Assembly (NCBI GenBank): GCA_030867875.1
Contig: JAOWCC010001634.1
Coordinates: forward strand, 54,783,352 to 54,847,351
From: Actinernus sp. WN-2022
Taxonomy: Eukaryota > Cnidaria > Anthozoa > Actiniaria > Actinernidae
DNA length: 64,000 bases
Reading direction: 5' to 3'
The notes beneath the pieces were generated by a model, which saw nothing but the letters and a program-made list of their open reading frames with translations, had not been told where the DNA came from and made no database searches. Of the stretch, positions 1 through 64,000 are shown in pieces. The translations under genes were made by a program, and so were the position numbers. Numbering within the stretch: the stretch's first letter is position 1; every line of letters starts with the position of its first letter.

Positions 1-66
1 CCGCACCTGCAGCTGACGTTTCGAGCGCTAGCCCGTCTTTAGAGCAGAAACGTAAGACCTGCTTTA

Positions 67-92
67 CTCTGACGAAGTGCTCGAAACGTCAG
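67..92 (+). ncRNA. hammerhead-ribozyme-like core, + copy
   Basis: CTGACGA at 69-75 is followed by a very short GC helix, CGAAAC at 82-87 and GTC at 88-90. This is the order CUGANGA, stem II, GAAA, NUH of a hammerhead. Stem II is short and stem III has almost no room, as in minimal retroelement hammerheads that act as dimers. Activity is not shown and the stem II seen here is shorter than in the - strand copy at 250-278. Confidence 0.35.
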
Positions 93-249
93 CTGTAGCT
101 CTACGGCGGTATATGGTATATATACGATAGATAACTAGTTCCTATAAAAACTAATGTTGGTCTGCGTCGGCGGGGAAGACAAACACTGGTATGTAATCAA
201 CTAAAGTCGATTGAGGTATGCTAACCGCATGGAAAGCGAGTAGCAGCTG

Positions 250-278
250 ACGTTTCGAGCGCTAGCCCTTCGTCAGAG
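250..278 (-). ncRNA. hammerhead-ribozyme-like core, - copy
   Basis: Read on the - strand, CTGACGA (270-276) precedes a GGGCTAGCGC-like helix, then GAAAC (252-256) and GTC. It has the same layout as the copy at 67-92 but with a longer stem II. A third, degenerate copy on - at 17-43 has CTAAAGA in place of CTGANGA. Likely relics of Penelope-like terminal repeats. Confidence 0.35.
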
Positions 279-978
279 CAAAAGAGGGAATTGTGGGTGG
301 GGAAACGGTTTATATAGTGTCGAGTGCATGATTACCGCTGAGGAAACATGTGCTCGGATCAATTGTGATCAAAGAAAATTGCGCCAACAATAGAAATGCT
401 AATAGTTGTAACAGCAAGTGTTGATGAGTAAACTAAGGAAACATGCATATCTAAGTGTGAGTGAATACGTGAATTCTGAAATTAAATGAAAAAAAGCGTT
501 CATTAATACCGTGAGGTGACAAAGTGCCTAATTTGAAAATAAAGTTGTGTTCTTTGCGTTTTACGAGTGTCGGTAGTACCTTGATGCAGAGAAATGCCGC
601 ATACAGTGATGTGATTAATGTAATGACCAGGAAGGTTAAAGTGATGAGCTACAGGTTTGGCGAGATCGTTGCTGTTAGTTCTAACATCTAGCCAGTATTT
701 GCGGAATCGTACTCCTAATCTTCGCCCTGGTATATATATACATGAGTTGATACGTCAGCTGTAGCTCTACGGCGGTATATGGTATCTATACATGAGTTGA
801 TACGTTAGCTGTAGCTCTACGGCGGTATATGGTATATAGATGTATACACCAGTTGATGTTTATTTAACAACTATTTAACAGACTTGTGTTGTAAGCGAAT
901 ATGTGTAGTCAAAGAATCCATTGTACTGCTAGAAAAAAAATCAATAACGCGCGTGATATTTTACGTGTGTAACAACAG

Positions 979-1322
979 ATAGTAGTGATGGCCACCATGC
1001 AAGTGTACAAGTCTGCAGTGGAGAAGTTCCTGCCCACTCCGAGCAAATCTCACTACGTATTCAACCTGAGAGATTTTGCAAGGGTCATGTTTGGCGTGCT
1101 CCTTGTGCCATCGACACACCTTGAAGAGGGCGACAAGCTGATTCGTTTATGGATTCACGAAGTGTATAGAGTGTTCTATGATAGGCTTATCGATGACAGT
1201 GATAGACAGATGTTCTTTGACGTCATCAAGGAAACTATTAAACAGCAATTCAAGCTTGACATGGATCGACTGGTTGGACACTTGGTACCTACAGGTCAGA
1301 AGCTCAAGGATGACCATATTAG
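979..1322 (+). CDS. DNAH1: dynein heavy chain (DNAH1-like), exon A
   Basis: The exon starts after acceptor AACAG (977-978) in phase 0 and ends before donor GTTTGT with two bases of an Arg codon. It encodes about 114 residues with the conserved LLPTPxKSHY-type block (seen as FLPTPSKSHYVFNLRD) and a following RLWIHEVYRVFYDRL stretch. Axonemal dynein heavy chains have this between AAA3 and AAA4. The protein is a ciliary/flagellar motor subunit. The open frame runs on to 1395, but its last part is intron, because exon B supplies the true continuation. The family is clear; the DNAH1 subtype rests on downstream exons. Upstream exons lie outside the window. Confidence 0.9.
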
Positions 1323-1598
1323 GTTTGTTTGTAGTGCAAAAGCTTTGTTTTCCTTATTTGAAAGAGTTTCGCGTTATGAAATAAAAGCCGACTAAATAAT
1401 ACTAAAGTACACTATATATGGTTTCTGTCAAATTGGAGAGTTGACAAACGAAATGTAAGATGAAGGTTTTCCATAGAACATTCAGCGGTGTCTTTCAATC
1501 TGGAATTGATAAAGTACTCCTCTCTTATTCGTCAGTACACTGAAGCTTATTCTTGTATGATCTGTTCATTTGAACTATTGTGTTTGTTTGTTTAATAG

Positions 1599-1694
1599 GA
1601 ATCTATTCTTTGGTGACTACATGGTACCGGATAGTACCGAGAGGGTATACGATGAGGTATCTGATTTTAAAGCTCTCACCGGGCAAATGGAGGC
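1599..1694 (+). CDS. DNAH1: dynein heavy chain (DNAH1-like), exon B
   Basis: Acceptor TTTAATAG precedes 1599; the first G completes the Arg codon of exon A. The product begins NLFFGDYMVPDS and ends at GQME with two bases of an Ala codon before donor GTAAGT (1695). It is the end of the AAA3-AAA4 linker. The next exon is 33.9 kb away at 35615; phase and protein sequence match across that very long intron, which contains the Polinton. Confidence 0.9.
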
Positions 1695-1924
1695 GTAAGT
1701 GACCACTCTGTAACACGATTGTTGTGTACTTGTATTGTGGCTAGTAGCAGCTAATTAGTCAAGCACCAGTTTAAACTTTGTTGGTGTAGACCGCCTAACA
1801 TGAACCTGAGGCAATTTGTCAATTGGGATTGAGGTTACCAGAAATGAGTGCGGCAGAATACGTTATTTTGCTGGATGTGACAATTAAGCGATCGGTATCT
1901 GTTGATGATAAAGATTAGTTCTTA

Positions 1925-2135
1925 ACAACAACAACACACTTTATTTGTACTCTTACAAAATTACACAAGGAAAGTGAAAGTAAAGAGAAACAAATAAGAA
2001 AGTTAGAGTAAGTGCTACTTAGAATAACCTAAAGGCTAATCGAGTAGCGTGACTGCAAAATTACATTTGAAGGTAGAAATTTAAGGTCAGAGAGCAAGAG
2101 TAAATGCAAACTGCTATTTAAAAATACGACGGTGA
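1925..2135 (-). mobile_element. LINE 3-prime end fragment
   Basis: On the + strand it opens with an AAC-repeat followed by ACTTTATTTG. On - this is the 3-prime end and simple-repeat tail typical of the LINEs seen elsewhere in this window (17646, 63261). No coding frame remains. 5-prime truncated; family inferred from the tail only. Confidence 0.45.
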
Positions 2136-2398
2136 AAGAAAAAATATATATATGCAACATACACTTACATACATTGTACATATAAAGACGGGCTATATAA
2201 TTTATTGCTTGCTTACAATAATATATATATCTAGCATGTTTTTACAAAAGGGGGTGTTAGGTCCCAAGGCTCCTTTTGTGAAAACATGCTAGATCTTGTG
2301 TGCCTTTAAGCTTTAAAAGCCAGTTACTCGTGTTTTTGCCGTTTTCTTGAAAGGGCAAATGGTAGTTGAAGACTTTTCAGGCCTTTCTATCCCATAAT

Positions 2399-2824
2399 TC
2401 ATCATCATCATCATCATTTATTTTATTGGACTTGAATACTTCTACAAGTATATCAGTTTGGCTCCAACAAGGTTAGGTTTACAGAAGTGAATTAGCAAAA
2501 TTACGAATTATTATTGAAAATGGCTGCACGTTTTTTGAAGCATAAATTTATATAATTACTTATTTTGTTGGAAAATTGTTTACATGGATTCAACAATTTC
2601 TTTAGAGTCATATGATAAACACCGATTACGTTTTGGAGAGCTAATCTTTCCTCCGTGTATAACTTGCATTTGAGTAGAAAATGTTCCTCATCTTCAATAT
2701 CAGTTTTACAGAAGTAACATTTTCTATCTGAAGGCGGTACATACGGCCTCTTATACCGGTCCTTTTCAATTGCTAAGTCGTGATTACTGATTCTTGATTC
2801 TTGATTCTTGATTCTTGATTCCAT
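2399..2824 (-). pseudogene. LINE reverse transcriptase C-terminal remnant
   Basis: An ATG-repeat tail (CATCAT on +) marks the 3-prime end. The - strand encodes a C-terminal piece with CYFCKTDIEDEEHFLLKC, a CxxC...HxxxxC zinc-knuckle pattern common after the RT domain of LINEs, ending at 2501. The N-terminal side runs into TTGATTC repeats at 2783-2820 and has no RT. It lies inside the palindromic-end element at 2231-3437, either carried by it or inserted in it. Confidence 0.55.
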
Positions 2825-2848
2825 AATTGATCTCTAGTTATTTTATGT

Positions 2849-2878
<30 letters not shown>
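2849..2878. repeat. G30 homopolymer
   Basis: An uninterrupted run of about 30 G on the + strand. Expected to be unstable, G-quadruplex prone and unreliable in assembly length. Confidence 0.9.
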
Positions 2879-2879
<1 letters not shown>

Positions 2880-3435
2880 AGGGGGGTGTGGAGGACTAGT
2901 TCAAACATTTTCGCGAATAACTCGAGCTTTTAATGGATTTCGATGTAATACACGTCAAAACAACGGCCTCTTCCAGTACTTTAAGACTAGCGTGACAGTT
3001 TTGCCGTATTTGGAGTAGAAAACCCGAAAATGTGTTTTTTGTAAGCTAACCTTAATCTCTCAAAGTTACTTGTGTACCCATTTCTCGAGCTTTTAATGGA
3101 TTTCGATGCACTATACGGCAATACAACGTTCTCTTGATGTAGATTGCGTTTAATTGATGGAAGTTTGCTGTATTTTGAGTAACAATACCAGAAAATGGCC
3201 TTTTTCTAACCTAAGCATAACCTCTAGGTCTCAAATAAAGAAATTATGGGATGGATCTAAGTCAAGTCAATTATGGGATAGAAAGGCCAGAAAAGTCTTC
3301 AACTGTCATTTGCCCTTTCAAGAAAACGGCAAAAACACGAGTTACTGGCTTTTAAAGCTTAAAGGCACACAAGATCTAGCATGTTTTCACAAAAGGGGGT
3401 GTTAGGTTCCAAGGCTCCTTTTGTGAAAACATGCT

Positions 3436-3472
<37 letters not shown>

Positions 3473-3567
3473 AATGAATAAAGTAAACTTGGCTTTCCAA
3501 CGATGATGTCGCTAGCTAGGAGGATCCAACTGGATACAAGACGCTTGTACACTTGAAGAGTAGATTA

Positions 3568-4173
3568 AATAGTAAAATGAAGTGACTCGACGAACTCCTC
3601 ACTGGTCCATAAATTTAATCAGACGTTTCGGCCTTCGGCCTTTTTCAATGCTAAGTACAAATTTAAAAATACTTGGAACTAAACTAAAACTAAAATCCAA
3701 GATATTTATAGTGTAAAATACAATACAAACAATGGATACAACAGACTCTGTACATGTGATAAAAATATGGCGAAAGAAACCTAATTAAGAACAAAGATAA
3801 AAATATAAAAGTATGCCGTGACTTATGCTAAACAAAATCTTACAATAGTAATCTAATTTAGTCTCCATATGCACAGTGGCATGTATAAGAATAGGCTATC
3901 AAAAGCTAGTGGTGTGCAGAAAGTCACGGCATACTTTTATATTTTTATCTTTGTTCTTAATTAGGTTTCTTTCGCCATATTTTTATCACATGTACAGAGT
4001 CTGTTGTATCCATTGTTTGTATTGTATTTTACACTATAAATATCTTGGATTTTAGTTTTAGTTTAGTTCCAAGTATTTTTAAATTTGTACTTAGCATTGA
4101 AAAAGGCCGAAGGCCGAAACGTCTGATTAAATTTATGGACCAGTGAGGAGTTCGTCGAGTCACTTCATTTTAC

Positions 4174-4178
<5 letters not shown>
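3568..4178. repeat. large foldback element
   Basis: Arms of about 257 bp (3568-3824 and 3921-4178) are near-perfect inverted copies separated by a 96-bp spacer. The DNA could fold into one long hairpin. Each arm carries AAGGCCGAAGGCCGAAACGTC (- at 3622-3645, + at 4100-4122), which looks like hammerhead stem II plus GAAA and GUC, but the CUGANGA box is degenerate (TTGAAAA). It is bounded by TA repeats on the right. Probably two Penelope-like ends joined in inverse orientation. Confidence 0.7.
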
Positions 4179-4212
<34 letters not shown>

Positions 4213-4264
4213 CATCCACATCCGTCCAATTCGCTAGGTTGAAATATATAGAGAGAAGAAACCC

Positions 4265-4384
4265 GTCCCTAATATAAATAATCAGAATAAAGGTGAAAGA
4301 GAAAAAATATAAACCCTGAGTGGGATTCGAACCCACGGCCTCGGTACACTAGTCCGATGCGTTAACCACTACACCATCAGCCTG
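4265..4384 (-). mobile_element. tRNA-derived SINE, copy 1
   Basis: On the - strand a tRNA-like head has an A box (TGGTGTAGTGGTTAACG) and B box (GGGTTCGAATCCC), then a tail ending TTTCACCTTTATTCTGATT. The cloverleaf of copy 2 folds well with an AGT (Thr-like) loop. Three copies share the same non-tRNA tail, which marks a SINE rather than a tRNA gene. Confidence 0.65.
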
Positions 4385-4424
4385 GGAAAACTCTCGGTAC
4401 CACAAAAACCCAAAGTCGGCTGCG

Positions 4425-4545
4425 TTTCCAGCGTGGTCGTCCTGATGGTGTAGTGATTAACGCATCGGACTAGTGTACCGAGGCCGTGGGTTCGAATCCC
4501 ACTCAGGGCTTATGTATTTTCTCTTTCACCTTTATTCTGATTATA
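4425..4545 (+). mobile_element. tRNA-derived SINE, copy 2
   Basis: The tRNA-like part is about 4437-4510. The 7-bp acceptor GTCCTGA/TCAGGGC has one G-T pair, the D stem is GTGT/ACGC and the T stem is GTGGG/CCCAC. The anticodon loop CTAGTGT implies AGT, but the last pair of the anticodon stem is A-A. The tail (CTCTTTCACCTTTATTCTG) equals that of copies 1 and 3. Head-to-head with copy 1. Confidence 0.65.
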
Positions 4546-4557
4546 TATATATATATA

Positions 4558-6141
4558 CAGCCGCTTGCAAAAATTCTGACCCCCCAATGACAATTATATA
4601 CTTATATACTTATATCGGTTGCATCATGGGTAATCCAAAAATGTGCTTTTCAGACATTTTTCTAACAAAAAATATATCAGGTAGGATTGAAAAATGTACG
4701 AGTTAAACATTTTTAGATCATATGGGCCCATCCGTTGAAGACAACAAGTTTTATGTTCAGTTTTAGTTGTACTAATTTATTCCATGCGTCTGCATTGGGT
4801 CCGGTGGACCGAAACGCTGGTATGCCTTCAAGGAACTCACTGTATTCTGAACTTTAATTTCTCCACGTCGCACTAGCTAGGTTTACTCTATTAACAACAA
4901 CAACTGAATGAATGAGGCTGAAGTATTAACTAAATTGATTTCAAACCTTGGAGCCTAGGTTTAAGCGTATTATCAATGTGAAACACGTTCTATATTATGG
5001 TAGTTCGATGTGTGCGATTCTGCCAAACATTCAACCAAATTAATTAAACACAGGGTAGCTAAGAATTTTTTTTTATGAAGTTCGCAATGCGGTCGTAAAA
5101 ATCGCATTTAGTTATTGGAAAGGAAAGAAAGATCAGAACCGAAGTTGTTTTAATCTGTTTAAATTATGGACGAGAATTAAATGGTTTTGTCTTGTGTAAA
5201 AATAATTTCTCCTGCGTCTTACATAAATTTTACAATTGGTCGTCAGTTAAACTCACATTGAGACTTATTCATAAGTAAACCTATTATTTACTTTGGCCTC
5301 ACTAGGTTGTAAATGTATTGGTATTCCCGACAATCATTCAAAGATAATTTTTAGTCATAAAATAAATCAACTGATACACAGTTTGATTAAATCTTAACCA
5401 TTTTATATAACTTAAAATTTATCTCGCGTAGGTTCTAACGTCGTTAACTGCAAGATATGTCAGAATATAATTAAATATGCATCGCGACATCAAAACGAAA
5501 ACCGCCCGCATTCAATTCTGAATAAAATAAAATATGTTTGATCAATACTTCACATGCGAAATAATTACGTCGCAAAAAAAAACGCAAAAGAAAACTGGTG
5601 TGTTCCCACTTTTGCAGACTCCATAACGGCAACAATATTTTAGCTGCGTTTGGCTTTGAAGTGTTGAATTTGGTTCAGTTTGTTTGGCAAACGACTGGTG
5701 GAACTGTAAGATAAAATAGAACGTGTTTCAAATTGATAATAAACTTAAACTTAGGCTCCAAGGTTTGAATGCAATTTAGTGAATACTTCAGCCTCATTTA
5801 GGGAAATAGAATAAACCTAGCTTAAGTGCGACGTGGAGAAAGTAAAGTTCAGAATACAGTGAGTTCCTTGAAGTCATAGCAGCGTTTCGGTCGACCGGAC
5901 CCAGTGGCAAACGCATGGAATAAATTAGTACAACTAAAACTGAAAATAGCACTTGTTTTCTTTAACTGATAGACCGATATGATCTAAAAATGTTTTACTC
6001 GTACATTTTTCAATCCTACCTGATATTTTTTTGGTTAGAAAAATGACTGAAAAGCATATTTTTGGATTACCCATGATGCAACCGATATAAGTATATAAGT
6101 ATATAATTTTCATGGGGGGTCAGAATTTTTGCACGCGGCTG
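4558..6141. mobile_element. non-autonomous DNA transposon with ~430-bp TIRs
   Basis: Both ends begin CAGCCGC(T/G)TGCAAAAATT and sit in TA repeats. The inverted similarity runs on for about 430 bp each side (4558 to about 4985; about 5710 to 6141), including a GGTCCGGTGGACCGAAACGC motif (4799-4818 on +, mirrored near 5882-5908). The AT-rich centre of about 700 bp has no coding frame. Related ends recur at 6150, 8100 and 33236. A TA target suggests Tc1/mariner-like mobilisation, which is inference. Confidence 0.7.
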
Positions 6142-6149
6142 TATATATA

Positions 6150-6336
6150 TATAAAAAATTCTGACCCCCCCATGAAAATTATATACTTATATACTTATAT
6201 CGGTTGCATCATGGGTAATCCAAAAATATGCTTTTCAGTCATTTTTCTAACCAAAAAAATATCAGGTAGGATTGAAAAATGTACGAGTAAAACATTTTTA
6301 GATCATATGGGTCTATCAGTTAAAGAAAACAAGTGC
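6150..6336 (+). repeat. extra inverted copy of the CAGCCGC-family TIR
   Basis: This copies the first 187 bp of the TIR at 5960-6141 in the opposite direction, with only about 8-12 bp of TA repeat between them. The terminal CAGC is lost. It makes a near-perfect palindrome centred at 6146. Confidence 0.7.
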
Positions 6337-6359
6337 TATATATATATATATATATATAT

Positions 6360-6580
6360 ACCCGTTTTCAAAAACATTGCACTACAAAGATATATATACC
6401 TTTTGTATTCTTGTCAAATTTGACAGCTAAAACAATGGAGAACAAAAGGTTTATATATATATATATAAATCAAAAGCAATGTTTTTGAAAACGAGTGTAT
6501 ATATATATATATACACTCGTTTTCAAAAACATTGCACAATACACACCCGATCAAAAAAAAGATGACACTCCAGAATATAT
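6360..6580. mobile_element. MITE with CGTTTTCAAAAACATTGCA ends, plus adjoining partial copy
   Basis: A 140-bp unit (6360-6498) has inverted ends CGTTTTCAAAAACATTGCA / TGCAATGTTTTTGAAAACG in TA repeats. A second left end follows at 6512. A further inverted pair, AGATGACACTCCAGAATATA at about 6561-6580, is mirrored at 7680-7705, 1.1 kb away. No coding. Confidence 0.55.
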
Positions 6581-7390
6581 ATATACTAGCAGGGACCCGC
6601 GGGAACTCACATGAAAGCAACAAATATGATAGCCGGCTGACTGACTCCTGGCACAATGTTTTCAGCGTGTTGATATTTTCAAGGTTGTATTTTGATTTGG
6701 GAATAATATCTTACGGATCTCAGTTAATTTCTTAAACCGATGAGCACAATTATTGTCGAAAAAGTGCCAAAACTGACGGTCACAGGCAGCTCGAGACATG
6801 AATTCGTGTGACGAAAACAAATCTGGTCGCCGAAACAGTTGGTTTTATATCTAAGAACACAGGAAACTGGATACAGAAAACAGACATGGACAACATATCT
6901 TACTATTAGACACATCATAGAGTTGTAAGATAAAAAAAATAACATCCTTTTCCACGGACAACATTTCTAACTGTGTTTGAATACCTGGTCTTACCTCGTT
7001 CGGTCGTTTGACTTCGGCCGCTTCGCTTGGCGATAGGTTTTCCCTAAATTCTAAGTAAAACATTCGCGTAAACTCGATGGCTTGCTCGCCCAGGTTTTCC
7101 CTAAAACAGATTCCCGTAAGCTCGATGGCTCGCTCGCCCAACTAAGTGTAGAACTTGAGAAAACTCTTTTTTTTTTAACATTCTTTCCTCAAATGCAACC
7201 AAGACCAAGACAGCAAGCAACTTTTCGCATGATTCGTCGTCTTCGTTGGAATACCTGTGGCCGTCACTTTTTGGCGCCATTTTCGGACACGAGCGCGCGC
7301 GCGTCCTCCATATTAGGAAACCGATCGAGGGACCCTGGAAAAGAGCGTTACACACACACACACTGACACACACACACACTTAGCGTATTA
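6580..7390. other. intronic sequence, no gene recognised
   Basis: No frame resembles a known protein. Two imperfect tandem copies of a ~55-bp block (7036-7085 and 7091-7140, each ending CTCGCTCGCCCA or similar) and a GC-rich patch with GCGCGCGCG (7293-7301) are the only structure seen. The short open frames on both strands here look fortuitous. Confidence 0.4.
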
Positions 7391-7396
7391 TTATAT

Positions 7397-7551
7397 AAGA
7401 TAAGATAAGATAAGATAAGATAAGATAAGATAAGATAAGATAAGATAAGATAAGATACGATACGATACGATACGATACGATACGATACGATAAATTGTTA
7501 GATAAATTGTTAGATAAATTGTTAGATAAATTGTTAGACATTTAGGTACTA
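7397..7551. repeat. compound microsatellite
   Basis: A GATAA pentamer array changes into ATACG pentamers and then into four copies of the 13-mer GATAAATTGTTAG. Stepwise derivation of each repeat from its neighbour is evident by eye. Confidence 0.85.
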
Positions 7552-7589
7552 AACAAAGCGATTGTTTGCGCATTGTACTCTACCGATCC

Positions 7590-7680
7590 CTATGGTATTG
7601 CTTTCCCAGGTAACCACAAAAACACATATGGGGATATGGTATTGCTTTCCCAGGTAACCACAAAAACACATATGGGGATA
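7590..7680. repeat. 45-bp tandem duplication
   Basis: Two adjacent copies of TATGGTATTGCTTTCCCAGG plus the following 25 bp, almost identical. No function seen. Confidence 0.75.
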
Positions 7681-7742
7681 TATATATATTCTGGAGTGTC
7701 ATCTTTTTTTTTATCAGGTGTATATATATATATATATATATA

Positions 7743-7870
7743 TAATCAGAATAAAGGTGAAAGAGAAAATATGTGTCCTGAGTGGGATTTGAACCCACGG
7801 CCTCAGCATACTAGTCCGCTGTGTTACCACTACACCATCAGGACCAACCACGCTGGCAACGCAGCCAGTT
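7743..7870 (-). mobile_element. tRNA-derived SINE, copy 3
   Basis: Same tRNA-like head and TTTCACCTTTATTCTGATT tail as the copies at 4265 and 4425, read on -. The B box is GGGTTCAAATCCC, the D loop is shortened, and it shares about 30 bp upstream of the head (GTTGCCAGCGTGG) with copy 2. More diverged than copy 2. Confidence 0.6.
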
Positions 7871-8099
7871 GATGGTGTCATTGTGGAACGTAACCGTGGG
7901 TACTCCCGGCATTTTCTCTTTCTGGGTCGAGATGGGAAAGCCTATAACTTTAAACTAGCTTTCAACCTAAGGTTCATACTGATTCACAGGCGGACAGACA
8001 AAGCTGACCTAGGCCAACTTAGGAATCACTAGGTTTAAAGGATCCAGAAGGATTCAGGCTTATTTTAATATACACATATAAACAGTATATATATATATA

Positions 8100-8160
8100 C
8101 AGCGAATTGCAAAAATTATGAGGTGTCCAACATATCAACATATCGGGTGCATTGTGGAAA
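8100..8160 (+). repeat. single transposon end, CAGC..TGCAAAAA family
   Basis: After a TA repeat, CAGCGAATTGCAAAAATTAT and, 30 bp on, ATATCGGGTGCATTGTGG. It is a left-facing end with no nearby partner. The matching opposite end is at 33141-33236, on the far side of the Polinton block. Confidence 0.5.
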
Positions 8161-8406
8161 CGATTTCCCGTCACTGTCCCGCACAGAGACCGATGCGACA
8201 ATGGCTACGTATACAGTAGTAGGAAAAAGCTGGTTCTGGCACATTTCCTCCTACTACATCATCCCAAGGCCAAATCCTTGGGAGGACCCCCCCTCCCCCC
8301 CCAAAGCCAAATTTTTGAAAAGCTCAAAAGTCAAATTATTGGGAGAATTACCCCCACAAAATCAAATTCTTGGAAAAATTCCCAAAGTCAAATTCTTGGA
8401 AAACCC

Positions 8407-8548
8407 CCAATGTCAAATTCTGAATGTGGATTAAGTCTTTAGGACATATGTTTAAAAAAAACATTATATAAGGTTAAAGAATAGTGACATATATTATATA
8501 TTAAAAAAATCCCCAATGTCGAATTCTGAATGTGGATTAAGTCTTTAC
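8407..8548. repeat. direct repeats left of the Polinton genes
   Basis: CCCAATGTCRAATTCTGAAT plus 16 further bases is present twice (8407 and 8511). Just upstream, 8270-8410 has imperfect ~25-bp repeats around CAAATTCTTGGA. They may be what is left of the Polinton left end, but no long terminal inverted repeat can be matched to the right side. Confidence 0.45.
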
Positions 8549-8592
8549 AACATATGTATTACTTAAAGATATATTACTTATATATATTATAG

Positions 8593-9353
8593 ATGGAAGA
8601 AAATAATCATCATATTTTAAATAAAGAAATACCAGAGATAAATGTACCAGTTTTAAAACATACCGAAAATAAAATTATCATTAATGGCAAATCATATAAA
8701 ATTCATCCTATTTATGATTTATATGCAGCTAGTAGAGATGGAAAAGTTATTAATATTGTGAAAAAGAAAAAAATTGATGGAAACATTACTAATTCGAGTT
8801 ATTTATCATGTAAGGTTAGAAAGCATGCACAAAAAGGACAACAGTCATACTTGATTCATAGATTTATATGGGAATATTTTAATGCTATTATTACAGATAA
8901 TCAGGTTCTAGATTATAAAAATAATAATAAAGTTGATAATACACTTGATAATCTACAACTAATGACACAACAACAGAATTGTAAAAAATCTGCTAAAGAA
9001 AGAGATTATTCATTTACTAAAAATAATCATAAGAATAAAAAATGTGTAAAAGCCTCTAATTGTGATACGAATGAAGTAACATATTTTAATAGTTTGTATG
9101 CTATTCAGCAACACTTATATATTAATTGTGGTATAGTAAAAATGGTTTGTGAAGGTTGAATAATTGTAAAATTGGTATATCAAAGAATGATAATTGTAAA
9201 TATAAATTTGAATATATAACAAAGGAAGAATTACCAGATAATTATATAAAATCTGCTAGCAAACGTCCCAAGAGAGGGAAAAAAATATATGAAATAAACA
9301 TTATAAGTAGTAATTCTAGATCTTATTACGTCATTGTAAATACAATAATGTAA
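8593..9353 (+). pseudogene. HNH/NUMOD-type homing endonuclease (frameshifted)
   Basis: The first frame (8593-9159, 188 residues) has a start ATG and IYDLYAASRDGKVIN, a NUMOD-like DNA-recognition segment. Then come IHRFIWEYFN (His) and NQVLDYKNNNKVDNTLDNLQ, the shape of an HNH catalytic core, with an Asn-rich region after. A +1 frameshift near 9158 moves the C-terminal domain (GISKNDNCKYKFEYI) to the other frame, ending at 9353. Such genes cut DNA to spread themselves and ride on giant viruses, phages and Polintons. It is AT-rich like the rest of the element and is the leftmost gene. The HNH assignment is from pattern, not search. Confidence 0.65.
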
Positions 9354-9451
9354 TATTCATTAAAATATATTTTTCTCACTAAATTTAAGTAAAAAAGGTA
9401 ATATATGACGTCATGACACAGCTGTGTCGGTTAGGTGTTCGCCCTTTGTTA

Positions 9452-11058
9452 TTAGCAAAATAGATACCAACCTACCCCAGCTACGGCTATTGTCAAAGCA
9501 GCTAAGTTAATTTCATGAGAGGTTGATGAGGGGTTATTTATTATCGGTTTGTTTATAATAGGTTTAACAGCTGTACTTACTATTGGTTTAATTTCATGTT
9601 GATCCTATATTATGTTTTATTCCTACTGGCTTCATTATTTTGTTTAATGAATCATTAACTCCAAAGGTCATATCACTAGTTGCTTTCAGTAATTTATTAT
9701 TATATCCTATTGCGCTCTCTGTGTTTATAATGAGATTAGATGGCATTAACCAAATTCCCGGGGCAATGGCTAAATCAAGTCTTAATTTTGCCTCTTGAAC
9801 GGCTAGTTGATATCGTTGTACGCTCTTTGATATACTCCCTTGATTATAGAACTTTCAAAAAGTTTCAGCATTTCCTCTTGAGTTTCAACAGCACTTCCCC
9901 CATTTCCAATAATACTCGATCTAACATTAACTTGAGCACCTAATACACAGTAAACAAAAGCCTCAACTGAACGATTTAATCTCCCCATTCCAGCTTTTAG
10001 TCAATCCACTATCTTTACTTGGAACAAACCAAGAATATTGTATACCTCCATGATCATCATTACGGATGAATGAAATAAGATTTCCTTTATTAACCATACC
10101 ACCCTCTTCTTAGAACGATTCTCCATCTGGACTGGGATACGTGTTTGCCTTAGTATCATATCTACGAATTACATGAACATTTTCATAACCCTCACCAGAA
10201 TAATAAAGAAATATATCACCTAAGCCATGATTGCGTCCTCCTTTCCAGCGAAAATCGGGATTGGTTGGAAGGCTAAATTCACTACGTAATCGTTGGAAAG
10301 CAACTTTACTGTACCTATTATTAGTTTGATTAAATATATGATCATCAGGTAATGGAACACCTAACTCATACAAGATTCTTCGTATGGTAAAGTAAACGTG
10401 AAACTTTAAAAACCCTTTGACTACAGGTGGAAAATGATCTTTCAAACTTATTCCACAACCGGAAGTTGAGCACCACACAGCAAAGTTTAATTGTTGCGGC
10501 CAATATCCATAGTCAGGTCCACTCAACCAATGTCTTTATTGTTTGGCAGATTTAAAAGTCACTGTTGTCTCTTTGAAAATGTTTCGCAACTTTACGTTGG
10601 GGAAACGTAGATCTTCATCTCTTTCAACGATGGTGCGATATCTAAAGCTGTTTGTGTAAAGGGAATTGCGGGAATTGGATACTGCTCTTTAGTAGGTAGT
10701 AAAGAATCTGGAAACTTTCGCATAGGGCCTAAGGCATGTTTCATAGTCTGATTATCAGCATTTGTTATATAATTAGGATTATCGATATACCGTTTATCAC
10801 CACACACACTATGATCCATATCAACACCTTTGAAAAATACGTTATAATAAATACTACCATTTTCTTCAGTAGATTCCTTATAGAATTTACTCAGATCCGC
10901 GTTAGGGTAATGACGTTTTTTTTTTTTTTTTGTAAATACGTACTGAAACTAATCTTGGGATTAGTTTTCTCAAAGTCTTTTATAGCTAAAGTCAAGTCAG
11001 CATCACTTATTTTCACGTTAGGATTAAGCTTGCGGTAAAGTTCTTTATCAGACTCCAT
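9452..11058 (-). pseudogene. Polinton structural-type protein with C-terminal hydrophobic tail
   Basis: The start ATG is at 11058. The frame is readable in pieces (11058-10590, 10526-10110, 9988-9803 and on to a stop at 9452) with stops and frameshifts between, so about 535 residues originally. Visible blocks are DADLTLAIKDFEKTNP, WPQQLNFAVWCSTSGCG and FRWKGGRNHGLGDIF. The C-terminal end, AALTIAVAGVGWYLF, is a membrane-type segment preceded by an Ile/Pro/Ser-rich linker. The size and its place among Polinton late genes suggest a virion or capsid-associated protein. I cannot identify the fold from sequence, so a capsid role is a guess. Confidence 0.55.
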
Positions 11059-11178
11059 TATATTGTATTATATATAATATATTTTTATTTGATTTTGATC
11101 AATATTTTTCTTTATCATATCTAAGTTTATAAATGAATCCACCATAAGGTGTTACGTCATAAGAAAAAGTTATTTCTC

Positions 11179-11457
11179 TCATCTTGTGAGTTGTTTTAGG
11201 AATTCTTGTTTTACTTCTTCCCGCATTTTTTGAATGTCTAAATTTTTGTTTGGTTCCTCTTGTGTATCCTCTTTACGTATTAATGGTGTAGTATCATAAC
11301 TATCCCAAAACGATGTTTCATCTGTAGATTGATGATGAGGAAAAGGATTTGTTGTACTAGTTGTTGTCATATGAATCATTTCATTACCATCATCATCACC
11401 ATGATCAATATCATGATCAAAAGGATTTCTAGTATCAGTATCTGGGTCAATATCCAT
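11179..11457 (-). CDS. small acidic protein, Polinton-associated
   Basis: An intact 92-residue frame starting at 11457. The N-terminal half is rich in Asp/His (DIDPDTD, DHDIDHGDDDGNE) and Thr, the C-terminal 30 residues are charged and helical (IQKMREEVKQEFLKQL). It lies in a row of five small - strand genes between the two structural-type genes. No known function is recognised. It is one of the few genes of the element with no visible break. Confidence 0.5.
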   Translation of the reverse strand: MDIDPDTDTRNPFDHDIDHGDDDGNEMIHMTTTSTTNPFPHHQSTDETSFWDSYDTTPLIRKEDTQEEPNKNLDIQKMREEVKQEFLKQLTR

Positions 11458-11505
11458 TTTATATTATAATTTATAATATAAGATAGCTTTTATGTGATTT
11501 AAAAA

Positions 11506-11919
11506 TAACTAGATAAATTTCGTAGCTATATATGTTATAGCTAAAATACCACCACCAACATATATCATTTCATATTGTTTCTGTTTATTACTTGGTTTAT
11601 ACTAATCAGAAAATTGTGGTTCATTCGAATTAAAATATGGATGCGTTTGAGCATATAATCTGAAAGCATCATCAACCTCTTTATCGTTATCATCAGCACG
11701 AATTTTATTTTGATATTTTTCTGATAACCAATCTTATTATTCTTGTCTTTTTTTCTGCCATTCACCAATATCGTGTTGATATTTTTCTAAAGCTTTATCG
11801 TGTCTGATTCGTTCTTCATCTGAGTCGTTACCAGAGAGATATTTTGCAAGATATAATCCTCCTACGAATGTTGTTGCATTCACAATAGCTCCACCAATCA
11901 TTAAAGCTATAGTTGCCAT
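11506..11919 (-). pseudogene. small two-membrane-segment protein (in-frame stops)
   Basis: Starts at 11919 with IALMIGGAIVNATTFVGGLYL, a membrane segment, then a charged helical middle (RHDKALEKYQHDIGEWQKK). Two consecutive stops near 11737 and a further stop near 11600 interrupt the same frame, which otherwise runs on to MIYVGGGILAITYIATKFI, a second membrane segment, and a stop near 11506. Originally about 137 residues. Probably a virion membrane or assembly protein of the Polinton; that is inference from context. Confidence 0.55.
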
Positions 11920-11952
11920 TTATATATTATGTATTACATCTTTTATTTTAAA

Positions 11953-12167
11953 GTGATTTTGGAATTATTTTTTTATCTTCAAGATAATCTTTCAAATACA
12001 TACTTCCGGCTAACACTAAAACCCCATTTACCATAACTTGTGATGCTTAATGAGGGATCGTTTATAAATGAATCATTCACCTTTTTACCGATATAACCAA
12101 CGCCAGCTGAAAGTCCAACAAGAATCGATGCATCTGTAACTGTTTTAACTAGTTTGTTTTCTGACAT
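11953..12167 (-). pseudogene. small membrane protein (one frameshift)
   Basis: Starts at 12167; residues about 8-28 (TVTDASILVGLSAGVGYIGK) look membrane-associated. Near 12020 the frame shifts, and the sequence resumes with VLAGSMYLKDYLEDKK to a stop near 11953. About 72 residues in all. It sits between two other short membrane-protein genes in the same direction. Confidence 0.5.
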
Positions 12168-12204
12168 ATAATGTTATGTTATATATCATACCTTTAAATC
12201 AATA

Positions 12205-12593
12205 TTATTCCATACCTATTATTCTAGGAACTGGAATTTTTGATTTTGTGGGAGATTTACGTTCTAACGATGGAATAATTTCTGTTTGTGATACATTATC
12301 TTCAGTGATGTTTTTATTAGTAGAAGTATTATTTTTCTTCCACATAAAATATAAATCTATAGCAGTTAATCCTATTCCAACTAATGATAATGCAGTTGTT
12401 ATAGATATATCCGGCATCCATGATTTAGTTGTTTCTTCATTAGTTTCTTCATGATTAGTTTCAAGAGCTTTCTTTGCTTTTTTATGATACTCTGCCAACC
12501 TTTTTCCTGCTGCAGCCTTTTTAGGGTCTTTTGTTTTGTAATTGTTTCCTTGTTTTCTGGTTCTTTAGTAATTTGTTCAATATCGTCCGACAT
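12205..12593 (-). pseudogene. small basic protein with one membrane segment (frameshifted)
   Basis: The N-terminal frame starts at 12593 (MSDDIEQITKEPENKETI). A frameshift near 12510 leads to LAEYHKKAKKALE, Glu/Thr-rich spacer, membrane segment ITTALSLVGIGLTAIDLYFMW and a Lys/Pro-rich tail ending at 12205. About 130 residues. A Lys-rich segment before a single membrane span is seen in Polinton small proteins, but no precise function is known to me. Confidence 0.5.
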
Positions 12594-12654
12594 ATTATAA
12601 TAGAATATATTAATGAATGTTTAGATGAATTCTAATAATAAAGAATATTGTTAG

Positions 12655-12770
12655 AAGTCTGCTCAAGAGATGCTCAAGAGGTGCTCAAGAGGTGCTCAAG
12701 AGTCTGCTCAAGAGTCTGCTCAAGAGATGCTCAACAAAATTCAAGAGTGCTCAAGAGATTGTTCAACAGT
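12655..12770. repeat. TGCTCAAGAG minisatellite
   Basis: About nine imperfect copies of a 10- to 13-bp unit, TGCTCAAGAG(A/G), lie over the 3-prime end of the small gene at 12741-12920. They appear to have grown out of its Gln/Leu/Glu codons. Confidence 0.75.
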
Positions 12771-12920
12771 TTGTTGAATCTGAGCATGAAAATTATTATT
12801 AACAGTTTCTTGAATCTTAACATGTTTTGCTATTTGAATTAAACCACTTGCTAGAGCAACCATTCTTCCACCTTTTATAACAATATATCCGGCTATGTTA
12901 TTCAGTTCTTGTTTGACCAT
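12741..12920 (-). CDS. 59-residue Polinton small protein ending in Glu/Gln repeat
   Basis: ATG at 12920, stop at 12741. The sequence begins MVKQELNNIAGYIVIKGGRM, with a weakly hydrophobic middle, and ends QQTVEQSLEHS. Beyond the stop, the minisatellite continues to encode SLEQTLEQ-type units in shifted frames, so the original protein was probably longer and its tail repeat expanded. It is the neighbour of the genes at 12593 and 13322. Function unknown. Confidence 0.45.
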   Translation of the reverse strand: MVKQELNNIAGYIVIKGGRMVALASGLIQIAKHVKIQETVNNNFHAQIQQTVEQSLEHS

Positions 12921-13322
12921 TTAATTTTTTTGTAGATCTTCGCAAAGCTCTTTTTTATCATCAATAGGGATTACATAAGAAACTATTTCTGTAGCAGTTT
13001 CAATAGCTGTATCCACTAAACCATTCGTAACATTATTTACCATAACAATTTGGTATCTATTATGATATTTTTCAACATCTTTGGATGATAATTTGTTAAC
13101 ATCACCTAAACTCATATTTACCCCAATAAACTGATTAATAGTTCCCAATACAGCTATAATTGATAAAGATTATCTTTTCTCTTCAATATCTGTTTTATTA
13201 TAGTTAGTAGAAACTGATTTTGACTTTACTTTAGTTGGTTTGTTTTCTTCAATACTTTTTTCATTGTTAGAATCTTCAATTTGATTATCATCGTTTAAAT
13301 ATTGATCAACAATTGACGACAT
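12921..13322 (-). pseudogene. Polinton small protein (one in-frame stop)
   Basis: Starts at 13322 with an acidic/Asn-rich N-terminus (DQYLNDDNQIEDSNNEKSI), then one TAA near 13167. The same frame continues IIAVLGTINQFIGVNMSLG, KYHNRYQIVMVNNVTNG and ends YVIPIDDKKELCEDLQKN at 12921. About 133 residues. The second half has a weak hydrophobic segment. It abuts the ATPase gene (13343) and overlaps nothing. Function unknown; transcription with its neighbours is likely from spacing. Confidence 0.5.
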
Positions 13323-13342
13323 TTTTATTATAATTATAAGTA

Positions 13343-13932
13343 TCAACTATTATTTAAATCATTTGCATTTGGTATCTCAAGATAACACTGAAATGGATAT
13401 CGTAAACAAAAACAAATCCTAGAATATTATATCTCCTCCACATTCATCAAATATAGTTTTTGTTGTTATCTGATTTGGATTATGAAATGAAATTACACAT
13501 GCTACATTTTCACAAAATGGCTTAGCAATCGAGGTTAATTGTTGAGTTAACACCCAGACTGATATTCCAGTATGACGTCCAGAAAATCCTAGTTTGATGA
13601 ATTCATTTGATCGTTGTTTCAGATCTTTAGAAAAAGCACAATCGTCTAAGATAATTAATGTATTTGAATCTGAAAACAGTTGTTGACAACATAACAACAA
13701 ATCATTAATCTTATCTATATTATCTGCATCTGGTAATAATCAACCTTGGATCATCCTTACCAAATCCATGATAAGTCTCATTTTCCACATATGTAGGGCA
13801 TATCAATACTATATATTCAAACACATAACGAAATGGGCCTCTTAGCTGATCAATTAAATATTTTGTTTTTCCACAATTTGTAGGACCTGTGATAATACAG
13901 TGAAAAGGTGTCTTATCATTCAATTCTTCCAT
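13343..13932 (-). pseudogene. A32-like genome-packaging ATPase (FtsK/HerA superfamily), frameshifted
   Basis: ATG at 13932. Walker A is ITGPTNCGKTKYL near the N-terminus; Walker B is TLIILDDCAF about 75 residues later, followed by FSGRHTGISVWVLTQQ, the sensor region of this family. Frameshifts lie near 13722 and 13430, and the frame after the second ends at 13343 with an LRYP-type C-terminus. Original length about 195 residues, slightly short for the family. These ATPases pump DNA into the virion of Polintons, adintoviruses and poxviruses. The catalytic motifs survive but the gene is broken. Confidence 0.85.
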
Positions 13933-13970
13933 TATATATAAATATATACTAATCAAAACTTTAATACATT

Positions 13971-15185
13971 ATTGAGCGTAAATTAGAATTCATAACATCC
14001 ATCAAAGCATCTGCTATAACATATATAAAACATGTTATATTCCCTGAACCACCAACTTTTCTTTTAATCTCTACTTTAACTCCATCTTTTGTATTGTTCA
14101 GCAGTGGCCCATTTCCGTGAATATCATTATCTGCATATATTCTTAAATCAGCTTAAGAATATTTTTGTGAAATAGAATCACTGGAACCTACACGTTTTAA
14201 AATAGAATCCCAAAAATCAGTAGGTACCATCCCTTTCGAATAGAGACGGTTTGGCATCCATCAGTATTGATATTAACAGAAATTATATTAGGATTAACGA
14301 ATTTTTCACTATCTCTTGCCCCTGCAACATACATGTATGTCTCCGTAAATAAACACAATATACCACTCATTGATCTCCTTGGAATATTCACATGCTCATT
14401 GATAACACTATCGTTCAGTTTTGATATCGTAAAAGTCTTATGAAGATGAACATTTTCATAATAGAAACCTTTACCAACTTGATAGGTAGATTGGGCTTCA
14501 CGAGCTAAATATTCGCTTGATATACATTGGTACTCCAGTTCTAGATTACTCATACTGTATACATATGGTTTCGTATTATCAGATGTTACTACGACATCTT
14601 TTGATTCTGGAAGTGTTATCTTAAATGTTAATACATGAGGTAAGGCTTTTGGATAGAAAACACCATGATTATCAATAATTGAATCATTGATTGGTATTCT
14701 ATACTTTGTTCCATGTATTGCTGCAAGTGCTACTTCTTTAGTATCTGTGCTAACTTTATCTCCAGCATTTGTTCTGAAGAGATACCCTGTTTTAATCGAT
14801 TCTCACGTTCTTCCTTTGATAAGAATAAATCATGATATGTTTTAAATAGATCATATCGTTGAGTATCTTGTAGGGTCTCTCCTCCAAATAAAACTATCTT
14901 ACGTGTATTTAAATTTTGACCTATATTATTTACAAGAGTATTATTCGCATGTCCTCCTGAAGCCAGACTGATGGTGCTTATTAAACCAATGCTTCCTGGA
15001 ACAATTACAACATTATCTGATAACTTAGGTGTGTTTATATATAAAGTTTCTCCCGGGCTTGCGGAAGATGGGTTCATAGTTATTCGATTCAAACAATTTT
15101 CTGCTTTTAAACCAAATGGTTGTTTGTAGGCTCGATTGACATCTAACTTTTCTGAAATAGATTGTTCTGATATAATATTATAAAG
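13971..15185 (-). pseudogene. Polinton major structural (capsid-candidate) protein, N-terminus lost
   Basis: The frame is readable from about 15185 to a stop at 13971, roughly 400 residues, with stops or shifts near 14735, 14240 and 14155. Blocks: SSASPGETLYINTPKLSDNV, a Gly/Ser/Asn-rich stretch, LFLSKEERENRLKQGI, IDNHGVFYPKALPHVL and IPRRSMSGILCLFTET. The many beta-strand-like stretches, the size and the gene order next to the ATPase fit the Polinton major capsid protein, but I have not verified the fold. No ATG is seen at the 5-prime side, where the divergent integrase begins, so the N-terminus is deleted. Confidence 0.6.
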
Positions 15186-15207
15186 AATTAACTAGTTTTA
15201 CCTTTAT

Positions 15208-16152
15208 ATGAATAAGAAACTTTCGAGGATCTATTATTCAACTAATGGTTATTGGAAAGGTTATTCTGCTGTTTCTAAATTAGCAAATGCTGCTAATGTT
15301 AGTGAAGATTTTAGAATTGGCTTGAGAAACAAGCGATTTGGCAGATTTATTTACCTCCACCAAAATATATTCCCAGACCACATTGGAATATTTCCCTACC
15401 TAATGAAATTCATCAAGCAGATTTACTATTCTTACCACATGATACTGTGAAAAGAAGAACTTACAAATACGCTTTAGACGTTGTCGATATAGCTTCTAGA
15501 TATGTTGAACCCTTGACGTCTAAGTATTCAACAGAAATATCAAAAGCTTTTACTAAAGTTTATTATAGAAAATTAAAATGGCCTAAAACATTGATGGTCG
15601 ATCCCGGAAAAGAATTTATGGGAGAAATGAACAAACATAATATTAAAATTCAAAGAAGTGATGCTGGTAATCATAGAGCACAATCGTTAGTTGAAAGAGC
15701 TAATAGAACTATTTCTGAAAAATTATTCAGTCATCAATATGCTAAGGAAATGGTTATGGAAAATGAAAGATCTAGAGAATGGGTTCAAATATTACCTGGT
15801 GTTCTGAAAGCCATCAATAGTGAAATTAAAAGAATTACTGGAAAGACACCTACCAATAAGCTCTCAAAAAGTTGAAAATAAAGAAAAAGAGTACAAAAGA
15901 TTAGATGAAAAAGTATTACCATCACTTGTGAAAGTAAGGTATTTATATGCTCAAGGACAGCTTGAAGGTGGTGAAAAACGTAGAGCTACTGACCCCATAT
16001 GGAGTTTGGAAATGTATTACATTTTATGCAGTATTATTTCTCCGAATCAACCTGTGTCGTACTATCTGTCTGAAGGAGCTGAGAAGAATTGAGAAGAATT
16101 GCAGATTGTGCCTTATGGTATAGAATTACCACCTGATAGTATTTTAAAATAA
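15208..16152 (+). pseudogene. Polinton integrase (retroviral-type, rve/DDE), frameshifted
   Basis: ATG at 15208. The N-terminal part has frameshifts near 15310 and 15440. The catalytic core lies at 15447-15875 with D in ALDVVDIASRYV, D in MVDPGKEFMG and E in QSLVERANRT, so all three DDE residues are kept. After TGKTPTN (15860) the frame shifts and part of the sequence is deleted. The C-terminal region continues DEKVLPSLVKVRYLYAQGQL to PPDSILK and a stop at 16152, with one stop near 16090. It joins element ends to host DNA. It converges with the polymerase gene (stop at 16414) and diverges from the capsid-candidate. Confidence 0.88.
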
Positions 16153-16159
16153 TCTTCTT

Positions 16160-16413
16160 TTTTTTTGGAAACTATATTTAATATTTATTTTTGGATATTA
16201 TATTTGAGAAACCATCCCCTAATATATTTTTGGGGATATTATATTTGAAAACTATCCCCTAATATTTTATTTTTGGATACTATATTTGATTTTTTTTTTC
16301 GATACTATTTTTGGAAACCATCTACATGTATACTATATTTTTTTTAAATTTTTTTTGTTTTTTATTTTTAAATTTTTAAATTTTGTTTTTATTCCTTATT
16401 CCTTATTCCTTAT
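16160..16413. repeat. AT-rich spacer with short repeats between convergent genes
   Basis: About 250 bp of T/A runs with repeated GGAAACYATCCCCTAATAT-like units (16205-16330) and TTATTCC triplication (16390-16410). It separates the ends of the integrase and polymerase genes and may hold their polyadenylation signals. No gene. Confidence 0.6.
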
Positions 16414-17296
16414 TATATTTTTACATCTATATCTTTATAACCATATGCATTTGTATGAAATCCATCATCTAGAATATTTCGTTTATCGTCTTCTCTAGAA
16501 AGTGCTACTTTGTTAATCTCCTCTGTATAAATATCATGTAAATGAATTCTGATTACATTCACCTTTCTCATCTGAGTCTCCCATTAAATAAACATTTTTT
16601 ATAATCATTGAATTTAATATCATTTTTAACTACTCCTTTTTAAATACCCTACATCTCTTTTCATCCTTCTCGTCAATTCTATACGAATACAACTTTGCTC
16701 TTAATCCTACGAATTCAGTGATCTGTTGCCCACCAGTCTCATCTTTAAACATTCCTATAACCTTCTTATTTACACCTGTTTCTATATTTGATGGGTGGTC
16801 TTTAGGATAATTATTTGTGTCAAATTTTAATCTAACATCTTCATTTATATCTTCATAAAAATCTTCTGTTTCTATTTCCTACATTAATGAATCCGTACTG
16901 TAAATAGCAGTTCGCCTTTTTCATTATATTTTTGTTTGATATAATTATAATGAAAGTCATACATTATCGTTTTACTAAGATCTAAGATAGACATACCTAG
17001 ATATATAGGTTTATCGAATACTATTTTTATTATTTTCATATGTATAGCTGCTAAGTTTTCAGAGAATATGGTTCGATTTTGATAGTTTGGTTTGGATACC
17101 AACTTTTTTGCTCTCTTCTCAGAGGTAACAAGTTGAATATCAACGAGTTTTCCCAAATACCGAGTTATTCATCAGTTTGAAGAAATCTTTTTCAAATTCG
17201 TTTTTTGCATTTGTCCGTAGTTTCGAATTTAGATCTATATATGGTTTTATCCAATCACTTTCACTAAAGGTTATACCTCTATGAATTTTTGTAATT

Positions 17297-17621
17297 GACC
17301 TATATCACTATGACGTCATATCAAAACAATCTATTGTTTAAACGCTAAGGATCACGGTCGTGGGAGGGGAACAAAACAGGGACAAAACAGCAACAACACA
17401 AAGGAAATCGCTATCAAATGCATTTTGAAGAACGTAGAATAGCGGTAACAGCCACCAAATACGGTAAATATTGTGGGATAAGCATTGATACAGCTGATAT
17501 CTGGAAACCAGACAATTCGAAGTTAAATTTTCCTCAGCAGAGCAGATTTAGTTCAAAATTCTATTGTTCAAGTCGATTCTGTTCCCCTCATAAACAAGCC
17601 GTGACGTCATAATGATATAGG
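17297..17621. mobile_element. 325-bp MITE with GTAATT target duplication
   Basis: The ends CCTATATCAYTATGACGTCA are inverted copies (17299-17318 and 17602-17621). GTAATT occurs on both sides (17291-17296, 17622-17627). The two flanks are adjacent pieces of the polymerase frame, so this is a clean insertion. No coding; a 6-bp duplication does not by itself fix the superfamily. Confidence 0.75.
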
Positions 17622-17654
17622 GTAATTTTCAACACTAAATTCTCATCAACAACA

Positions 17655-20600
17655 ACAAACTTTATTCACACCAAATTGCAACATTACAATGAATAATAAC
17701 ATAAGTGCAGTACAAGTGTCAGGTAGCCCGAAATGATAAAATATCAATCTAGTCAGGGCTACCTTTAAAAAAAGAAAATTAAATAGTTACGGTGGTTAAG
17801 CTAGATACACACACAACACATACATGTATACACACACACATAAATATAAAAGGGAAAGACTCTTAGTATATATAATTGATCAAATTCCATAAAAAAAAAG
17901 GAAAAAAAGAATTAGTATTTTGATAGAAACTCCTGCTTTAGATTTTTGCTGAAACATTTATGTGTTGATAGTTGCTTTAAATCACCTTTAATTTGGTTCC
18001 AAATCTGTACACTAGTATATCTTATTCTAAATTTCCCATAATTTGTTCTAATTGTAGGTGCATAGTATGCTGCTTTGGAAGCCAAACGAGTATTATAATG
18101 GTGAACATTAGTGACGTGTATAAAGAAATTATCAAAAGATGAGGGGAGATCATTATAAGATAAGATAGATAAGATATTTATTTCAACTCGGGGGGTTGAG
18201 GCTTGTTAAACCTCTAGCAAGTACATGCTAATTAGCCGAGACTATCTACTTACAGCTAGTACATAAATTGAAATCTTATATACAATTACATATGAGTACA
18301 TTATATTAACCATAACTAGTATTAATTACAAGTGGACTATATAAATATATATATATATGTATCGGTAAAAGTTAAACCAATATGGAATTTTAAATCAGAG
18401 AATTTCAGTATGCCAAGATCTTTAAACAAGAGATTAGTATGAGCATTAAAAGAGGAAAAGGTCATTATACGTAGTGCTTTTTTTTGTAAAATAACAAGGG
18501 GTTTAAGAGAGGTCTGATAAGTACTACCCCAAGCCAATAGACCATACGTAAAAAAGGGATACACAAGTGAATAATAAATTTTAACTAAGGTGTCAAGGGG
18601 TACAAAATGCCTAAGCTTAGATAGAATTCCATTTCCTTCAGATACTTTTTTTGATACATTTTGGATTTGATATTTCCAATTAAGATTAGCATCTATTAAG
18701 ATACCAAGGTATTTAATATAAGGCTTGCAACATAAAGTCTTCCTATTTATGACAATATTTATAGGGTATACTTTCTTTTGTGATGGATGAAAAATAACAT
18801 AATTAGATTTATCAATATTTAAAGATAACTTATTGGTAGCTAACCAGTCCTTAATTTTCTCCAATTCAACATTTGTGGTAGATTCAAGTTGATCTAAGTT
18901 CTTATTTGCTAAAAATAAATTTGAATCATCTGCAAATAAATGAAAGTTAAATACACTGGAAAGTAAGGAAAATCATTAATATAAATTTAAAAAAGTAAAG
19001 GTCCCAGTACTGATCCTTGAGGGACACCACATGGGACAGGCTTTAGGTCAGAAGATACATTACCAATGGATACAAACTGTTTTCTATTAGATAAATATGA
19101 ATAAAACCAAGAATTTGGAATACGTCTTACACCATAAAAATTAAGTTTTTGGATCAGAATATTATGATTGACGGTATCAAAAGCTTTACTAAAGTCTAAG
19201 AAAATATCACAGGCAAATTCCCCATCTTCAATAGCACATTGGATTTTATCAATTATCAGTAAGATAGCATGTATTGTGGAGTGTTTTGGGCGAAAACCAA
19301 ATTGTGAATTAGATAAAACTTGATGTTTTTCAAGAAAATCCCAAAGGCGATTATACATAAGCATTTCAAGAAGTTTATTAAAAATTGAAAGAAGTGATAT
19401 GGGTCTAAAATTATTCATGATAGTTCTTTCACCATTTTTAAACACTGGAATTACCCTTGCTATTTTAAAAGAGTCTGGTACAGTGCCTGTGGAAAAAGAT
19501 AAATTAAATATTATCTCAAGGGGTTTTGATATTAGATCCCTTAGGAGCTTCATAATTGAAACTGGAATACTAGAGGGCCCAGCTGCTTTGTTAGTAGAAA
19601 GCTTATCAATTTCTAATGCAATTTCCTCTGATGTTCAGGGAAAAAGAAAAAACTTTCCTTAACTGGAGTTTTCATGTAACTAAGTGGAGAAATATTGGAG
19701 GATTTAATGGAATTAGCTAAATTCTTACCTATATTGGAGAAAAAGGCATTAAATGAATTAGCAATAGCTAATGGATCAGTTATTGCATTGTTCTTCACAA
19801 ATATTTTAGAGGGAATAAATGTTGAGGTATTCTTAGTTGATATAATTTGTTTGATATTTTTGGTACAACTTTTTCTCTTTACGAGATAACTTTCTCAAAG
19901 GAGCATGTTTATCAAGAATTTCACTAGTTTTTGCATGGAATATTGTAAAAAGATCATCAGGCGAACACGATTCAGTCGGAAATAGATTTGTAAAGTCAAC
20001 CTTAGTATAATCCTCAATCAAGTTTGATGAATCCAATTTAGAATAATCTCTTTTGTAGATAACACTCTTATTAATACAAGGATAAACCTTATCAATAACT
20101 GATGACAAAGTTTGGAAGGTGATCAGAAAGATCAGAAATAATATTTCCACTAACAGTAAAATGATCTAAAGAGTTAAAGAAAATATTATCTATCAATGTG
20201 GCTGAATGATGGGTTATTCTTGTAGGTTTGATGATTAGGGGTTGAAAAGAATAAGAGCTGAGCGTGTTAATATAATCTTGTGTTAAGGGATGAGAATCAC
20301 AATTAATCAAATTAATGTTAAAGTCACCCATTATAATACAATATTTGTTTTGTTTGGAGACATCATCAAGAGTTTTATGAAAATCATTGAGGAAAATGTC
20401 TAAAGATGAATTAGGATGCCTATAAAATACTGAAATAAGAATATTCTTTCCTTTTTTGTTTTCAATTTCAATCCAGATTGATTCGTATTCATTTGTGCAA
20501 GTACTTAAATCATCTCTTAGATTATACTTGATATTATTCCTGACATACATTCCAACACCACCAGAGCATGAATTACTAGGCTGTGAAATAAAGGAATAAC

Positions 20601-20988
20601 CATTTAAATTTGTATTAGAGCTATAATGTTTTCCTTTTTGGAATTTTGTTTCTGACAAACCTATGATGGAAAAGGTAAACTTTAACTCTGCTAACATATT
20701 TACAAGACTATCGAAATTAGCTTGAAGACTTCGAATATTGCAATGTATGGCAGAAAAACTATTTATTGAGCAATTCTGAATATCTGAATTGGCATGAAAT
20801 TGATGTGGAGAATAATATTTAAAGTTAGCTATTGTAGGAAACTGAGAATCCATATCAAAATCAGCTAGATAAGGTATAGATTCAATAGAAGATAATAGAT
20901 CATGACATGGCAGTGAACTAAGTAATGCTTCTGAAATAGAATCAGAACAAAGACAAGTTGTATTCAAGTTATAGGATAATTCAAGCAA
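17655..20988 (-). pseudogene. LINE ORF2: AP-like endonuclease and reverse transcriptase
   Basis: From 20988: endonuclease with IHCNIRSL, LSETKF, GGVGMYVRNN, IMGDFNINLI and LSDHLP (EEP fold catalytic motifs). Frameshifts near 20100, 19840 and 19630 follow. Reverse transcriptase (19553-18987) has FRPISLLSIFNKLLE, FLDFSKAFDTVNH (motif A) and CGVPQGSVLGPLLF; the FADD box is near 18930 after a shift. The thumb/C-terminal part runs 18864-18366, then past the small insertion to about 17950, with the YNTR motif. It nicks DNA and primes reverse transcription at the target. At least five frameshifts make it dead. Confidence 0.82.
18157..18365 (-). mobile_element. LINE 3-prime end inserted in the LINE
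   Basis: A GATAA-type tail (18157-18180 on +) followed by about 180 bp with no match to the host LINE separates two halves of the ORF2 C-terminal region (FHIGL on one side, NDLPSSFDNFF on the other). Interpreted as a short 5-prime-truncated insertion of another LINE. Boundaries are approximate. Confidence 0.5.
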
Positions 20989-21011
20989 TTCGCTTATGCT
21001 TAAAGAATTAA

Positions 21012-24000
21012 GAGCGGCATTCTGTAAATATCGCCGGAGGTTTGCAAAATGAAAAAAATCAAAATCCTCAAATTTTGTCAGAATATAGGTCTAGGGGAAC
21101 TATTTATAAAATAAATAATTTTACTTCGATCCGATTATTATTTTAGGCGAACGGCGACCATTACGGTTTGACGCCTCTCAGACGATTTCCACGGGCTCGA
21201 CACCACACATCACTATACGCAGCTCGGCTAACCATGAACATCAGAATGTACAATACTAAATAGCTCAATGGAAAGTACAAATAATGCTTTATGTTTTGGT
21301 GTGTTAGTTCTTTAATTTGATTACAAATTAAATATTTTAGCGATTTTTATTATTTTGCTTATTTTATCCATTTTTGGATAACAAAATATTGACCAAATTG
21401 AGAGGATAAAATCGTACATTGGTACATGGCTTGGCTATATAAGAGTTAAACCCACCGAAAGAGCATTCTTTCTTCTTCAAGAAACTACAATAAAATTTTG
21501 GGGCTATTTAAAACTACGAATTTTAAGAGCGCCAAACGCATGCGACACTGAGGTCAAAAATCGCTTTCTTCTTACGGCGTTCGGATGTCTAGAATTCATG
21601 ATGCGCAAAGAAAAAAATATTGTATCAACTTCTCCGCAGTAATATTGGCTATTGGTGAAGTCTGACCACTGCCAAGTATGTTATATCTTGGTTTCTAGCG
21701 ATTGTGTGTGGATCTAGTAACTTTTAGCGGGATTTTTTCTGACTGACAGATCGAGCTACATCATTAATTACTCGCTCCATTCGGATAATTTTTTGAAAAT
21801 TCTAAGTCATTTTGAAAGTCTACGATTGAGCTATTTAATGACAAACATGAACAAAATAATTATTACCATCTAAATATGTACCTTTTAAGTGCATGTTTCG
21901 TTTAAAAACAGTAGAGGTATAAACTCTGCATTGCAACGATTGCATTACACACAGGAATCCCGCATATAATTCAACAGAGCGAGATAGATAGGGTGTATTG
22001 TTTTGAGTTTTTTTTTTTTATCGCTGTTGACCCCGTCACTTTTATTCGTTGTCGTGTTTAAGGCGGTTTCGCATAGATCTATATGCCGGGATTATATAGG
22101 CTAAAGGCAAGAATTAAACCGCATAGTCACAATTTTGGAGATTTCAGTCGCATTTCGGGGCTTTTGAATACACTGCGACCTAAAAGTATATAATTACGAA
22201 TAGCACCCCCACGATTAAAATACTAAATTAATAGTTATAAAACCACCCCACCCCTCCTTATATTTATAATAAAAATGTACCTAATAGGTAGTGAATGTTG
22301 CCGTTCAGTTAAGGATGTGTATTAGAAAAAAATGAACTACCTCTTTGGCAGGAAAAATATATTACTGGGTGAGAAAAATGCCAAGGTGTTAGATGAATAT
22401 ATTTAATTCTGTAGTTTTGGGTCTGTCGTGCGACTGAAGCCTGACATGCTCGAGTTTTGAGCTGTGGTGTGTTTTCTCAAAACAATTCCCGATTTCTTTC
22501 ATTTTGTCCCGACATATCAACGGTTTTCCGGTAAATTCAAGCCTACCAATTTCCGACATTTCTTAGGATTCCCAGCACAAAAAAACTGCTGTTCTGCCCG
22601 GTGAAGTTTAAACAAAGGAAATCCGATTGTAATTGAGAATGTAATTGTAAATGATAATTGTGTTTTGAACCGGCTGCTTGACTTTATCGAAGGCCAATAG
22701 AAGAAAATGATTTGCTGCTCACGATCATGATAGAAGGAGAGAAAACTACACGACTACACGCCGATCGCCTACACGACTCTAGTGACTTCACCCGCATTCT
22801 AGGGCTTTTCATGACAGGTATAGGTGTGCCACATCCATGCTGTAGTCGGTGATGCCGTGTTGTCTTGACTCTATATTCCGTAATACCAGGGATGTATTGC
22901 TTAATAATGGGGTGTGGCACCAGATCTGCCATTATCGATAGGACTTGCCTACGAGTGTCCCAACTGACTGCATTTTGATAAGTTTCTGCCAGTGCCTCCA
23001 GGTCAGTACTTTGTATCATGTGGAAGTTGCTGAGTTGTACCTAGTAAAGTCTTCTCAGCCGACAGGGAATATTTCAGAGCTTCCCACAGACAACCTGCGT
23101 CTCCTTGAGTGATGACTAACCTATTATAAACTAACTAACTATTAGAAACTCGTTCAACTTTAAACGGCGTAGGCCAAGGTTGGCGCTAGCTCCATTAATT
23201 TTTTCACTTGACGATTCGCTACTGCTAGTATGCTCACTGAGGAGAGTAGTGACTTATGTCCTTCTCGAGTGTTTGGTTTTCCATTGCTTGGCACAAACCA
23301 TTGTTGCTGCTGTCGACTTCCTAAGGTATGTACAATAGATAGAAATATAAGAACACGTTAACTAACATCAACCAAAAAGCGTTGCAAAATATTCATATCG
23401 ATTTAAGGCTCTGTATAATAACAATATAAACAACACTACACACATACACAAAGGTAAACTACAGAACAAAAGACAACTATTCGATAATGCATGACACGAA
23501 CTGACACGAACATTTCTTTCTGACTTCAACATTTCTTAGAGTGAAAAGTGTAACAGTTGTCTGGTTTTCAATGCGTTTTTTTTCCATACCACTTCACTTT
23601 CAGATGATTCAGCGGGAGATAGAGTGATATATTTTTCTTTTTTGACTTTCTCTTCTGGAAGAACATCCTCTGATGTGGGTGAGGCACCGGATTGTGTGGA
23701 GAGCAGCTCCTTTCCCAGAAGCAGGCGGCATTGTTTACATATTGCTGAAAGAAACATATAGGTTCCCGATATATAAATACGTGCATTATAGTTTAAAAAA
23801 GTCACATTAGTTCAGATCGTGCGCAGACTGTTAGCAGATTACATTGATATCATAATTTATTTCACTTACGCGAGGCAACTGGAACAAGTGTAGAAGACAC
23901 ATTATAGAGCTCTCTAGATTGCAGGAGAGTCATTCCACGATCTCCCCTCATTTGCTTGTCCTTGTGAGGAGCCCAGTTCGGCGGAGACGCACACGACTTT

Positions 24001-26478
24001 TTACTACAGCGCCATCGGATTCCTAATGCATCTCGGTGACATGGACATATCGACATTTTCAGATGACTTTCCTTGATTTAAAAAACACCTGGCAATTATA
24101 ATTATTTTATTTTATTAGGCATCACAGGGGCGTAGCTTCCTGTACGCATATACGCACGTGCGTACACCTTGAGACGAAAATTCCCTGTTTGGCCTTGTAT
24201 TTGTTTTACGAGAGGGGGCCCTTAAAACCGGTAGCTACTGCACTTGTGCGTACAACTTAAAAATGCCTAGCTACGCCTCTGCATCATCAAAGTCCACTCT
24301 AAGCCTTGCTGTTATTCAAGTAGCCACAATGTTTATTTAGATCATTTTCGTGGTAATATACCGGCTATACTATTTTCAGTGAAGTGTGACCCTGGAAGTT
24401 TCAAGTCCCCCTGTAGATAATCACACCTCACCCCATGTGTATAATCTACCTATTTCTACTCCTTGTCCATTATCCCCACCTATAACCCCCCTTCATTGAT
24501 AGCCCCCTCAAAAAAAATTGTAACAAATTAATTGGCCTGTTATTTACATGGGTGCGGTAGTTTTGTGTTACTGTTTACTTTGTTAAACTAAAATATTACA
24601 ATGATGACTTTGTACTATATAGCAAAAAGAATCATGCTAGTGTTGGCTGATTTTCCTCTCTTTTTATACTGATTACCTTCCAGAATACCTGAGAACTTTC
24701 CTTTCTAAAGGGCCTTTAGGGGGAACTAAACATTGGATTCCATTCTACGGTAATCTCGTAGACTTGATGACATTTTGATTGACGGTCGCGCGTCGGCTAA
24801 CTGCAATTTTCCAAATTCGACTTGTAGTGTTTGCAGTTGTCTGGTCTCAGTCGAGCCGGTCTGGAAATTTACAACCCTTGTGTTTCTAAAATTACACAAT
24901 GCACGTCAAATATTTCTCTGTTCTTGGTGTCTACATTTATTAAATTAAACAGAATTGACATTACTTGTGGTAAATCACCACAAGTATAAGTACCTATTGA
25001 CTGTACCTGCTCTGGCAAGAAGCAATTTACTCTCTGTATTAAGAGAAGAATCTCTGCAGTCGAATATTGATATTCTATCGATACGCACTGGACATTTGCA
25101 GGACTGGAAGGACTACATCCACAAGGGCCACCAACTAATGCAGAATAGCTACACGAAGCCATATCCGATCCCCTGCCGAGTAAGTGACTCCCGAGACAAA
25201 CGAACGCTGACTCGGTACAAAGTGTCACGTACTTGACAAAGATGATTTTATACTGACGTCAAAGAGAATCATTATATATTCAAGGCTAATCTGCTTTGTT
25301 TTTATTTAGGGAGCCAAGAAATTTTATCGAAAGTCCACGGTCTATAAACTTCAACATTTTAACTTTCCCACTCACACCTTTTTTTTCAGAAAAAGTAATA
25401 ATGTGCCTACATTTATTTAATATGTTCTGTCTTTTGTGCTTTTTAGCGAAATTTTGACTTTATTTTAGATCAAAAAGAAAATTATACACATGTTGAATAA
25501 ATATACGCGGGCTTCCTGTGTGTAACGCAATCGTTACAATGCAGGGATGCAATGATATTGAAGTTATCATTGAATTATTTACTGTTTTTCTACGAAACAT
25601 GTACTTAAAGGTACATATTTAGATGGCAATAATAATTTTGTTCATGTTTGACATTAAATAGCTCAATCGTAGACTTTCAAAATGACTTAGAAGTCTAAAG
25701 AAATTATCCGAATGGAGCGAGTAATTAATGATGTAGCTCGATCTGTCAGTCAGAAAAAATCCCGCTAAAAGTTACTAGATCACACAATCGCTAGAAACCA
25801 AGATATAACATACTTGGCAGTGGTCAGACTTCACCAATAGCCAATATTACTGCGGAGAAGTTGATACAATATTTTTTTCTTTGCGCATCATGAATTCTAG
25901 ACATCCGAACGCCGTAAGAAGAAAGCGATTTTTGACCTCAGTGTCGCATGCGTTTGGCGCTCTTAAAATTCGTCGTTTGAGTAGCCCCAAAATTTTATTG
26001 CAGTTTCTTGAAGAAGAATGAATGCTCTTTCGGTAGGCTTAACTCTTATATAGCCAAGCCATGTACCAATGTACGATTTTATCCTCTCAATTTGATCAAT
26101 ATTTTGTTATCCAAAAATGGATAAAATAAGCAAAATAATAAAAAATCACTAAAATATTTAATTTGTAATCAAATTAAACAACTAACACACCAAAACATAA
26201 AGCATTATTTGTACTTTCTATTGAGCTATTTAGTATTGTACATTCTGATGTTCATGGTTAGCCGGGCTGTGTATAGTGATGTGTGGTGTCGAGCCCGTGG
26301 AAACCGGTCTGAGAGGCGTCAAACCGTAATGGTCGCCGTTCGCCTAAAATAATAATCGGATCGAACTAAAATTATTATTTTTATCAATAGTTCCCCTAGC
26401 CCTATATTCTGACAAAATTTGAGGAATTTGATATTTTTCATTTTGCACACCTCCGGCGATATTTACAGAATGCCGCTC
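21012..26478. mobile_element. 5.5-kb TTAA-target DNA transposon with ~970-bp TIRs
   Basis: The ends are GAGCGGCATTCTGTAAATAT, inverted, flanked by TTAA at 21008-21011 and 26479-26482. The inverted arms stay similar to about 21975 and 25500. The centre has a split gene on - (22684-24056) and about 1.4 kb without recognisable coding (24060-25500). It interrupts the LINE ORF2, and the ORF2 frame is continuous if the element and one TTAA are disregarded. TTAA duplication is shared by piggyBac, Kolobok and some Sola elements; I cannot choose among them. Confidence 0.85.
22684..24056 (-). pseudogene. transposon-encoded zinc-binding protein of unassigned family (transposase candidate)
   Basis: Likely exon 1 (24056-23870) has CPCHRDALGIRWRCSKKSC, a CxxH..C cluster, ending at a GTAAGT donor. 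Exon 2 (23744-23536) begins after a TTTCAG acceptor and adds ICKQCRLLLGKE, completing the cysteine cluster in frame. A third stretch (23019-about 22790) reads WDTRRQVLSIMADLVP, IIKQYIPGITEYRV and HHRLQHGCGTP, a pattern I recall from repeat-associated hypothetical proteins in cnidarian genomes. Downstream, the expected catalytic part is missing, so the protein is truncated. It is the only coding in the TTAA element, hence the transposase guess. Confidence 0.5.
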
Positions 26479-26485
26479 TTAAATG

Positions 26486-26678
26486 GAACAATATCATACC
26501 TACAATTTATACAAAGCCAAAAGTCATTTGTTCTGCAATAGAATCTAAACTCCGCCATAGTTAGTCCACTGCATTTACGGTGAAGCCATTTATTACAATG
26601 GTCGCATTCAATTGCATTACTGTTTTTGCAAAAGGACTTACTACAAACTGGGCAAACGAATTCCTATCTAGGCTCCAT
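26486..26678 (-). pseudogene. LINE ORF2 N-terminus: PHD-like zinc finger
   Basis: ATG at 26678, an in-frame stop after four codons, then EFVCPVCSKSF, ECDHCNKWLHRKCSGL and FWLCINC. This is the Cys4-His-Cys3 spacing of a PHD finger. CR1-like LINEs often have such a finger ahead of the endonuclease. It is cut from the endonuclease by the TTAA transposon at 26479. Confidence 0.7.
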
Positions 26679-26685
26679 TACGTGT

Positions 26686-27493
26686 TCATCCAGGAGAGGA
26701 ACTTGAGTTAGCTTCAGATCGGCCTCTCAGCTCTTCAAGGTCTCGAGGAGAGCTGATCAGTTGGGTGGCAAAGTCCTTGGCCTTGCGAAGATATATTTTG
26801 CCCGAGTGTGACCAGATATACTTAAAGTTCAAATCCTTCTTCAACTTCAAGGCTTTGCTGAATAACTCCTTGTTCCTCTCGGTGAGATTCTCATTAATAT
26901 AAATGTTATTATGGTTCACTTGTGTAAAGGCCAGGATCACCAGTAGTCTTCGTTCTCAACTCGCCACGAGCACGATAGAATCTTTCTCGTACTTGTCTCC
27001 TCGTAAATTTAACGATTATGCCTCTCGGTTGTTGAGAATCGCTATCTTGCTTGGGAAGTCGATGACTGAACGATATCTTCTCTTCAGTTAGCTCCAAGCC
27101 CATCAGGCTACCAATCTGCATCGTCAAAAGAGTAGTATCTTCCTCCGAATGCGGATTCTCCGGGATACCACGGATCTCAACACAATCTCTCCTCAAGTAT
27201 TGATCGAGGTTGTTCATATTGTCGGCTTGGCGCTTAACTACATCAGATAAGCGAAAAACCTCAGACTTCAGAAATGAATTTTCCTGCTTAAATTCCTTGG
27301 TTAACGTTTCATAATGGCCCAATCTCACTTTGAAGTTGTCAAACTCATCATTGATAAATCGTAGTGATTCACGAAGCTCATCTAGCGCCTTCGACACATC
27401 CTCCAATTTTTCATTGAATGGCTGTAGTTTCTGGTCAAACATTACCTCTAGAACTTGCTCAAGTATTTCTTTAGTAAGAACTGAGTCTCCCAT
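26686..27493 (-). pseudogene. LINE ORF1 protein (coiled coil plus RRM-like), frameshifted
   Basis: ATG at 27493 (MGDSVLTKEILEQVLEVMFD). Residues about 25-95 form heptad-rich coiled coil. An L1-ORF1-like segment follows: LDQYLRRDCVEIRGIPE, ISFSHRLP and RGIIVKFTRRQVRERFYRAR. A frameshift near 26930 moves the C-terminal part (NHNNIYINENLTERNKELF, GKIYLRK) to another frame ending at 26686. It is an RNA-binding chaperone of the element. The 5-prime UTR is about 100 bp. Confidence 0.75.
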
Positions 27494-29182
27494 AGTTATA
27501 CAACACACAAATACACACAAAAAGTCTACAAAACTGAGCTTTCTCATGGAGCAGATAAATCTGCTGCCATCTTGCTCCGCCATCGCTTGGTGGTGAACCA
27601 CATATTTTGTTTTATTACCAAGGTTAGGAATTAAATTTTCTACTTTATTAACTTCTAATCTTTGTGGAGCTAGAGGATAATCATTATGAAGATTATGGAG
27701 TTCTATTGGATACGCTAAATCCACCTCTAGAATACATGGATGATTTCTCCAAGTTTTTATTTCCTTTTTGTTCATCCATTTGAATCCATGTGTTGGAAGT
27801 TTTCGTATCATACTCCTTCCATATAAATTATTAGCATCAAGGTATTGTATATATTTCGACGGTTTTGATGAATTCTTCATATACTTATTATTTGCTTCTC
27901 CATAACGTGTTGAAATCATAGAAATACCACCCTAATACCTTTTTCGATCATGGTTATCATATCAATATCGTTTAACAATTCTAATTTAACCTTAGTCATT
28001 TTCAAACAAGCATCCCATCCTAATCCTGGAGACGTATAATACCATGCTGGATCTAATATTTATAATTATTCATACATACATCCCTAAAATTCTCAAAAAC
28101 ATCAGCTAATAGAATGACATCAGATTTCATATATGTGTCATGATATTCTTTCATAGATTTCATGTTAAACTCTTTCCAAATATTTTTTCATGTTAATAAT
28201 CTTCTTTTGAAATGTTTGTGTTATTTAGTTTTGAATAAAATTCTTCAATTGGTGGTAAACCTTTTTCATTTAATTTTATAATACTATCTATATAATCATA
28301 TGGATAAACTCCTTTCCTTAACAAAATATCAAGCTGTTTTCCTTTATAAAACCTTTTCATATTATTACAGTTTGGTTTGTCAAGATTACTTACAAAAGTT
28401 TCAAGACTTGATTGCATAAACTGAAACTATCAATAAATCTAATATCTCGTATAATATTTTTATTCTTACCGTCTTTAATAAAACTATCCACAAATATTTT
28501 TTTCGTAAATGAAATATATTTCTCTTCATTGTTTGGTATACAATCTATTTCACCTTCTAATACACCTAGGTTCTTGATAAAAAGATGTGCATCATATCCA
28601 GATAAATTATGAAATATGACTGGAAAAAAACTTTGGTTCGATATAATTAATATTACATGAATTATGTGCAGCTCCACGATATTTTCCTGTTAAGTGACAG
28701 TGATCACCTGCTAGCTCTTTTTCACAAATATGACAATTTACAGCTTTATTATAAATTATTTTATCTTCTTTAGTCATTATAATGTACATTCTTAGGGAAT
28801 TTGAATCGTTTATAGATTTCTTTTATATAATTTTCTAGAGAATTTACAAATGTCTGTGCAACATCATCATTTGGTGTTTTAGCTGTGTATGTGACTAATT
28901 TTGGTTTTAACAGATTATCATCAAAACATTTGATTAAGTAACAGAATTCTGAAGGTGTATGTTTCTGATATTGCTTCGTATAGCTTTCATCATCCTTAGG
29001 ACTACAAGTTGATATATTCTCTGTAAAGCATTCGAAATCAGCATAAATTATAAATTTAACTTTCATATATTTATTATAATTTTTAAACGTGAGCATAGTA
29101 CCTTTTTCTGGTAGATCTATTTTAACAGCATCATGATCTGAACAGTATTCTATATGTTTGTTTAGTGACTCTTTTGATTTAA

Positions 29183-29470
29183 AGTGCACCTAACCCCTTT
29201 TGCAATTTTTATACATATTCTCTATATATCGATGTTGTTGTGATAGAAAGGCGCCATGGAGAATAATGCATTAATGAAGTGACGTAAGATCAAGAATCGA
29301 TCCAGGCTTTTGCTTACGCGGTCATGGGTCAGGAAAGGTCAAATTTTCACCATTTCAAACAAGCCTAGAACATAGAGTATTCTATGTAAGCAAAATATTT
29401 AGTCGCAGAAGTACTCAAAACCTTTCAAAGATTCATATGTATAAAAATTGCAAAAGGGGTTAGGTGCACT
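29183..29470. mobile_element. 288-bp TTAA MITE inside the polymerase gene
   Basis: Perfect 36-bp inverted ends beginning AGTGCACCTAACCCCTTTT, with TTAA at 29179-29182 and 29471-29474. The polymerase frame is continuous across it when the MITE and one TTAA are left out. No coding. Its end resembles that of the element at 30534 (AGTGCCCCTA), so both may use one transposase. Confidence 0.88.
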
Positions 29471-30533
29471 TTAAATGAATTCATACATCTATTACAAAAA
29501 TATATTTTATGAGTATTCTTATTAATTTGTGACGATAATAGTCTACTCAAATTCTTAATCCAAAAATAATGATTAGTTTCATCATTTGATATCATTAATA
29601 AGGTTATAGTTTGATCTCTATCACATTTACTAATTCTTAGTGGATATACTTCTTCATTTTCATATCCAAAAACATTGATCGAATATGTCGTGTTATTTTT
29701 CTCAAAACGACTGATTTGACTTAGTGAAACTGGAAATTCAATACCACTCCAATCAAAGTTTTCTGAGTTTTTTCTGATTTCCTTAGTAATGCGTTCTCTA
29801 CTTTTTGGATATACAGCCTCAGTTATACTCCATTTGAAACATTTATTATCCTTGTTCTTTACATTTATGATTGCTTTCAGTTGATTTAAAGTTCAATAAT
29901 TCATCTAGAATACAACACTTTTACTCGGGACAGACAGGAAAGCTTAAAATAACCTGAGTATTTAAATGCACTCTACTTATTTACTGTTAGGTCGAATATT
30001 TGCAGAACATAACATATCCCTGGTCGGCGGAAAGAGAACGGGAAATGATCATGCCGAAGTTTAGGTTCGAAGCGTAAATTCAGTGCTATTTTTGAAGCTT
30101 TTAGGAGATCTTCTGATGACCAACAAAAAGCGAGATGACCCATGTAGAGGAGACATGATTACACCTGATTTGTGAGTTCAGGGCCAAATGAATATCAATT
30201 CGTTTGAAACTTTGATTTTCTAAAATTTTTCAGTGATTTTTGTCAGCGATTCTAAACCACAACCAGAGCGATGAAAAAAGTCAGCTCGATATCAGCGTAG
30301 TTTTTCCGTTCTGTATTCTACCTCTGTGAAGTCTGAACTGATCAGTGTTATTAGACTGATATAACGTTACAAAGAGCAGAAAGAAAGGATTCACATGTAC
30401 AAAGCTGACTTCACAGACTGCACAAGAGCCTGGCTTATAGTTAACAACGTGTCAACAAAGCAAAATAATAAACACTTTATAGTGTAACGTTAGAAAACCT
30501 CTTACAGTTTGACCATCGATTCGTTTCCTTTAA

Positions 30534-31127
30534 AGTGCCCCTACGATCAAATTTTGACATATCAATGTTTTTGCATATTCATAAAGTAGAGTTCATATAT
30601 TATTACCAGTTCAAATTGTTTTTCGATACAACGACAGGAAGTCTTATTTTTTTAGCTCCGAATATTGAATCTACACGTCCGCCATTACTGGAAGCCGTGC
30701 CCTTTGTTCAGCTTTAAACAAAGGTTTATTCACCGGAAATGATGTCATACACTTAACGCTCGCCTGCAGAACACAACGCCTGGAGGCATATTTCTACTAA
30801 AAACGTCTTCACGTACATAAGAAGAAAGTTATATTTATATTTGCGAGGTTGGCTACTTTTTTATGCACGCTATTTCGCGTCACGAGGTTGTCGTGTTAAG
30901 TGTATGACATCACTTCCGGTGAATAAACCTTTGTTTAAAGCTGAACAAAGGGCACGGCTTCCAGCAATGGCGGACAGGATTTTACCGGTAAACTCTCCTA
31001 AAATTTGTGGTTTAAGATGCCCATTTGGGAATATTTTTTACTATTTCGGATATTTCTAATACTGATTGACCTATAGACACTGAAAAAGTGGCAAATCGAA
31101 ATGGTAAATTTTCGTCGTAGTGGCACT
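30534..31127. mobile_element. 594-bp TTAA foldback MITE
   Basis: The ends AGTGCCCCTACGA / TCGTAGTGGCACT are inverted with TTAA on both sides (30530-30533, 31128-31131). A strong internal inverted repeat (30688-30755 versus 30895-30962, around AAACAAAGGTTTATTCACCG) makes most of it a hairpin. The short open frames here belong to the palindrome, not a gene. Confidence 0.82.
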
Positions 31128-31131
31128 TTAA

Positions 31132-32386
31132 GGTTACCGGATACCTTCGCGGGTCTCTCTCGTTAATAATTTTGTACGCGCGTTGTTTTAAAGAAAACTA
31201 TAGAAACCTATATACCTCTGTAAAGCTTATGAAGTGTAGAATACGCTGAATGGATTTGTTTAAAAATATATTGTATTGTAAAACAATGCTAAGCCAACAA
31301 ACGCAAAACTGACAAGGTTTATAAAAGTGAATTAGCAGCCTTCGGGTTAACGCATAAGAACAATTCAACTGCATAATGTTAATCAGCACATGACAGCCTA
31401 AAAAAGGGTGTGAGCATTTGTAAATATTTTACTTCATTCAAATGCAATTCATTCCTAAAGTTTTAGTCTTCAATAATGTCCGAGTCACATCACGCGGGAT
31501 ACTCTACGAGGAAAAATACTTTGAATATTGCTAAACGCTCACACCCTTTTCTTTGTCAGTAACTTATCTGTCTTTTGGCCGAGTCTGCATACTCTATTAA
31601 TTCGTTCAAAGAGAGGGGATACGAAGAAAAACCTAGTCGGAGATTTGGCGTGTAAAGTTTTGTGAACATTTCACACCTCATCAAGGCAAATGTCAACACT
31701 TCGAACCAACTAGCCAATGACTACGCAAGGACCCCTGGAGCTTCAAAGCAGTAGTGAAATTCGCGGGAAATTATAGACTCCGATGTGAATTCATCGCTGC
31801 TCGCGTCCTCAGTCTCTTCAAATGACTTGCTGGTTCCTGGTAAGCCAAACGACAGTTTAAGCCTGCTGGCGCTGCTTATATTTGGAGTTGACACTGAAGT
31901 TGAAGGTTGTTATTCGCTGCCTTTCGCACGTTCTTCGAAGCACGAGCCTTTGTCGCTGACAGTCCGCGAGCTCAATCCGGCTCGTTTTACCGAATTCCTC
32001 GGCCTCCTTATCGCCGGTTTCCTTTCTTTTTCGGTCCACGGTTCGCTTTGTTTTACTCAAGGACTCTGCTTTTCTCTTTTGGATTTCCCCATACAAGGAA
32101 TGCACGTTTGTTATTTCGAAGGGAAGCGACAACAACAGTATGCAAATTACTCGGATAACAGCTCCCGCTAAAAGTCCACGGGGTGCCCGTGGAACGTAAA
32201 GGGATTACAACGCCTCGGTGATTTATTTAGTTTCCTTCTAAATACGTTTTTTATCTAAATATCTCGCAAGCTTTTATATCTTTTGAAATAATGTTTTTTT
32301 CTAAATTGTAGAACAATCCATAAACTTTCCAAATAATCAATAATATTTTTTTACAAAAAAACATGCCTTGAAGGTATCCGGTAACC
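31132..32386. mobile_element. 1.26-kb TTAA element sharing its target site with the MITE on its left
   Basis: Perfect ends GGTTACCGGATACCTTC / GAAGGTATCCGGTAACC with TTAA at 31128-31131 and 32387-32390. The left TTAA is the right TTAA of the 594-bp element. The centre has a GC-richer block (31760-32200) with overlapping open frames on both strands that I do not recognise; it could be a captured host promoter or exon. Confidence 0.85.
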
Positions 32387-33085
32387 TTAACTGCTGTGTG
32401 TATATAATGTTTATTTTTAGCTGACCCGATGAAACGAAATTCACAAACTGCTGTTGTTTGAAGCTGCAAATAATAAACAGTTTCGTCAGAATTATGAGAT
32501 TTAAATAGCATAGAAAATTAATTTTAATAATGAAAGAAATGTAAACTGTGCAACAATAATAAGAACATTCAGCGATGCGAAACCAAGAATTATCGAACAT
32601 ACCTTTCATAAAAGCATTCACACAAAAAATAATACCATAAAAACAGGATCCTGGCGAGCCTTGAATAAAACTGGATAAGAGAATTTCAAGAGAAATAACT
32701 AAGAGTTTATTAGAAATTTTTAGAATCGTTTAGAACCATGGCAATGATATGGGGTACGTTTATTTCTATCATTTCTTAATCAAAATATTTACGATTTGTT
32801 GTCAATAAATTTGTAAATTGTGTAAACCTTTAAGCCATTTTCATTTCTTCAATTTTCCGCGAAACAGTTTCAAAAATAGCGTTGAATTCTTGTTTCGCAG
32901 ATGAAATACGGCATGATAATTCCGTCCGGGTTACGTTCTGCTAACGTAAACATTAATTCATAAAATCAGGGGAAATATTTGACCAAACAGTAAATAGAGA
33001 GTGCATTTACTTTACTTTAAGCTTTCCTGCCTGTTCCAAGTAAAAGTGTTGTATTCTAGATAAATTATAGAACTTTTAATCAACT

Positions 33086-34190
33086 ACACACGTCTTCGCT
33101 ACATGATGATTTGGAAACGCGCGCGGATATCCGCTGTTGCTGCATTTTAATGAACTTACTCCTACCCATAATGCACCCGATATTGTTATATAGTTGAGGT
33201 GCGGGGGGTCAAAGTTTTTGCACTTTGCTGTATATATATATACATACAAGTTGTATAACTTATTAGCGAAAACATTCAAAACTTTACACCCACAATAGTC
33301 AGTCTGTTAATATCAACAGTGTAGTCCAAAGGGTTTATATGTTTGTTTTACCACAGGTAGCCAAAAACATTATGTTGAACGCACTTTAATAATCTATGAT
33401 TACTTCTAGTAGTAAAAATAAAATAAAAGTGTTGCTATGTATCTTATTAAAAAGTTATGTGTTTATTTATACTGGACGCTTATAACCACAAGTACATGCG
33501 TAGCAGCACCAAAACGGCGCCTCTAACTGTAGCACCTAGAAGCCGGAAAGACATATTTATTGAAAAGTGAATGGTAGATAATTAATATTCCCAATTTTAG
33601 CTAACACCAAATATTCTCGTCAAATATTCCTAAAATAGGAACTTTCTATTAGCTGCGAAAACGACTTTTTTCATGGGATTTCCCAAGGCGAAAGCATTTG
33701 GTGTGGAGAGTGGATTTCGTTGGCATGTTTGAACACATTTGTACCAATAAGGGGAGACCGTTCCCACGCTGTTTTATATGCATTTCAAAGAAAGACGAAA
33801 ATGTTTCATAGTTTAGCTTCTGCTTCTGTTAAAAATATCTACAGAAGAGAGCTACCATGAAAGAGGAAGCATATGTATTACCCATTTTTCCACAGATTTT
33901 ACTTGTCATCAAGGATATGATTTAGACAAATTCAACAATAGAAGTGAAGAACTTTATATGAAGACGTTTTCATAAAATCTACATGATGCAGACTTAACTC
34001 TTTGAGCCTTTCCTGAAGGGCGCTGTTAAACTTCTCACCTTTGAAAGTCCACTGTAGTTATCTGTCAATCGTCCGCGATCGTAAACGCCGAATCCTCTTA
34101 CGTTAATAGTGTAATGCGTTTTTGATTTCATTCGTTTTTTTTTTTTATTGGGCTAACCGTGGAATTAACGAACAATGCAACAGCCAAACT
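33086..34190. other. intronic sequence with one transposon end
   Basis: 33141-33236 is the right-facing CAGC..TGCAAAAA-family end (ATATCGGGTGCATTATGGGT on -, then GCTGTATATATA). The rest, 33240-34190, is AT-rich with no gene, no tandem array and no inverted repeat that I could find. Confidence 0.5.
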
Positions 34191-34193
34191 ATA

Positions 34194-34992
34194 CACCTTA
34201 TTCCAAAATGGCAAATCCTGTTTGAGTAGTATAGAGAGCAGTAAATAATAGTTGAATGCAACACGTTAGGGAAGCGTCACATATTGATTTTTCCACGAGA
34301 AACGTCCAGCGAAGTTTCTTTTTCAATCCCCCCCCTCCCACCCCCCCTAAGAAACGTCATACACTACCTCTTTCCATTCATGTCCGCCTTCTTATTCCAA
34401 CTTAAACAACTTGTCACAACCTATGAGTCCTATTTGGTGGGAATGGAATGTTGAATTCATCATGAAACCATCAAAAACATAGGAAATTAGATGCGATAGC
34501 TGTGGGACAACCGCAATCTGCCATTTCTCTTCAGTAGTCTTTACAGATCGTCGCAGAGATATGTGATGTGATGTTTCTGAAAACTATCGATTTTTCCACG
34601 GAGAAACGTCACAGGTCAAAACCCCCCCACCCCCAAACTTCGCTGGACGTTTCTCGTGAAAAAATCGATATGTGACGCTTCCCTTAAAGAGTATGCCAAG
34701 ATTAGCAATACTCTGAATGTTAGGGGTGATAGCATAAAATGGTACTAAGTTATCGAGATTTCAATATATAGAGTTTTGTATGGGTTTGAGCCAATTATAC
34801 CTACTAGCCTCGTTTTCGTGATTTACACTGTATTTAAATGTCAATAACTTTGTAACAATGAAAGACCAAACTCTCAAACTGCTCAGTATTACTTACTTTT
34901 GCATGCTTGAATAAAGACGGCATTCACTTCGCCTAATATCCTAATTGTTTTTGGCATTATGCAAGTAAGAGCAGCCATATTGGAATAAGGTG
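34194..34992. mobile_element. 799-bp MITE flanked by TATA, with a nested TTAA MITE
   Basis: The ends CACCTTATTCCAAAATGGC and its inverted copy (one mismatch) sit between TATA at 34190-34193 and 34993-34996, pointing to TA-target duplication. The TTAA element at 34269-34683 lies inside. Confidence 0.75.
34269..34683. mobile_element. 415-bp TTAA-type MITE
   Basis: Ends GGGAAGCGTCACATATTGAT (right end: ATATCGAT) are inverted for about 50 bp with three mismatches. The right flank is TTAA (34684-34687); the left is TTA(G), one base decayed. An internal partial copy of the end (34585-34618) hints at an earlier rearrangement. Confidence 0.75.
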
Positions 34993-35019
34993 TATAACTG
35001 TTTCGGTTCAAGGGTACAT

Positions 35020-35095
35020 GAGGTATTGAGGTACACGAGGTCCTGATGTACACGAGGTCCTGATGTACATGAGGTGCATGAGGTTCTGAGGTACC
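35020..35095. repeat. GTACACGAGGTCCTGAT minisatellite
   Basis: About four to five imperfect copies of a ~17-bp unit. A separate AATC tetramer run with ATCGATCG variants lies at 35405-35465. Confidence 0.75.
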
Positions 35096-35481
35096 GAAAC
35101 AAAAAGCATCTCAAAGCTTTTTTCTTCTTCAGCCTCAGGCACGTTTTTCATCAGGACTATATTCATAGCCACAAACTGATTTGGCCTAAGTGCCGTCCGA
35201 CCGTAAATGCATATACTGCTTGCTCCTGTTAAACTTATCATTTATGGAGTATTAGTTTATTTGTTTTTGTTTTGTATTCGATATCTAACTCTGGGTGAAG
35301 GGTTGGCTTATTGTTAATCTTATAGTCTTGTGGGTTGGGTGGTACATGGTGTTAGAGCCTTGTAGGGTACTTTGTGTCCTTTGGCTTGTACACCCTGCTT
35401 AAAAATGCAAAATCAATCAATCAATCGATTGAACAATCGATCAATCAATCAATCGATCGATCGTACGACTGAGCTAGGTGG

Positions 35482-35588
35482 CAATCGTTAAATTTTGTTT
35501 ATTAAGGTACTTGGACGAGTTCAACCCTATGAGCAAGACACCTATGTCACTTGTTATATTGAACACATCTCTCGAGTGTGCAGGATAC
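35482..35588 (+). pseudogene. duplicated dynein exon C, decayed upstream copy
   Basis: A ~107-bp tandem duplication covers the polypyrimidine/acceptor region and the first part of exon C. Acceptor ATTAAG and YLDEFNPMSKTPMSLV are present, then 13 bp (coding for the MFKFA region) are missing, shifting the frame. No stop occurs before the genuine acceptor at 35614. Splicing here would give a frameshifted insert; the intact copy follows at 35615. Confidence 0.8.
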
Positions 35589-35614
35589 CAATCGTTAAAC
35601 TTGTGTTTATTAAG

Positions 35615-35742
35615 GTACTTGGACGAGTTCAACCAGATGAGCAAGACACCTATGTCACTTGTTATGTTCAAGTTTGCTATTGAACACATCTCTCGAGTGT
35701 GCAGGGTGCTCAAACAGGATAATGGACACGCCCTGCTTGTAG
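35615..35742 (+). CDS. DNAH1: dynein heavy chain (DNAH1-like), exon C
   Basis: Acceptor TTATTAAG; the first G completes the Ala begun in exon B. It encodes YLDEFNQMSKTPMSLVMFKF, IEHISRVCRVLKQDNGHALL and V, the run-up to the AAA4 P-loop. The donor is GTGAGT at 35743 and the last base begins the Gly codon of the P-loop. A broken tandem copy lies just upstream. Confidence 0.92.
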
Positions 35743-36449
35743 GTGAGTAGTTCAATTAACCAACGATACGTGGCAACAAGTGTTTAGAACACTATAATTC
35801 GGCAATCGAAATATTTATAAACTGTAACGTGGCCCGGTGGTGTAGTAGGGCACGGACAGAGTTGATGAAATGCAGAATGATGTAGACACGCACCAGTAAG
35901 AGAAGCGAATATTCAAGAAGAAGAATCTCCGTTTACAAATTCGCGGGCTACAAGTCGTTCTAAAGAAAAAGAAATGCAATCTTTGAAATCATGGATCCGC
36001 AGCAAGTAATACTAGCCAGTAATTGTAATTAGATGATTATATGTACATTTATTTGTGCACGCTAGGGCATGAAAAGTGTGGGAAGCTTATGCTTAAATGG
36101 TACAGCTAGCGTGATGAAGGTCAAGGCGGTCATCAATTCAAATAAAAGCCGGTAAGACTCAGTATCGCTGGTCTCTACACGGCTCGGTGTAACACACAGA
36201 GCGCTCATGATCTCTGGAACTACTACTGTCACATTTTCTTCTAGGCTCCGTCAGAACTGAAGACACAACAATGGATGGGTCCTATGATGATATGAATTTG
36301 TTTTCAAAGGTTGTGTGGGTCTTTTTAGACATACGCCACAATCCAAATGATGAGTCTATACGAATACAGCTAATCTGTTCTCCAAGGAGGCTAACGTTTC
36401 CCTTCGTTCATTCAGTTATTGTATGTAACACAATGTTTGCTTCTTCCAG

Positions 36450-36574
36450 GTATCGGTGGAAGTGGGCGACAGAGTGCAACACGTTTTGCCACATTCATGG
36501 CTGATTTCGACCTGTTCCAGATTGAAATAACGAAGAACTACACCAAGTCAGAATGGAGGGAGGACCTGAAAAGG
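36450..36574 (+). CDS. DNAH1: dynein heavy chain (DNAH1-like), exon D (AAA4 P-loop)
   Basis: Begins with GT completing Gly and reads IGGSGRQSATRFATFMAD, so the Walker A of AAA4 (GIGGSGRQ) spans the C-D junction. It continues LFQIEITKNYTKSEWREDLK and ends in phase 0 before donor GTAACG. AAA4 binds nucleotide and modulates motor stepping in dyneins. Confidence 0.92.
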
Positions 36575-36767
36575 GTAACGACATGTGTTGACCTCTCCGT
36601 TATTGCTTATTGTAAATTTATCGGTTTTAGTTTCCTTTCTCTTTAATATATTTATTTGATAAAGGAAAGAAGCATATTATCTTAGTTGTAAGAAGCCAAA
36701 TGTTACATTACGTTGAGATAAAGGGAGCCGGGTCTCCCTACCAAGGACTGAGGTTTAAGTACATCGA

Positions 36768-37206
36768 CAATGAAACGCAACTTTTTCCGAGCCACTGTCG
36801 AGTCAGTCTTGGTCTACTGTTCTACCACCTCGATGCTGACGGCAAAACTGCAGTCCTCACTCGACGGTGCTTTTACGCGCTTGCTGAGAGCAGCATTGAA
36901 TGTCACCTGGAGAGATCACCTCACAAACAGGGTGCTCTACGGAAATATTCCTCCGTTATCTACCACCATTCGGGATAGGAGGTTGCAATTCGCTGGCCAC
37001 TGTTGCCGAAGCAAAGAAGAGTTGGCCAGCGACCTCCTCCTTTGGCAGCCCAAGAACGGTTACACCTCAGTGGGTCGTCCCGCACGTACCTTCCTAGACC
37101 AACTGCGGGACGATACAGGCTGTCATCCTGAAGAGCTTCCAGCTGCGATGACAGATAGGGATGGATGGAGGGCAAGAGTCAAAGGGGTCCGTGCAAGCTC
37201 GACCGG
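36768..37206 (+). pseudogene. LINE reverse-transcriptase C-terminal fragment
   Basis: An open frame of about 146 residues: ESVLVYCSTTSML, LLRAALNVTWRDHLTN, RLQFAGHCCRSKEE, and GRPARTFLDQLRDDTG ending in DRDGWRARV. This block follows the thumb in a LINE family I know as RTE-like or a close non-LTR group from invertebrates. It has no catalytic palm, so it is a 5-prime-truncated copy. It abuts an oppositely oriented LINE at 37180. Confidence 0.6.
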
Positions 37207-38570
37207 ATGATGACATCGACAATTCCTGGGTCGAATTCGAATTGATAGTCAATCTTTTTTTTAAGATTATTAAGATCACGATTTCCTGCCACTTCTATTT
37301 CCTCAAGAGTTTTGTCAGCTGTTGTTATATTTGTGTCACCGGCAAAGAGTCGAGCATTTTTGGAATCTGAGCTGTCTGGTAAATCGTTCACTTACAAAAG
37401 AAATCAAGGTGGACCAAGGCTCGATTTGTGAGGAATTCCACAGGTGATTTTCTCTTGCCCTGGGGGCGGCCTTCACCTCCTCGGAACCTGGAATAGTACT
37501 GGCTATCCAAACAATGCCTAACCCTGAAAGAATACAAACCCTAACCCTAAAACAATGGAATTCTTTGTCAGTGCAGTCCAAATGGGGTCCAATAAAATGC
37601 AAGGTTTTGAGAGGTGAAGGCCTACTGTTGCCCTGAGGATACATTGTTCAATTGGCATTTCTGAGTACGGTCTGAAAGATAAGAGCACATGAGATTCTTA
37701 GCGGCTCCCCTTATTCCATACAACTCGAGAGATGGTGGTGGTGATTAGGGCTATGCGTATTTTATGTAACACGAGTCGGTTTGTCAATTAATTGATTGAT
37801 AATGACTTTGCAGGCTGATCTAGAGAATCAGGTCATAAATCACCTAAGTTATTCAACTCCTTATTATTTTTCATTGTCAACCGACTCGATGAAGCCTTGA
37901 ATTTTGGAAAAGACCTCAGCAGGCGCACTGGGCGGCGTGTATATTGTGGCAACTATTAAAGGTCGACTATTTGGTTTCTTAATTTCGATATAGACAGCTT
38001 CGAGCCGTTCCGGAATTAATTCAGATCTTTCAGAATAGAAAAGAGACTGTCTTACATCGATATAGACACCTCCTCCCATACGAAAGCGATCGCGACGGAT
38101 GATATCGAATTGTTAGCCGTCAATTGTTAGCTCCCCGTCCGAAATAGTTAAATCCAAACGTTTCATTTCATGCTAAAATATCAAAGTGATTAATTATACT
38201 TCAGTAAAAGGCATATTTCATCTAGACTTACTACATTTAGCATAGCTATCCTAAAACCTTTTATATTCGGAACAGCACCCCTTTACTAGCCGTTACCCTT
38301 CAGTTAAGCTTGTCATTAACAAATAACAAACTTGTATAAGGACATTCGGATTTAGAGTCTCTTAAGTGCGATACATTCAAATTGTCATTGCTTAAAAACG
38401 GCAGGCTGTTGCAATTACAGTGAGATCGAAGGATTCTATTAGTTTGATTTACTTTGTCTATCAAGCCTCCGCCTCCATCATTTGTTATGAACAATTTCTG
38501 TGCCTGGGGAATCTTGTTTAATTTGTGTGACGAGGTTAAGACTATTCTACTATTGTGTTTGTTTCTCACA
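37180..38570 (-). pseudogene. LINE remnants (endonuclease and RT pieces)
   Basis: On -: 38569-38300 is an unassigned LINE-like stretch. 38079-37864 is an endonuclease piece (GGGVYIDVRQSLFYSER, VATIYTPPSAPAE). 37440-37240 is an RT piece with CGIPHKSSLGP and VNDLPDSSDSKNARLFAGDTN; the FADD box is altered to FAGD. 37450-37680 between them is unrelated filler with two telomere-like CCCTAA units. Strongly decayed; the parts may not all come from one copy. Confidence 0.5.
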
Positions 38571-39303
38571 AAAGGGTATTAATCTTGCAAGTTTTGTAAC
38601 ATTTAATCCCTGATTTTGGTTACTTTTCATGGATCATGTGACGTCATAAGATCAATTAACTCCCTCCCTAGAGAAAACTACTACAATAAAATCCCGTAGG
38701 TTTTCATTGTGACATCAAAAGATGAATCAATCCCGCAATTCGGGTAGCGGTTATTCTAGTTTAATTTCTGCTCCTGCCTCTCAAAGAAAACTAAGTTAGA
38801 CAACTGAAATATTTGAGGCAAAAAGAATTCATGTTGTTTTATGGCGCTACTTGCATTTTAAGGAGAAGACGTTTGTTCATACGTGAATCGCTAGCGAGTG
38901 ATGGGCTTCATGAAGTCCTCCTTGTCTCCCTTCCTGGGAATGGCTTCACTATGTGGTGATGGTCAGGATCGGAATTGGCCAACAATGTTCTTTATAATCG
39001 AGTCACCTGCAATAACGACAGATTTCTTTTCCCTTCTATAATACCTTTCTTTTCCCTTCGATAATACTTTTATTTACTCAGGGAAGGCATTACAGTTAAA
39101 CCCCGATATCACAAGGAGCCCTGAATTTGGGTTTTGAGGTTAGAGGAAAACCGGGGAAGACTCGTAGCAAGGGCAGAATACCAATAAACTCAACTCGCAT
39201 GTATTTGAATCCTGTCCACAGCAATAAATGGCAAAGTGGTTAGCTTTTCCAAGAACATTAGGTGAACTATGAGATAGGTTAATGCTGAATGCCTCTGTTT
39301 CAG
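38571..39303. other. intron, nothing recognised
   Basis: No repeat structure or coding frame beyond a TGACGTCA-type site near 38640 and two CTTTTCCCTTC duplications near 39030-39060. The last 20 bp form the polypyrimidine tract of the next exon. Confidence 0.5.
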
Positions 39304-39489
39304 ATGTTAATCAAGGCGGGTGTAGATGGCAAGCCCACAGTATTTTTGTTCAGCGATAATCAGATCAAAGAGGAATCATTTGTGGAGGATATCAACATGA
39401 TTCTCAACACTGGAGACGTGCCTAATATATTTGCAGCCGACGAGAAGGCAGACGTCATAGAAAAAATGCAAACAGTTGCGAGAGTCGAG
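39304..39489 (+). CDS. DNAH1: dynein heavy chain (DNAH1-like), exon E (AAA4 Walker B)
   Basis: Acceptor TGTTTCAG, phase 0 in and out, 62 residues: MLIKAGVDGKPTVFLFSDNQ (Walker B region), then EDINMILNTGDVPNIFAADE and KADVIEKMQ. These blocks resemble DNAH1 more than DNAH3/7/12. The donor is GTACCA, a weaker site. The open frame beyond 39489 is intron read-through. Confidence 0.92.
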
Positions 39490-40077
39490 GTACCAATGCT
39501 TCTTGCACTCTTGGGTATTGACAGAACACCAATTGTACCCTGGGCCCAGTTCCCGAAAGCCCGATTAAGCTAATTCAAGATTAAGGGTAATCTGTAGTTT
39601 GATTTGGGATTCAAAACGTATTGTTTAACGATTAATGACCTTTCTACTTGTAACCTTGACCTTTTACCACTACAATCCTCGGTTACACATTAATCCAGGA
39701 TGAACGCTAATCTGGTTCGAGGGCCTGGGTACTAGAGGTTATCATCTCCACTCGTGCTCGAGCCGATAGAAGACTGGAGCGAGACTAATCTTCCGAACGC
39801 AGTGTGTACTAATTGGTACTCATTATTTAAAACTGTCATCCGTGGGAAAGAGAACGCACCTGATGATAAAGCGACAATTAGGTGTAGGGCTAGTGATTTT
39901 CATATTTTTATTTGAGCCAATGTTTTCATACATATAACATTAGCCATTAAGGTAAACTTATAAAGCCGACAGTACACTGCTGTTGAAGAATCATTAGACT
40001 GCATTGTGCTCATAAGTTGTCTTTTTAAAACTTTTGTCTGTGCTGGTTCATATTCTGTTATTTATATTCCTTTGTAG

Positions 40078-40245
40078 GGCAAGAAGATCGATGCTACACC
40101 TCTGGCAATGTATAATTTTTTCATTGATCGTGTTCGGAGCAACCTTCACATTGTATTAGCTATGAGTCCTATTGGAGATACTTTTAGAAACCGACTGCGC
40201 ATGTTTCCCTCACTCATCAACTGCTGTACTATAGACTGGTTCCAA
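40078..40245 (+). CDS. DNAH1: dynein heavy chain (DNAH1-like), exon F
   Basis: Acceptor TTTGTAG, phase 0; 56 residues starting GKKIDATPLAMYNFFIDRV and including HIVLAMSPIGDTFRNRLR (sensor region of AAA4) and SLINCCTIDWFQ at the end. The donor is GTAAGT. Confidence 0.93.
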
Positions 40246-40741
40246 GTAAGTTAAAATTATGTAGTTATAGCATTATGACATTTATTTTTTAGCACTAGTG
40301 TCATGGTAGTCTTCGGTCTTGCCTTTAGAAATTAATTACATATGTTGCTTTACTTATTGCATTGGCTGTTACATGTATATCTAGAGATTCCAGTCAGTTA
40401 AACATTTGTGTCGGACGTTAAAAGATGTTGCTCCAATCTTCTGGATAAGTTGATTTCATGAACATGAGCTTGTTAGAGCAGGGGTGATAAGGATGTTAGC
40501 TCCATTTTTTTGTCGTATTTACCACCGTCCGATGCAAATTAACAAATTGAAGTTAGTTTGTTATGTCTGTCCTAATATTGACAACTATTTTCGTCATAAC
40601 CTGGTCAGAATAGCTGTGGATCCACGAGAAAGCACAATTTGTGACAAATGGCACCACACAAGAAAGTAGTTCGACTCACCGATTAATTTTTCCCTGTGAT
40701 GAAATGCTTGTAAAATCCGCATTTTCTTGACATTTGGATCA

Positions 40742-40866
40742 GGGTTCAGTTGTTCAAAGGGTGGATAACTTTATTCACCGTATAAATCATTATCCAGTGG
40801 ATAAAATAACCTAGGTTAATACTTATCCACTGGATAGCGTTCTACACCCTTTGAACAACCGGACCC
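40742..40866. mobile_element. 125-bp foldback MITE
   Basis: The ends GGGTTCAGTTGTTCAAAGGG and GGGTCCGGTTGTTCAAAGGG (inverted) enclose a second inverted pair, ATCCAGTGGATAA. The whole can fold as one hairpin. It lies in the F-G intron. Confidence 0.7.
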
Positions 40867-41041
40867 AGACGTTTACACAACGTGAATTCACAAATCTCTG
40901 CAAAGCCCGCTTCGAAAACCGGCTGCGGGTCTGTTAAAATATTGCAGATGAAAACTAACCAATCAGATTGCGAAATAATTGGTGGTTGTTGTAAAACGTT
41001 TTTTTGAATCATAATCTGAAGTTATCTATTGCGTTTATAAG

Positions 41042-41175
41042 GCCTGGCCCGAAGATGCGCTCGAAATGGTGGCTGATAAGTTCTTGGAGGACATTGACAT
41101 GGGCCTGGAAGTAAAAAAGAAATGTGTGTTCATGTGTAAATACTTCCACGAGAGTGTGATGATGTTGTCTGAAAG
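41042..41175 (+). CDS. DNAH1: dynein heavy chain (DNAH1-like), exon G
   Basis: Acceptor TTTATAAG, phase 0; AWPEDALEMVADKFLEDIDM then KCVFMCKYFHESVMMLSE. It ends with AG, the first two bases of an Arg codon, before donor GTGAGA. The next bases downstream are the start of the 79-bp repeat array. Confidence 0.92.
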
Positions 41176-41194
41176 GTGAGAAGTAATATTTATA

Positions 41195-42012
41195 GCATTA
41201 TTTATGCCATTAATACTACAGATACTACCAAACACTCCAGCGCCGTAACTATGTTACCCCTACTTCATACCTTAAGCTTATCATGCCATTAATACTACAG
41301 ATACTACCAAACACTCCGGCGCCGTAACTATGTTACCCCTACTTCATACCTAGATTTTATCATGCCATTAATACTACAGATACTACCAAACACTCCGGCG
41401 CCGTAACTGTGTTACCCCTACTTCATACCTAGATCTTATCATGCCATTAATACTACAGATACTACCAAACACTCCGGCGCCGTAACTATGTTACCCCTAC
41501 TTCATACCTAGATCTTATCATGCCATTAATACTACAGATACTACCAAACACTCCGGCGCCGTAACTGTGTTACCCCTACTTCATACCTAGATCTTATCAT
41601 GCCATTAATACTACAGATACTACCAAACACTCCGGCGCCGTAACTATGTTACCCCTACTTCATACCTAGATCTTATCATGCCATTAATACTACAGATACT
41701 ACCAAACACTCCAGCACCATAACTATGTTACCCCTACTTCATACCTTGAGCTTATCATGCCATTAATGCTACAGGTACTAACCAAACATTCCAGCGCCAT
41801 AACTATGTTACCCCTACTTCATACCTTGAGCTTATCATGCCATTAATACTACAGATACTACCAAACACTCCAGCGCCGTAACTATGTTACCCCTACTTCA
41901 TACCTTGAGCTTATCATGCCATTAATACTACAGATACTACCAAACACTCCAGCGCCGTAACTATGTTACTCCTACTTCATACATTGAGCTTATCGTGCCA
42001 ATAATACTACAG
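41195..42012 (+). repeat. 79-bp minisatellite made from an intron-exon junction
   Basis: Ten units start at 41204, 41283, 41362, 41441, 41520, 41599, 41678, 41757, 41837 and 41916 (one unit is 80 bp). Each contains the TTAATACTACAG acceptor and about 60 bp matching the start of the next dynein exon (YYxxLRRxNYVTPTSYLxL in frame). The genuine junction at 42012/42013 is the eleventh. Some units alternate TATG/TGTG, suggesting dimer duplication. 79 is not a multiple of three, so reading from one unit into the next hits TAA in CCGTAAC. Confidence 0.93.
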
Positions 42013-42298
42013 GTACTACGAAATACTCCGGCGCCATAACTATGTTACCCCTACTTCATACCTTGAGCTTATGATGACGTTCAAGACACTGCTTGACACC
42101 AAGCGCAACGACATCATGGCGCTAAAGCAACGTTACCTGACGGGCTTAGAAAAATTAGAGTTTGCAGCGTCTCAGGTGTCGGTGATGCAGATAGAGCTAA
42201 GTGACCTTCAACCAGAGCTAATCAAGACTTCTGCTGAAACCGAGAAACTAATGATCAAGATTGAGCAAGATACTGTAGAAGTTGAGGCCAAGAAAGAG
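42013..42298 (+). CDS. DNAH1: dynein heavy chain (DNAH1-like), exon H (stalk start)
   Basis: Acceptor ACTACAG at 42012; G completes the Arg of exon G. It encodes YYEILRRHNYVTPTSYLEL and then MMTFKTLLDTK, a helix-rich stretch (RYLTGLEKLEFAASQVSVMQ, ELIKTSAETEKLMIKIEQD) forming the first coiled-coil helix of the stalk, ending EVEAKKE in phase 0. The donor GTTTGC is weak. A start at the first ATG (42071) would miss the acceptor-proximal 19 codons, which are conserved in dyneins. Confidence 0.92.
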
Positions 42299-44980
42299 GT
42301 TTGCTGAGCACACTTTGTTCCTACTTACTCCCTCAGAGCAGCAGGGAATTCTGTCTACGCATGCGCTAGAACGTATCCGCGCGGGTTTCCTGTGTGGTTG
42401 TGCCGGGAAATAAAACAAATATGGCGGCGTGCTTCGTGCGATTTTGTTTCCTTTTTCCCCAACCTGCATTTTATTCAATTTGTTCAACACGAATTTTTCC
42501 TGAGAGTACTTGTAGAGTTTGTTTTCGGAGGTGTGAAAAATACGTTGAATATACTCAAAATTGAGGTTCAATTGAAATTTCTATCCGAGCTGGTTCGATC
42601 GGTATCGAGGAGAGCCCTCATTTGTTGCAAAAAAAATGTAACAAGAACATCCTGGAAAGTCCTCAGGATACCGACTTTTTGTTACATCAACGGTTTTTCC
42701 TCATGTCCCTTTTAATAACAGATTGTAAGTGGTGAACAGAAAAAAGTTGAAAGACCACCAAAAAGGAGTCAAAGGTTTATATAATAGCCATGCACAGGCA
42801 GAAAGAGTAAACCTCAAAAAGAGAAAGCAGGAGAAACACTTTTTGGCACCATTTAAGAGTTATTCCTAATTGTACCAATCAATACCCTGTCTGAAAGTGA
42901 AATTGTTGTTACTAAAACATGAATTGTATAGCTTAAGTGAGGGCTCTTTACTATTATAAAAAGAAATATATTATGTAGACACAGACGGACGAAAGAACAG
43001 ACTATTAAACAAGACATGTAGTTTAATAATTGAGTTTAATATAATTTAATATCAGGCAATCTTTATTTATAATTTCTACATGATTGTACATAGAGTAATA
43101 ATTCTACAGGCCTCTTCCTGTTTGCAACCTACATGTACCTCAGTGATATACTTGAACATTATCCTCTACTAACACAACTTCTGTTTTGTCTAAGCTAGGT
43201 GTGAGGATAAAGGGCATTAAGTGGGAAATAATTCCCCAATTTATGACTGACCAGTTCAAGGCATTTTGTAACTCTGCAGGGGTTGTCAAGATTTTTGACC
43301 ACATTCTAATTGCTACTGATATATGACTAGTGAATGACTCCAGTTATATATGACCGTATCAACTTGAACAAGAAAGGGATCAGTGTCCATTATTTATAAA
43401 TTGTGTTATTCAGTGCCACAGTCAACTCTGCAAAATAAAGTAAAAGAATTAGGGGAAGTAGTAAGGAATGTAATTCTCCATTGAAGAAATCATGCAAATA
43501 TTGACAATGAACAAGATAATGGGGGGGTAATGGTACACCCACAGCCTGACTCATTAAACTCTGCACTTCTGAAGGGTCAAAATTAGTAATTTGTACTCTG
43601 ATATCATGATATTTTGTGACCAAAAATGACACAAAATTAGCCGTTTGAAAGACTTTTATATATGAATGGTACTTTATCATATCTCGGTAGTTTAAATTGA
43701 GGACAAGTCATGTTATGTCACGGTACACGACACCTTCCAGTACAAGCAGTCATATATTTGCAAATTATGGCAGAATATTAATGCATTCACAAATTTAACA
43801 AGTTAACGATGAATATAAGAGTAATATTCTTCTAAGAAAAGGCAGTACTAATATATAAACTTCGGGTTCCTTGCCAACGCGACTTCAATCGAAGCGCTTA
43901 TCAATTTATTTCATTTCGTTCGAATCTATTAGATCAGATTAGTTTCGAGCTCGCGTGGTCGCACGTTTTCAGTAAACTAAAAACACTATTTAAGCAATTT
44001 TTAAAGACAAACCTTGTAACTAAAATTGATTTTGAAGCATATGGATTGAATTCAGATAGTTTTCATTCTGGTGGGTTCGGCTAGATTTCAAGATAAATGC
44101 TCTACCGTTTTCTATCCCGTTTCTCGAACTAGCATGTCAAAAAAGAAATGTTCAATTAGAAGTACACTCCAGGAAAATAATTCGATTTCACAGATTCATA
44201 AAGGACTTGAATGACTGATTCTATGGAACTGAAATTATAAAACAATAGGCAGCCGTGTGGTGTTTTCAAGTTGTGTTTATCCTCGATGAAGTAAACCAGG
44301 TCGCAAGTTTAATTTTGTGTGGCAATGAAATATAATACAACTTTACCATACGTGCGGCAATTTTGAGAGAGTTGAATTTCTCTGAAATGTGAAGAAGAAA
44401 GATGAAATGAAAAGAAAATGTCAATAATATTTTGGAGGGTCCGGCTAGATTTTTAGCTACATGAAGACGAACGTTTTTGGTTAGAGGAGACTTCACATTC
44501 GGATGTATAAAATTAACCTTTACGAACTCTTCACATATTTCACGATAAACTTATGTTGAAAAAAATCAGTAGCCACATTTTACATCTCCTGCATATAAAC
44601 TCCAAACGTTTACTTACCGTTTATCTCGACGTTCACCACACAGCTCGGAAACAGCCATCCTGTCAGGCAGACAACTTCCAGTTCGCGCCAAATTCGATTA
44701 CTCGTGATAGGACGTCGAATTGAATGCAGTTTACTATTAAAATTCAAAAGAATCACTCCAAAATCAATATTTAAGAAAAGGAAAATATCAAGAGGTAACA
44801 AGTTGATCAAGAAATTTCTCGTGCTTAATTGTTTGATTCCTGGCTGATTTTTAGTTGTAAACAAAAGCGTTTTCTTTTCAAGATCCCACGGCTGACACGA
44901 GGGAAAATCCTGATTTTCTCGACGCTTCGGTAAATTGTCCTTCAAAGAGAGTCCTTGCTGACTTTCCAAGTATCTGAAAC
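42299..44980. other. intron, no gene recognised
   Basis: No frame looks like a known protein. The open frames near 42392-42715, 43390-43680 and 44610-45122 lack any recognisable motif. No tandem array seen. The left end of a 3.3-kb element starts at 44981. Confidence 0.45.
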
Positions 44981-47900
44981 CATGGATCATAAAAAGACTG
45001 GATTGGGCACGCGCTGACGTGATGGCCGCAACCAAGTGGAAAATCGTGACGTCACATGTAAACAAACATTTTCGTAATTTCTCGGCGCGCGCGATTTCGC
45101 GATTAGCTTGGAAAATAAACATCGAAGAGAAAAAGATTAAGCCCTGAAGGATGGAGATCGGAGAAAACTTCGAGGGGTGCTCAAACGGCTTGTTTTCGGA
45201 GGAGAAAACGCAGCTAAAGGAGAATGAATTTAATACGAAGTTGCCGATAGCTGTCGTTCTAGCAATTCCGAAAGTGAGAGTGAAATATTAGTGTTTAGAG
45301 TGCAGAAAGGTCTATCATGCTAAATGCGGGTAAATGTTGGTTCATGATAAGACACGTAGGAAGCTATATGGAGCTATTAATATATATCAAACTGTGAAAA
45401 AAGCAAAAATTGTCAGAACATCGAAAACTACAACTCGGTTTGCCATTGATAAGTGAAAACACGAGTATTCTCTCTATTCATTCTATCGCGTGACTGTGTA
45501 CGGTCCTTGTTGATGAAGTTGATAAAAGCCGAAGGGGAATAACAACGACATTCGTTATAACCATAACCCCCACAAACAACCGTAGGGTCTAATCATGCAA
45601 GGTCGGGACCTGGCTAAATCACCAAGAATTGGAATTTAGCGTGTCGCTTTTGTGGATGGAGGAAAACCGGAGAACGCAAAGAAAAATCATCGGAGCAAGG
45701 ACAATCGATACCAACAAATTAACAATAATAATAAAGACTTTATTTATGGAGGGTAACACGTAATAGTGCAGAACACTAATAAACTTGTGGCCCTAAAAAA
45801 ACTAACCCAGTACAACCACGTGATTCAATGGCATTCCTCCAATGGCATTCCTCCACAGTCACACCCCTTCCCCATACTATTTTCCCAGCACATTCAGTGA
45901 TTTTTAGATTGTGTCCAAAATCTAAGATTTTTTTGCAAAAAAAACGTCTATTGTTGAGGCCTTTCATTTTGTTCTGTAACCCAAATGGGTATATTTAATA
46001 AGTATCCCAAAGGAGAAATCTTGATAACATGTTTTTGCTGGGTTTATTGATTTGTGAAGGCAATAATATGTTATACTGGTAGTACACTTTGTATTATGAC
46101 CTCTGGGTACAGTATATTAAATAAGATGATAATACTTGGGGTTTGTACAAATCATAACTTATATTCCATTCTAGCTAGCTGCATGGATGATATATGCTAT
46201 TTAAATCTGTATATCTGAAGTTAACTATTATATACACTACATGAACAGTGAAAACAATAAAACAATTTTTATTGAACTCTCAGACTTACTGTACATAAAA
46301 TTATAGTTCATGTACTGTACAACATAGTAAACTTGACAATAAATCTATCAAAATTATCTTATAGTCAGATGTAATATAAATGAAAATAAATTATTAGAAA
46401 TGAAGATTTGGGACTCACTCTAGCTCAGTCGACTATTAAACATGCCTAATTTACATAGCAGAAACCTTGCTTATCGACTGTTCTGACACGGTGCAGGACT
46501 CGATTGACAGTAATGCTTGCCCACTTGCCCAGGACAACTAAAAAGTTGAACCGGGCTGGTAATTTTTGTACCTGGACAACTAAAACAAAGACATAAAGGC
46601 AAACCAGATCTTAAGGCAACCAACCTAAAATCTAATGTTGAGCACTGTGCTGGCCATGTTGATTAATTGACTCCCAGGAGGATAAAAAAATATTTGTTTT
46701 TGCTAGTCTAAAGTTGTTGTGAAACTGCACAATACTTCAGGGCATTAACCTAGGGTCAATTCCATGAAGTGAAATCATCATAAGGCTAATTAGACAATGG
46801 ATACAAGTTAACATACATTATGGGATTCAAAGTTCCAAGCATTAGAACTCTATCTAACTGTGAAGGACTCTAACTTCCATAAAGCAGGAGTGTTCATTGT
46901 CTAACTACCTTAGAAAATTGTCATGCACTGACCAACAAAGATATTTTTAAATAATTGTGCAGTATTTTTTCCAAAAATAAAACCTTGTTCACGTGCTAAC
47001 TTAGTTCTCTGTGAGACTGCTTACACTATTGGTTATGAAGTATGTATACAGTGTTGCTGTAAATACAACTCTTGTATTATAGCTTAATTTGGGAGGATTT
47101 TTTCTATGAGGAGTAAATCTCGAAATTTTAATGCCATCTCTATGGGGGATTATGAAATGTGTTGATAACTTTTATAATTTCTCATTTCGCCCCTCTTCCT
47201 CCATATGTAGAACTTTTATAATTTAATTCTCATCTCGCCCCTCTTCCTCCATAAATAATGAATGGTCCATATAAAGTTTTGAATCATGGAGTCATGATAT
47301 GAAAAAAAAACATTCAAGTACCCTGTAAAATCTGCATGTTCTGATGTAGACTACTTCTTTTACACATGCATGTACATGTAATATGGAACATAAGGAAGAG
47401 TTCTGATTGTTTGGCAATTAAGTTCCAGTGGTTATTATAAGTAAACCATCATTTGATATAGAACTGTGAATACAACAATAGTTTGTAGATAGAAGGCTAA
47501 TTTCAGTTGAAGGAACATTGTGAATAGTAAACTGAATTTCATTGGTAGACCACAAGGAGGTAATCTCGATCTGCAGTAGATTCACTGGGGCATCCCTGGT
47601 GCCTTAACTTTCTCTCAACCATCTTGACATATGTCTAAGTGGATAAAATTAAGTAACATTTACATTTTGTTCCGCATAACAACCTTGACATAAGCTACAC
47701 AACTATCCTCAAAAGTCACCAAGTTGGTACATAATTTGCAGTTTCAAATTACAACCCTAACTCGTAAAACTATGTCTAAGCCACAATTTGATGCAAATAC
47801 AATCAAGTAAAGGAGAATTTGAACAACGACAACGTGAAAAACTAACAAATATTTGTGTCACAAAATACACAACATTCTTCCAAATTTGGCTCTAAAAAGG

Positions 47901-48246
47901 CCCGTTTTTGGGATGCGATTTTCTCCAAAACAGAATAAAATGAAAGTAAACAACAACAAGATGGGCTTACCTTGAAGTTTCTCGTGTGGCTTAGGCGGGT
48001 TGGAATTGTCGTAAAACAACGGAAAAAGAAAATATTGTTACTTAAAAGTGAGAAGAGCACTAAAACACGACCAAAAGAACAGAAGTAAAGGCAAAGAAAC
48101 AGCGAAAAACCTTTACCTACGCCACCCTTCACGTCACGATTTTCCACTATGATTGAGCCACGTTGAAGTAGAGTATCAGCCAATCAGCAAACCGGAAACA
48201 CCCCACGTGACCTGTAGTTTCCAATCCAGTCTTTTTATGATCCATG
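44981..48246. mobile_element. 3.3-kb DNA element with CATGGATCATAAAAAGACTG ends
   Basis: Perfect 26-bp inverted ends (44981-45006 and 48221-48246), flanked by CTGAAAC on both sides (44974-44980, 48247-48253). A 7-8-bp duplication and a CATG tip are features of P-element-like transposons. No transposase frame is recognised inside, so it is non-autonomous or unrelated. The interior is AT-rich, with a LINE tail at 45722 and duplicated 45-bp segments near 47163 and 47215. Confidence 0.7.
45722..45970 (-). mobile_element. short LINE or SINE 3-prime fragment
   Basis: The + strand opens AATAATAATAAAGACTTTAT, the same tail style as the LINE ends at 17646 and 63261. A doubled AATGGCATTCCTCC block (45827-45855) is included. 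No coding. Confidence 0.4.
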
Positions 48247-48488
48247 CTGAAACATACTAGAAAATAGGTACTAAAACTTGAAAAGGCATTTTTGAGCGGA
48301 CAGAGTCTTGTAAAAGCTAAATTTTAATTCAGCTCTGTCAGAACACTCCTTTTTCGTTCACTCCCGCGATTATTTTGGTCAGCACCAGCACAATTCTCTG
48401 CTGCTCTCCCTGAGGACGTTCTGCAATGCTATTGTCTAGCATTTAGATTTCATAATAATAGTTATTCCTTTACAATCTTACTGTGCAG

Positions 48489-48656
48489 ATCGTAGCAGCA
48501 GACGAGGCTGTAGCAAACGAAGCAGCAGGTGTTGCAAAGGCCATCAAGGACGAATGTGAAGGGGACTTAGCCGAGGCTTTACCAGCTCTCGAGGCAGCAC
48601 TCAGAGCCTTAGACACACTCAAACCTAGTGACATTTCCATGGTTAAAGCTATGAAG
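48489..48656 (+). CDS. DNAH1: dynein heavy chain (DNAH1-like), exon I (stalk helix)
   Basis: Acceptor CTGTGCAG, phase 0, 56 residues: IVAADEAVANEAAGVAKAIK, DECEGDLAEALPALEAALRA, LDTLKPSDISMVKAMK. This is the end of coiled-coil helix 1 leading to the microtubule-binding tip. The donor is GTAATG. Confidence 0.93.
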
Positions 48657-48951
48657 GTAATGATAGTAACTATTACGCTATAGATGATTTGTTTAGTCAA
48701 AAATACAATACAGTTAATGTTGTTAGGTGTGAGCAATCTTTTTAAACATTTGACAAAAGTCTAAAACCTCTGCACTTCTTTATGAATCGTAGAATGTTTT
48801 CGGTTTTTTCACCAAACAACCCCCCCCCCCCCCGCCCCCCGCCCCCCGTCCCCACGGTTTTTGTCGTCAAGACACTGTCTGTGACCCACACTTCGAGGCG
48901 GCATGATGTAGCCTTCTCGTTATTTATACGTACAAAATCTCGCCGTAACAG

Positions 48952-49169
48952 AATCCTCCGGGGGCCGTGAAGCTCGTAATGGAAGCCGTCTGTATCATGA
49001 AGAACCTTAAGCCGGAACGTAAACCGGACCCATCTGGTTCCGGTCGAATGGTGGAGGACTTTTGGGGTCCGTCACAGAAAATGCTCGGTGACATGAAATT
49101 CCTGGAATCTCTTAAGGTGTATGACAAAGACAGCATCCCTGTAGCCGTCATGAAAAAGATCAGGGAAAA
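48952..49169 (+). CDS. DNAH1: dynein heavy chain (DNAH1-like), exon J (microtubule-binding domain)
   Basis: Acceptor CGTAACAG just after a C-rich run. It encodes NPPGAVKLVMEAVCIMK, LKPERKPDPSGSGRMVEDFW, GPSQKMLGDMKFLESLKVYD and KDSIPVAVMKKIREK. This is the globular tip that contacts microtubules. KPERKPDPSGSG and DFWG blocks match DNAH1 as I know it. It ends with AA of a Lys codon before donor GTGAGT. Confidence 0.94.
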
Positions 49170-49281
49170 GTGAGTTTGTACTATATATTTTCAGTTTGTC
49201 TGTTGGTTGGTTTGTTAATCGTTACCAAATACCATTTTTTTGCTTAATGATGCGATAACAATGCTTGCTTGCTTGCTTCAG

Positions 49282-49393
49282 GTACGTAACCAATCCAGAC
49301 TTCAATCCAGAGAATATCAGAACAGTATCGTCTGCATGCGAAGGCTTGTGTAAGTGGGTTCGTGCTATGGAGGTCTACGATCGAGTGGCAAAG
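49282..49393 (+). CDS. DNAH1: dynein heavy chain (DNAH1-like), exon K with GC donor
   Basis: Acceptor GCTTCAG; G completes Lys. YVTNPDFNPENIRTVSSACE, GLCKWVRAMEVYDRVAK closes the microtubule-binding domain. The exon ends AAG and is followed by GCAAGT, a consensus GC-AG donor. No GT gives the phase 0 needed by exon L. The intron is 11.9 kb. Confidence 0.92.
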
Positions 49394-50500
49394 GCAAGTA
49401 AATTAATAGTTACTATTTGGGGGTTTTGGGGTTCATTTTTAGGCGACCATTGAATCAGGTGAGGAAAGCCGTAGAATAAAGATATTTGTCTATTTAATTA
49501 TTATTTCATTAATATATTCGACAACAGAACATTAGTTTTATTGCAAGTAAAAGGTTTTGGTGTGTTAAATTGGCTCTTTGTTGTTTCTCGAATAAAAAAG
49601 AGAGAGAGAGTTGGACAAACTCGAGAAGCATGTTGTGATAAAGAAATTAAACTGAGAGATCAAATTGGGCAAGTCCAATAGTGGTTGTACCAAAGGCTGA
49701 TATGTCTTGGAGAATATATTTCAATATCTTACTAAAAAGGCTAGAAATCTTTGAAAACCAGTCATATTTTCAAAAGTGATATCTTCACGTGTGAATATAT
49801 TACTTCTTAGAAAGAAATATACACTGGTATTTCATCGATAATAAGTTTCTGTTTAGTTACAGCTGATACTAACCTAAAATCCCGATTACGCTACACTGAA
49901 TAAACGGTACTGCAATCGAGCTTCCCCGACTCGGGATTTGTGTGGATACCTGTGGTCTTCGCCGCTATAAAGTACTCGATTTGTTTATCGAAGAGCTCGT
50001 ATCTTCGCCCTGTATGAATGGCCTTTCTCGATGCCTACCTGCAAAAAGTATATTCAGAAATAAAAGACAGTTTATTAGGCATCGACTTTTAGGGATGTTG
50101 GCGAGCTTCGCCATACTAATGCATGATGATGAACCCGGATATGATTGGGTCATCACAAGCAGGGAAGTACCCGGCTTGAGTTAAATTGCATTTCCCTGAT
50201 TCGATTCATTTCTTCGATAGGCTTTTAAACGATTACCTTGCTCGCATAAACAGGGATTACGGGTAACTATCTACAAAGTAATCGGGACCATCAGGTGTGA
50301 AGAATCCATTAAACCAGCATGGGGCACTCGTAACTAATAGAAGGATTTTATTTGATCTGTTGACAACATGAGACTGTACTTTGATTACTTCAACCGGAGA
50401 GAATTATCCGATTAATCAGGTTTCTTTAGTTATGCTTAAGTTTACATTAATCGAGGTTCTCCATTCAGATAATTGCCAAATACAACTTCTAAAACCCGAT
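49394..50500. other. intron, nothing recognised
   Basis: AT-rich; the open frame at 49942-50184 has no motif I know. No repeats until the 59-bp array begins. Confidence 0.45.
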
Positions 50501-50501
50501 C

Positions 50502-50737
50502 AGGACATTCCATGTTTGTCATGTGGAGAAACTAGTCACATAATCCCGCATGACCCCAAGAGGACATTCCATGTTTGTCATGTGGAGAAACTAGTCACAT
50601 AATCCCGCATGACCCCAAGAGGACATTCCATGTTTGTCATGTGGAGAAACTAGTCACATAATCCCGCATGACCCCAAGAGGACATTCCATGTTTGTCATG
50701 TGGAGAAACTAGTCACATAATCCCGCATGACCCCAAG
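50502..50737. repeat. 59-bp tandem array, four copies
   Basis: Copies start at 50502, 50561, 50620 and 50679 with AGGACATTCCATGTTTGTCA and are nearly identical, implying recent expansion or active homogenisation. No conserved coding. Confidence 0.9.
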
Positions 50738-50891
50738 CTGAACTCATTAAGTAGCAGTAGAGATAATGTTCTTTCTGTTTCTCATGGTTACATGGTTCAC
50801 GTAGTTGCAGTAGTAATAATTTGTAGGAATTTATTATTTTTATCTTGTAATATATAGCTAGATTTCAACGGAAAAAGAGCCACTTGTGGAA

Positions 50892-51964
50892 TAGGCTCGG
50901 TTTCCAGCCGTGGGGGTTTCGGTGAGCCCGCGATCCTCTCCCCACTCACGGCTGGGCGCGCGAGCTGAGACATTGTTGGTTTTTAGCCAATCAAAACCTT
51001 GCCACTCAAATCCTGTCGCTGAATTGATTTGCATAATTTACATTGTAAACTTTTGAAAGCCGGACGAAAGGCTTTCGATTGCTGTTCCAAAATGCGTTTA
51101 AATTTGCTCTGGAAAAGTTTGGTTTCGAAGAATTCAAGGATTCACACAAAGAAGCAGTAAGAGAGTTAGTTTTCGGGTGAAGACACTTTGTCAGTAAACG
51201 CACTGGCTCTGGAAGCCACTTGGGAAACCGTCAGCTCAAAGGTCTCGAAGCTCGTAATGTTCAGTCATTTCTCATTTAACTTTACCGATGCAAGACCAAG
51301 GTAGCCCGGCTATTCTTACTTCAAAGAAAATTACTACTGCCTTTATCGGAGAAGAAAAGACGGACGAGTCCATATTAAAAGAGTTTATAGAAGAGAGGAA
51401 ATCACGTCTGACGCAGGCCATGTTTATGCGTTTAACTCTGCAATCACAATTCACTTGAAAATCGCTGCATCAAATGAGTTTTACAATTCTTCAATCCTTT
51501 GTACTAAGTTTGTACAATTTATGTCTCCAAGACATACTCTACAGTACTAAGCGGGAATTCTCGACTCTAGCTCAGAGTTCCGAGATGGCATCTGAACTTA
51601 ATTTTTATCCCCGTATAAAATTTCGGCTATTAATTCCTGTCATCTAGTGTCAACAAATAGCCTGGTTTCAATAGCCGGGCTTTCTTTGAAAACTTGGACT
51701 GTGAACATGAGAGCTAATAATAAGAGGTATTAAATAAAACCTTTACCTACGTCGAATTAATTTCACACTTGGAAGTTTTAGTTTAAAGAATTCCAATGTG
51801 TTTTGAAAGTTTACGCGGAATCGAACCAACGCTACACGCAAATAAATGAATAATATTGAAGTTAATCAGATGACGTCACGGACACGGTGTGTTGACCGCG
51901 CGCCCAGCCGTTAGTGGGGGGAGGCTTTGGAGAAACGACACCCCAACGGCTGAAACCGAGCCTA
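50892..51964. mobile_element. 1.07-kb transposon with 9-bp target duplication and RecQ-like cargo
   Basis: The ends TAGGCTCGGTTTC and inverted GAAACCGAGCCTA, with subterminal CGGCTGGGCGCGCG blocks on both sides, are flanked by CTTGTGGAA (50883-50891, 51965-51973). A 9-bp duplication suggests a Mutator-like or related transposase. The interior holds helicase-like fragments on +. Confidence 0.75.
51079..51458 (+). pseudogene. RecQ-like helicase fragments inside the transposon
   Basis: 51079-51180 reads FQNAFKFALEKFGFEEFKD then SHKEAVRELVFG, stop; this is like the Q-motif/motif 0 start of RecQ-type helicases. 51288-51458 reads MQDQGSPAILTSKKITTAFI then GEEKTDESI, which resembles RecQ motif Ia/Ib (SPLxxLMQDQ..GI.AAFIGE). 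The Walker A exon expected between them is absent. A similar gene may have been captured in pieces. Assignment is from motif memory only. Confidence 0.4.
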
Positions 51965-51984
51965 CTTGTGGAAACGCCGTCGAA

Positions 51985-53325
51985 TAAACCATTATTATTA
52001 TTATTATGGTTAACGTGCTTGCGTTTTTACGTTCTGGTTTATGTTAACACCCTTAATGGCAATGCAAGTGTCCACTTCGAATAAGACGCATATCAATCAC
52101 TGCCAGAAACATATCCTGTCGCTAATTGAGTATCATTTTATAAACAATAGAGACATTCTTCAAATGCGCCGCCTGTGATTAAAGGATGTAATTACAGTTC
52201 TAAAAAAAAATTTTTGGGAACTTTGTAGTATTTTGCTTTCATATTTAGAGAATTGTTCGCTAGCCTGGTCGCAGAGGTGTTCTGACTTGAAGCCATGAGA
52301 CGAAGCGGTTTCGGCGACTTGCAAAGAAGCGAGTTTCTTCGCGGCTTACAACTCACAAATGTTGTCCACTCCTCTGGTAAAATAATTGAGAGAACACGGA
52401 GGTTCAGTAGCTGAAAAAAGGTTTTGTGAACCTATTCGAAAATCTTGCTTTCATTTGCGTTCGTATTTTGAGGGTTTGAAACCCGGGGTTGAAGCCACTA
52501 ACAGTTATTAACAGCGATAAAGCAAAAAAAAACCTATACGAAGCACCGAAAAACTCTATTACGCTTCTGCGACTTCACGCATGCCGGTGACAAACATGTC
52601 TCAATTAATGCTTTCCAATCTTCTTTACTTACAAACAAAAAGTTTAAATTATTGAAGCACGCGTCTGTAGTTATTTTCACTTTTTCAAAAGCTATTCAAG
52701 GTCGGCCATGTGTTTAACGTTAACCTCGAGGGAATAACTTATTAAGTTTTCGATCTTCTTTACTTATAAACTAACAGTACGCAATAAAAAGTTGAAGTTC
52801 CACGAAATACGCGTATGTGGTTATTTTCTGCTTTTCTAAAGCTATTCAAAATGTTTTGTATTTATGAGGTGTTAGATTTCACAGCGTCGCCGGGAAACTC
52901 GGGAGGAGGCCGACTCTCAATGGAGTGCGGAGGATTGAAAAGAATACACGTGTTTATCGTCCCCGCGCACATTCTTAACGTCCACTTCATATACAGTTCG
53001 TATAAAAAAAAATTCTTAACGTTTGATCTCTGAAGCAGCGAAAAAGGAAAGAACTCGTATACTTTCACTCTGTTTCTTTCACTGTTTCGCAGCTCGCTAT
53101 TAAAGCGGCGCTTCTTAAAACTTTAATAATTAGACAACCTCAGGAACCAGGGTAATCGTGCGCGATCGTGGACTGGTGGTTTTAGTGATCACAGAAAAGA
53201 CAACAAACACGGCAGTATCATGAATGTATTTGAAAAACTGCATTATTTAATAGTTCAATGAATTCACAGTGGTTTGTCGCCGAACTGTTTGTGTACATGA
53301 GAAATGCCGTTCTGGGTTGAAGTAA
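51985..53325. other. intron, no gene; one imperfect duplication
   Basis: Two related ~95-bp segments (52614-52708 and 52748-52850), each with TCTTCTTTACTTA..AAAGCTATTCAA, form an imperfect direct repeat. No coding recognised. Confidence 0.45.
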
Positions 53326-55920
53326 ATTATAATACAATACAATACTTTTATTAATTTCAAGCTAATTAGAGACAAAAATATACAGTATATTAACTTAGAC
53401 ATTTCTTTTGCTAGAGTTGGTAAACCTGAAAAAACCATGGGGTTATCTAGTCAGGTTTACCACAGCGGATTAGTTAGATAGTAATAAAAAAATTATTAAT
53501 ATATTCATTAAGTGATTTTAGTGTTGATAGTAATTTTAAGTAAAGTTTATTAAAGGACAGAAATGAGAAAACAAAAACAAGAAAATATGCAGAACGAGGG
53601 CTGAGAAGGAAATAAAGTATATAGTAGAATAAATAATAATTATAATATAAATAATAACAGTAACAGGACTATAAGTATTCATAATTGCTGATAAGATCAG
53701 AAGTGATTTCTTTTTTGAAGATATGCCTTTTTTTAGTTTTGACATTTACTGGTGTTTGATCCCAGACTATAATTCCATTTGTATTAATAAATCTTTTTTG
53801 GAAATCAGTTCTGGAATATTTAATAAAGAAGTGTTGGGATTTAGATTTTCTTGTATCATGTTGGTGAATATTACTAAGGGTGTGAACATACTTAGGAAAG
53901 TTTTCATGGTAAATGTCGTACATAAAAAGGCTGGTATTAATTTTAAAAATATCATCCAAGGTTAAGATTTTTAATCTGTGAAAAAGTGCTGGAGTGTGTT
54001 TATTCCAAGATTCATTAGATATGGCACGAATAGCCTTTTTTGTAGAATTCTTAATGGATTTAACAGGGTAGAATAAGCATTTCCCCAGAGTAAAATTGCA
54101 TAATGTTAATATGGATAGAAGAAGGAATAGTAGATCTGCTTCAAAACTGAAGGTGGTGCATAATATTTGGCCTTATAAATAATCCCTAGTGTTTTTGCTA
54201 ATTTAGTTTTAATTGTGGCTATCTGTTGATTCCATGTCAATGATTATACATAAATATTTGGTATGGTCTTTTTCTGTGATTGTTTCATTGGCAATCTTTA
54301 TATTTAGAGAATAGGGAGTTTTGAATTTAGGGGAGTGAAAAATAATAAAATTTAACTTTGTTATATTAAGGGAGAGCTTATTACTTAAAAGCCACTCTTG
54401 GATTTGTTAGCCTGCGTGCAGACGTTCTCTTCGGGAAAGAGACGTCTGCGAAACGCCGTTGATAATCGTGTTCTGGTCATAAATTATCATAATTAAAATT
54501 CGTAATTATTTTTCCTAGGCGATTTTAGCGAACACAACATTCTCGGTCTACTGCTTTGAGAAAGAGTTGCTGGACATTTTCTCTCAAAACTGTATTCTTC
54601 CATACAATCTGGCTATAAGTTCCACGAAACAACTGTTACATCTTACCCAAAATTTCAAGGCATTCGTGTTATAACATTTGTTTTGCTCGGCCATTCGACC
54701 GGCTTGACTTGGACGACTGTCTTCTGTGTTTTGTTTGGTTTAATATTTTCACCTACGACAACTGAATCATCCAGAATTGGTAACACGGACGAGCAAATGT
54801 GAGAAAGTGGAATATCATGGAGGTACGTACATTTATTTGATTTTCTCGCTGCAGGAATTTATATTCTTGTGGTCGGCAACCTTCTACGAGGGAAGTACGT
54901 CGGCTCGATCGCATTTCCATCTAGAGCAGTTCGTTTCGGGGCAGAGCTGGAGTCAGTCTGACTCAAACAATTCTCTAGCACATGTACTGTCCCTTTTCTT
55001 TACGACCAGACCTGCGTTTGTGGCTTTCGAATGATAACTCTCGTAAAGATCTGCCTTCGAAGATTATATTTCACATCTCGCCTTTTCTTCAACTTCAAGA
55101 CCCAGTGTTTACAAATATATGGCGAATTTAAGTGAACTTCGAAGCTAAGAGTAGAAAGCTCTAATTTTATACTAGATTCTTGCCATTATGTTTCACAATA
55201 TCAGCAAAACTAGGAGAACACTACAAAAAAATGGACTCCTGGCAAAACATAAAACACAACTAGACGTTTATGTAAATAATAACCACTTTCGAAAAGTAAA
55301 CATGGGGTCATCTCGGAAGTTATTAGCCAATCATATATGACTTTATGACAATCCTCCGTCAACAGCCAATCAGCGCGCGGTCCTCAAATACTGGTGAAGA
55401 AACACGTGACCAGAACACGATTATCAACGGCGTTTCGCAGACGTCTCTTTCCCGAAGAGAACGTCTGCACGCAGGCTAGGATTTGTATAAGCTCTCTATT
55501 AATGACATATTCTAAGTCATTTATATACTTATTTGAGTAATGGAGGCTTGTATCATCAGCAAATAGAAAAAAGTCATGTTTTTGGGAAGAATTTGAGATA
55601 TCATTTATATATAGAAGAAATAAAATTGAACCTACAACTGATTTCTGAGGGACACCATTAATTATTGTGAGTTCATTCGATAGGATACCATTGATGGAAC
55701 TACTCGTTTTCTACTGACTAAATAAGATTTGAACCAGTTCAAAGCAGTACCCCTCACACCATAGAGTTCTAGTTTATCAAGTAGTATGTCGTGATTAACA
55801 GTGTCGAAAGCTTTTGCAAATTCCAAGAAAATTACTGCAGAATAGCATTTATTTTCAAAGGCATCAACAACCTTATTTAAGAGGTCAAGCACGGCCAGTA
55901 CCGTTGATTTTTTTTTTTGG
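53326..55920 (-). mobile_element. 5-prime-truncated LINE split by a transposon
   Basis: 3-prime tail of ATACA units at 53326. On -, 55920-55662 has LDLLNKVVDAFENKCYSA, FLEFAKAFDTVNHDILL (RT motif A) and LYGVRGTALNWFKSYL; the frame is broken. 53959-53669 has the C-terminal IHQHDTRKSKSQ and FQKRFINTNGIIVWD blocks, as in the LINE at 63261. The insertion at 54408-55478 lies in the thumb region. The 5-prime end abuts the 213-bp satellite. Confidence 0.75.
54408..55478. mobile_element. 1.07-kb DNA transposon with 8-bp target duplication
   Basis: Perfect inverted ends of about 70 bp starting TAGCCTGCGTGCAGACGTTC, flanked by GGATTTGT (54400-54407, 55479-55486) and inserted in a LINE that continues on both sides. 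An 8-bp duplication fits hAT or P superfamilies. Each end contains its own hairpin (AGACGTTCTC..GAGACGTCT). No transposase. Confidence 0.85.
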
Positions 55921-57475
55921 AATTTCCCCCGTTTCTCGATTCTGTCGTTAAAACGCAAACGCTGAAATGTTTTAAAGGAGATAGTATACATTGCAAGCTT
56001 TCATATGGTATAAGTTTGACTTTATTTGGTGATCTACAAGTGATCAGTAATTTGCGAAGTGAAACTTTTTCAAGTCGGTATACCGACTTTGTCATTAACA
56101 AATGAACGACGCCGTTCTGAGTTCAGTGAAGTAAATTTTCCCCCTGTTTTCGATTCTCTCGTTAAAACGCATCGCTAAAATGTTTTAAAGGAGATAGTAT
56201 ACATTGCAAGCTTTCATATGGTATAAGTTTGACTTTATTTGGTGATCTACAAGTGATCAGTAATTTGCGAAGTGAAACTTTTTCAAGTCGGTATACCGAC
56301 TTTGTCATTAACAAATGAACGACGCCGTTCTGAGTTCAGTGAAGTAAATGTTCCCCCTGTTCTCGATTCTCTCGTTAAAACGCATCGCTAAAATGTTTTA
56401 AAGGAGATAGTATACATTGCAAGCTTTCATATGGTATAAGTTTGACTTTATTTGGTGATCTACAAGTGATCAGTAATTTGCGAAGTGAAACTTTTTCAAG
56501 TCGGTATACCGACTTTGTCATTAACAAATGAACGACGCCGTTCAGAGTTCAGTAAAGTAAATGTTCCCCCTGTTCTCGATTCTCTCGTTAAAACGCATCG
56601 CTAAAATGTTTTAAAGGAGATAGTATACATTGCAAGCTTTCATATGGTATAAGTTTGACTTTATTTGGTGATCTACAAGTGATCAGTAATTTGCGAAGTG
56701 AAACTTTTTCAAGTCGGTATACCGACTTTGTCATTAACAAATGAACGACGCCGTTCTGAGTTCAGTGAAGTAAATTTTCCCCCTGTTCTCGATTCTCTCG
56801 TTAAAACGCATCGCTAAAATGTTTTAAAGGAGATAGTATACATTGCAAGCTTTCATATGGTATAAGTTTGACTTTATTTGGTGATCTACAAGTGATCTGT
56901 AATTTGCGAAGTGAAACTTTTTCAAGTCGGTATACCGACTTTGTCATTAACAAATGAACGACGCCGTTCTGAGTTCAGTGAAGTAAATGTTCCCCCTGTT
57001 CTCGATTCTCTCGTTAAAACGCATCGCTAAAATGTTTTAAAGGAGATAGTATACATTGCAAGCTTTCATATGGTATAAGTTTGACTTTATTTGGTGATCT
57101 ACAAGTGATCAGTAATTTGCGAAGTGAAACTTTTTCAAGTCGGTATACCGACTTTGTCATTAACAAATGAACGACGCCGTTCTGAGTTCAGTGAAGTAAA
57201 TGTTCCCCCTGTTCTCGATTCTCTCGTTAAAACGCATCGCTAAAATGTTTTAAAGGAGATAGTATACATTGCAAGCTTTCATATGGTATAAGTTTGACTT
57301 TATTTGGTGATCTACAAGTGATCAGTAATTTGCGAAGTGAAACTTTTTCAAGTCGGTATACCGACTTTGTCATTAACAAATGAACGACGCCGTTCTGAGT
57401 TCAGTGAAGTAAATTTTCCCCCTGTTCTCGATTCTCTCGTTAAAACGCATCGCTAAAATGTTTTAAAAGGCATAG
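55920..57475. repeat. 213-bp satellite array, about seven copies
   Basis: GAGATAGTATACATTGCAAG recurs at 55978, 56191, 56404, 56617, 56830, 57043 and 57256, exactly 213 bp apart, and units are almost identical. Each unit has the perfect palindrome AAGTCGGTATACCGACTT (first at 56072-56089) and the hairpin GAACGACGCCGTTC. The first and last units are diverged, as expected at array edges. No coding. Confidence 0.93.
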
Positions 57476-57594
57476 TATATATTAGTATAATTTTGTGGAA
57501 GAGTTAAGTTTGACTCTTTAAACTAGTTATACTATTTGAAATGGATTAGTTAAAGAGTACGGACTCTTCAACTGTTGAACTAATCCAATGTCAA

Positions 57595-60485
57595 TGTCAA
57601 TTTCAATTTCAATTTTATTTACAAATACTATAAGGGAGAACGTACAGAAGAAAGGCCAAAGCCAGAGGCTTAAATGGCTTATGGTCAGTAGAGATAGTAC
57701 AATATTACAAGTATTTTTTTTTTACAAGATGGAAAGAAAATCAAAGTGGTGAATTAACTAACGAACATACACACACAAAATAACTATAGTTTACAAATTT
57801 AAAATAATTAAATAAATAAATAAATAAATAAACTGCTTATTGATATATACCTTATTGCCTGTATTTATAATTGACATTGTTGCCTGTATTTTTTGATTTT
57901 TTTTTTTGCAAAGAAAAACTAAATAATTATTAAATGATAACAGTGTGTATTAAAAAGTATAGATAAAATTAAGCTTTAATAAAACGAATTTTTTAAAGTA
58001 CTAGCGATCATGTAGGAAAAATGTTTTAAGTTTCTTTCTGAAATTGCCAACATTTAAAGAGTTGCGAAGAGAGAGGGGGACACTATTCCAAATAGTAGGG
58101 GCCTGTGAACGAATAGAAAATTGGTGTTTAAGAAATTGTTTATGGAGATTAAACCTTGAACGAGTAAAGTAATCATGACATTCATAGTTAAAAAGAAAAA
58201 GAGAAGAAAGAGGAGCAGGTAGTAAATTATTGATATGAGAAAAAACAAAGGATGATATTTGGAATTTGTAAATAGAAGAAATAGGTAGAATGTTCAGACT
58301 GAGAAAGAGAGGTTTGGTGTGACTATGCAGAGGAGAGTGTGTAATAATACGCAGAACCTTTTTTTGAAGTAAGACGAGGGGTTCGATGTGAGAAGAATAG
58401 ATAGATGCCCAAATAAGGTTGCAGTAGTTGAGATATGGTAAAAATAGAGCATTATATAAAGTCTTTAAAGTTTCAGAGGCCAGATATTGCCTGGATTTAG
58501 AAATAACACCAATTACTTTAGAAATTTTATCACAGATTGTGTCAATATGAGGTTTCCATGAAAGATTTTCATGAATAATAATTCCTAAAAATTTGGCATT
58601 TTGTACTCTATCAACCAAAGTGCCATTAATAATGATGTGTATACCACTGAGGTTAACTTTTTTTCGCCTAGGATGAAAAAAAATGAATTTAGTTTTGTCA
58701 GGATGAAGAGTAAGCTTATTAGCATTAAACCAAGAATGATTGAAGAATGAGTGAAGAAGGATCTTGGTGACTAAAGAAAATATTAGTATCATCGGCAAAT
58801 AGGATAAATGATAGGAGCTTTGAAGAATTAAAAAGGTCATTGATATATAAAAGAAAAAGAAGTGGTCCAAGCACTGAGCCTTGTGGAACTCCACATTTGA
58901 TGGTATTATATGAAGAAATATGGCTGTCGATTTGTACAAATTGTTGTCTATTATAGAGATAACTAGTGATCCAGGCTAAAGGAGTACCACGAATGTCATA
59001 AAATTTAAGTTTTTCGATAAGAATTGTATGATCAACAGTGTCGAATGCTTTCTTTAAATCAACAAAGATACCAACCGTAAATTCATTTTTTTCAAAGCCT
59101 TGAAATATGTGGTCGACAAGTTCGAGAACAGCCATGTAAGTGGAATAATTTTGTCTAAAACCATATTGATGATGATTAAGAATACCGTACTTCACAAAGA
59201 ATTCAGTGAAGCGAGAATAGACGAGTTTTTCAATGACTTTAGAAAAGCAAGGCAAGATAGAGATGGGTCTATAATTGGAGAAATTGGTTTCATCGTCGCA
59301 CTTGAAGACAGGAAGAATCTTAGCAATTTTAAGTTTATCAGGGAATTCACCAGCAGAGAATGATAAGTTACAAATATAAGATAGAAGAGGAGCTAGTAAG
59401 TCAATAGAATGTTTAATTGGTGAAATACGGATACCGTCATAACCTTCACTCATAGTATTCTTAAGTGAGGAGACAATCGAAGACACTTCTTCAGGAGAAG
59501 TTGGAGTGAGAATGAAACTATTAGGATAGGAGCCAGTTAAGAATTCTTTGTAACAGGTTTGAGAACTAGGTATGTTTCTCGCCAAAGATGGACCAATATT
59601 AGTAAAGAAGTTGTTAAATTTAGTGGCAATTTGCATGGGATCAGTATAGATGCCAGAAGAGTCTTTCATATTATGAAAGAGATGTGGTGTTTGTTTCTTA
59701 GAAATAATTTGTTTAATTATTGACCATGTGTTTTTTAAGTTAGAGTTAACAGCTAAGAGTTAACATGAAAGTATTTTTTTCTGGCAATTTTGATCAAATA
59801 ATTGTATTTATTTCGGTACTTGTGATATCTTGATGTATTGAGAAGAGTAGGATTAATAATATATTGTTTATATAAAGAATTTTTCCTCTTGCAAGAGTTA
59901 GAGAGGCCAGGAGAGAACCATGGCTTAGATAGTTTAGAGATATTGGAAGAAACAGTTTTGAGAGGAAAAGCTTGATTATAGATAGGTATTAAGTGATTGG
60001 AAAAAGCATCATAACATTCATTTGGTGAATTAATGTCATAAAGAAACGACCAGTCAGTGTTGGTTAGTTTAGCACGAAATTTAAACATATTAGAAGAGTT
60101 AACAAGGCGAATGACTTTCTTACGGGGTGACGGATCGGATATCAATTTTAGCTGAGTAATTTGAAAAATGGGAAGATGGTCAGATAAATCAGTATAAAGT
60201 AGACCACTGACCATGTTATATTCAAGATTATTTGTAAAAATGTTGTCAATAAGCGTGGCAGAACATGAGGTAATTCTTGTCGGTTTAGAGATGAGAGGGT
60301 AGAGGCTATTTGATGTCATGAGGTTGACAAAATCATTGGTAGGGTTGTGTGAATCAGTGTTGAGAATATTAATATTGAAGTCACCCATAATATATGACAA
60401 TTTATTTTCAAAACTGATAATGGATAAAACATTATTAATACACTTATTAAAATCATTAACATTTATTAAAATCATTACCATCGGA
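57595..60485 (-). mobile_element. 5-prime-truncated CR1/L2-type LINE
   Basis: 3-prime tail of CAATTT/CAATGT units at 57595-57620 on +. The element ends at about 60485 in the middle of the endonuclease domain, a typical 5-prime truncation of target-primed reverse transcription. A different copy and subfamily from the one at 17646. Confidence 0.8.
58001..60481 (-). pseudogene. LINE endonuclease (partial) and reverse transcriptase
   Basis: 60481-59753 is the C-terminal half of the endonuclease (SYIMGDFNINILNTD, PTRITSCSATLIDNIF, LSDHLPIFQI). A frameshift near 59750 leads to 59669-58740, the RT: YRPISILPCFSKVIEKLVYS, YGFRQNYSTYMAVLELVDHI, GIFVDLKKAFDTVDH, CGVPQGSVLGPLLFLLYIND, FILFADDTNIFF. Another shift near 58740 leads to the thumb and C-terminal part, NANKLTLHPDKTKFIFFHPR to FRKKLKTFFLHDR at 58001. 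Motif A and the FADD box are intact, so it is younger than the LINE at 17646. Confidence 0.85.
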
Positions 60486-60489
60486 ACTA

Positions 60490-61335
60490 GGGCAGGATTT
60501 TGCCTTAACCTTAACTAGGAATTGGTATCGAAGTGACTTGGAGTTGGTATCGAAATGACTTGGATTTGTTTTTTATATTAAAAAGAAGCGCTTTATTGGC
60601 ACGGGAATCCTTCGGCGTACCTTTGAATTATAGTATTTATTTAACAGAAGTTTCCCGTAGGATTAAACCCAAAGCGTGTGTAAAAACTTACACCTCTTTA
60701 CCCTATTGTGTTGTGCCGACAAGCTTTAGTCGTTTTTAAAATTAAGCACTTAAATCGGGTATATGGTGGACAGGGTTTTGAAGGCGGAGAAGCAGGCGGA
60801 GCTTTCTGGTCTCCCGGGAACTTTGAAACGTCATTACCCTAGTAAATATTCAAGGTTTTCAAGGTTCCCTTTTAAAATCTTCATTTGCTACCAGACTTCT
60901 ACCAGACTTTACATGAAGAGAACTTAAGAAAAAGATGGAAATGAAATCATGGTTGCTCCCGACTGCTAATCGTCTGTCTTGTCCACTACACTATCACATG
61001 AGGCCGTTTGTTGAAACGACCGTGAAAAAATTGCAATCAAAACATTGTATGCAACCGTAGTTAATAGAGTTTCTAGACTACGATGCAACAGGCAAACAAT
61101 ACTTCTTAATGATTTATAAACACAGGCATTGTTTTTGCATGAGAAGAAATTAAAAACACTCAGAGGCTACGCCTGATAAAAGACTAATTCTTGTTTGAAA
61201 TAGTTCATCAACAGTTTGTCCAAATGGAAAAGAAATTGTTTGACCGCGTAACAACACATTTATTTACTCTGGTTTATTTTGTAATAAAACCAAACAGGGC
61301 AAAGTTGTGAATATTTTTGTATTTCCTTTGTACAG
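60490..61335. other. intron, nothing recognised
   Basis: A doubled TTGGTATCGAARTGACTTGGA (60522-60565) is the only structure seen. The last bases form the acceptor of exon L. Confidence 0.45.
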
Positions 61336-61431
61336 GTCGTTGCTCCTAAGAAGTTAAAGCTTGCAGCAGCTGAGACAGAACTGGCTATACAGATGGAAAA
61401 ACTCAACACGAAAAGAGCGCAACTTAAAGAG
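61336..61431 (+). CDS. DNAH1: dynein heavy chain (DNAH1-like), exon L (stalk helix 2)
   Basis: Acceptor TTTGTACAG, phase 0, 32 residues: VVAPKKLKLAAAETELAIQM then EKLNTKRAQLKE, the start of coiled-coil helix 2 returning from the microtubule-binding tip. The donor GTCTGT is weak but phase-compatible. It was too short to stand out as an open frame and was found by continuity. Confidence 0.92.
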
Positions 61432-61900
61432 GTCTGTTACTGCTATTACGCTCTAAATGACTGACTTATGATGGTAAATACGTATTAAATTGTGCACGCC
61501 TTAACCGAGCTTAAGCCTGCACAAGACTAGATAGATCGGTGTCTATCCTAGATTACGTAAGGGTTGCCATTAATTTATGGCCCTTTTTTCGGCGCATACT
61601 CGCCGGAAACTAAACAAAAGAGATCATTTCAAATTAAATTTGGTCGTCAACATTATCAGTAGCATCAAAAGCGGAACAAAGAACTTGATGTGCGCATTCC
61701 GTGTATGTTTGTAAACAGAAAATCACTAAATCACTGATATGACGAGTGACAGATGTAAAATCTTCTCTCGGAGTTTTCAAAACATTAATCTTTTTTCTTT
61801 GAAAGATTCACCACTATTTTTGACCCTAACAATATTCGTACGTACCAGCTACAGTAGTATGTCCTAAATTTCGTCGAATTAATGCTATTTATTTATTTAT
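61432..61900. other. intron, nothing recognised
   Basis: No repeats or coding seen apart from ATTT repeats leading into the TTCG array. Confidence 0.45.
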
Positions 61901-61904
61901 TTAT

Positions 61905-62189
61905 TTGTTCGTTCGTTCGTTCGTTCGTTCGTTCGTTCGTTCGTTCGTTCGTTCGTTCGTTCGTTCGTTCGTTCGTTCGTTCGTTCGTTCGTTCGTTCGT
62001 TCGTTCGTTCGTTCGTTCGTTCGTTCGTTCGTTCGTTCGTTCGTTCGTTCGTTCGTTCGTTCGTTCGTTCGTTCGTTCGTTCGTTCGTTCGTTCGTTCGT
62101 TCGTTCGTTCGTTCGTTCGTTCGTTCGTTCGTTCGTTCGTTCGTTCGTTCGTTCGTTCGTTCGTTCGTTCGTTCGTTCGTTCGTTCGTT
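61905..62189. repeat. TTCG tetranucleotide microsatellite
   Basis: About 71 uninterrupted GTTC/TTCG units. A tetramer array translates without stops as FVRS repeats, which explains the long open frames here; it is not a gene. Flanked by ATTT units. Confidence 0.95.
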
Positions 62190-62481
62190 TATTTTATATA
62201 TTTATTATCTTTACACATTTACCTACATACAGTTGAATATGTCTAAGTATGTTTTTCTTTACTGCTATATAGCAATTATTTTCATTAATTTATGTACACA
62301 CATATACATATATTTTTAATTGGGTAGCTTTAGAGTGGGGCTAGAGAAATAATGTTCTTATAGAGGTTTCCGGTGTTCTGTATCTAGTAGCGGACCTCGT
62401 GTCCTTTTATACAACACCTACCCTTTGGCCGAATCTTGTAATAAAATAAATAGATACATGTTGTTTTTGTTGTAAACACAG

Positions 62482-62660
62482 GTCGTTGACAAGCTCCAAG
62501 CTCTCAATGACGAGTTCGAGGTGATGACCAACAAGAAAAAAGAACTGGAACATAACATTGACCTATGCGAGAAGAAACTGGATAGAGCTGAGAAACTGAT
62601 TGGTGGATTAGGTGGTGAGAAGGAGCGCTGGACAGAGACTGCAAGAGAACTTGAGGACAG
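62482..62660 (+). CDS. DNAH1: dynein heavy chain (DNAH1-like), exon M
   Basis: Acceptor TAAACACAG, phase 0; VVDKLQALNDEFEVMTNKKK, ELEHNIDLCEKKLDRAEKLI, GGLGGEKERWTETARELED, ending with AG of the next codon before donor GTGAAT. It is the end of the stalk coiled coil and the conserved IGGLGGEKxRW entry to AAA5. Further exons are beyond the window. Confidence 0.94.
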
Positions 62661-63260
62661 GTGAATGATACTGTGGTTATTTGTCGACACAGGAGGTTTG
62701 TCAACTTAAAGGTCCTCTCAACCAGTGTGCATTGCGCGCCAAAATCCCAGGGGCCACCATTTTGTACGGCCCCGAAATTCAGATCGTGCTAAAATCTCGT
62801 GAAAAACAGAAGGAATGAGACGCATTAGTCTTTATTTATTACTGCTTAATATATGTGGGTGACTTTTGAAACTCAAACGAATGGCACGATGCTTAGGAGG
62901 GCAGACATTTTAAAGTTTCCGGATAATAACAATAAAGGTCGGTAGACACGAAGGGACAAGTCCCAGGGACAATTAATAACTTTGCATATTTCTGTGTTTA
63001 TGTTTCACTATAATTATAATAATAGCCTGCGTTGCGGCTCTGGAGTATCGGAACGAAGTGAGCGGGGATTGGGGCGAGAGAAAAAAGAGAGGGGGAAGGG
63101 GTGGGGAGAAGAGGAAGAGAGAGCCACCCACTATAGTTTCATTCGACCGATTCATCCAATTATCATGCGACGGGAAGTGAAAATCATGTTTATCTGTCAA
63201 ACTCACGTGGAATCTCAAGGAATCTCAACTCGAGCGTAAAATTCAAAACAAGAATTATAA
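62661..63260. other. intron, nothing certain
   Basis: A GC/AG-rich block at 63028-63125 begins TAGCCTGCGTTGCGGCTCTG, similar in its first 10 bp to the 54408 transposon end, but no inverted partner is visible. Confidence 0.4.
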
Positions 63261-64000
63261 CAACAACAACAACATTTATTTCACTCTAGATGTAGGAGTT
63301 ACATGTGATAGAATGATACTATAAATTTAACAATGAAAAAAGAGATTGAGCTGGACCTGGAAAAACACGAGAAGCTATCTAGTCAGGAACACTCTAATTG
63401 GTGGAACACAGGAACACAACTTTCAATTTTACAACAGAAAACATAAGATACCGGTAAGATGTAAAATCTGCATTTGATTAATTTATGAAATATGGACATA
63501 AGGAACATCATAACATTATTGAAACTGATAATTTTCCAAGAAATGAGCTATTAGTTTTTTTTAAAGGATTTTTTATTGAGATCTTTTAAGTCTTGGGGGA
63601 TTTCTTTCCAAATTTTAATACCTTCACTTGTAATGAAGCGCAAACTGTAATTTGTTCTAGAACGATTTACAAAGTATGTTTGTTTTGAAACTTGTCTTGT
63701 TTGGTATTGGTGTACATGAGATAGAGGGACAAATAGATCAGTGAAAGTAGAACCAACTGTTTTATAATAGACATCGTACATAAACAAGCTCGCATGCAAT
63801 TTATATAAATCATTAATAGTCAGTAATTCTAGTTTGAAGAATAAAGGAGGTGTGTATGCCATTCCACTTTTCATTTGAAATTACTCTAAATGCTCTTTTT
63901 TGAAGAGTGCACAAAGGCTTCCTCAAAGTGGGATAAGAATTTCCCCAGAGTAAAATACCATAATTCATCTGTGGGTAAAATAAGGAATAGTATATTTGTT
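63261..64000 (-). pseudogene. LINE ORF2 C-terminus and 3-prime end (runs off the window)
   Basis: AAC-repeat tail at 63261 followed by TTTATTTCACTCTAGATG. On -, the end of an RT protein: QIYYSLFYPQMNYGILLWGN near 64000, then after a shift LYKLHASLFMYDVYYK, VHQYQTRQVSKQTYFVNRS and a stop near 63550. Same subfamily as the LINE at 53326 (IHQHDTR, VHQYQTR). The 5-prime part lies beyond the window. Confidence 0.75.

Follow-up and report, generated by a model that had tools for sequence, protein, structure and literature searches.

The window analysed here is the whole 64,000-nucleotide stretch of contig JAOWCC010001634.1 from Actinernus sp. WN-2022, and it contains, on the forward strand, part of a dynein heavy chain gene with a minisatellite in one of its introns. 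Residues 2147 to 2894 of Nematostella DNAH3 could be placed by tblastn on 13 exons of the window, and joining these at GT-AG junctions, with one GC-AG exception, yielded 746 amino acids without a stop. The exons and the intron that frame the minisatellite are as follows:

41042 to 41175, forward strand: DNAH3 exon 7 (exon G of the preliminary description), with donor AAG/gtgaga at 41175/41176; from tblastn with Nematostella DNAH3, boundary and open frame
41176 to 42012, forward strand: intron 7, 837 nt long when the last acceptor is used; from coordinates
42013 to 42298, forward strand: DNAH3 exon 8 (exon H of the preliminary description), 286 nt, from the end of AAA4 into the stalk, with donor GAG/gtttgc; from PDB and Pfam matches and tblastn

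The preliminary description had set the donor at 41175/41176 and the acceptor junction at 42012/42013, and the open frame of the 13 spliced exons shows both to be right. Its dynein assignment was likewise borne out, and was further placed as DNAH3 type by PDB and protein-set matches. In the PDB, exon 8 matched best the 4069-residue chain Xx of 9fqr, whose deposit name is 'putative malate dehydrogenase 1B'; DNAH3 of 8j07 came second, and DNAH7 and DNAH12 ranked below it. The name of the 9fqr chain is apparently a mislabelling of a dynein chain. A total of 1246 proteins passed a search for full-length relatives, and many of the 120 listed carry the name DNAH3 or DYH3, while others are called DNAH7 or hypothetical protein; Nematostella vectensis DNAH3 showed a 91% match to exon 8 among the matches listed. 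The Pfam family AAA_8 was found above its cut-off in exons 3 and 5, and below it in exon 8 (23.1 vs 25.6 bits). Judged by these matches, the gene is a DNAH3-type axonemal dynein heavy chain, covered here in its AAA4 and stalk region.

Over the 746 residues, identity amounts to 90.6% with Nematostella, 89.5% with Actinia tenebrosa, 86.9% with Actinostola and about 80% with two octocorals. In a tree of 16 chosen rows, the window sequence groups with Nematostella (94/89, slightly below the starred level), a starred set of four (99/99) unites it with Nematostella, Actinia and Actinostola, and the lancelet row branches outside all cnidarian rows. With Nematostella the closest of the proteins compared, this placement rejects a lancelet as host and points to a sea anemone or near kin, which at 91% is distinct from Nematostella vectensis. 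Within the window, the remaining gene lying outside it, the gene is apparently intact and looks functional from its sequence. Near-invariance, taken as conservation of at least 97% in 118 homologues, applies to 318 columns, and the window protein deviates in just 3 of them; this count, together with the open frame, rules out a pseudogene for the part in the window. The 118 rows were drawn from the 120 listed homologues, with columns filled in fewer than 100 rows skipped; one omitted row lacked the NYVTP motif, and the other was a double-region protein model, 58% identical despite its top score. The GC-AG intron arises from a GC donor, AAG/gcaagt, at the end of exon 11 (window 49393-49400).

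Only the first 28 nt of intron 7 precede the minisatellite, whose components are listed below:

41204 to 41994, forward strand: array of ten upstream units, U1 to U10, each joining 18 nt from the intron end to 61 nt from the exon start, with one inserted base in U8; from Tandem Repeats Finder, anchors, unit alignment and pattern search
41204 to 41282, forward strand: U1, with acceptor 41221/41222, which would leave a 46-nt intron; from unit alignment and coordinates
41283 to 41677, forward strand: U2 to U6, a homogenised core, 98-100% identical; from the identity matrix
41678 to 41836, forward strand: U7 and U8, in which the CAT (His) codon of the real exon is kept, U8 also having G at +1 and an inserted A; from unit alignment
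41837 to 41994, forward strand: U9 and U10, edge units adjoining the real junction; from unit alignment
41989 to 41994, forward strand: CTTATC at the exon-derived end of U10, a yTnAy branch-point-like motif; read by eye
41995 to 42073, forward strand: U11, the real copy, comprising acceptor 42012/42013 and the first 61 nt of exon 8; from unit alignment
42071 to 42073, forward strand: codon ATG (Met), which reads ATC in the upstream units; from homologue and unit alignments

From 41204 to 42073 the window thus consists of 11 tandem units of 79 bp each (one of 80), the last of which is the real junction. Tandem Repeats Finder reported the array at 41204-42076 with a period of 79, 11.0 copies, 95% matches and a score of 1499. 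The spacing of CTACAG anchors is 79, 79, 79, 79, 79, 79, 79, 80, 79 and 79, and the first exon bases at the 11 acceptors lie at 41222, 41301, 41380, 41459, 41538, 41617, 41696, 41775, 41855, 41934 and 42013. A 25-bp junction pattern, searched with at most 3 mismatches, hit the window 10 times, in nine of the upstream units and in the real copy, vs 0 times in 100 dinucleotide shuffles; U8 was missed because of its extra base. By these three approaches the ten units previously described in the G-H intron were confirmed, and the uniform length of 79 bp ascribed to them holds for all but U8, which measures 80 bp owing to the inserted base. The junction is spanned in 11 of 11 units by 18 nt of intron and 61 nt of exon 8 (62 nt in U8); a unit begins with the intron end ATGCCATTAATACTACAG, and its exon part ends in CTTATC. 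The intron sequence that precedes U1 runs through GCATTATTT directly into ATGCC, and at the other end the real copy closes with CTTATG and is followed by ATGACG. The match of the units to exon H coding sequence was also checked and stands: in an ungapped comparison with the opening 63 nt of exon 8, from which U8 was omitted since its insertion breaks it, nine upstream units agree at 54-57 positions, and over the aligned unit each of the ten shows 88-90% identity with the real copy. Furthermore, AG is present in 10 of 10 upstream acceptors. By eye, the last six bases of U1 to U10 are CTTATC or TTTATC; both fit yTnAy, with the A 20 nt before the next AG, which in U10 is the real AG. On this reading, every acceptor after the first, including the real one, would draw its candidate branch-point-like element from exon-derived sequence.

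The units are not equally related to one another. U3 equals U5 and U4 equals U6, a pattern that suggests duplication of a 158-bp dimer (a two-unit block) within the core; the edge units are less alike than U2 to U6, and U11 stands at 88-90% from all others. In total, 19 alignment columns vary among the eleven units, and five of these (1, 7, 27, 31 and 80) set U1 to U10 apart from the real copy. The identical pairs might also be taken as a sign that copies were wrongly multiplied or collapsed. Tandem arrays are an assembly hazard, and one amphioxus array of comparable kind was, in the excerpted account, aberrantly assembled in a draft genome (PMC3087553). Such an artefact is nevertheless very improbable, given the 19 varying columns, the distinct edge units and the real junction that closes the array. 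There may be an error in the number of copies; the existence of several units is hard to doubt.

Minisatellites that offer splice sites have precedents. Turri et al. reportedly described, in 1995, a minisatellite in IFI6 (6-16) that carries multiple splice donors, with alternative donors in use. The DNAH3 array resembles it in having units that offer splice sites, but IFI6 repeats donors, not acceptors, and its unit is much shorter. Tandem repeats over intron-exon boundaries are known in amphioxus as 'mirages', reported earlier in Adh3 (PMC3087553). According to excerpts of the two lancelet papers, mirage genes comprise Adh3, the globins BflGb6 and BflGb9, PGBD5 and TnC (PMC3087553, PMC3902484), the repeats in lancelet PGBD5 being similar ones (PMC3902484). 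The same excerpts describe a BflGb6 unit that joins an intron's 3' end to the 5' part of exon 2, two BflGb6 haplotypes in which a unit of 150-160 bp occurs 6 and 3 times, Adh3 units of 10-72 bp, many copies with AG or GT signals, and a homogenised core from which the edge units escape (PMC3087553). The DNAH3 array fits this picture with its boundary-spanning unit, its cryptic AG in 10 of 10 units, its homogenised core and its excluded boundary unit; as far as the excerpts go, it shares with the BflGb6 mirage the anatomy of intron end plus exon start, the homogenised core and the diverged edge. It differs from the amphioxus mirages in being anthozoan and, in the one sequence analysed, in having ten extra 79-bp copies.

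On its sequence anatomy, the array in this anthozoan dynein gene qualifies as a well-formed mirage, of a kind already known from lancelets, and it is less singular than the preliminary description implied, since mirages have been described in amphioxus (PMC3087553, in excerpt). A literature search for such minisatellites in cnidarians gave no mirage among the papers listed, and the mirage papers listed are on lancelets, which does not prove absence from print; within the scope of that search, junction minisatellites are extended from lancelets to anthozoans. Other junction repeats provide a partial comparison. In human duplicated genes, internal tandem repeats at exon-intron boundaries are reported in the excerpt to change splicing, but, unlike the DNAH3 array, these have units of about 30 bp, belong to segmental duplications and may either give rise to novel introns or remain exonic (PMC2812944). 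In addition, intron gain by intragenic tandem duplication (Rogers, 1989; Zhuo et al., 2007; as cited in the excerpted PMC3087553) is similar in that duplication supplies extra splice signals. Intron gain as such is ruled out at DNAH3: the array lies inside one intron, no unit is in frame to exon 8, and an existing intron was lengthened.

For the origin of the array, we infer a tandem duplication across the 3' splice junction that gave birth to the minisatellite. By eye, ATG occurs at both breakpoints, in similar TTAT-containing surroundings, and the breakpoints were probably the intron ATG and the exon ATG (microhomology), which would give a unit running from ATGCC through AG to CTTATC. The last copy would stay attached to the real exon, and added copies would land on the intron side, where splicing to the last acceptor would remove them together with the intron. 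The units would then have been brought to ten, and the middle ones homogenised, by unequal exchange or slippage.

An array born in this way can retain earlier states of the exon. At column 80, 10 of 10 units have C (ATC, Ile) and the real exon has G (Met). Ile occupies this codon in 118 of 118 aligned homologues, and in 119 of 119 with the motif when the double-region model is included. Because Ile is found in all aligned homologues and in all ten units, it is the real exon that changed and the repeats that kept the old codon, and the minisatellite retains an apparently ancestral codon that the working exon lost. Column 31 would be a weaker case of an ancestral state: the units' Thr is the commoner residue (38 of 119 homologues, vs Ile in 21 of 119), with Thr in Nematostella and Actinia and Ile in Actinostola. 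Change within the array is seen as well. All ten units have Gln at column 27, where the real exon and Nematostella have Glu, so that the Glu-to-Gln change common to the units looks derived, and some units change nearly invariant residues (R to Q, H to R or Y to C). The suggestion that the array preserves an older exon is thus supported at the one Ile codon, but with these other replacements the units are no clean copy of such an exon; on the alignments, the array has in part fossilised the exon, as the preliminary description guessed, and in part changed independently.

The consequences of acceptor choice can be read from the frame. Each of the 10 upstream acceptors gives a frameshift and a premature stop. 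Eight decoys reach the stop after 35 codons, U7 after 50 and U8 after 2, in all cases 261-973 nt short of the end of exon 8, and the frame is open to that end from the last acceptor only. The preliminary description had predicted a stop for every upstream acceptor, at the TAA in CCGTAAC. The stop is found in all ten, and the CCGTAAC context in 6 of 10; U6 and U10 read CCATAAC, U7 stops at 41844 and U8 at 41779. As that description also argued, it would follow from the frame that either the last acceptor is always chosen or decay transcripts are made, use of a decoy leading to a premature stop and probably to a decayed transcript. The peptide read from its own acceptor is dynein-like in every unit except U8, and one might suppose on this ground that the units are tandem alternative exons, small exons used in the protein. 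This is exceedingly improbable: a unit of 79 bp is not a multiple of 3 and reads into stops, the donor-like sites seen by eye are weak only (GTAACT, GTACTA), and the units alter the nearly invariant residues named above.

What would direct splicing to the last acceptor is not evident in the acceptor itself. With a matrix built from the 12 other acceptors of the same gene, a small sample, the real site scored -3.1 and the decoys 0.6 to 3.4; the 12 acceptors, each left out in turn, scored -0.9 to 15.3, the real site being lowest of all. Its deficit lies at positions -18 and -12, and it has the favoured G at +1. It is safe to state that the real acceptor is not stronger than the decoys by these scores, and context must therefore decide if the gene works. 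Exon 8 would be 286 nt long from the last acceptor and 365-1077 nt from the decoys, it is followed by an intron of 6.2 kb, and the first acceptor would require an intron of 46 nt. The shortest exon at the last acceptor and the 6.2-kb intron favour exon definition, by which, we infer, the last acceptor is picked; intron definition would make an early unit win instead.

The lowest-scoring real acceptor would equally fit frequent, leaky use of the decoys. In a poison-acceptor rheostat, decoys would be used at a real rate and their transcripts decayed, and copy number would set DNAH3 mRNA output, perhaps by tissue or individual. We consider this unlikely. It is consistent with the AG kept in all ten decoys and with their outscoring the real site in the 12-site matrix, and an intronic VNTR in human TERT has been published as shifting splicing and decay (PMC11830802). 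Furthermore, among U1 to U10 the 18-nt acceptor part differs at 9 of 810 unit-pair positions, vs 179 of 2790 in the exon-derived part. Counted by columns, however, 1 of 18 vs 13 of 62 vary, which is no clear difference, and purifying selection on the decoy acceptors is not claimed: the 18-nt part is less variable, yet few columns vary. Unmutated acceptors need no selection if the array expansion is recent, and RT-PCR of amphioxus mirages is reported, again in excerpt, to suggest regular splicing (PMC3087553). If the rheostat were true, DNAH3 output would depend on repeat number. In its boldest form, which we also regard as improbable, the array would be a heritable, length-variable rheostat of ten poison acceptors against one productive one, and mirages would be frequent in anthozoans and lancelets, forming an overlooked class of splice-site VNTRs in animals.

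The explanation that best accounts for the locus as a whole, to which we assign a probability of about 0.75, is a microhomology-born mirage that was later expanded and homogenised and whose last acceptor is chosen by exon definition. It builds on the observed anatomy, unit relationships, frame outcome and open reading frame of the gene, with the breakpoint mechanism, the acceptor choice and the decay as its conditional steps. Amphioxus mirages of like anatomy, which reportedly leave regular splicing undisturbed (PMC3087553), speak for it. The array thereby offers a natural experiment in splice-site choice, in which eleven near-identical acceptors are present, one is needed for an axonemal motor, and sequence gives that productive acceptor no greater strength; such a system could show exon definition against proximity in a cnidarian.

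A second duplication of an exon start was found further upstream in the same gene:

35482 to 35588, forward strand: partial copy of the exon 3 acceptor and exon start; from local repeat comparison
35615 to 35742, forward strand: DNAH3 exon 3; from tblastn and boundary

Herein, the copied exon start at 35507 lies 108 bp upstream of the real one at 35615, with 85% likeness over 117 columns. The copy is short of 13 nt and of 1 nt at two separate places, two copies being present in total, and its acceptor at 35506/35507 would add 36 codons with the frame open. Duplication of 2 of 13 exon starts suggests a habit of the genome, and enrichment is not claimed. The window has 6 tandem arrays with a period of at least 40 bp (the DNAH3 array included), as well as further direct repeats at short range; estimated roughly by hand, slightly fewer than 1 duplication would be expected at a junction, so two are not striking. 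Among the 120 listed homologues, 4 contain a repeated 9-residue word within 200 residues.

Several other elements lie in the window. Intron 2 of the dynein gene (window 8593-15875) contains virus-like or Polinton-like ORFs, with an HNH_3 match and a Pox_A32-type ATPase match, and one ORF that is integrase-like by eye. Reverse-strand LINE-type ORFs occupy window 18337-21090 and 58001-60514 in dynein introns, one scanned ORF in each matching RVT_1. A 213-bp unit is repeated in 7.3 copies at 98% in window 55924-57483, overlapping the end of an ORF that is reverse-transcriptase-like by eye. In intron 11, a 59-bp unit occurs in 4 copies with 100% matches (window 50502-50737), and in intron 12 about 70 copies of GTTC, also with 100% matches, extend over window 61907-62189.
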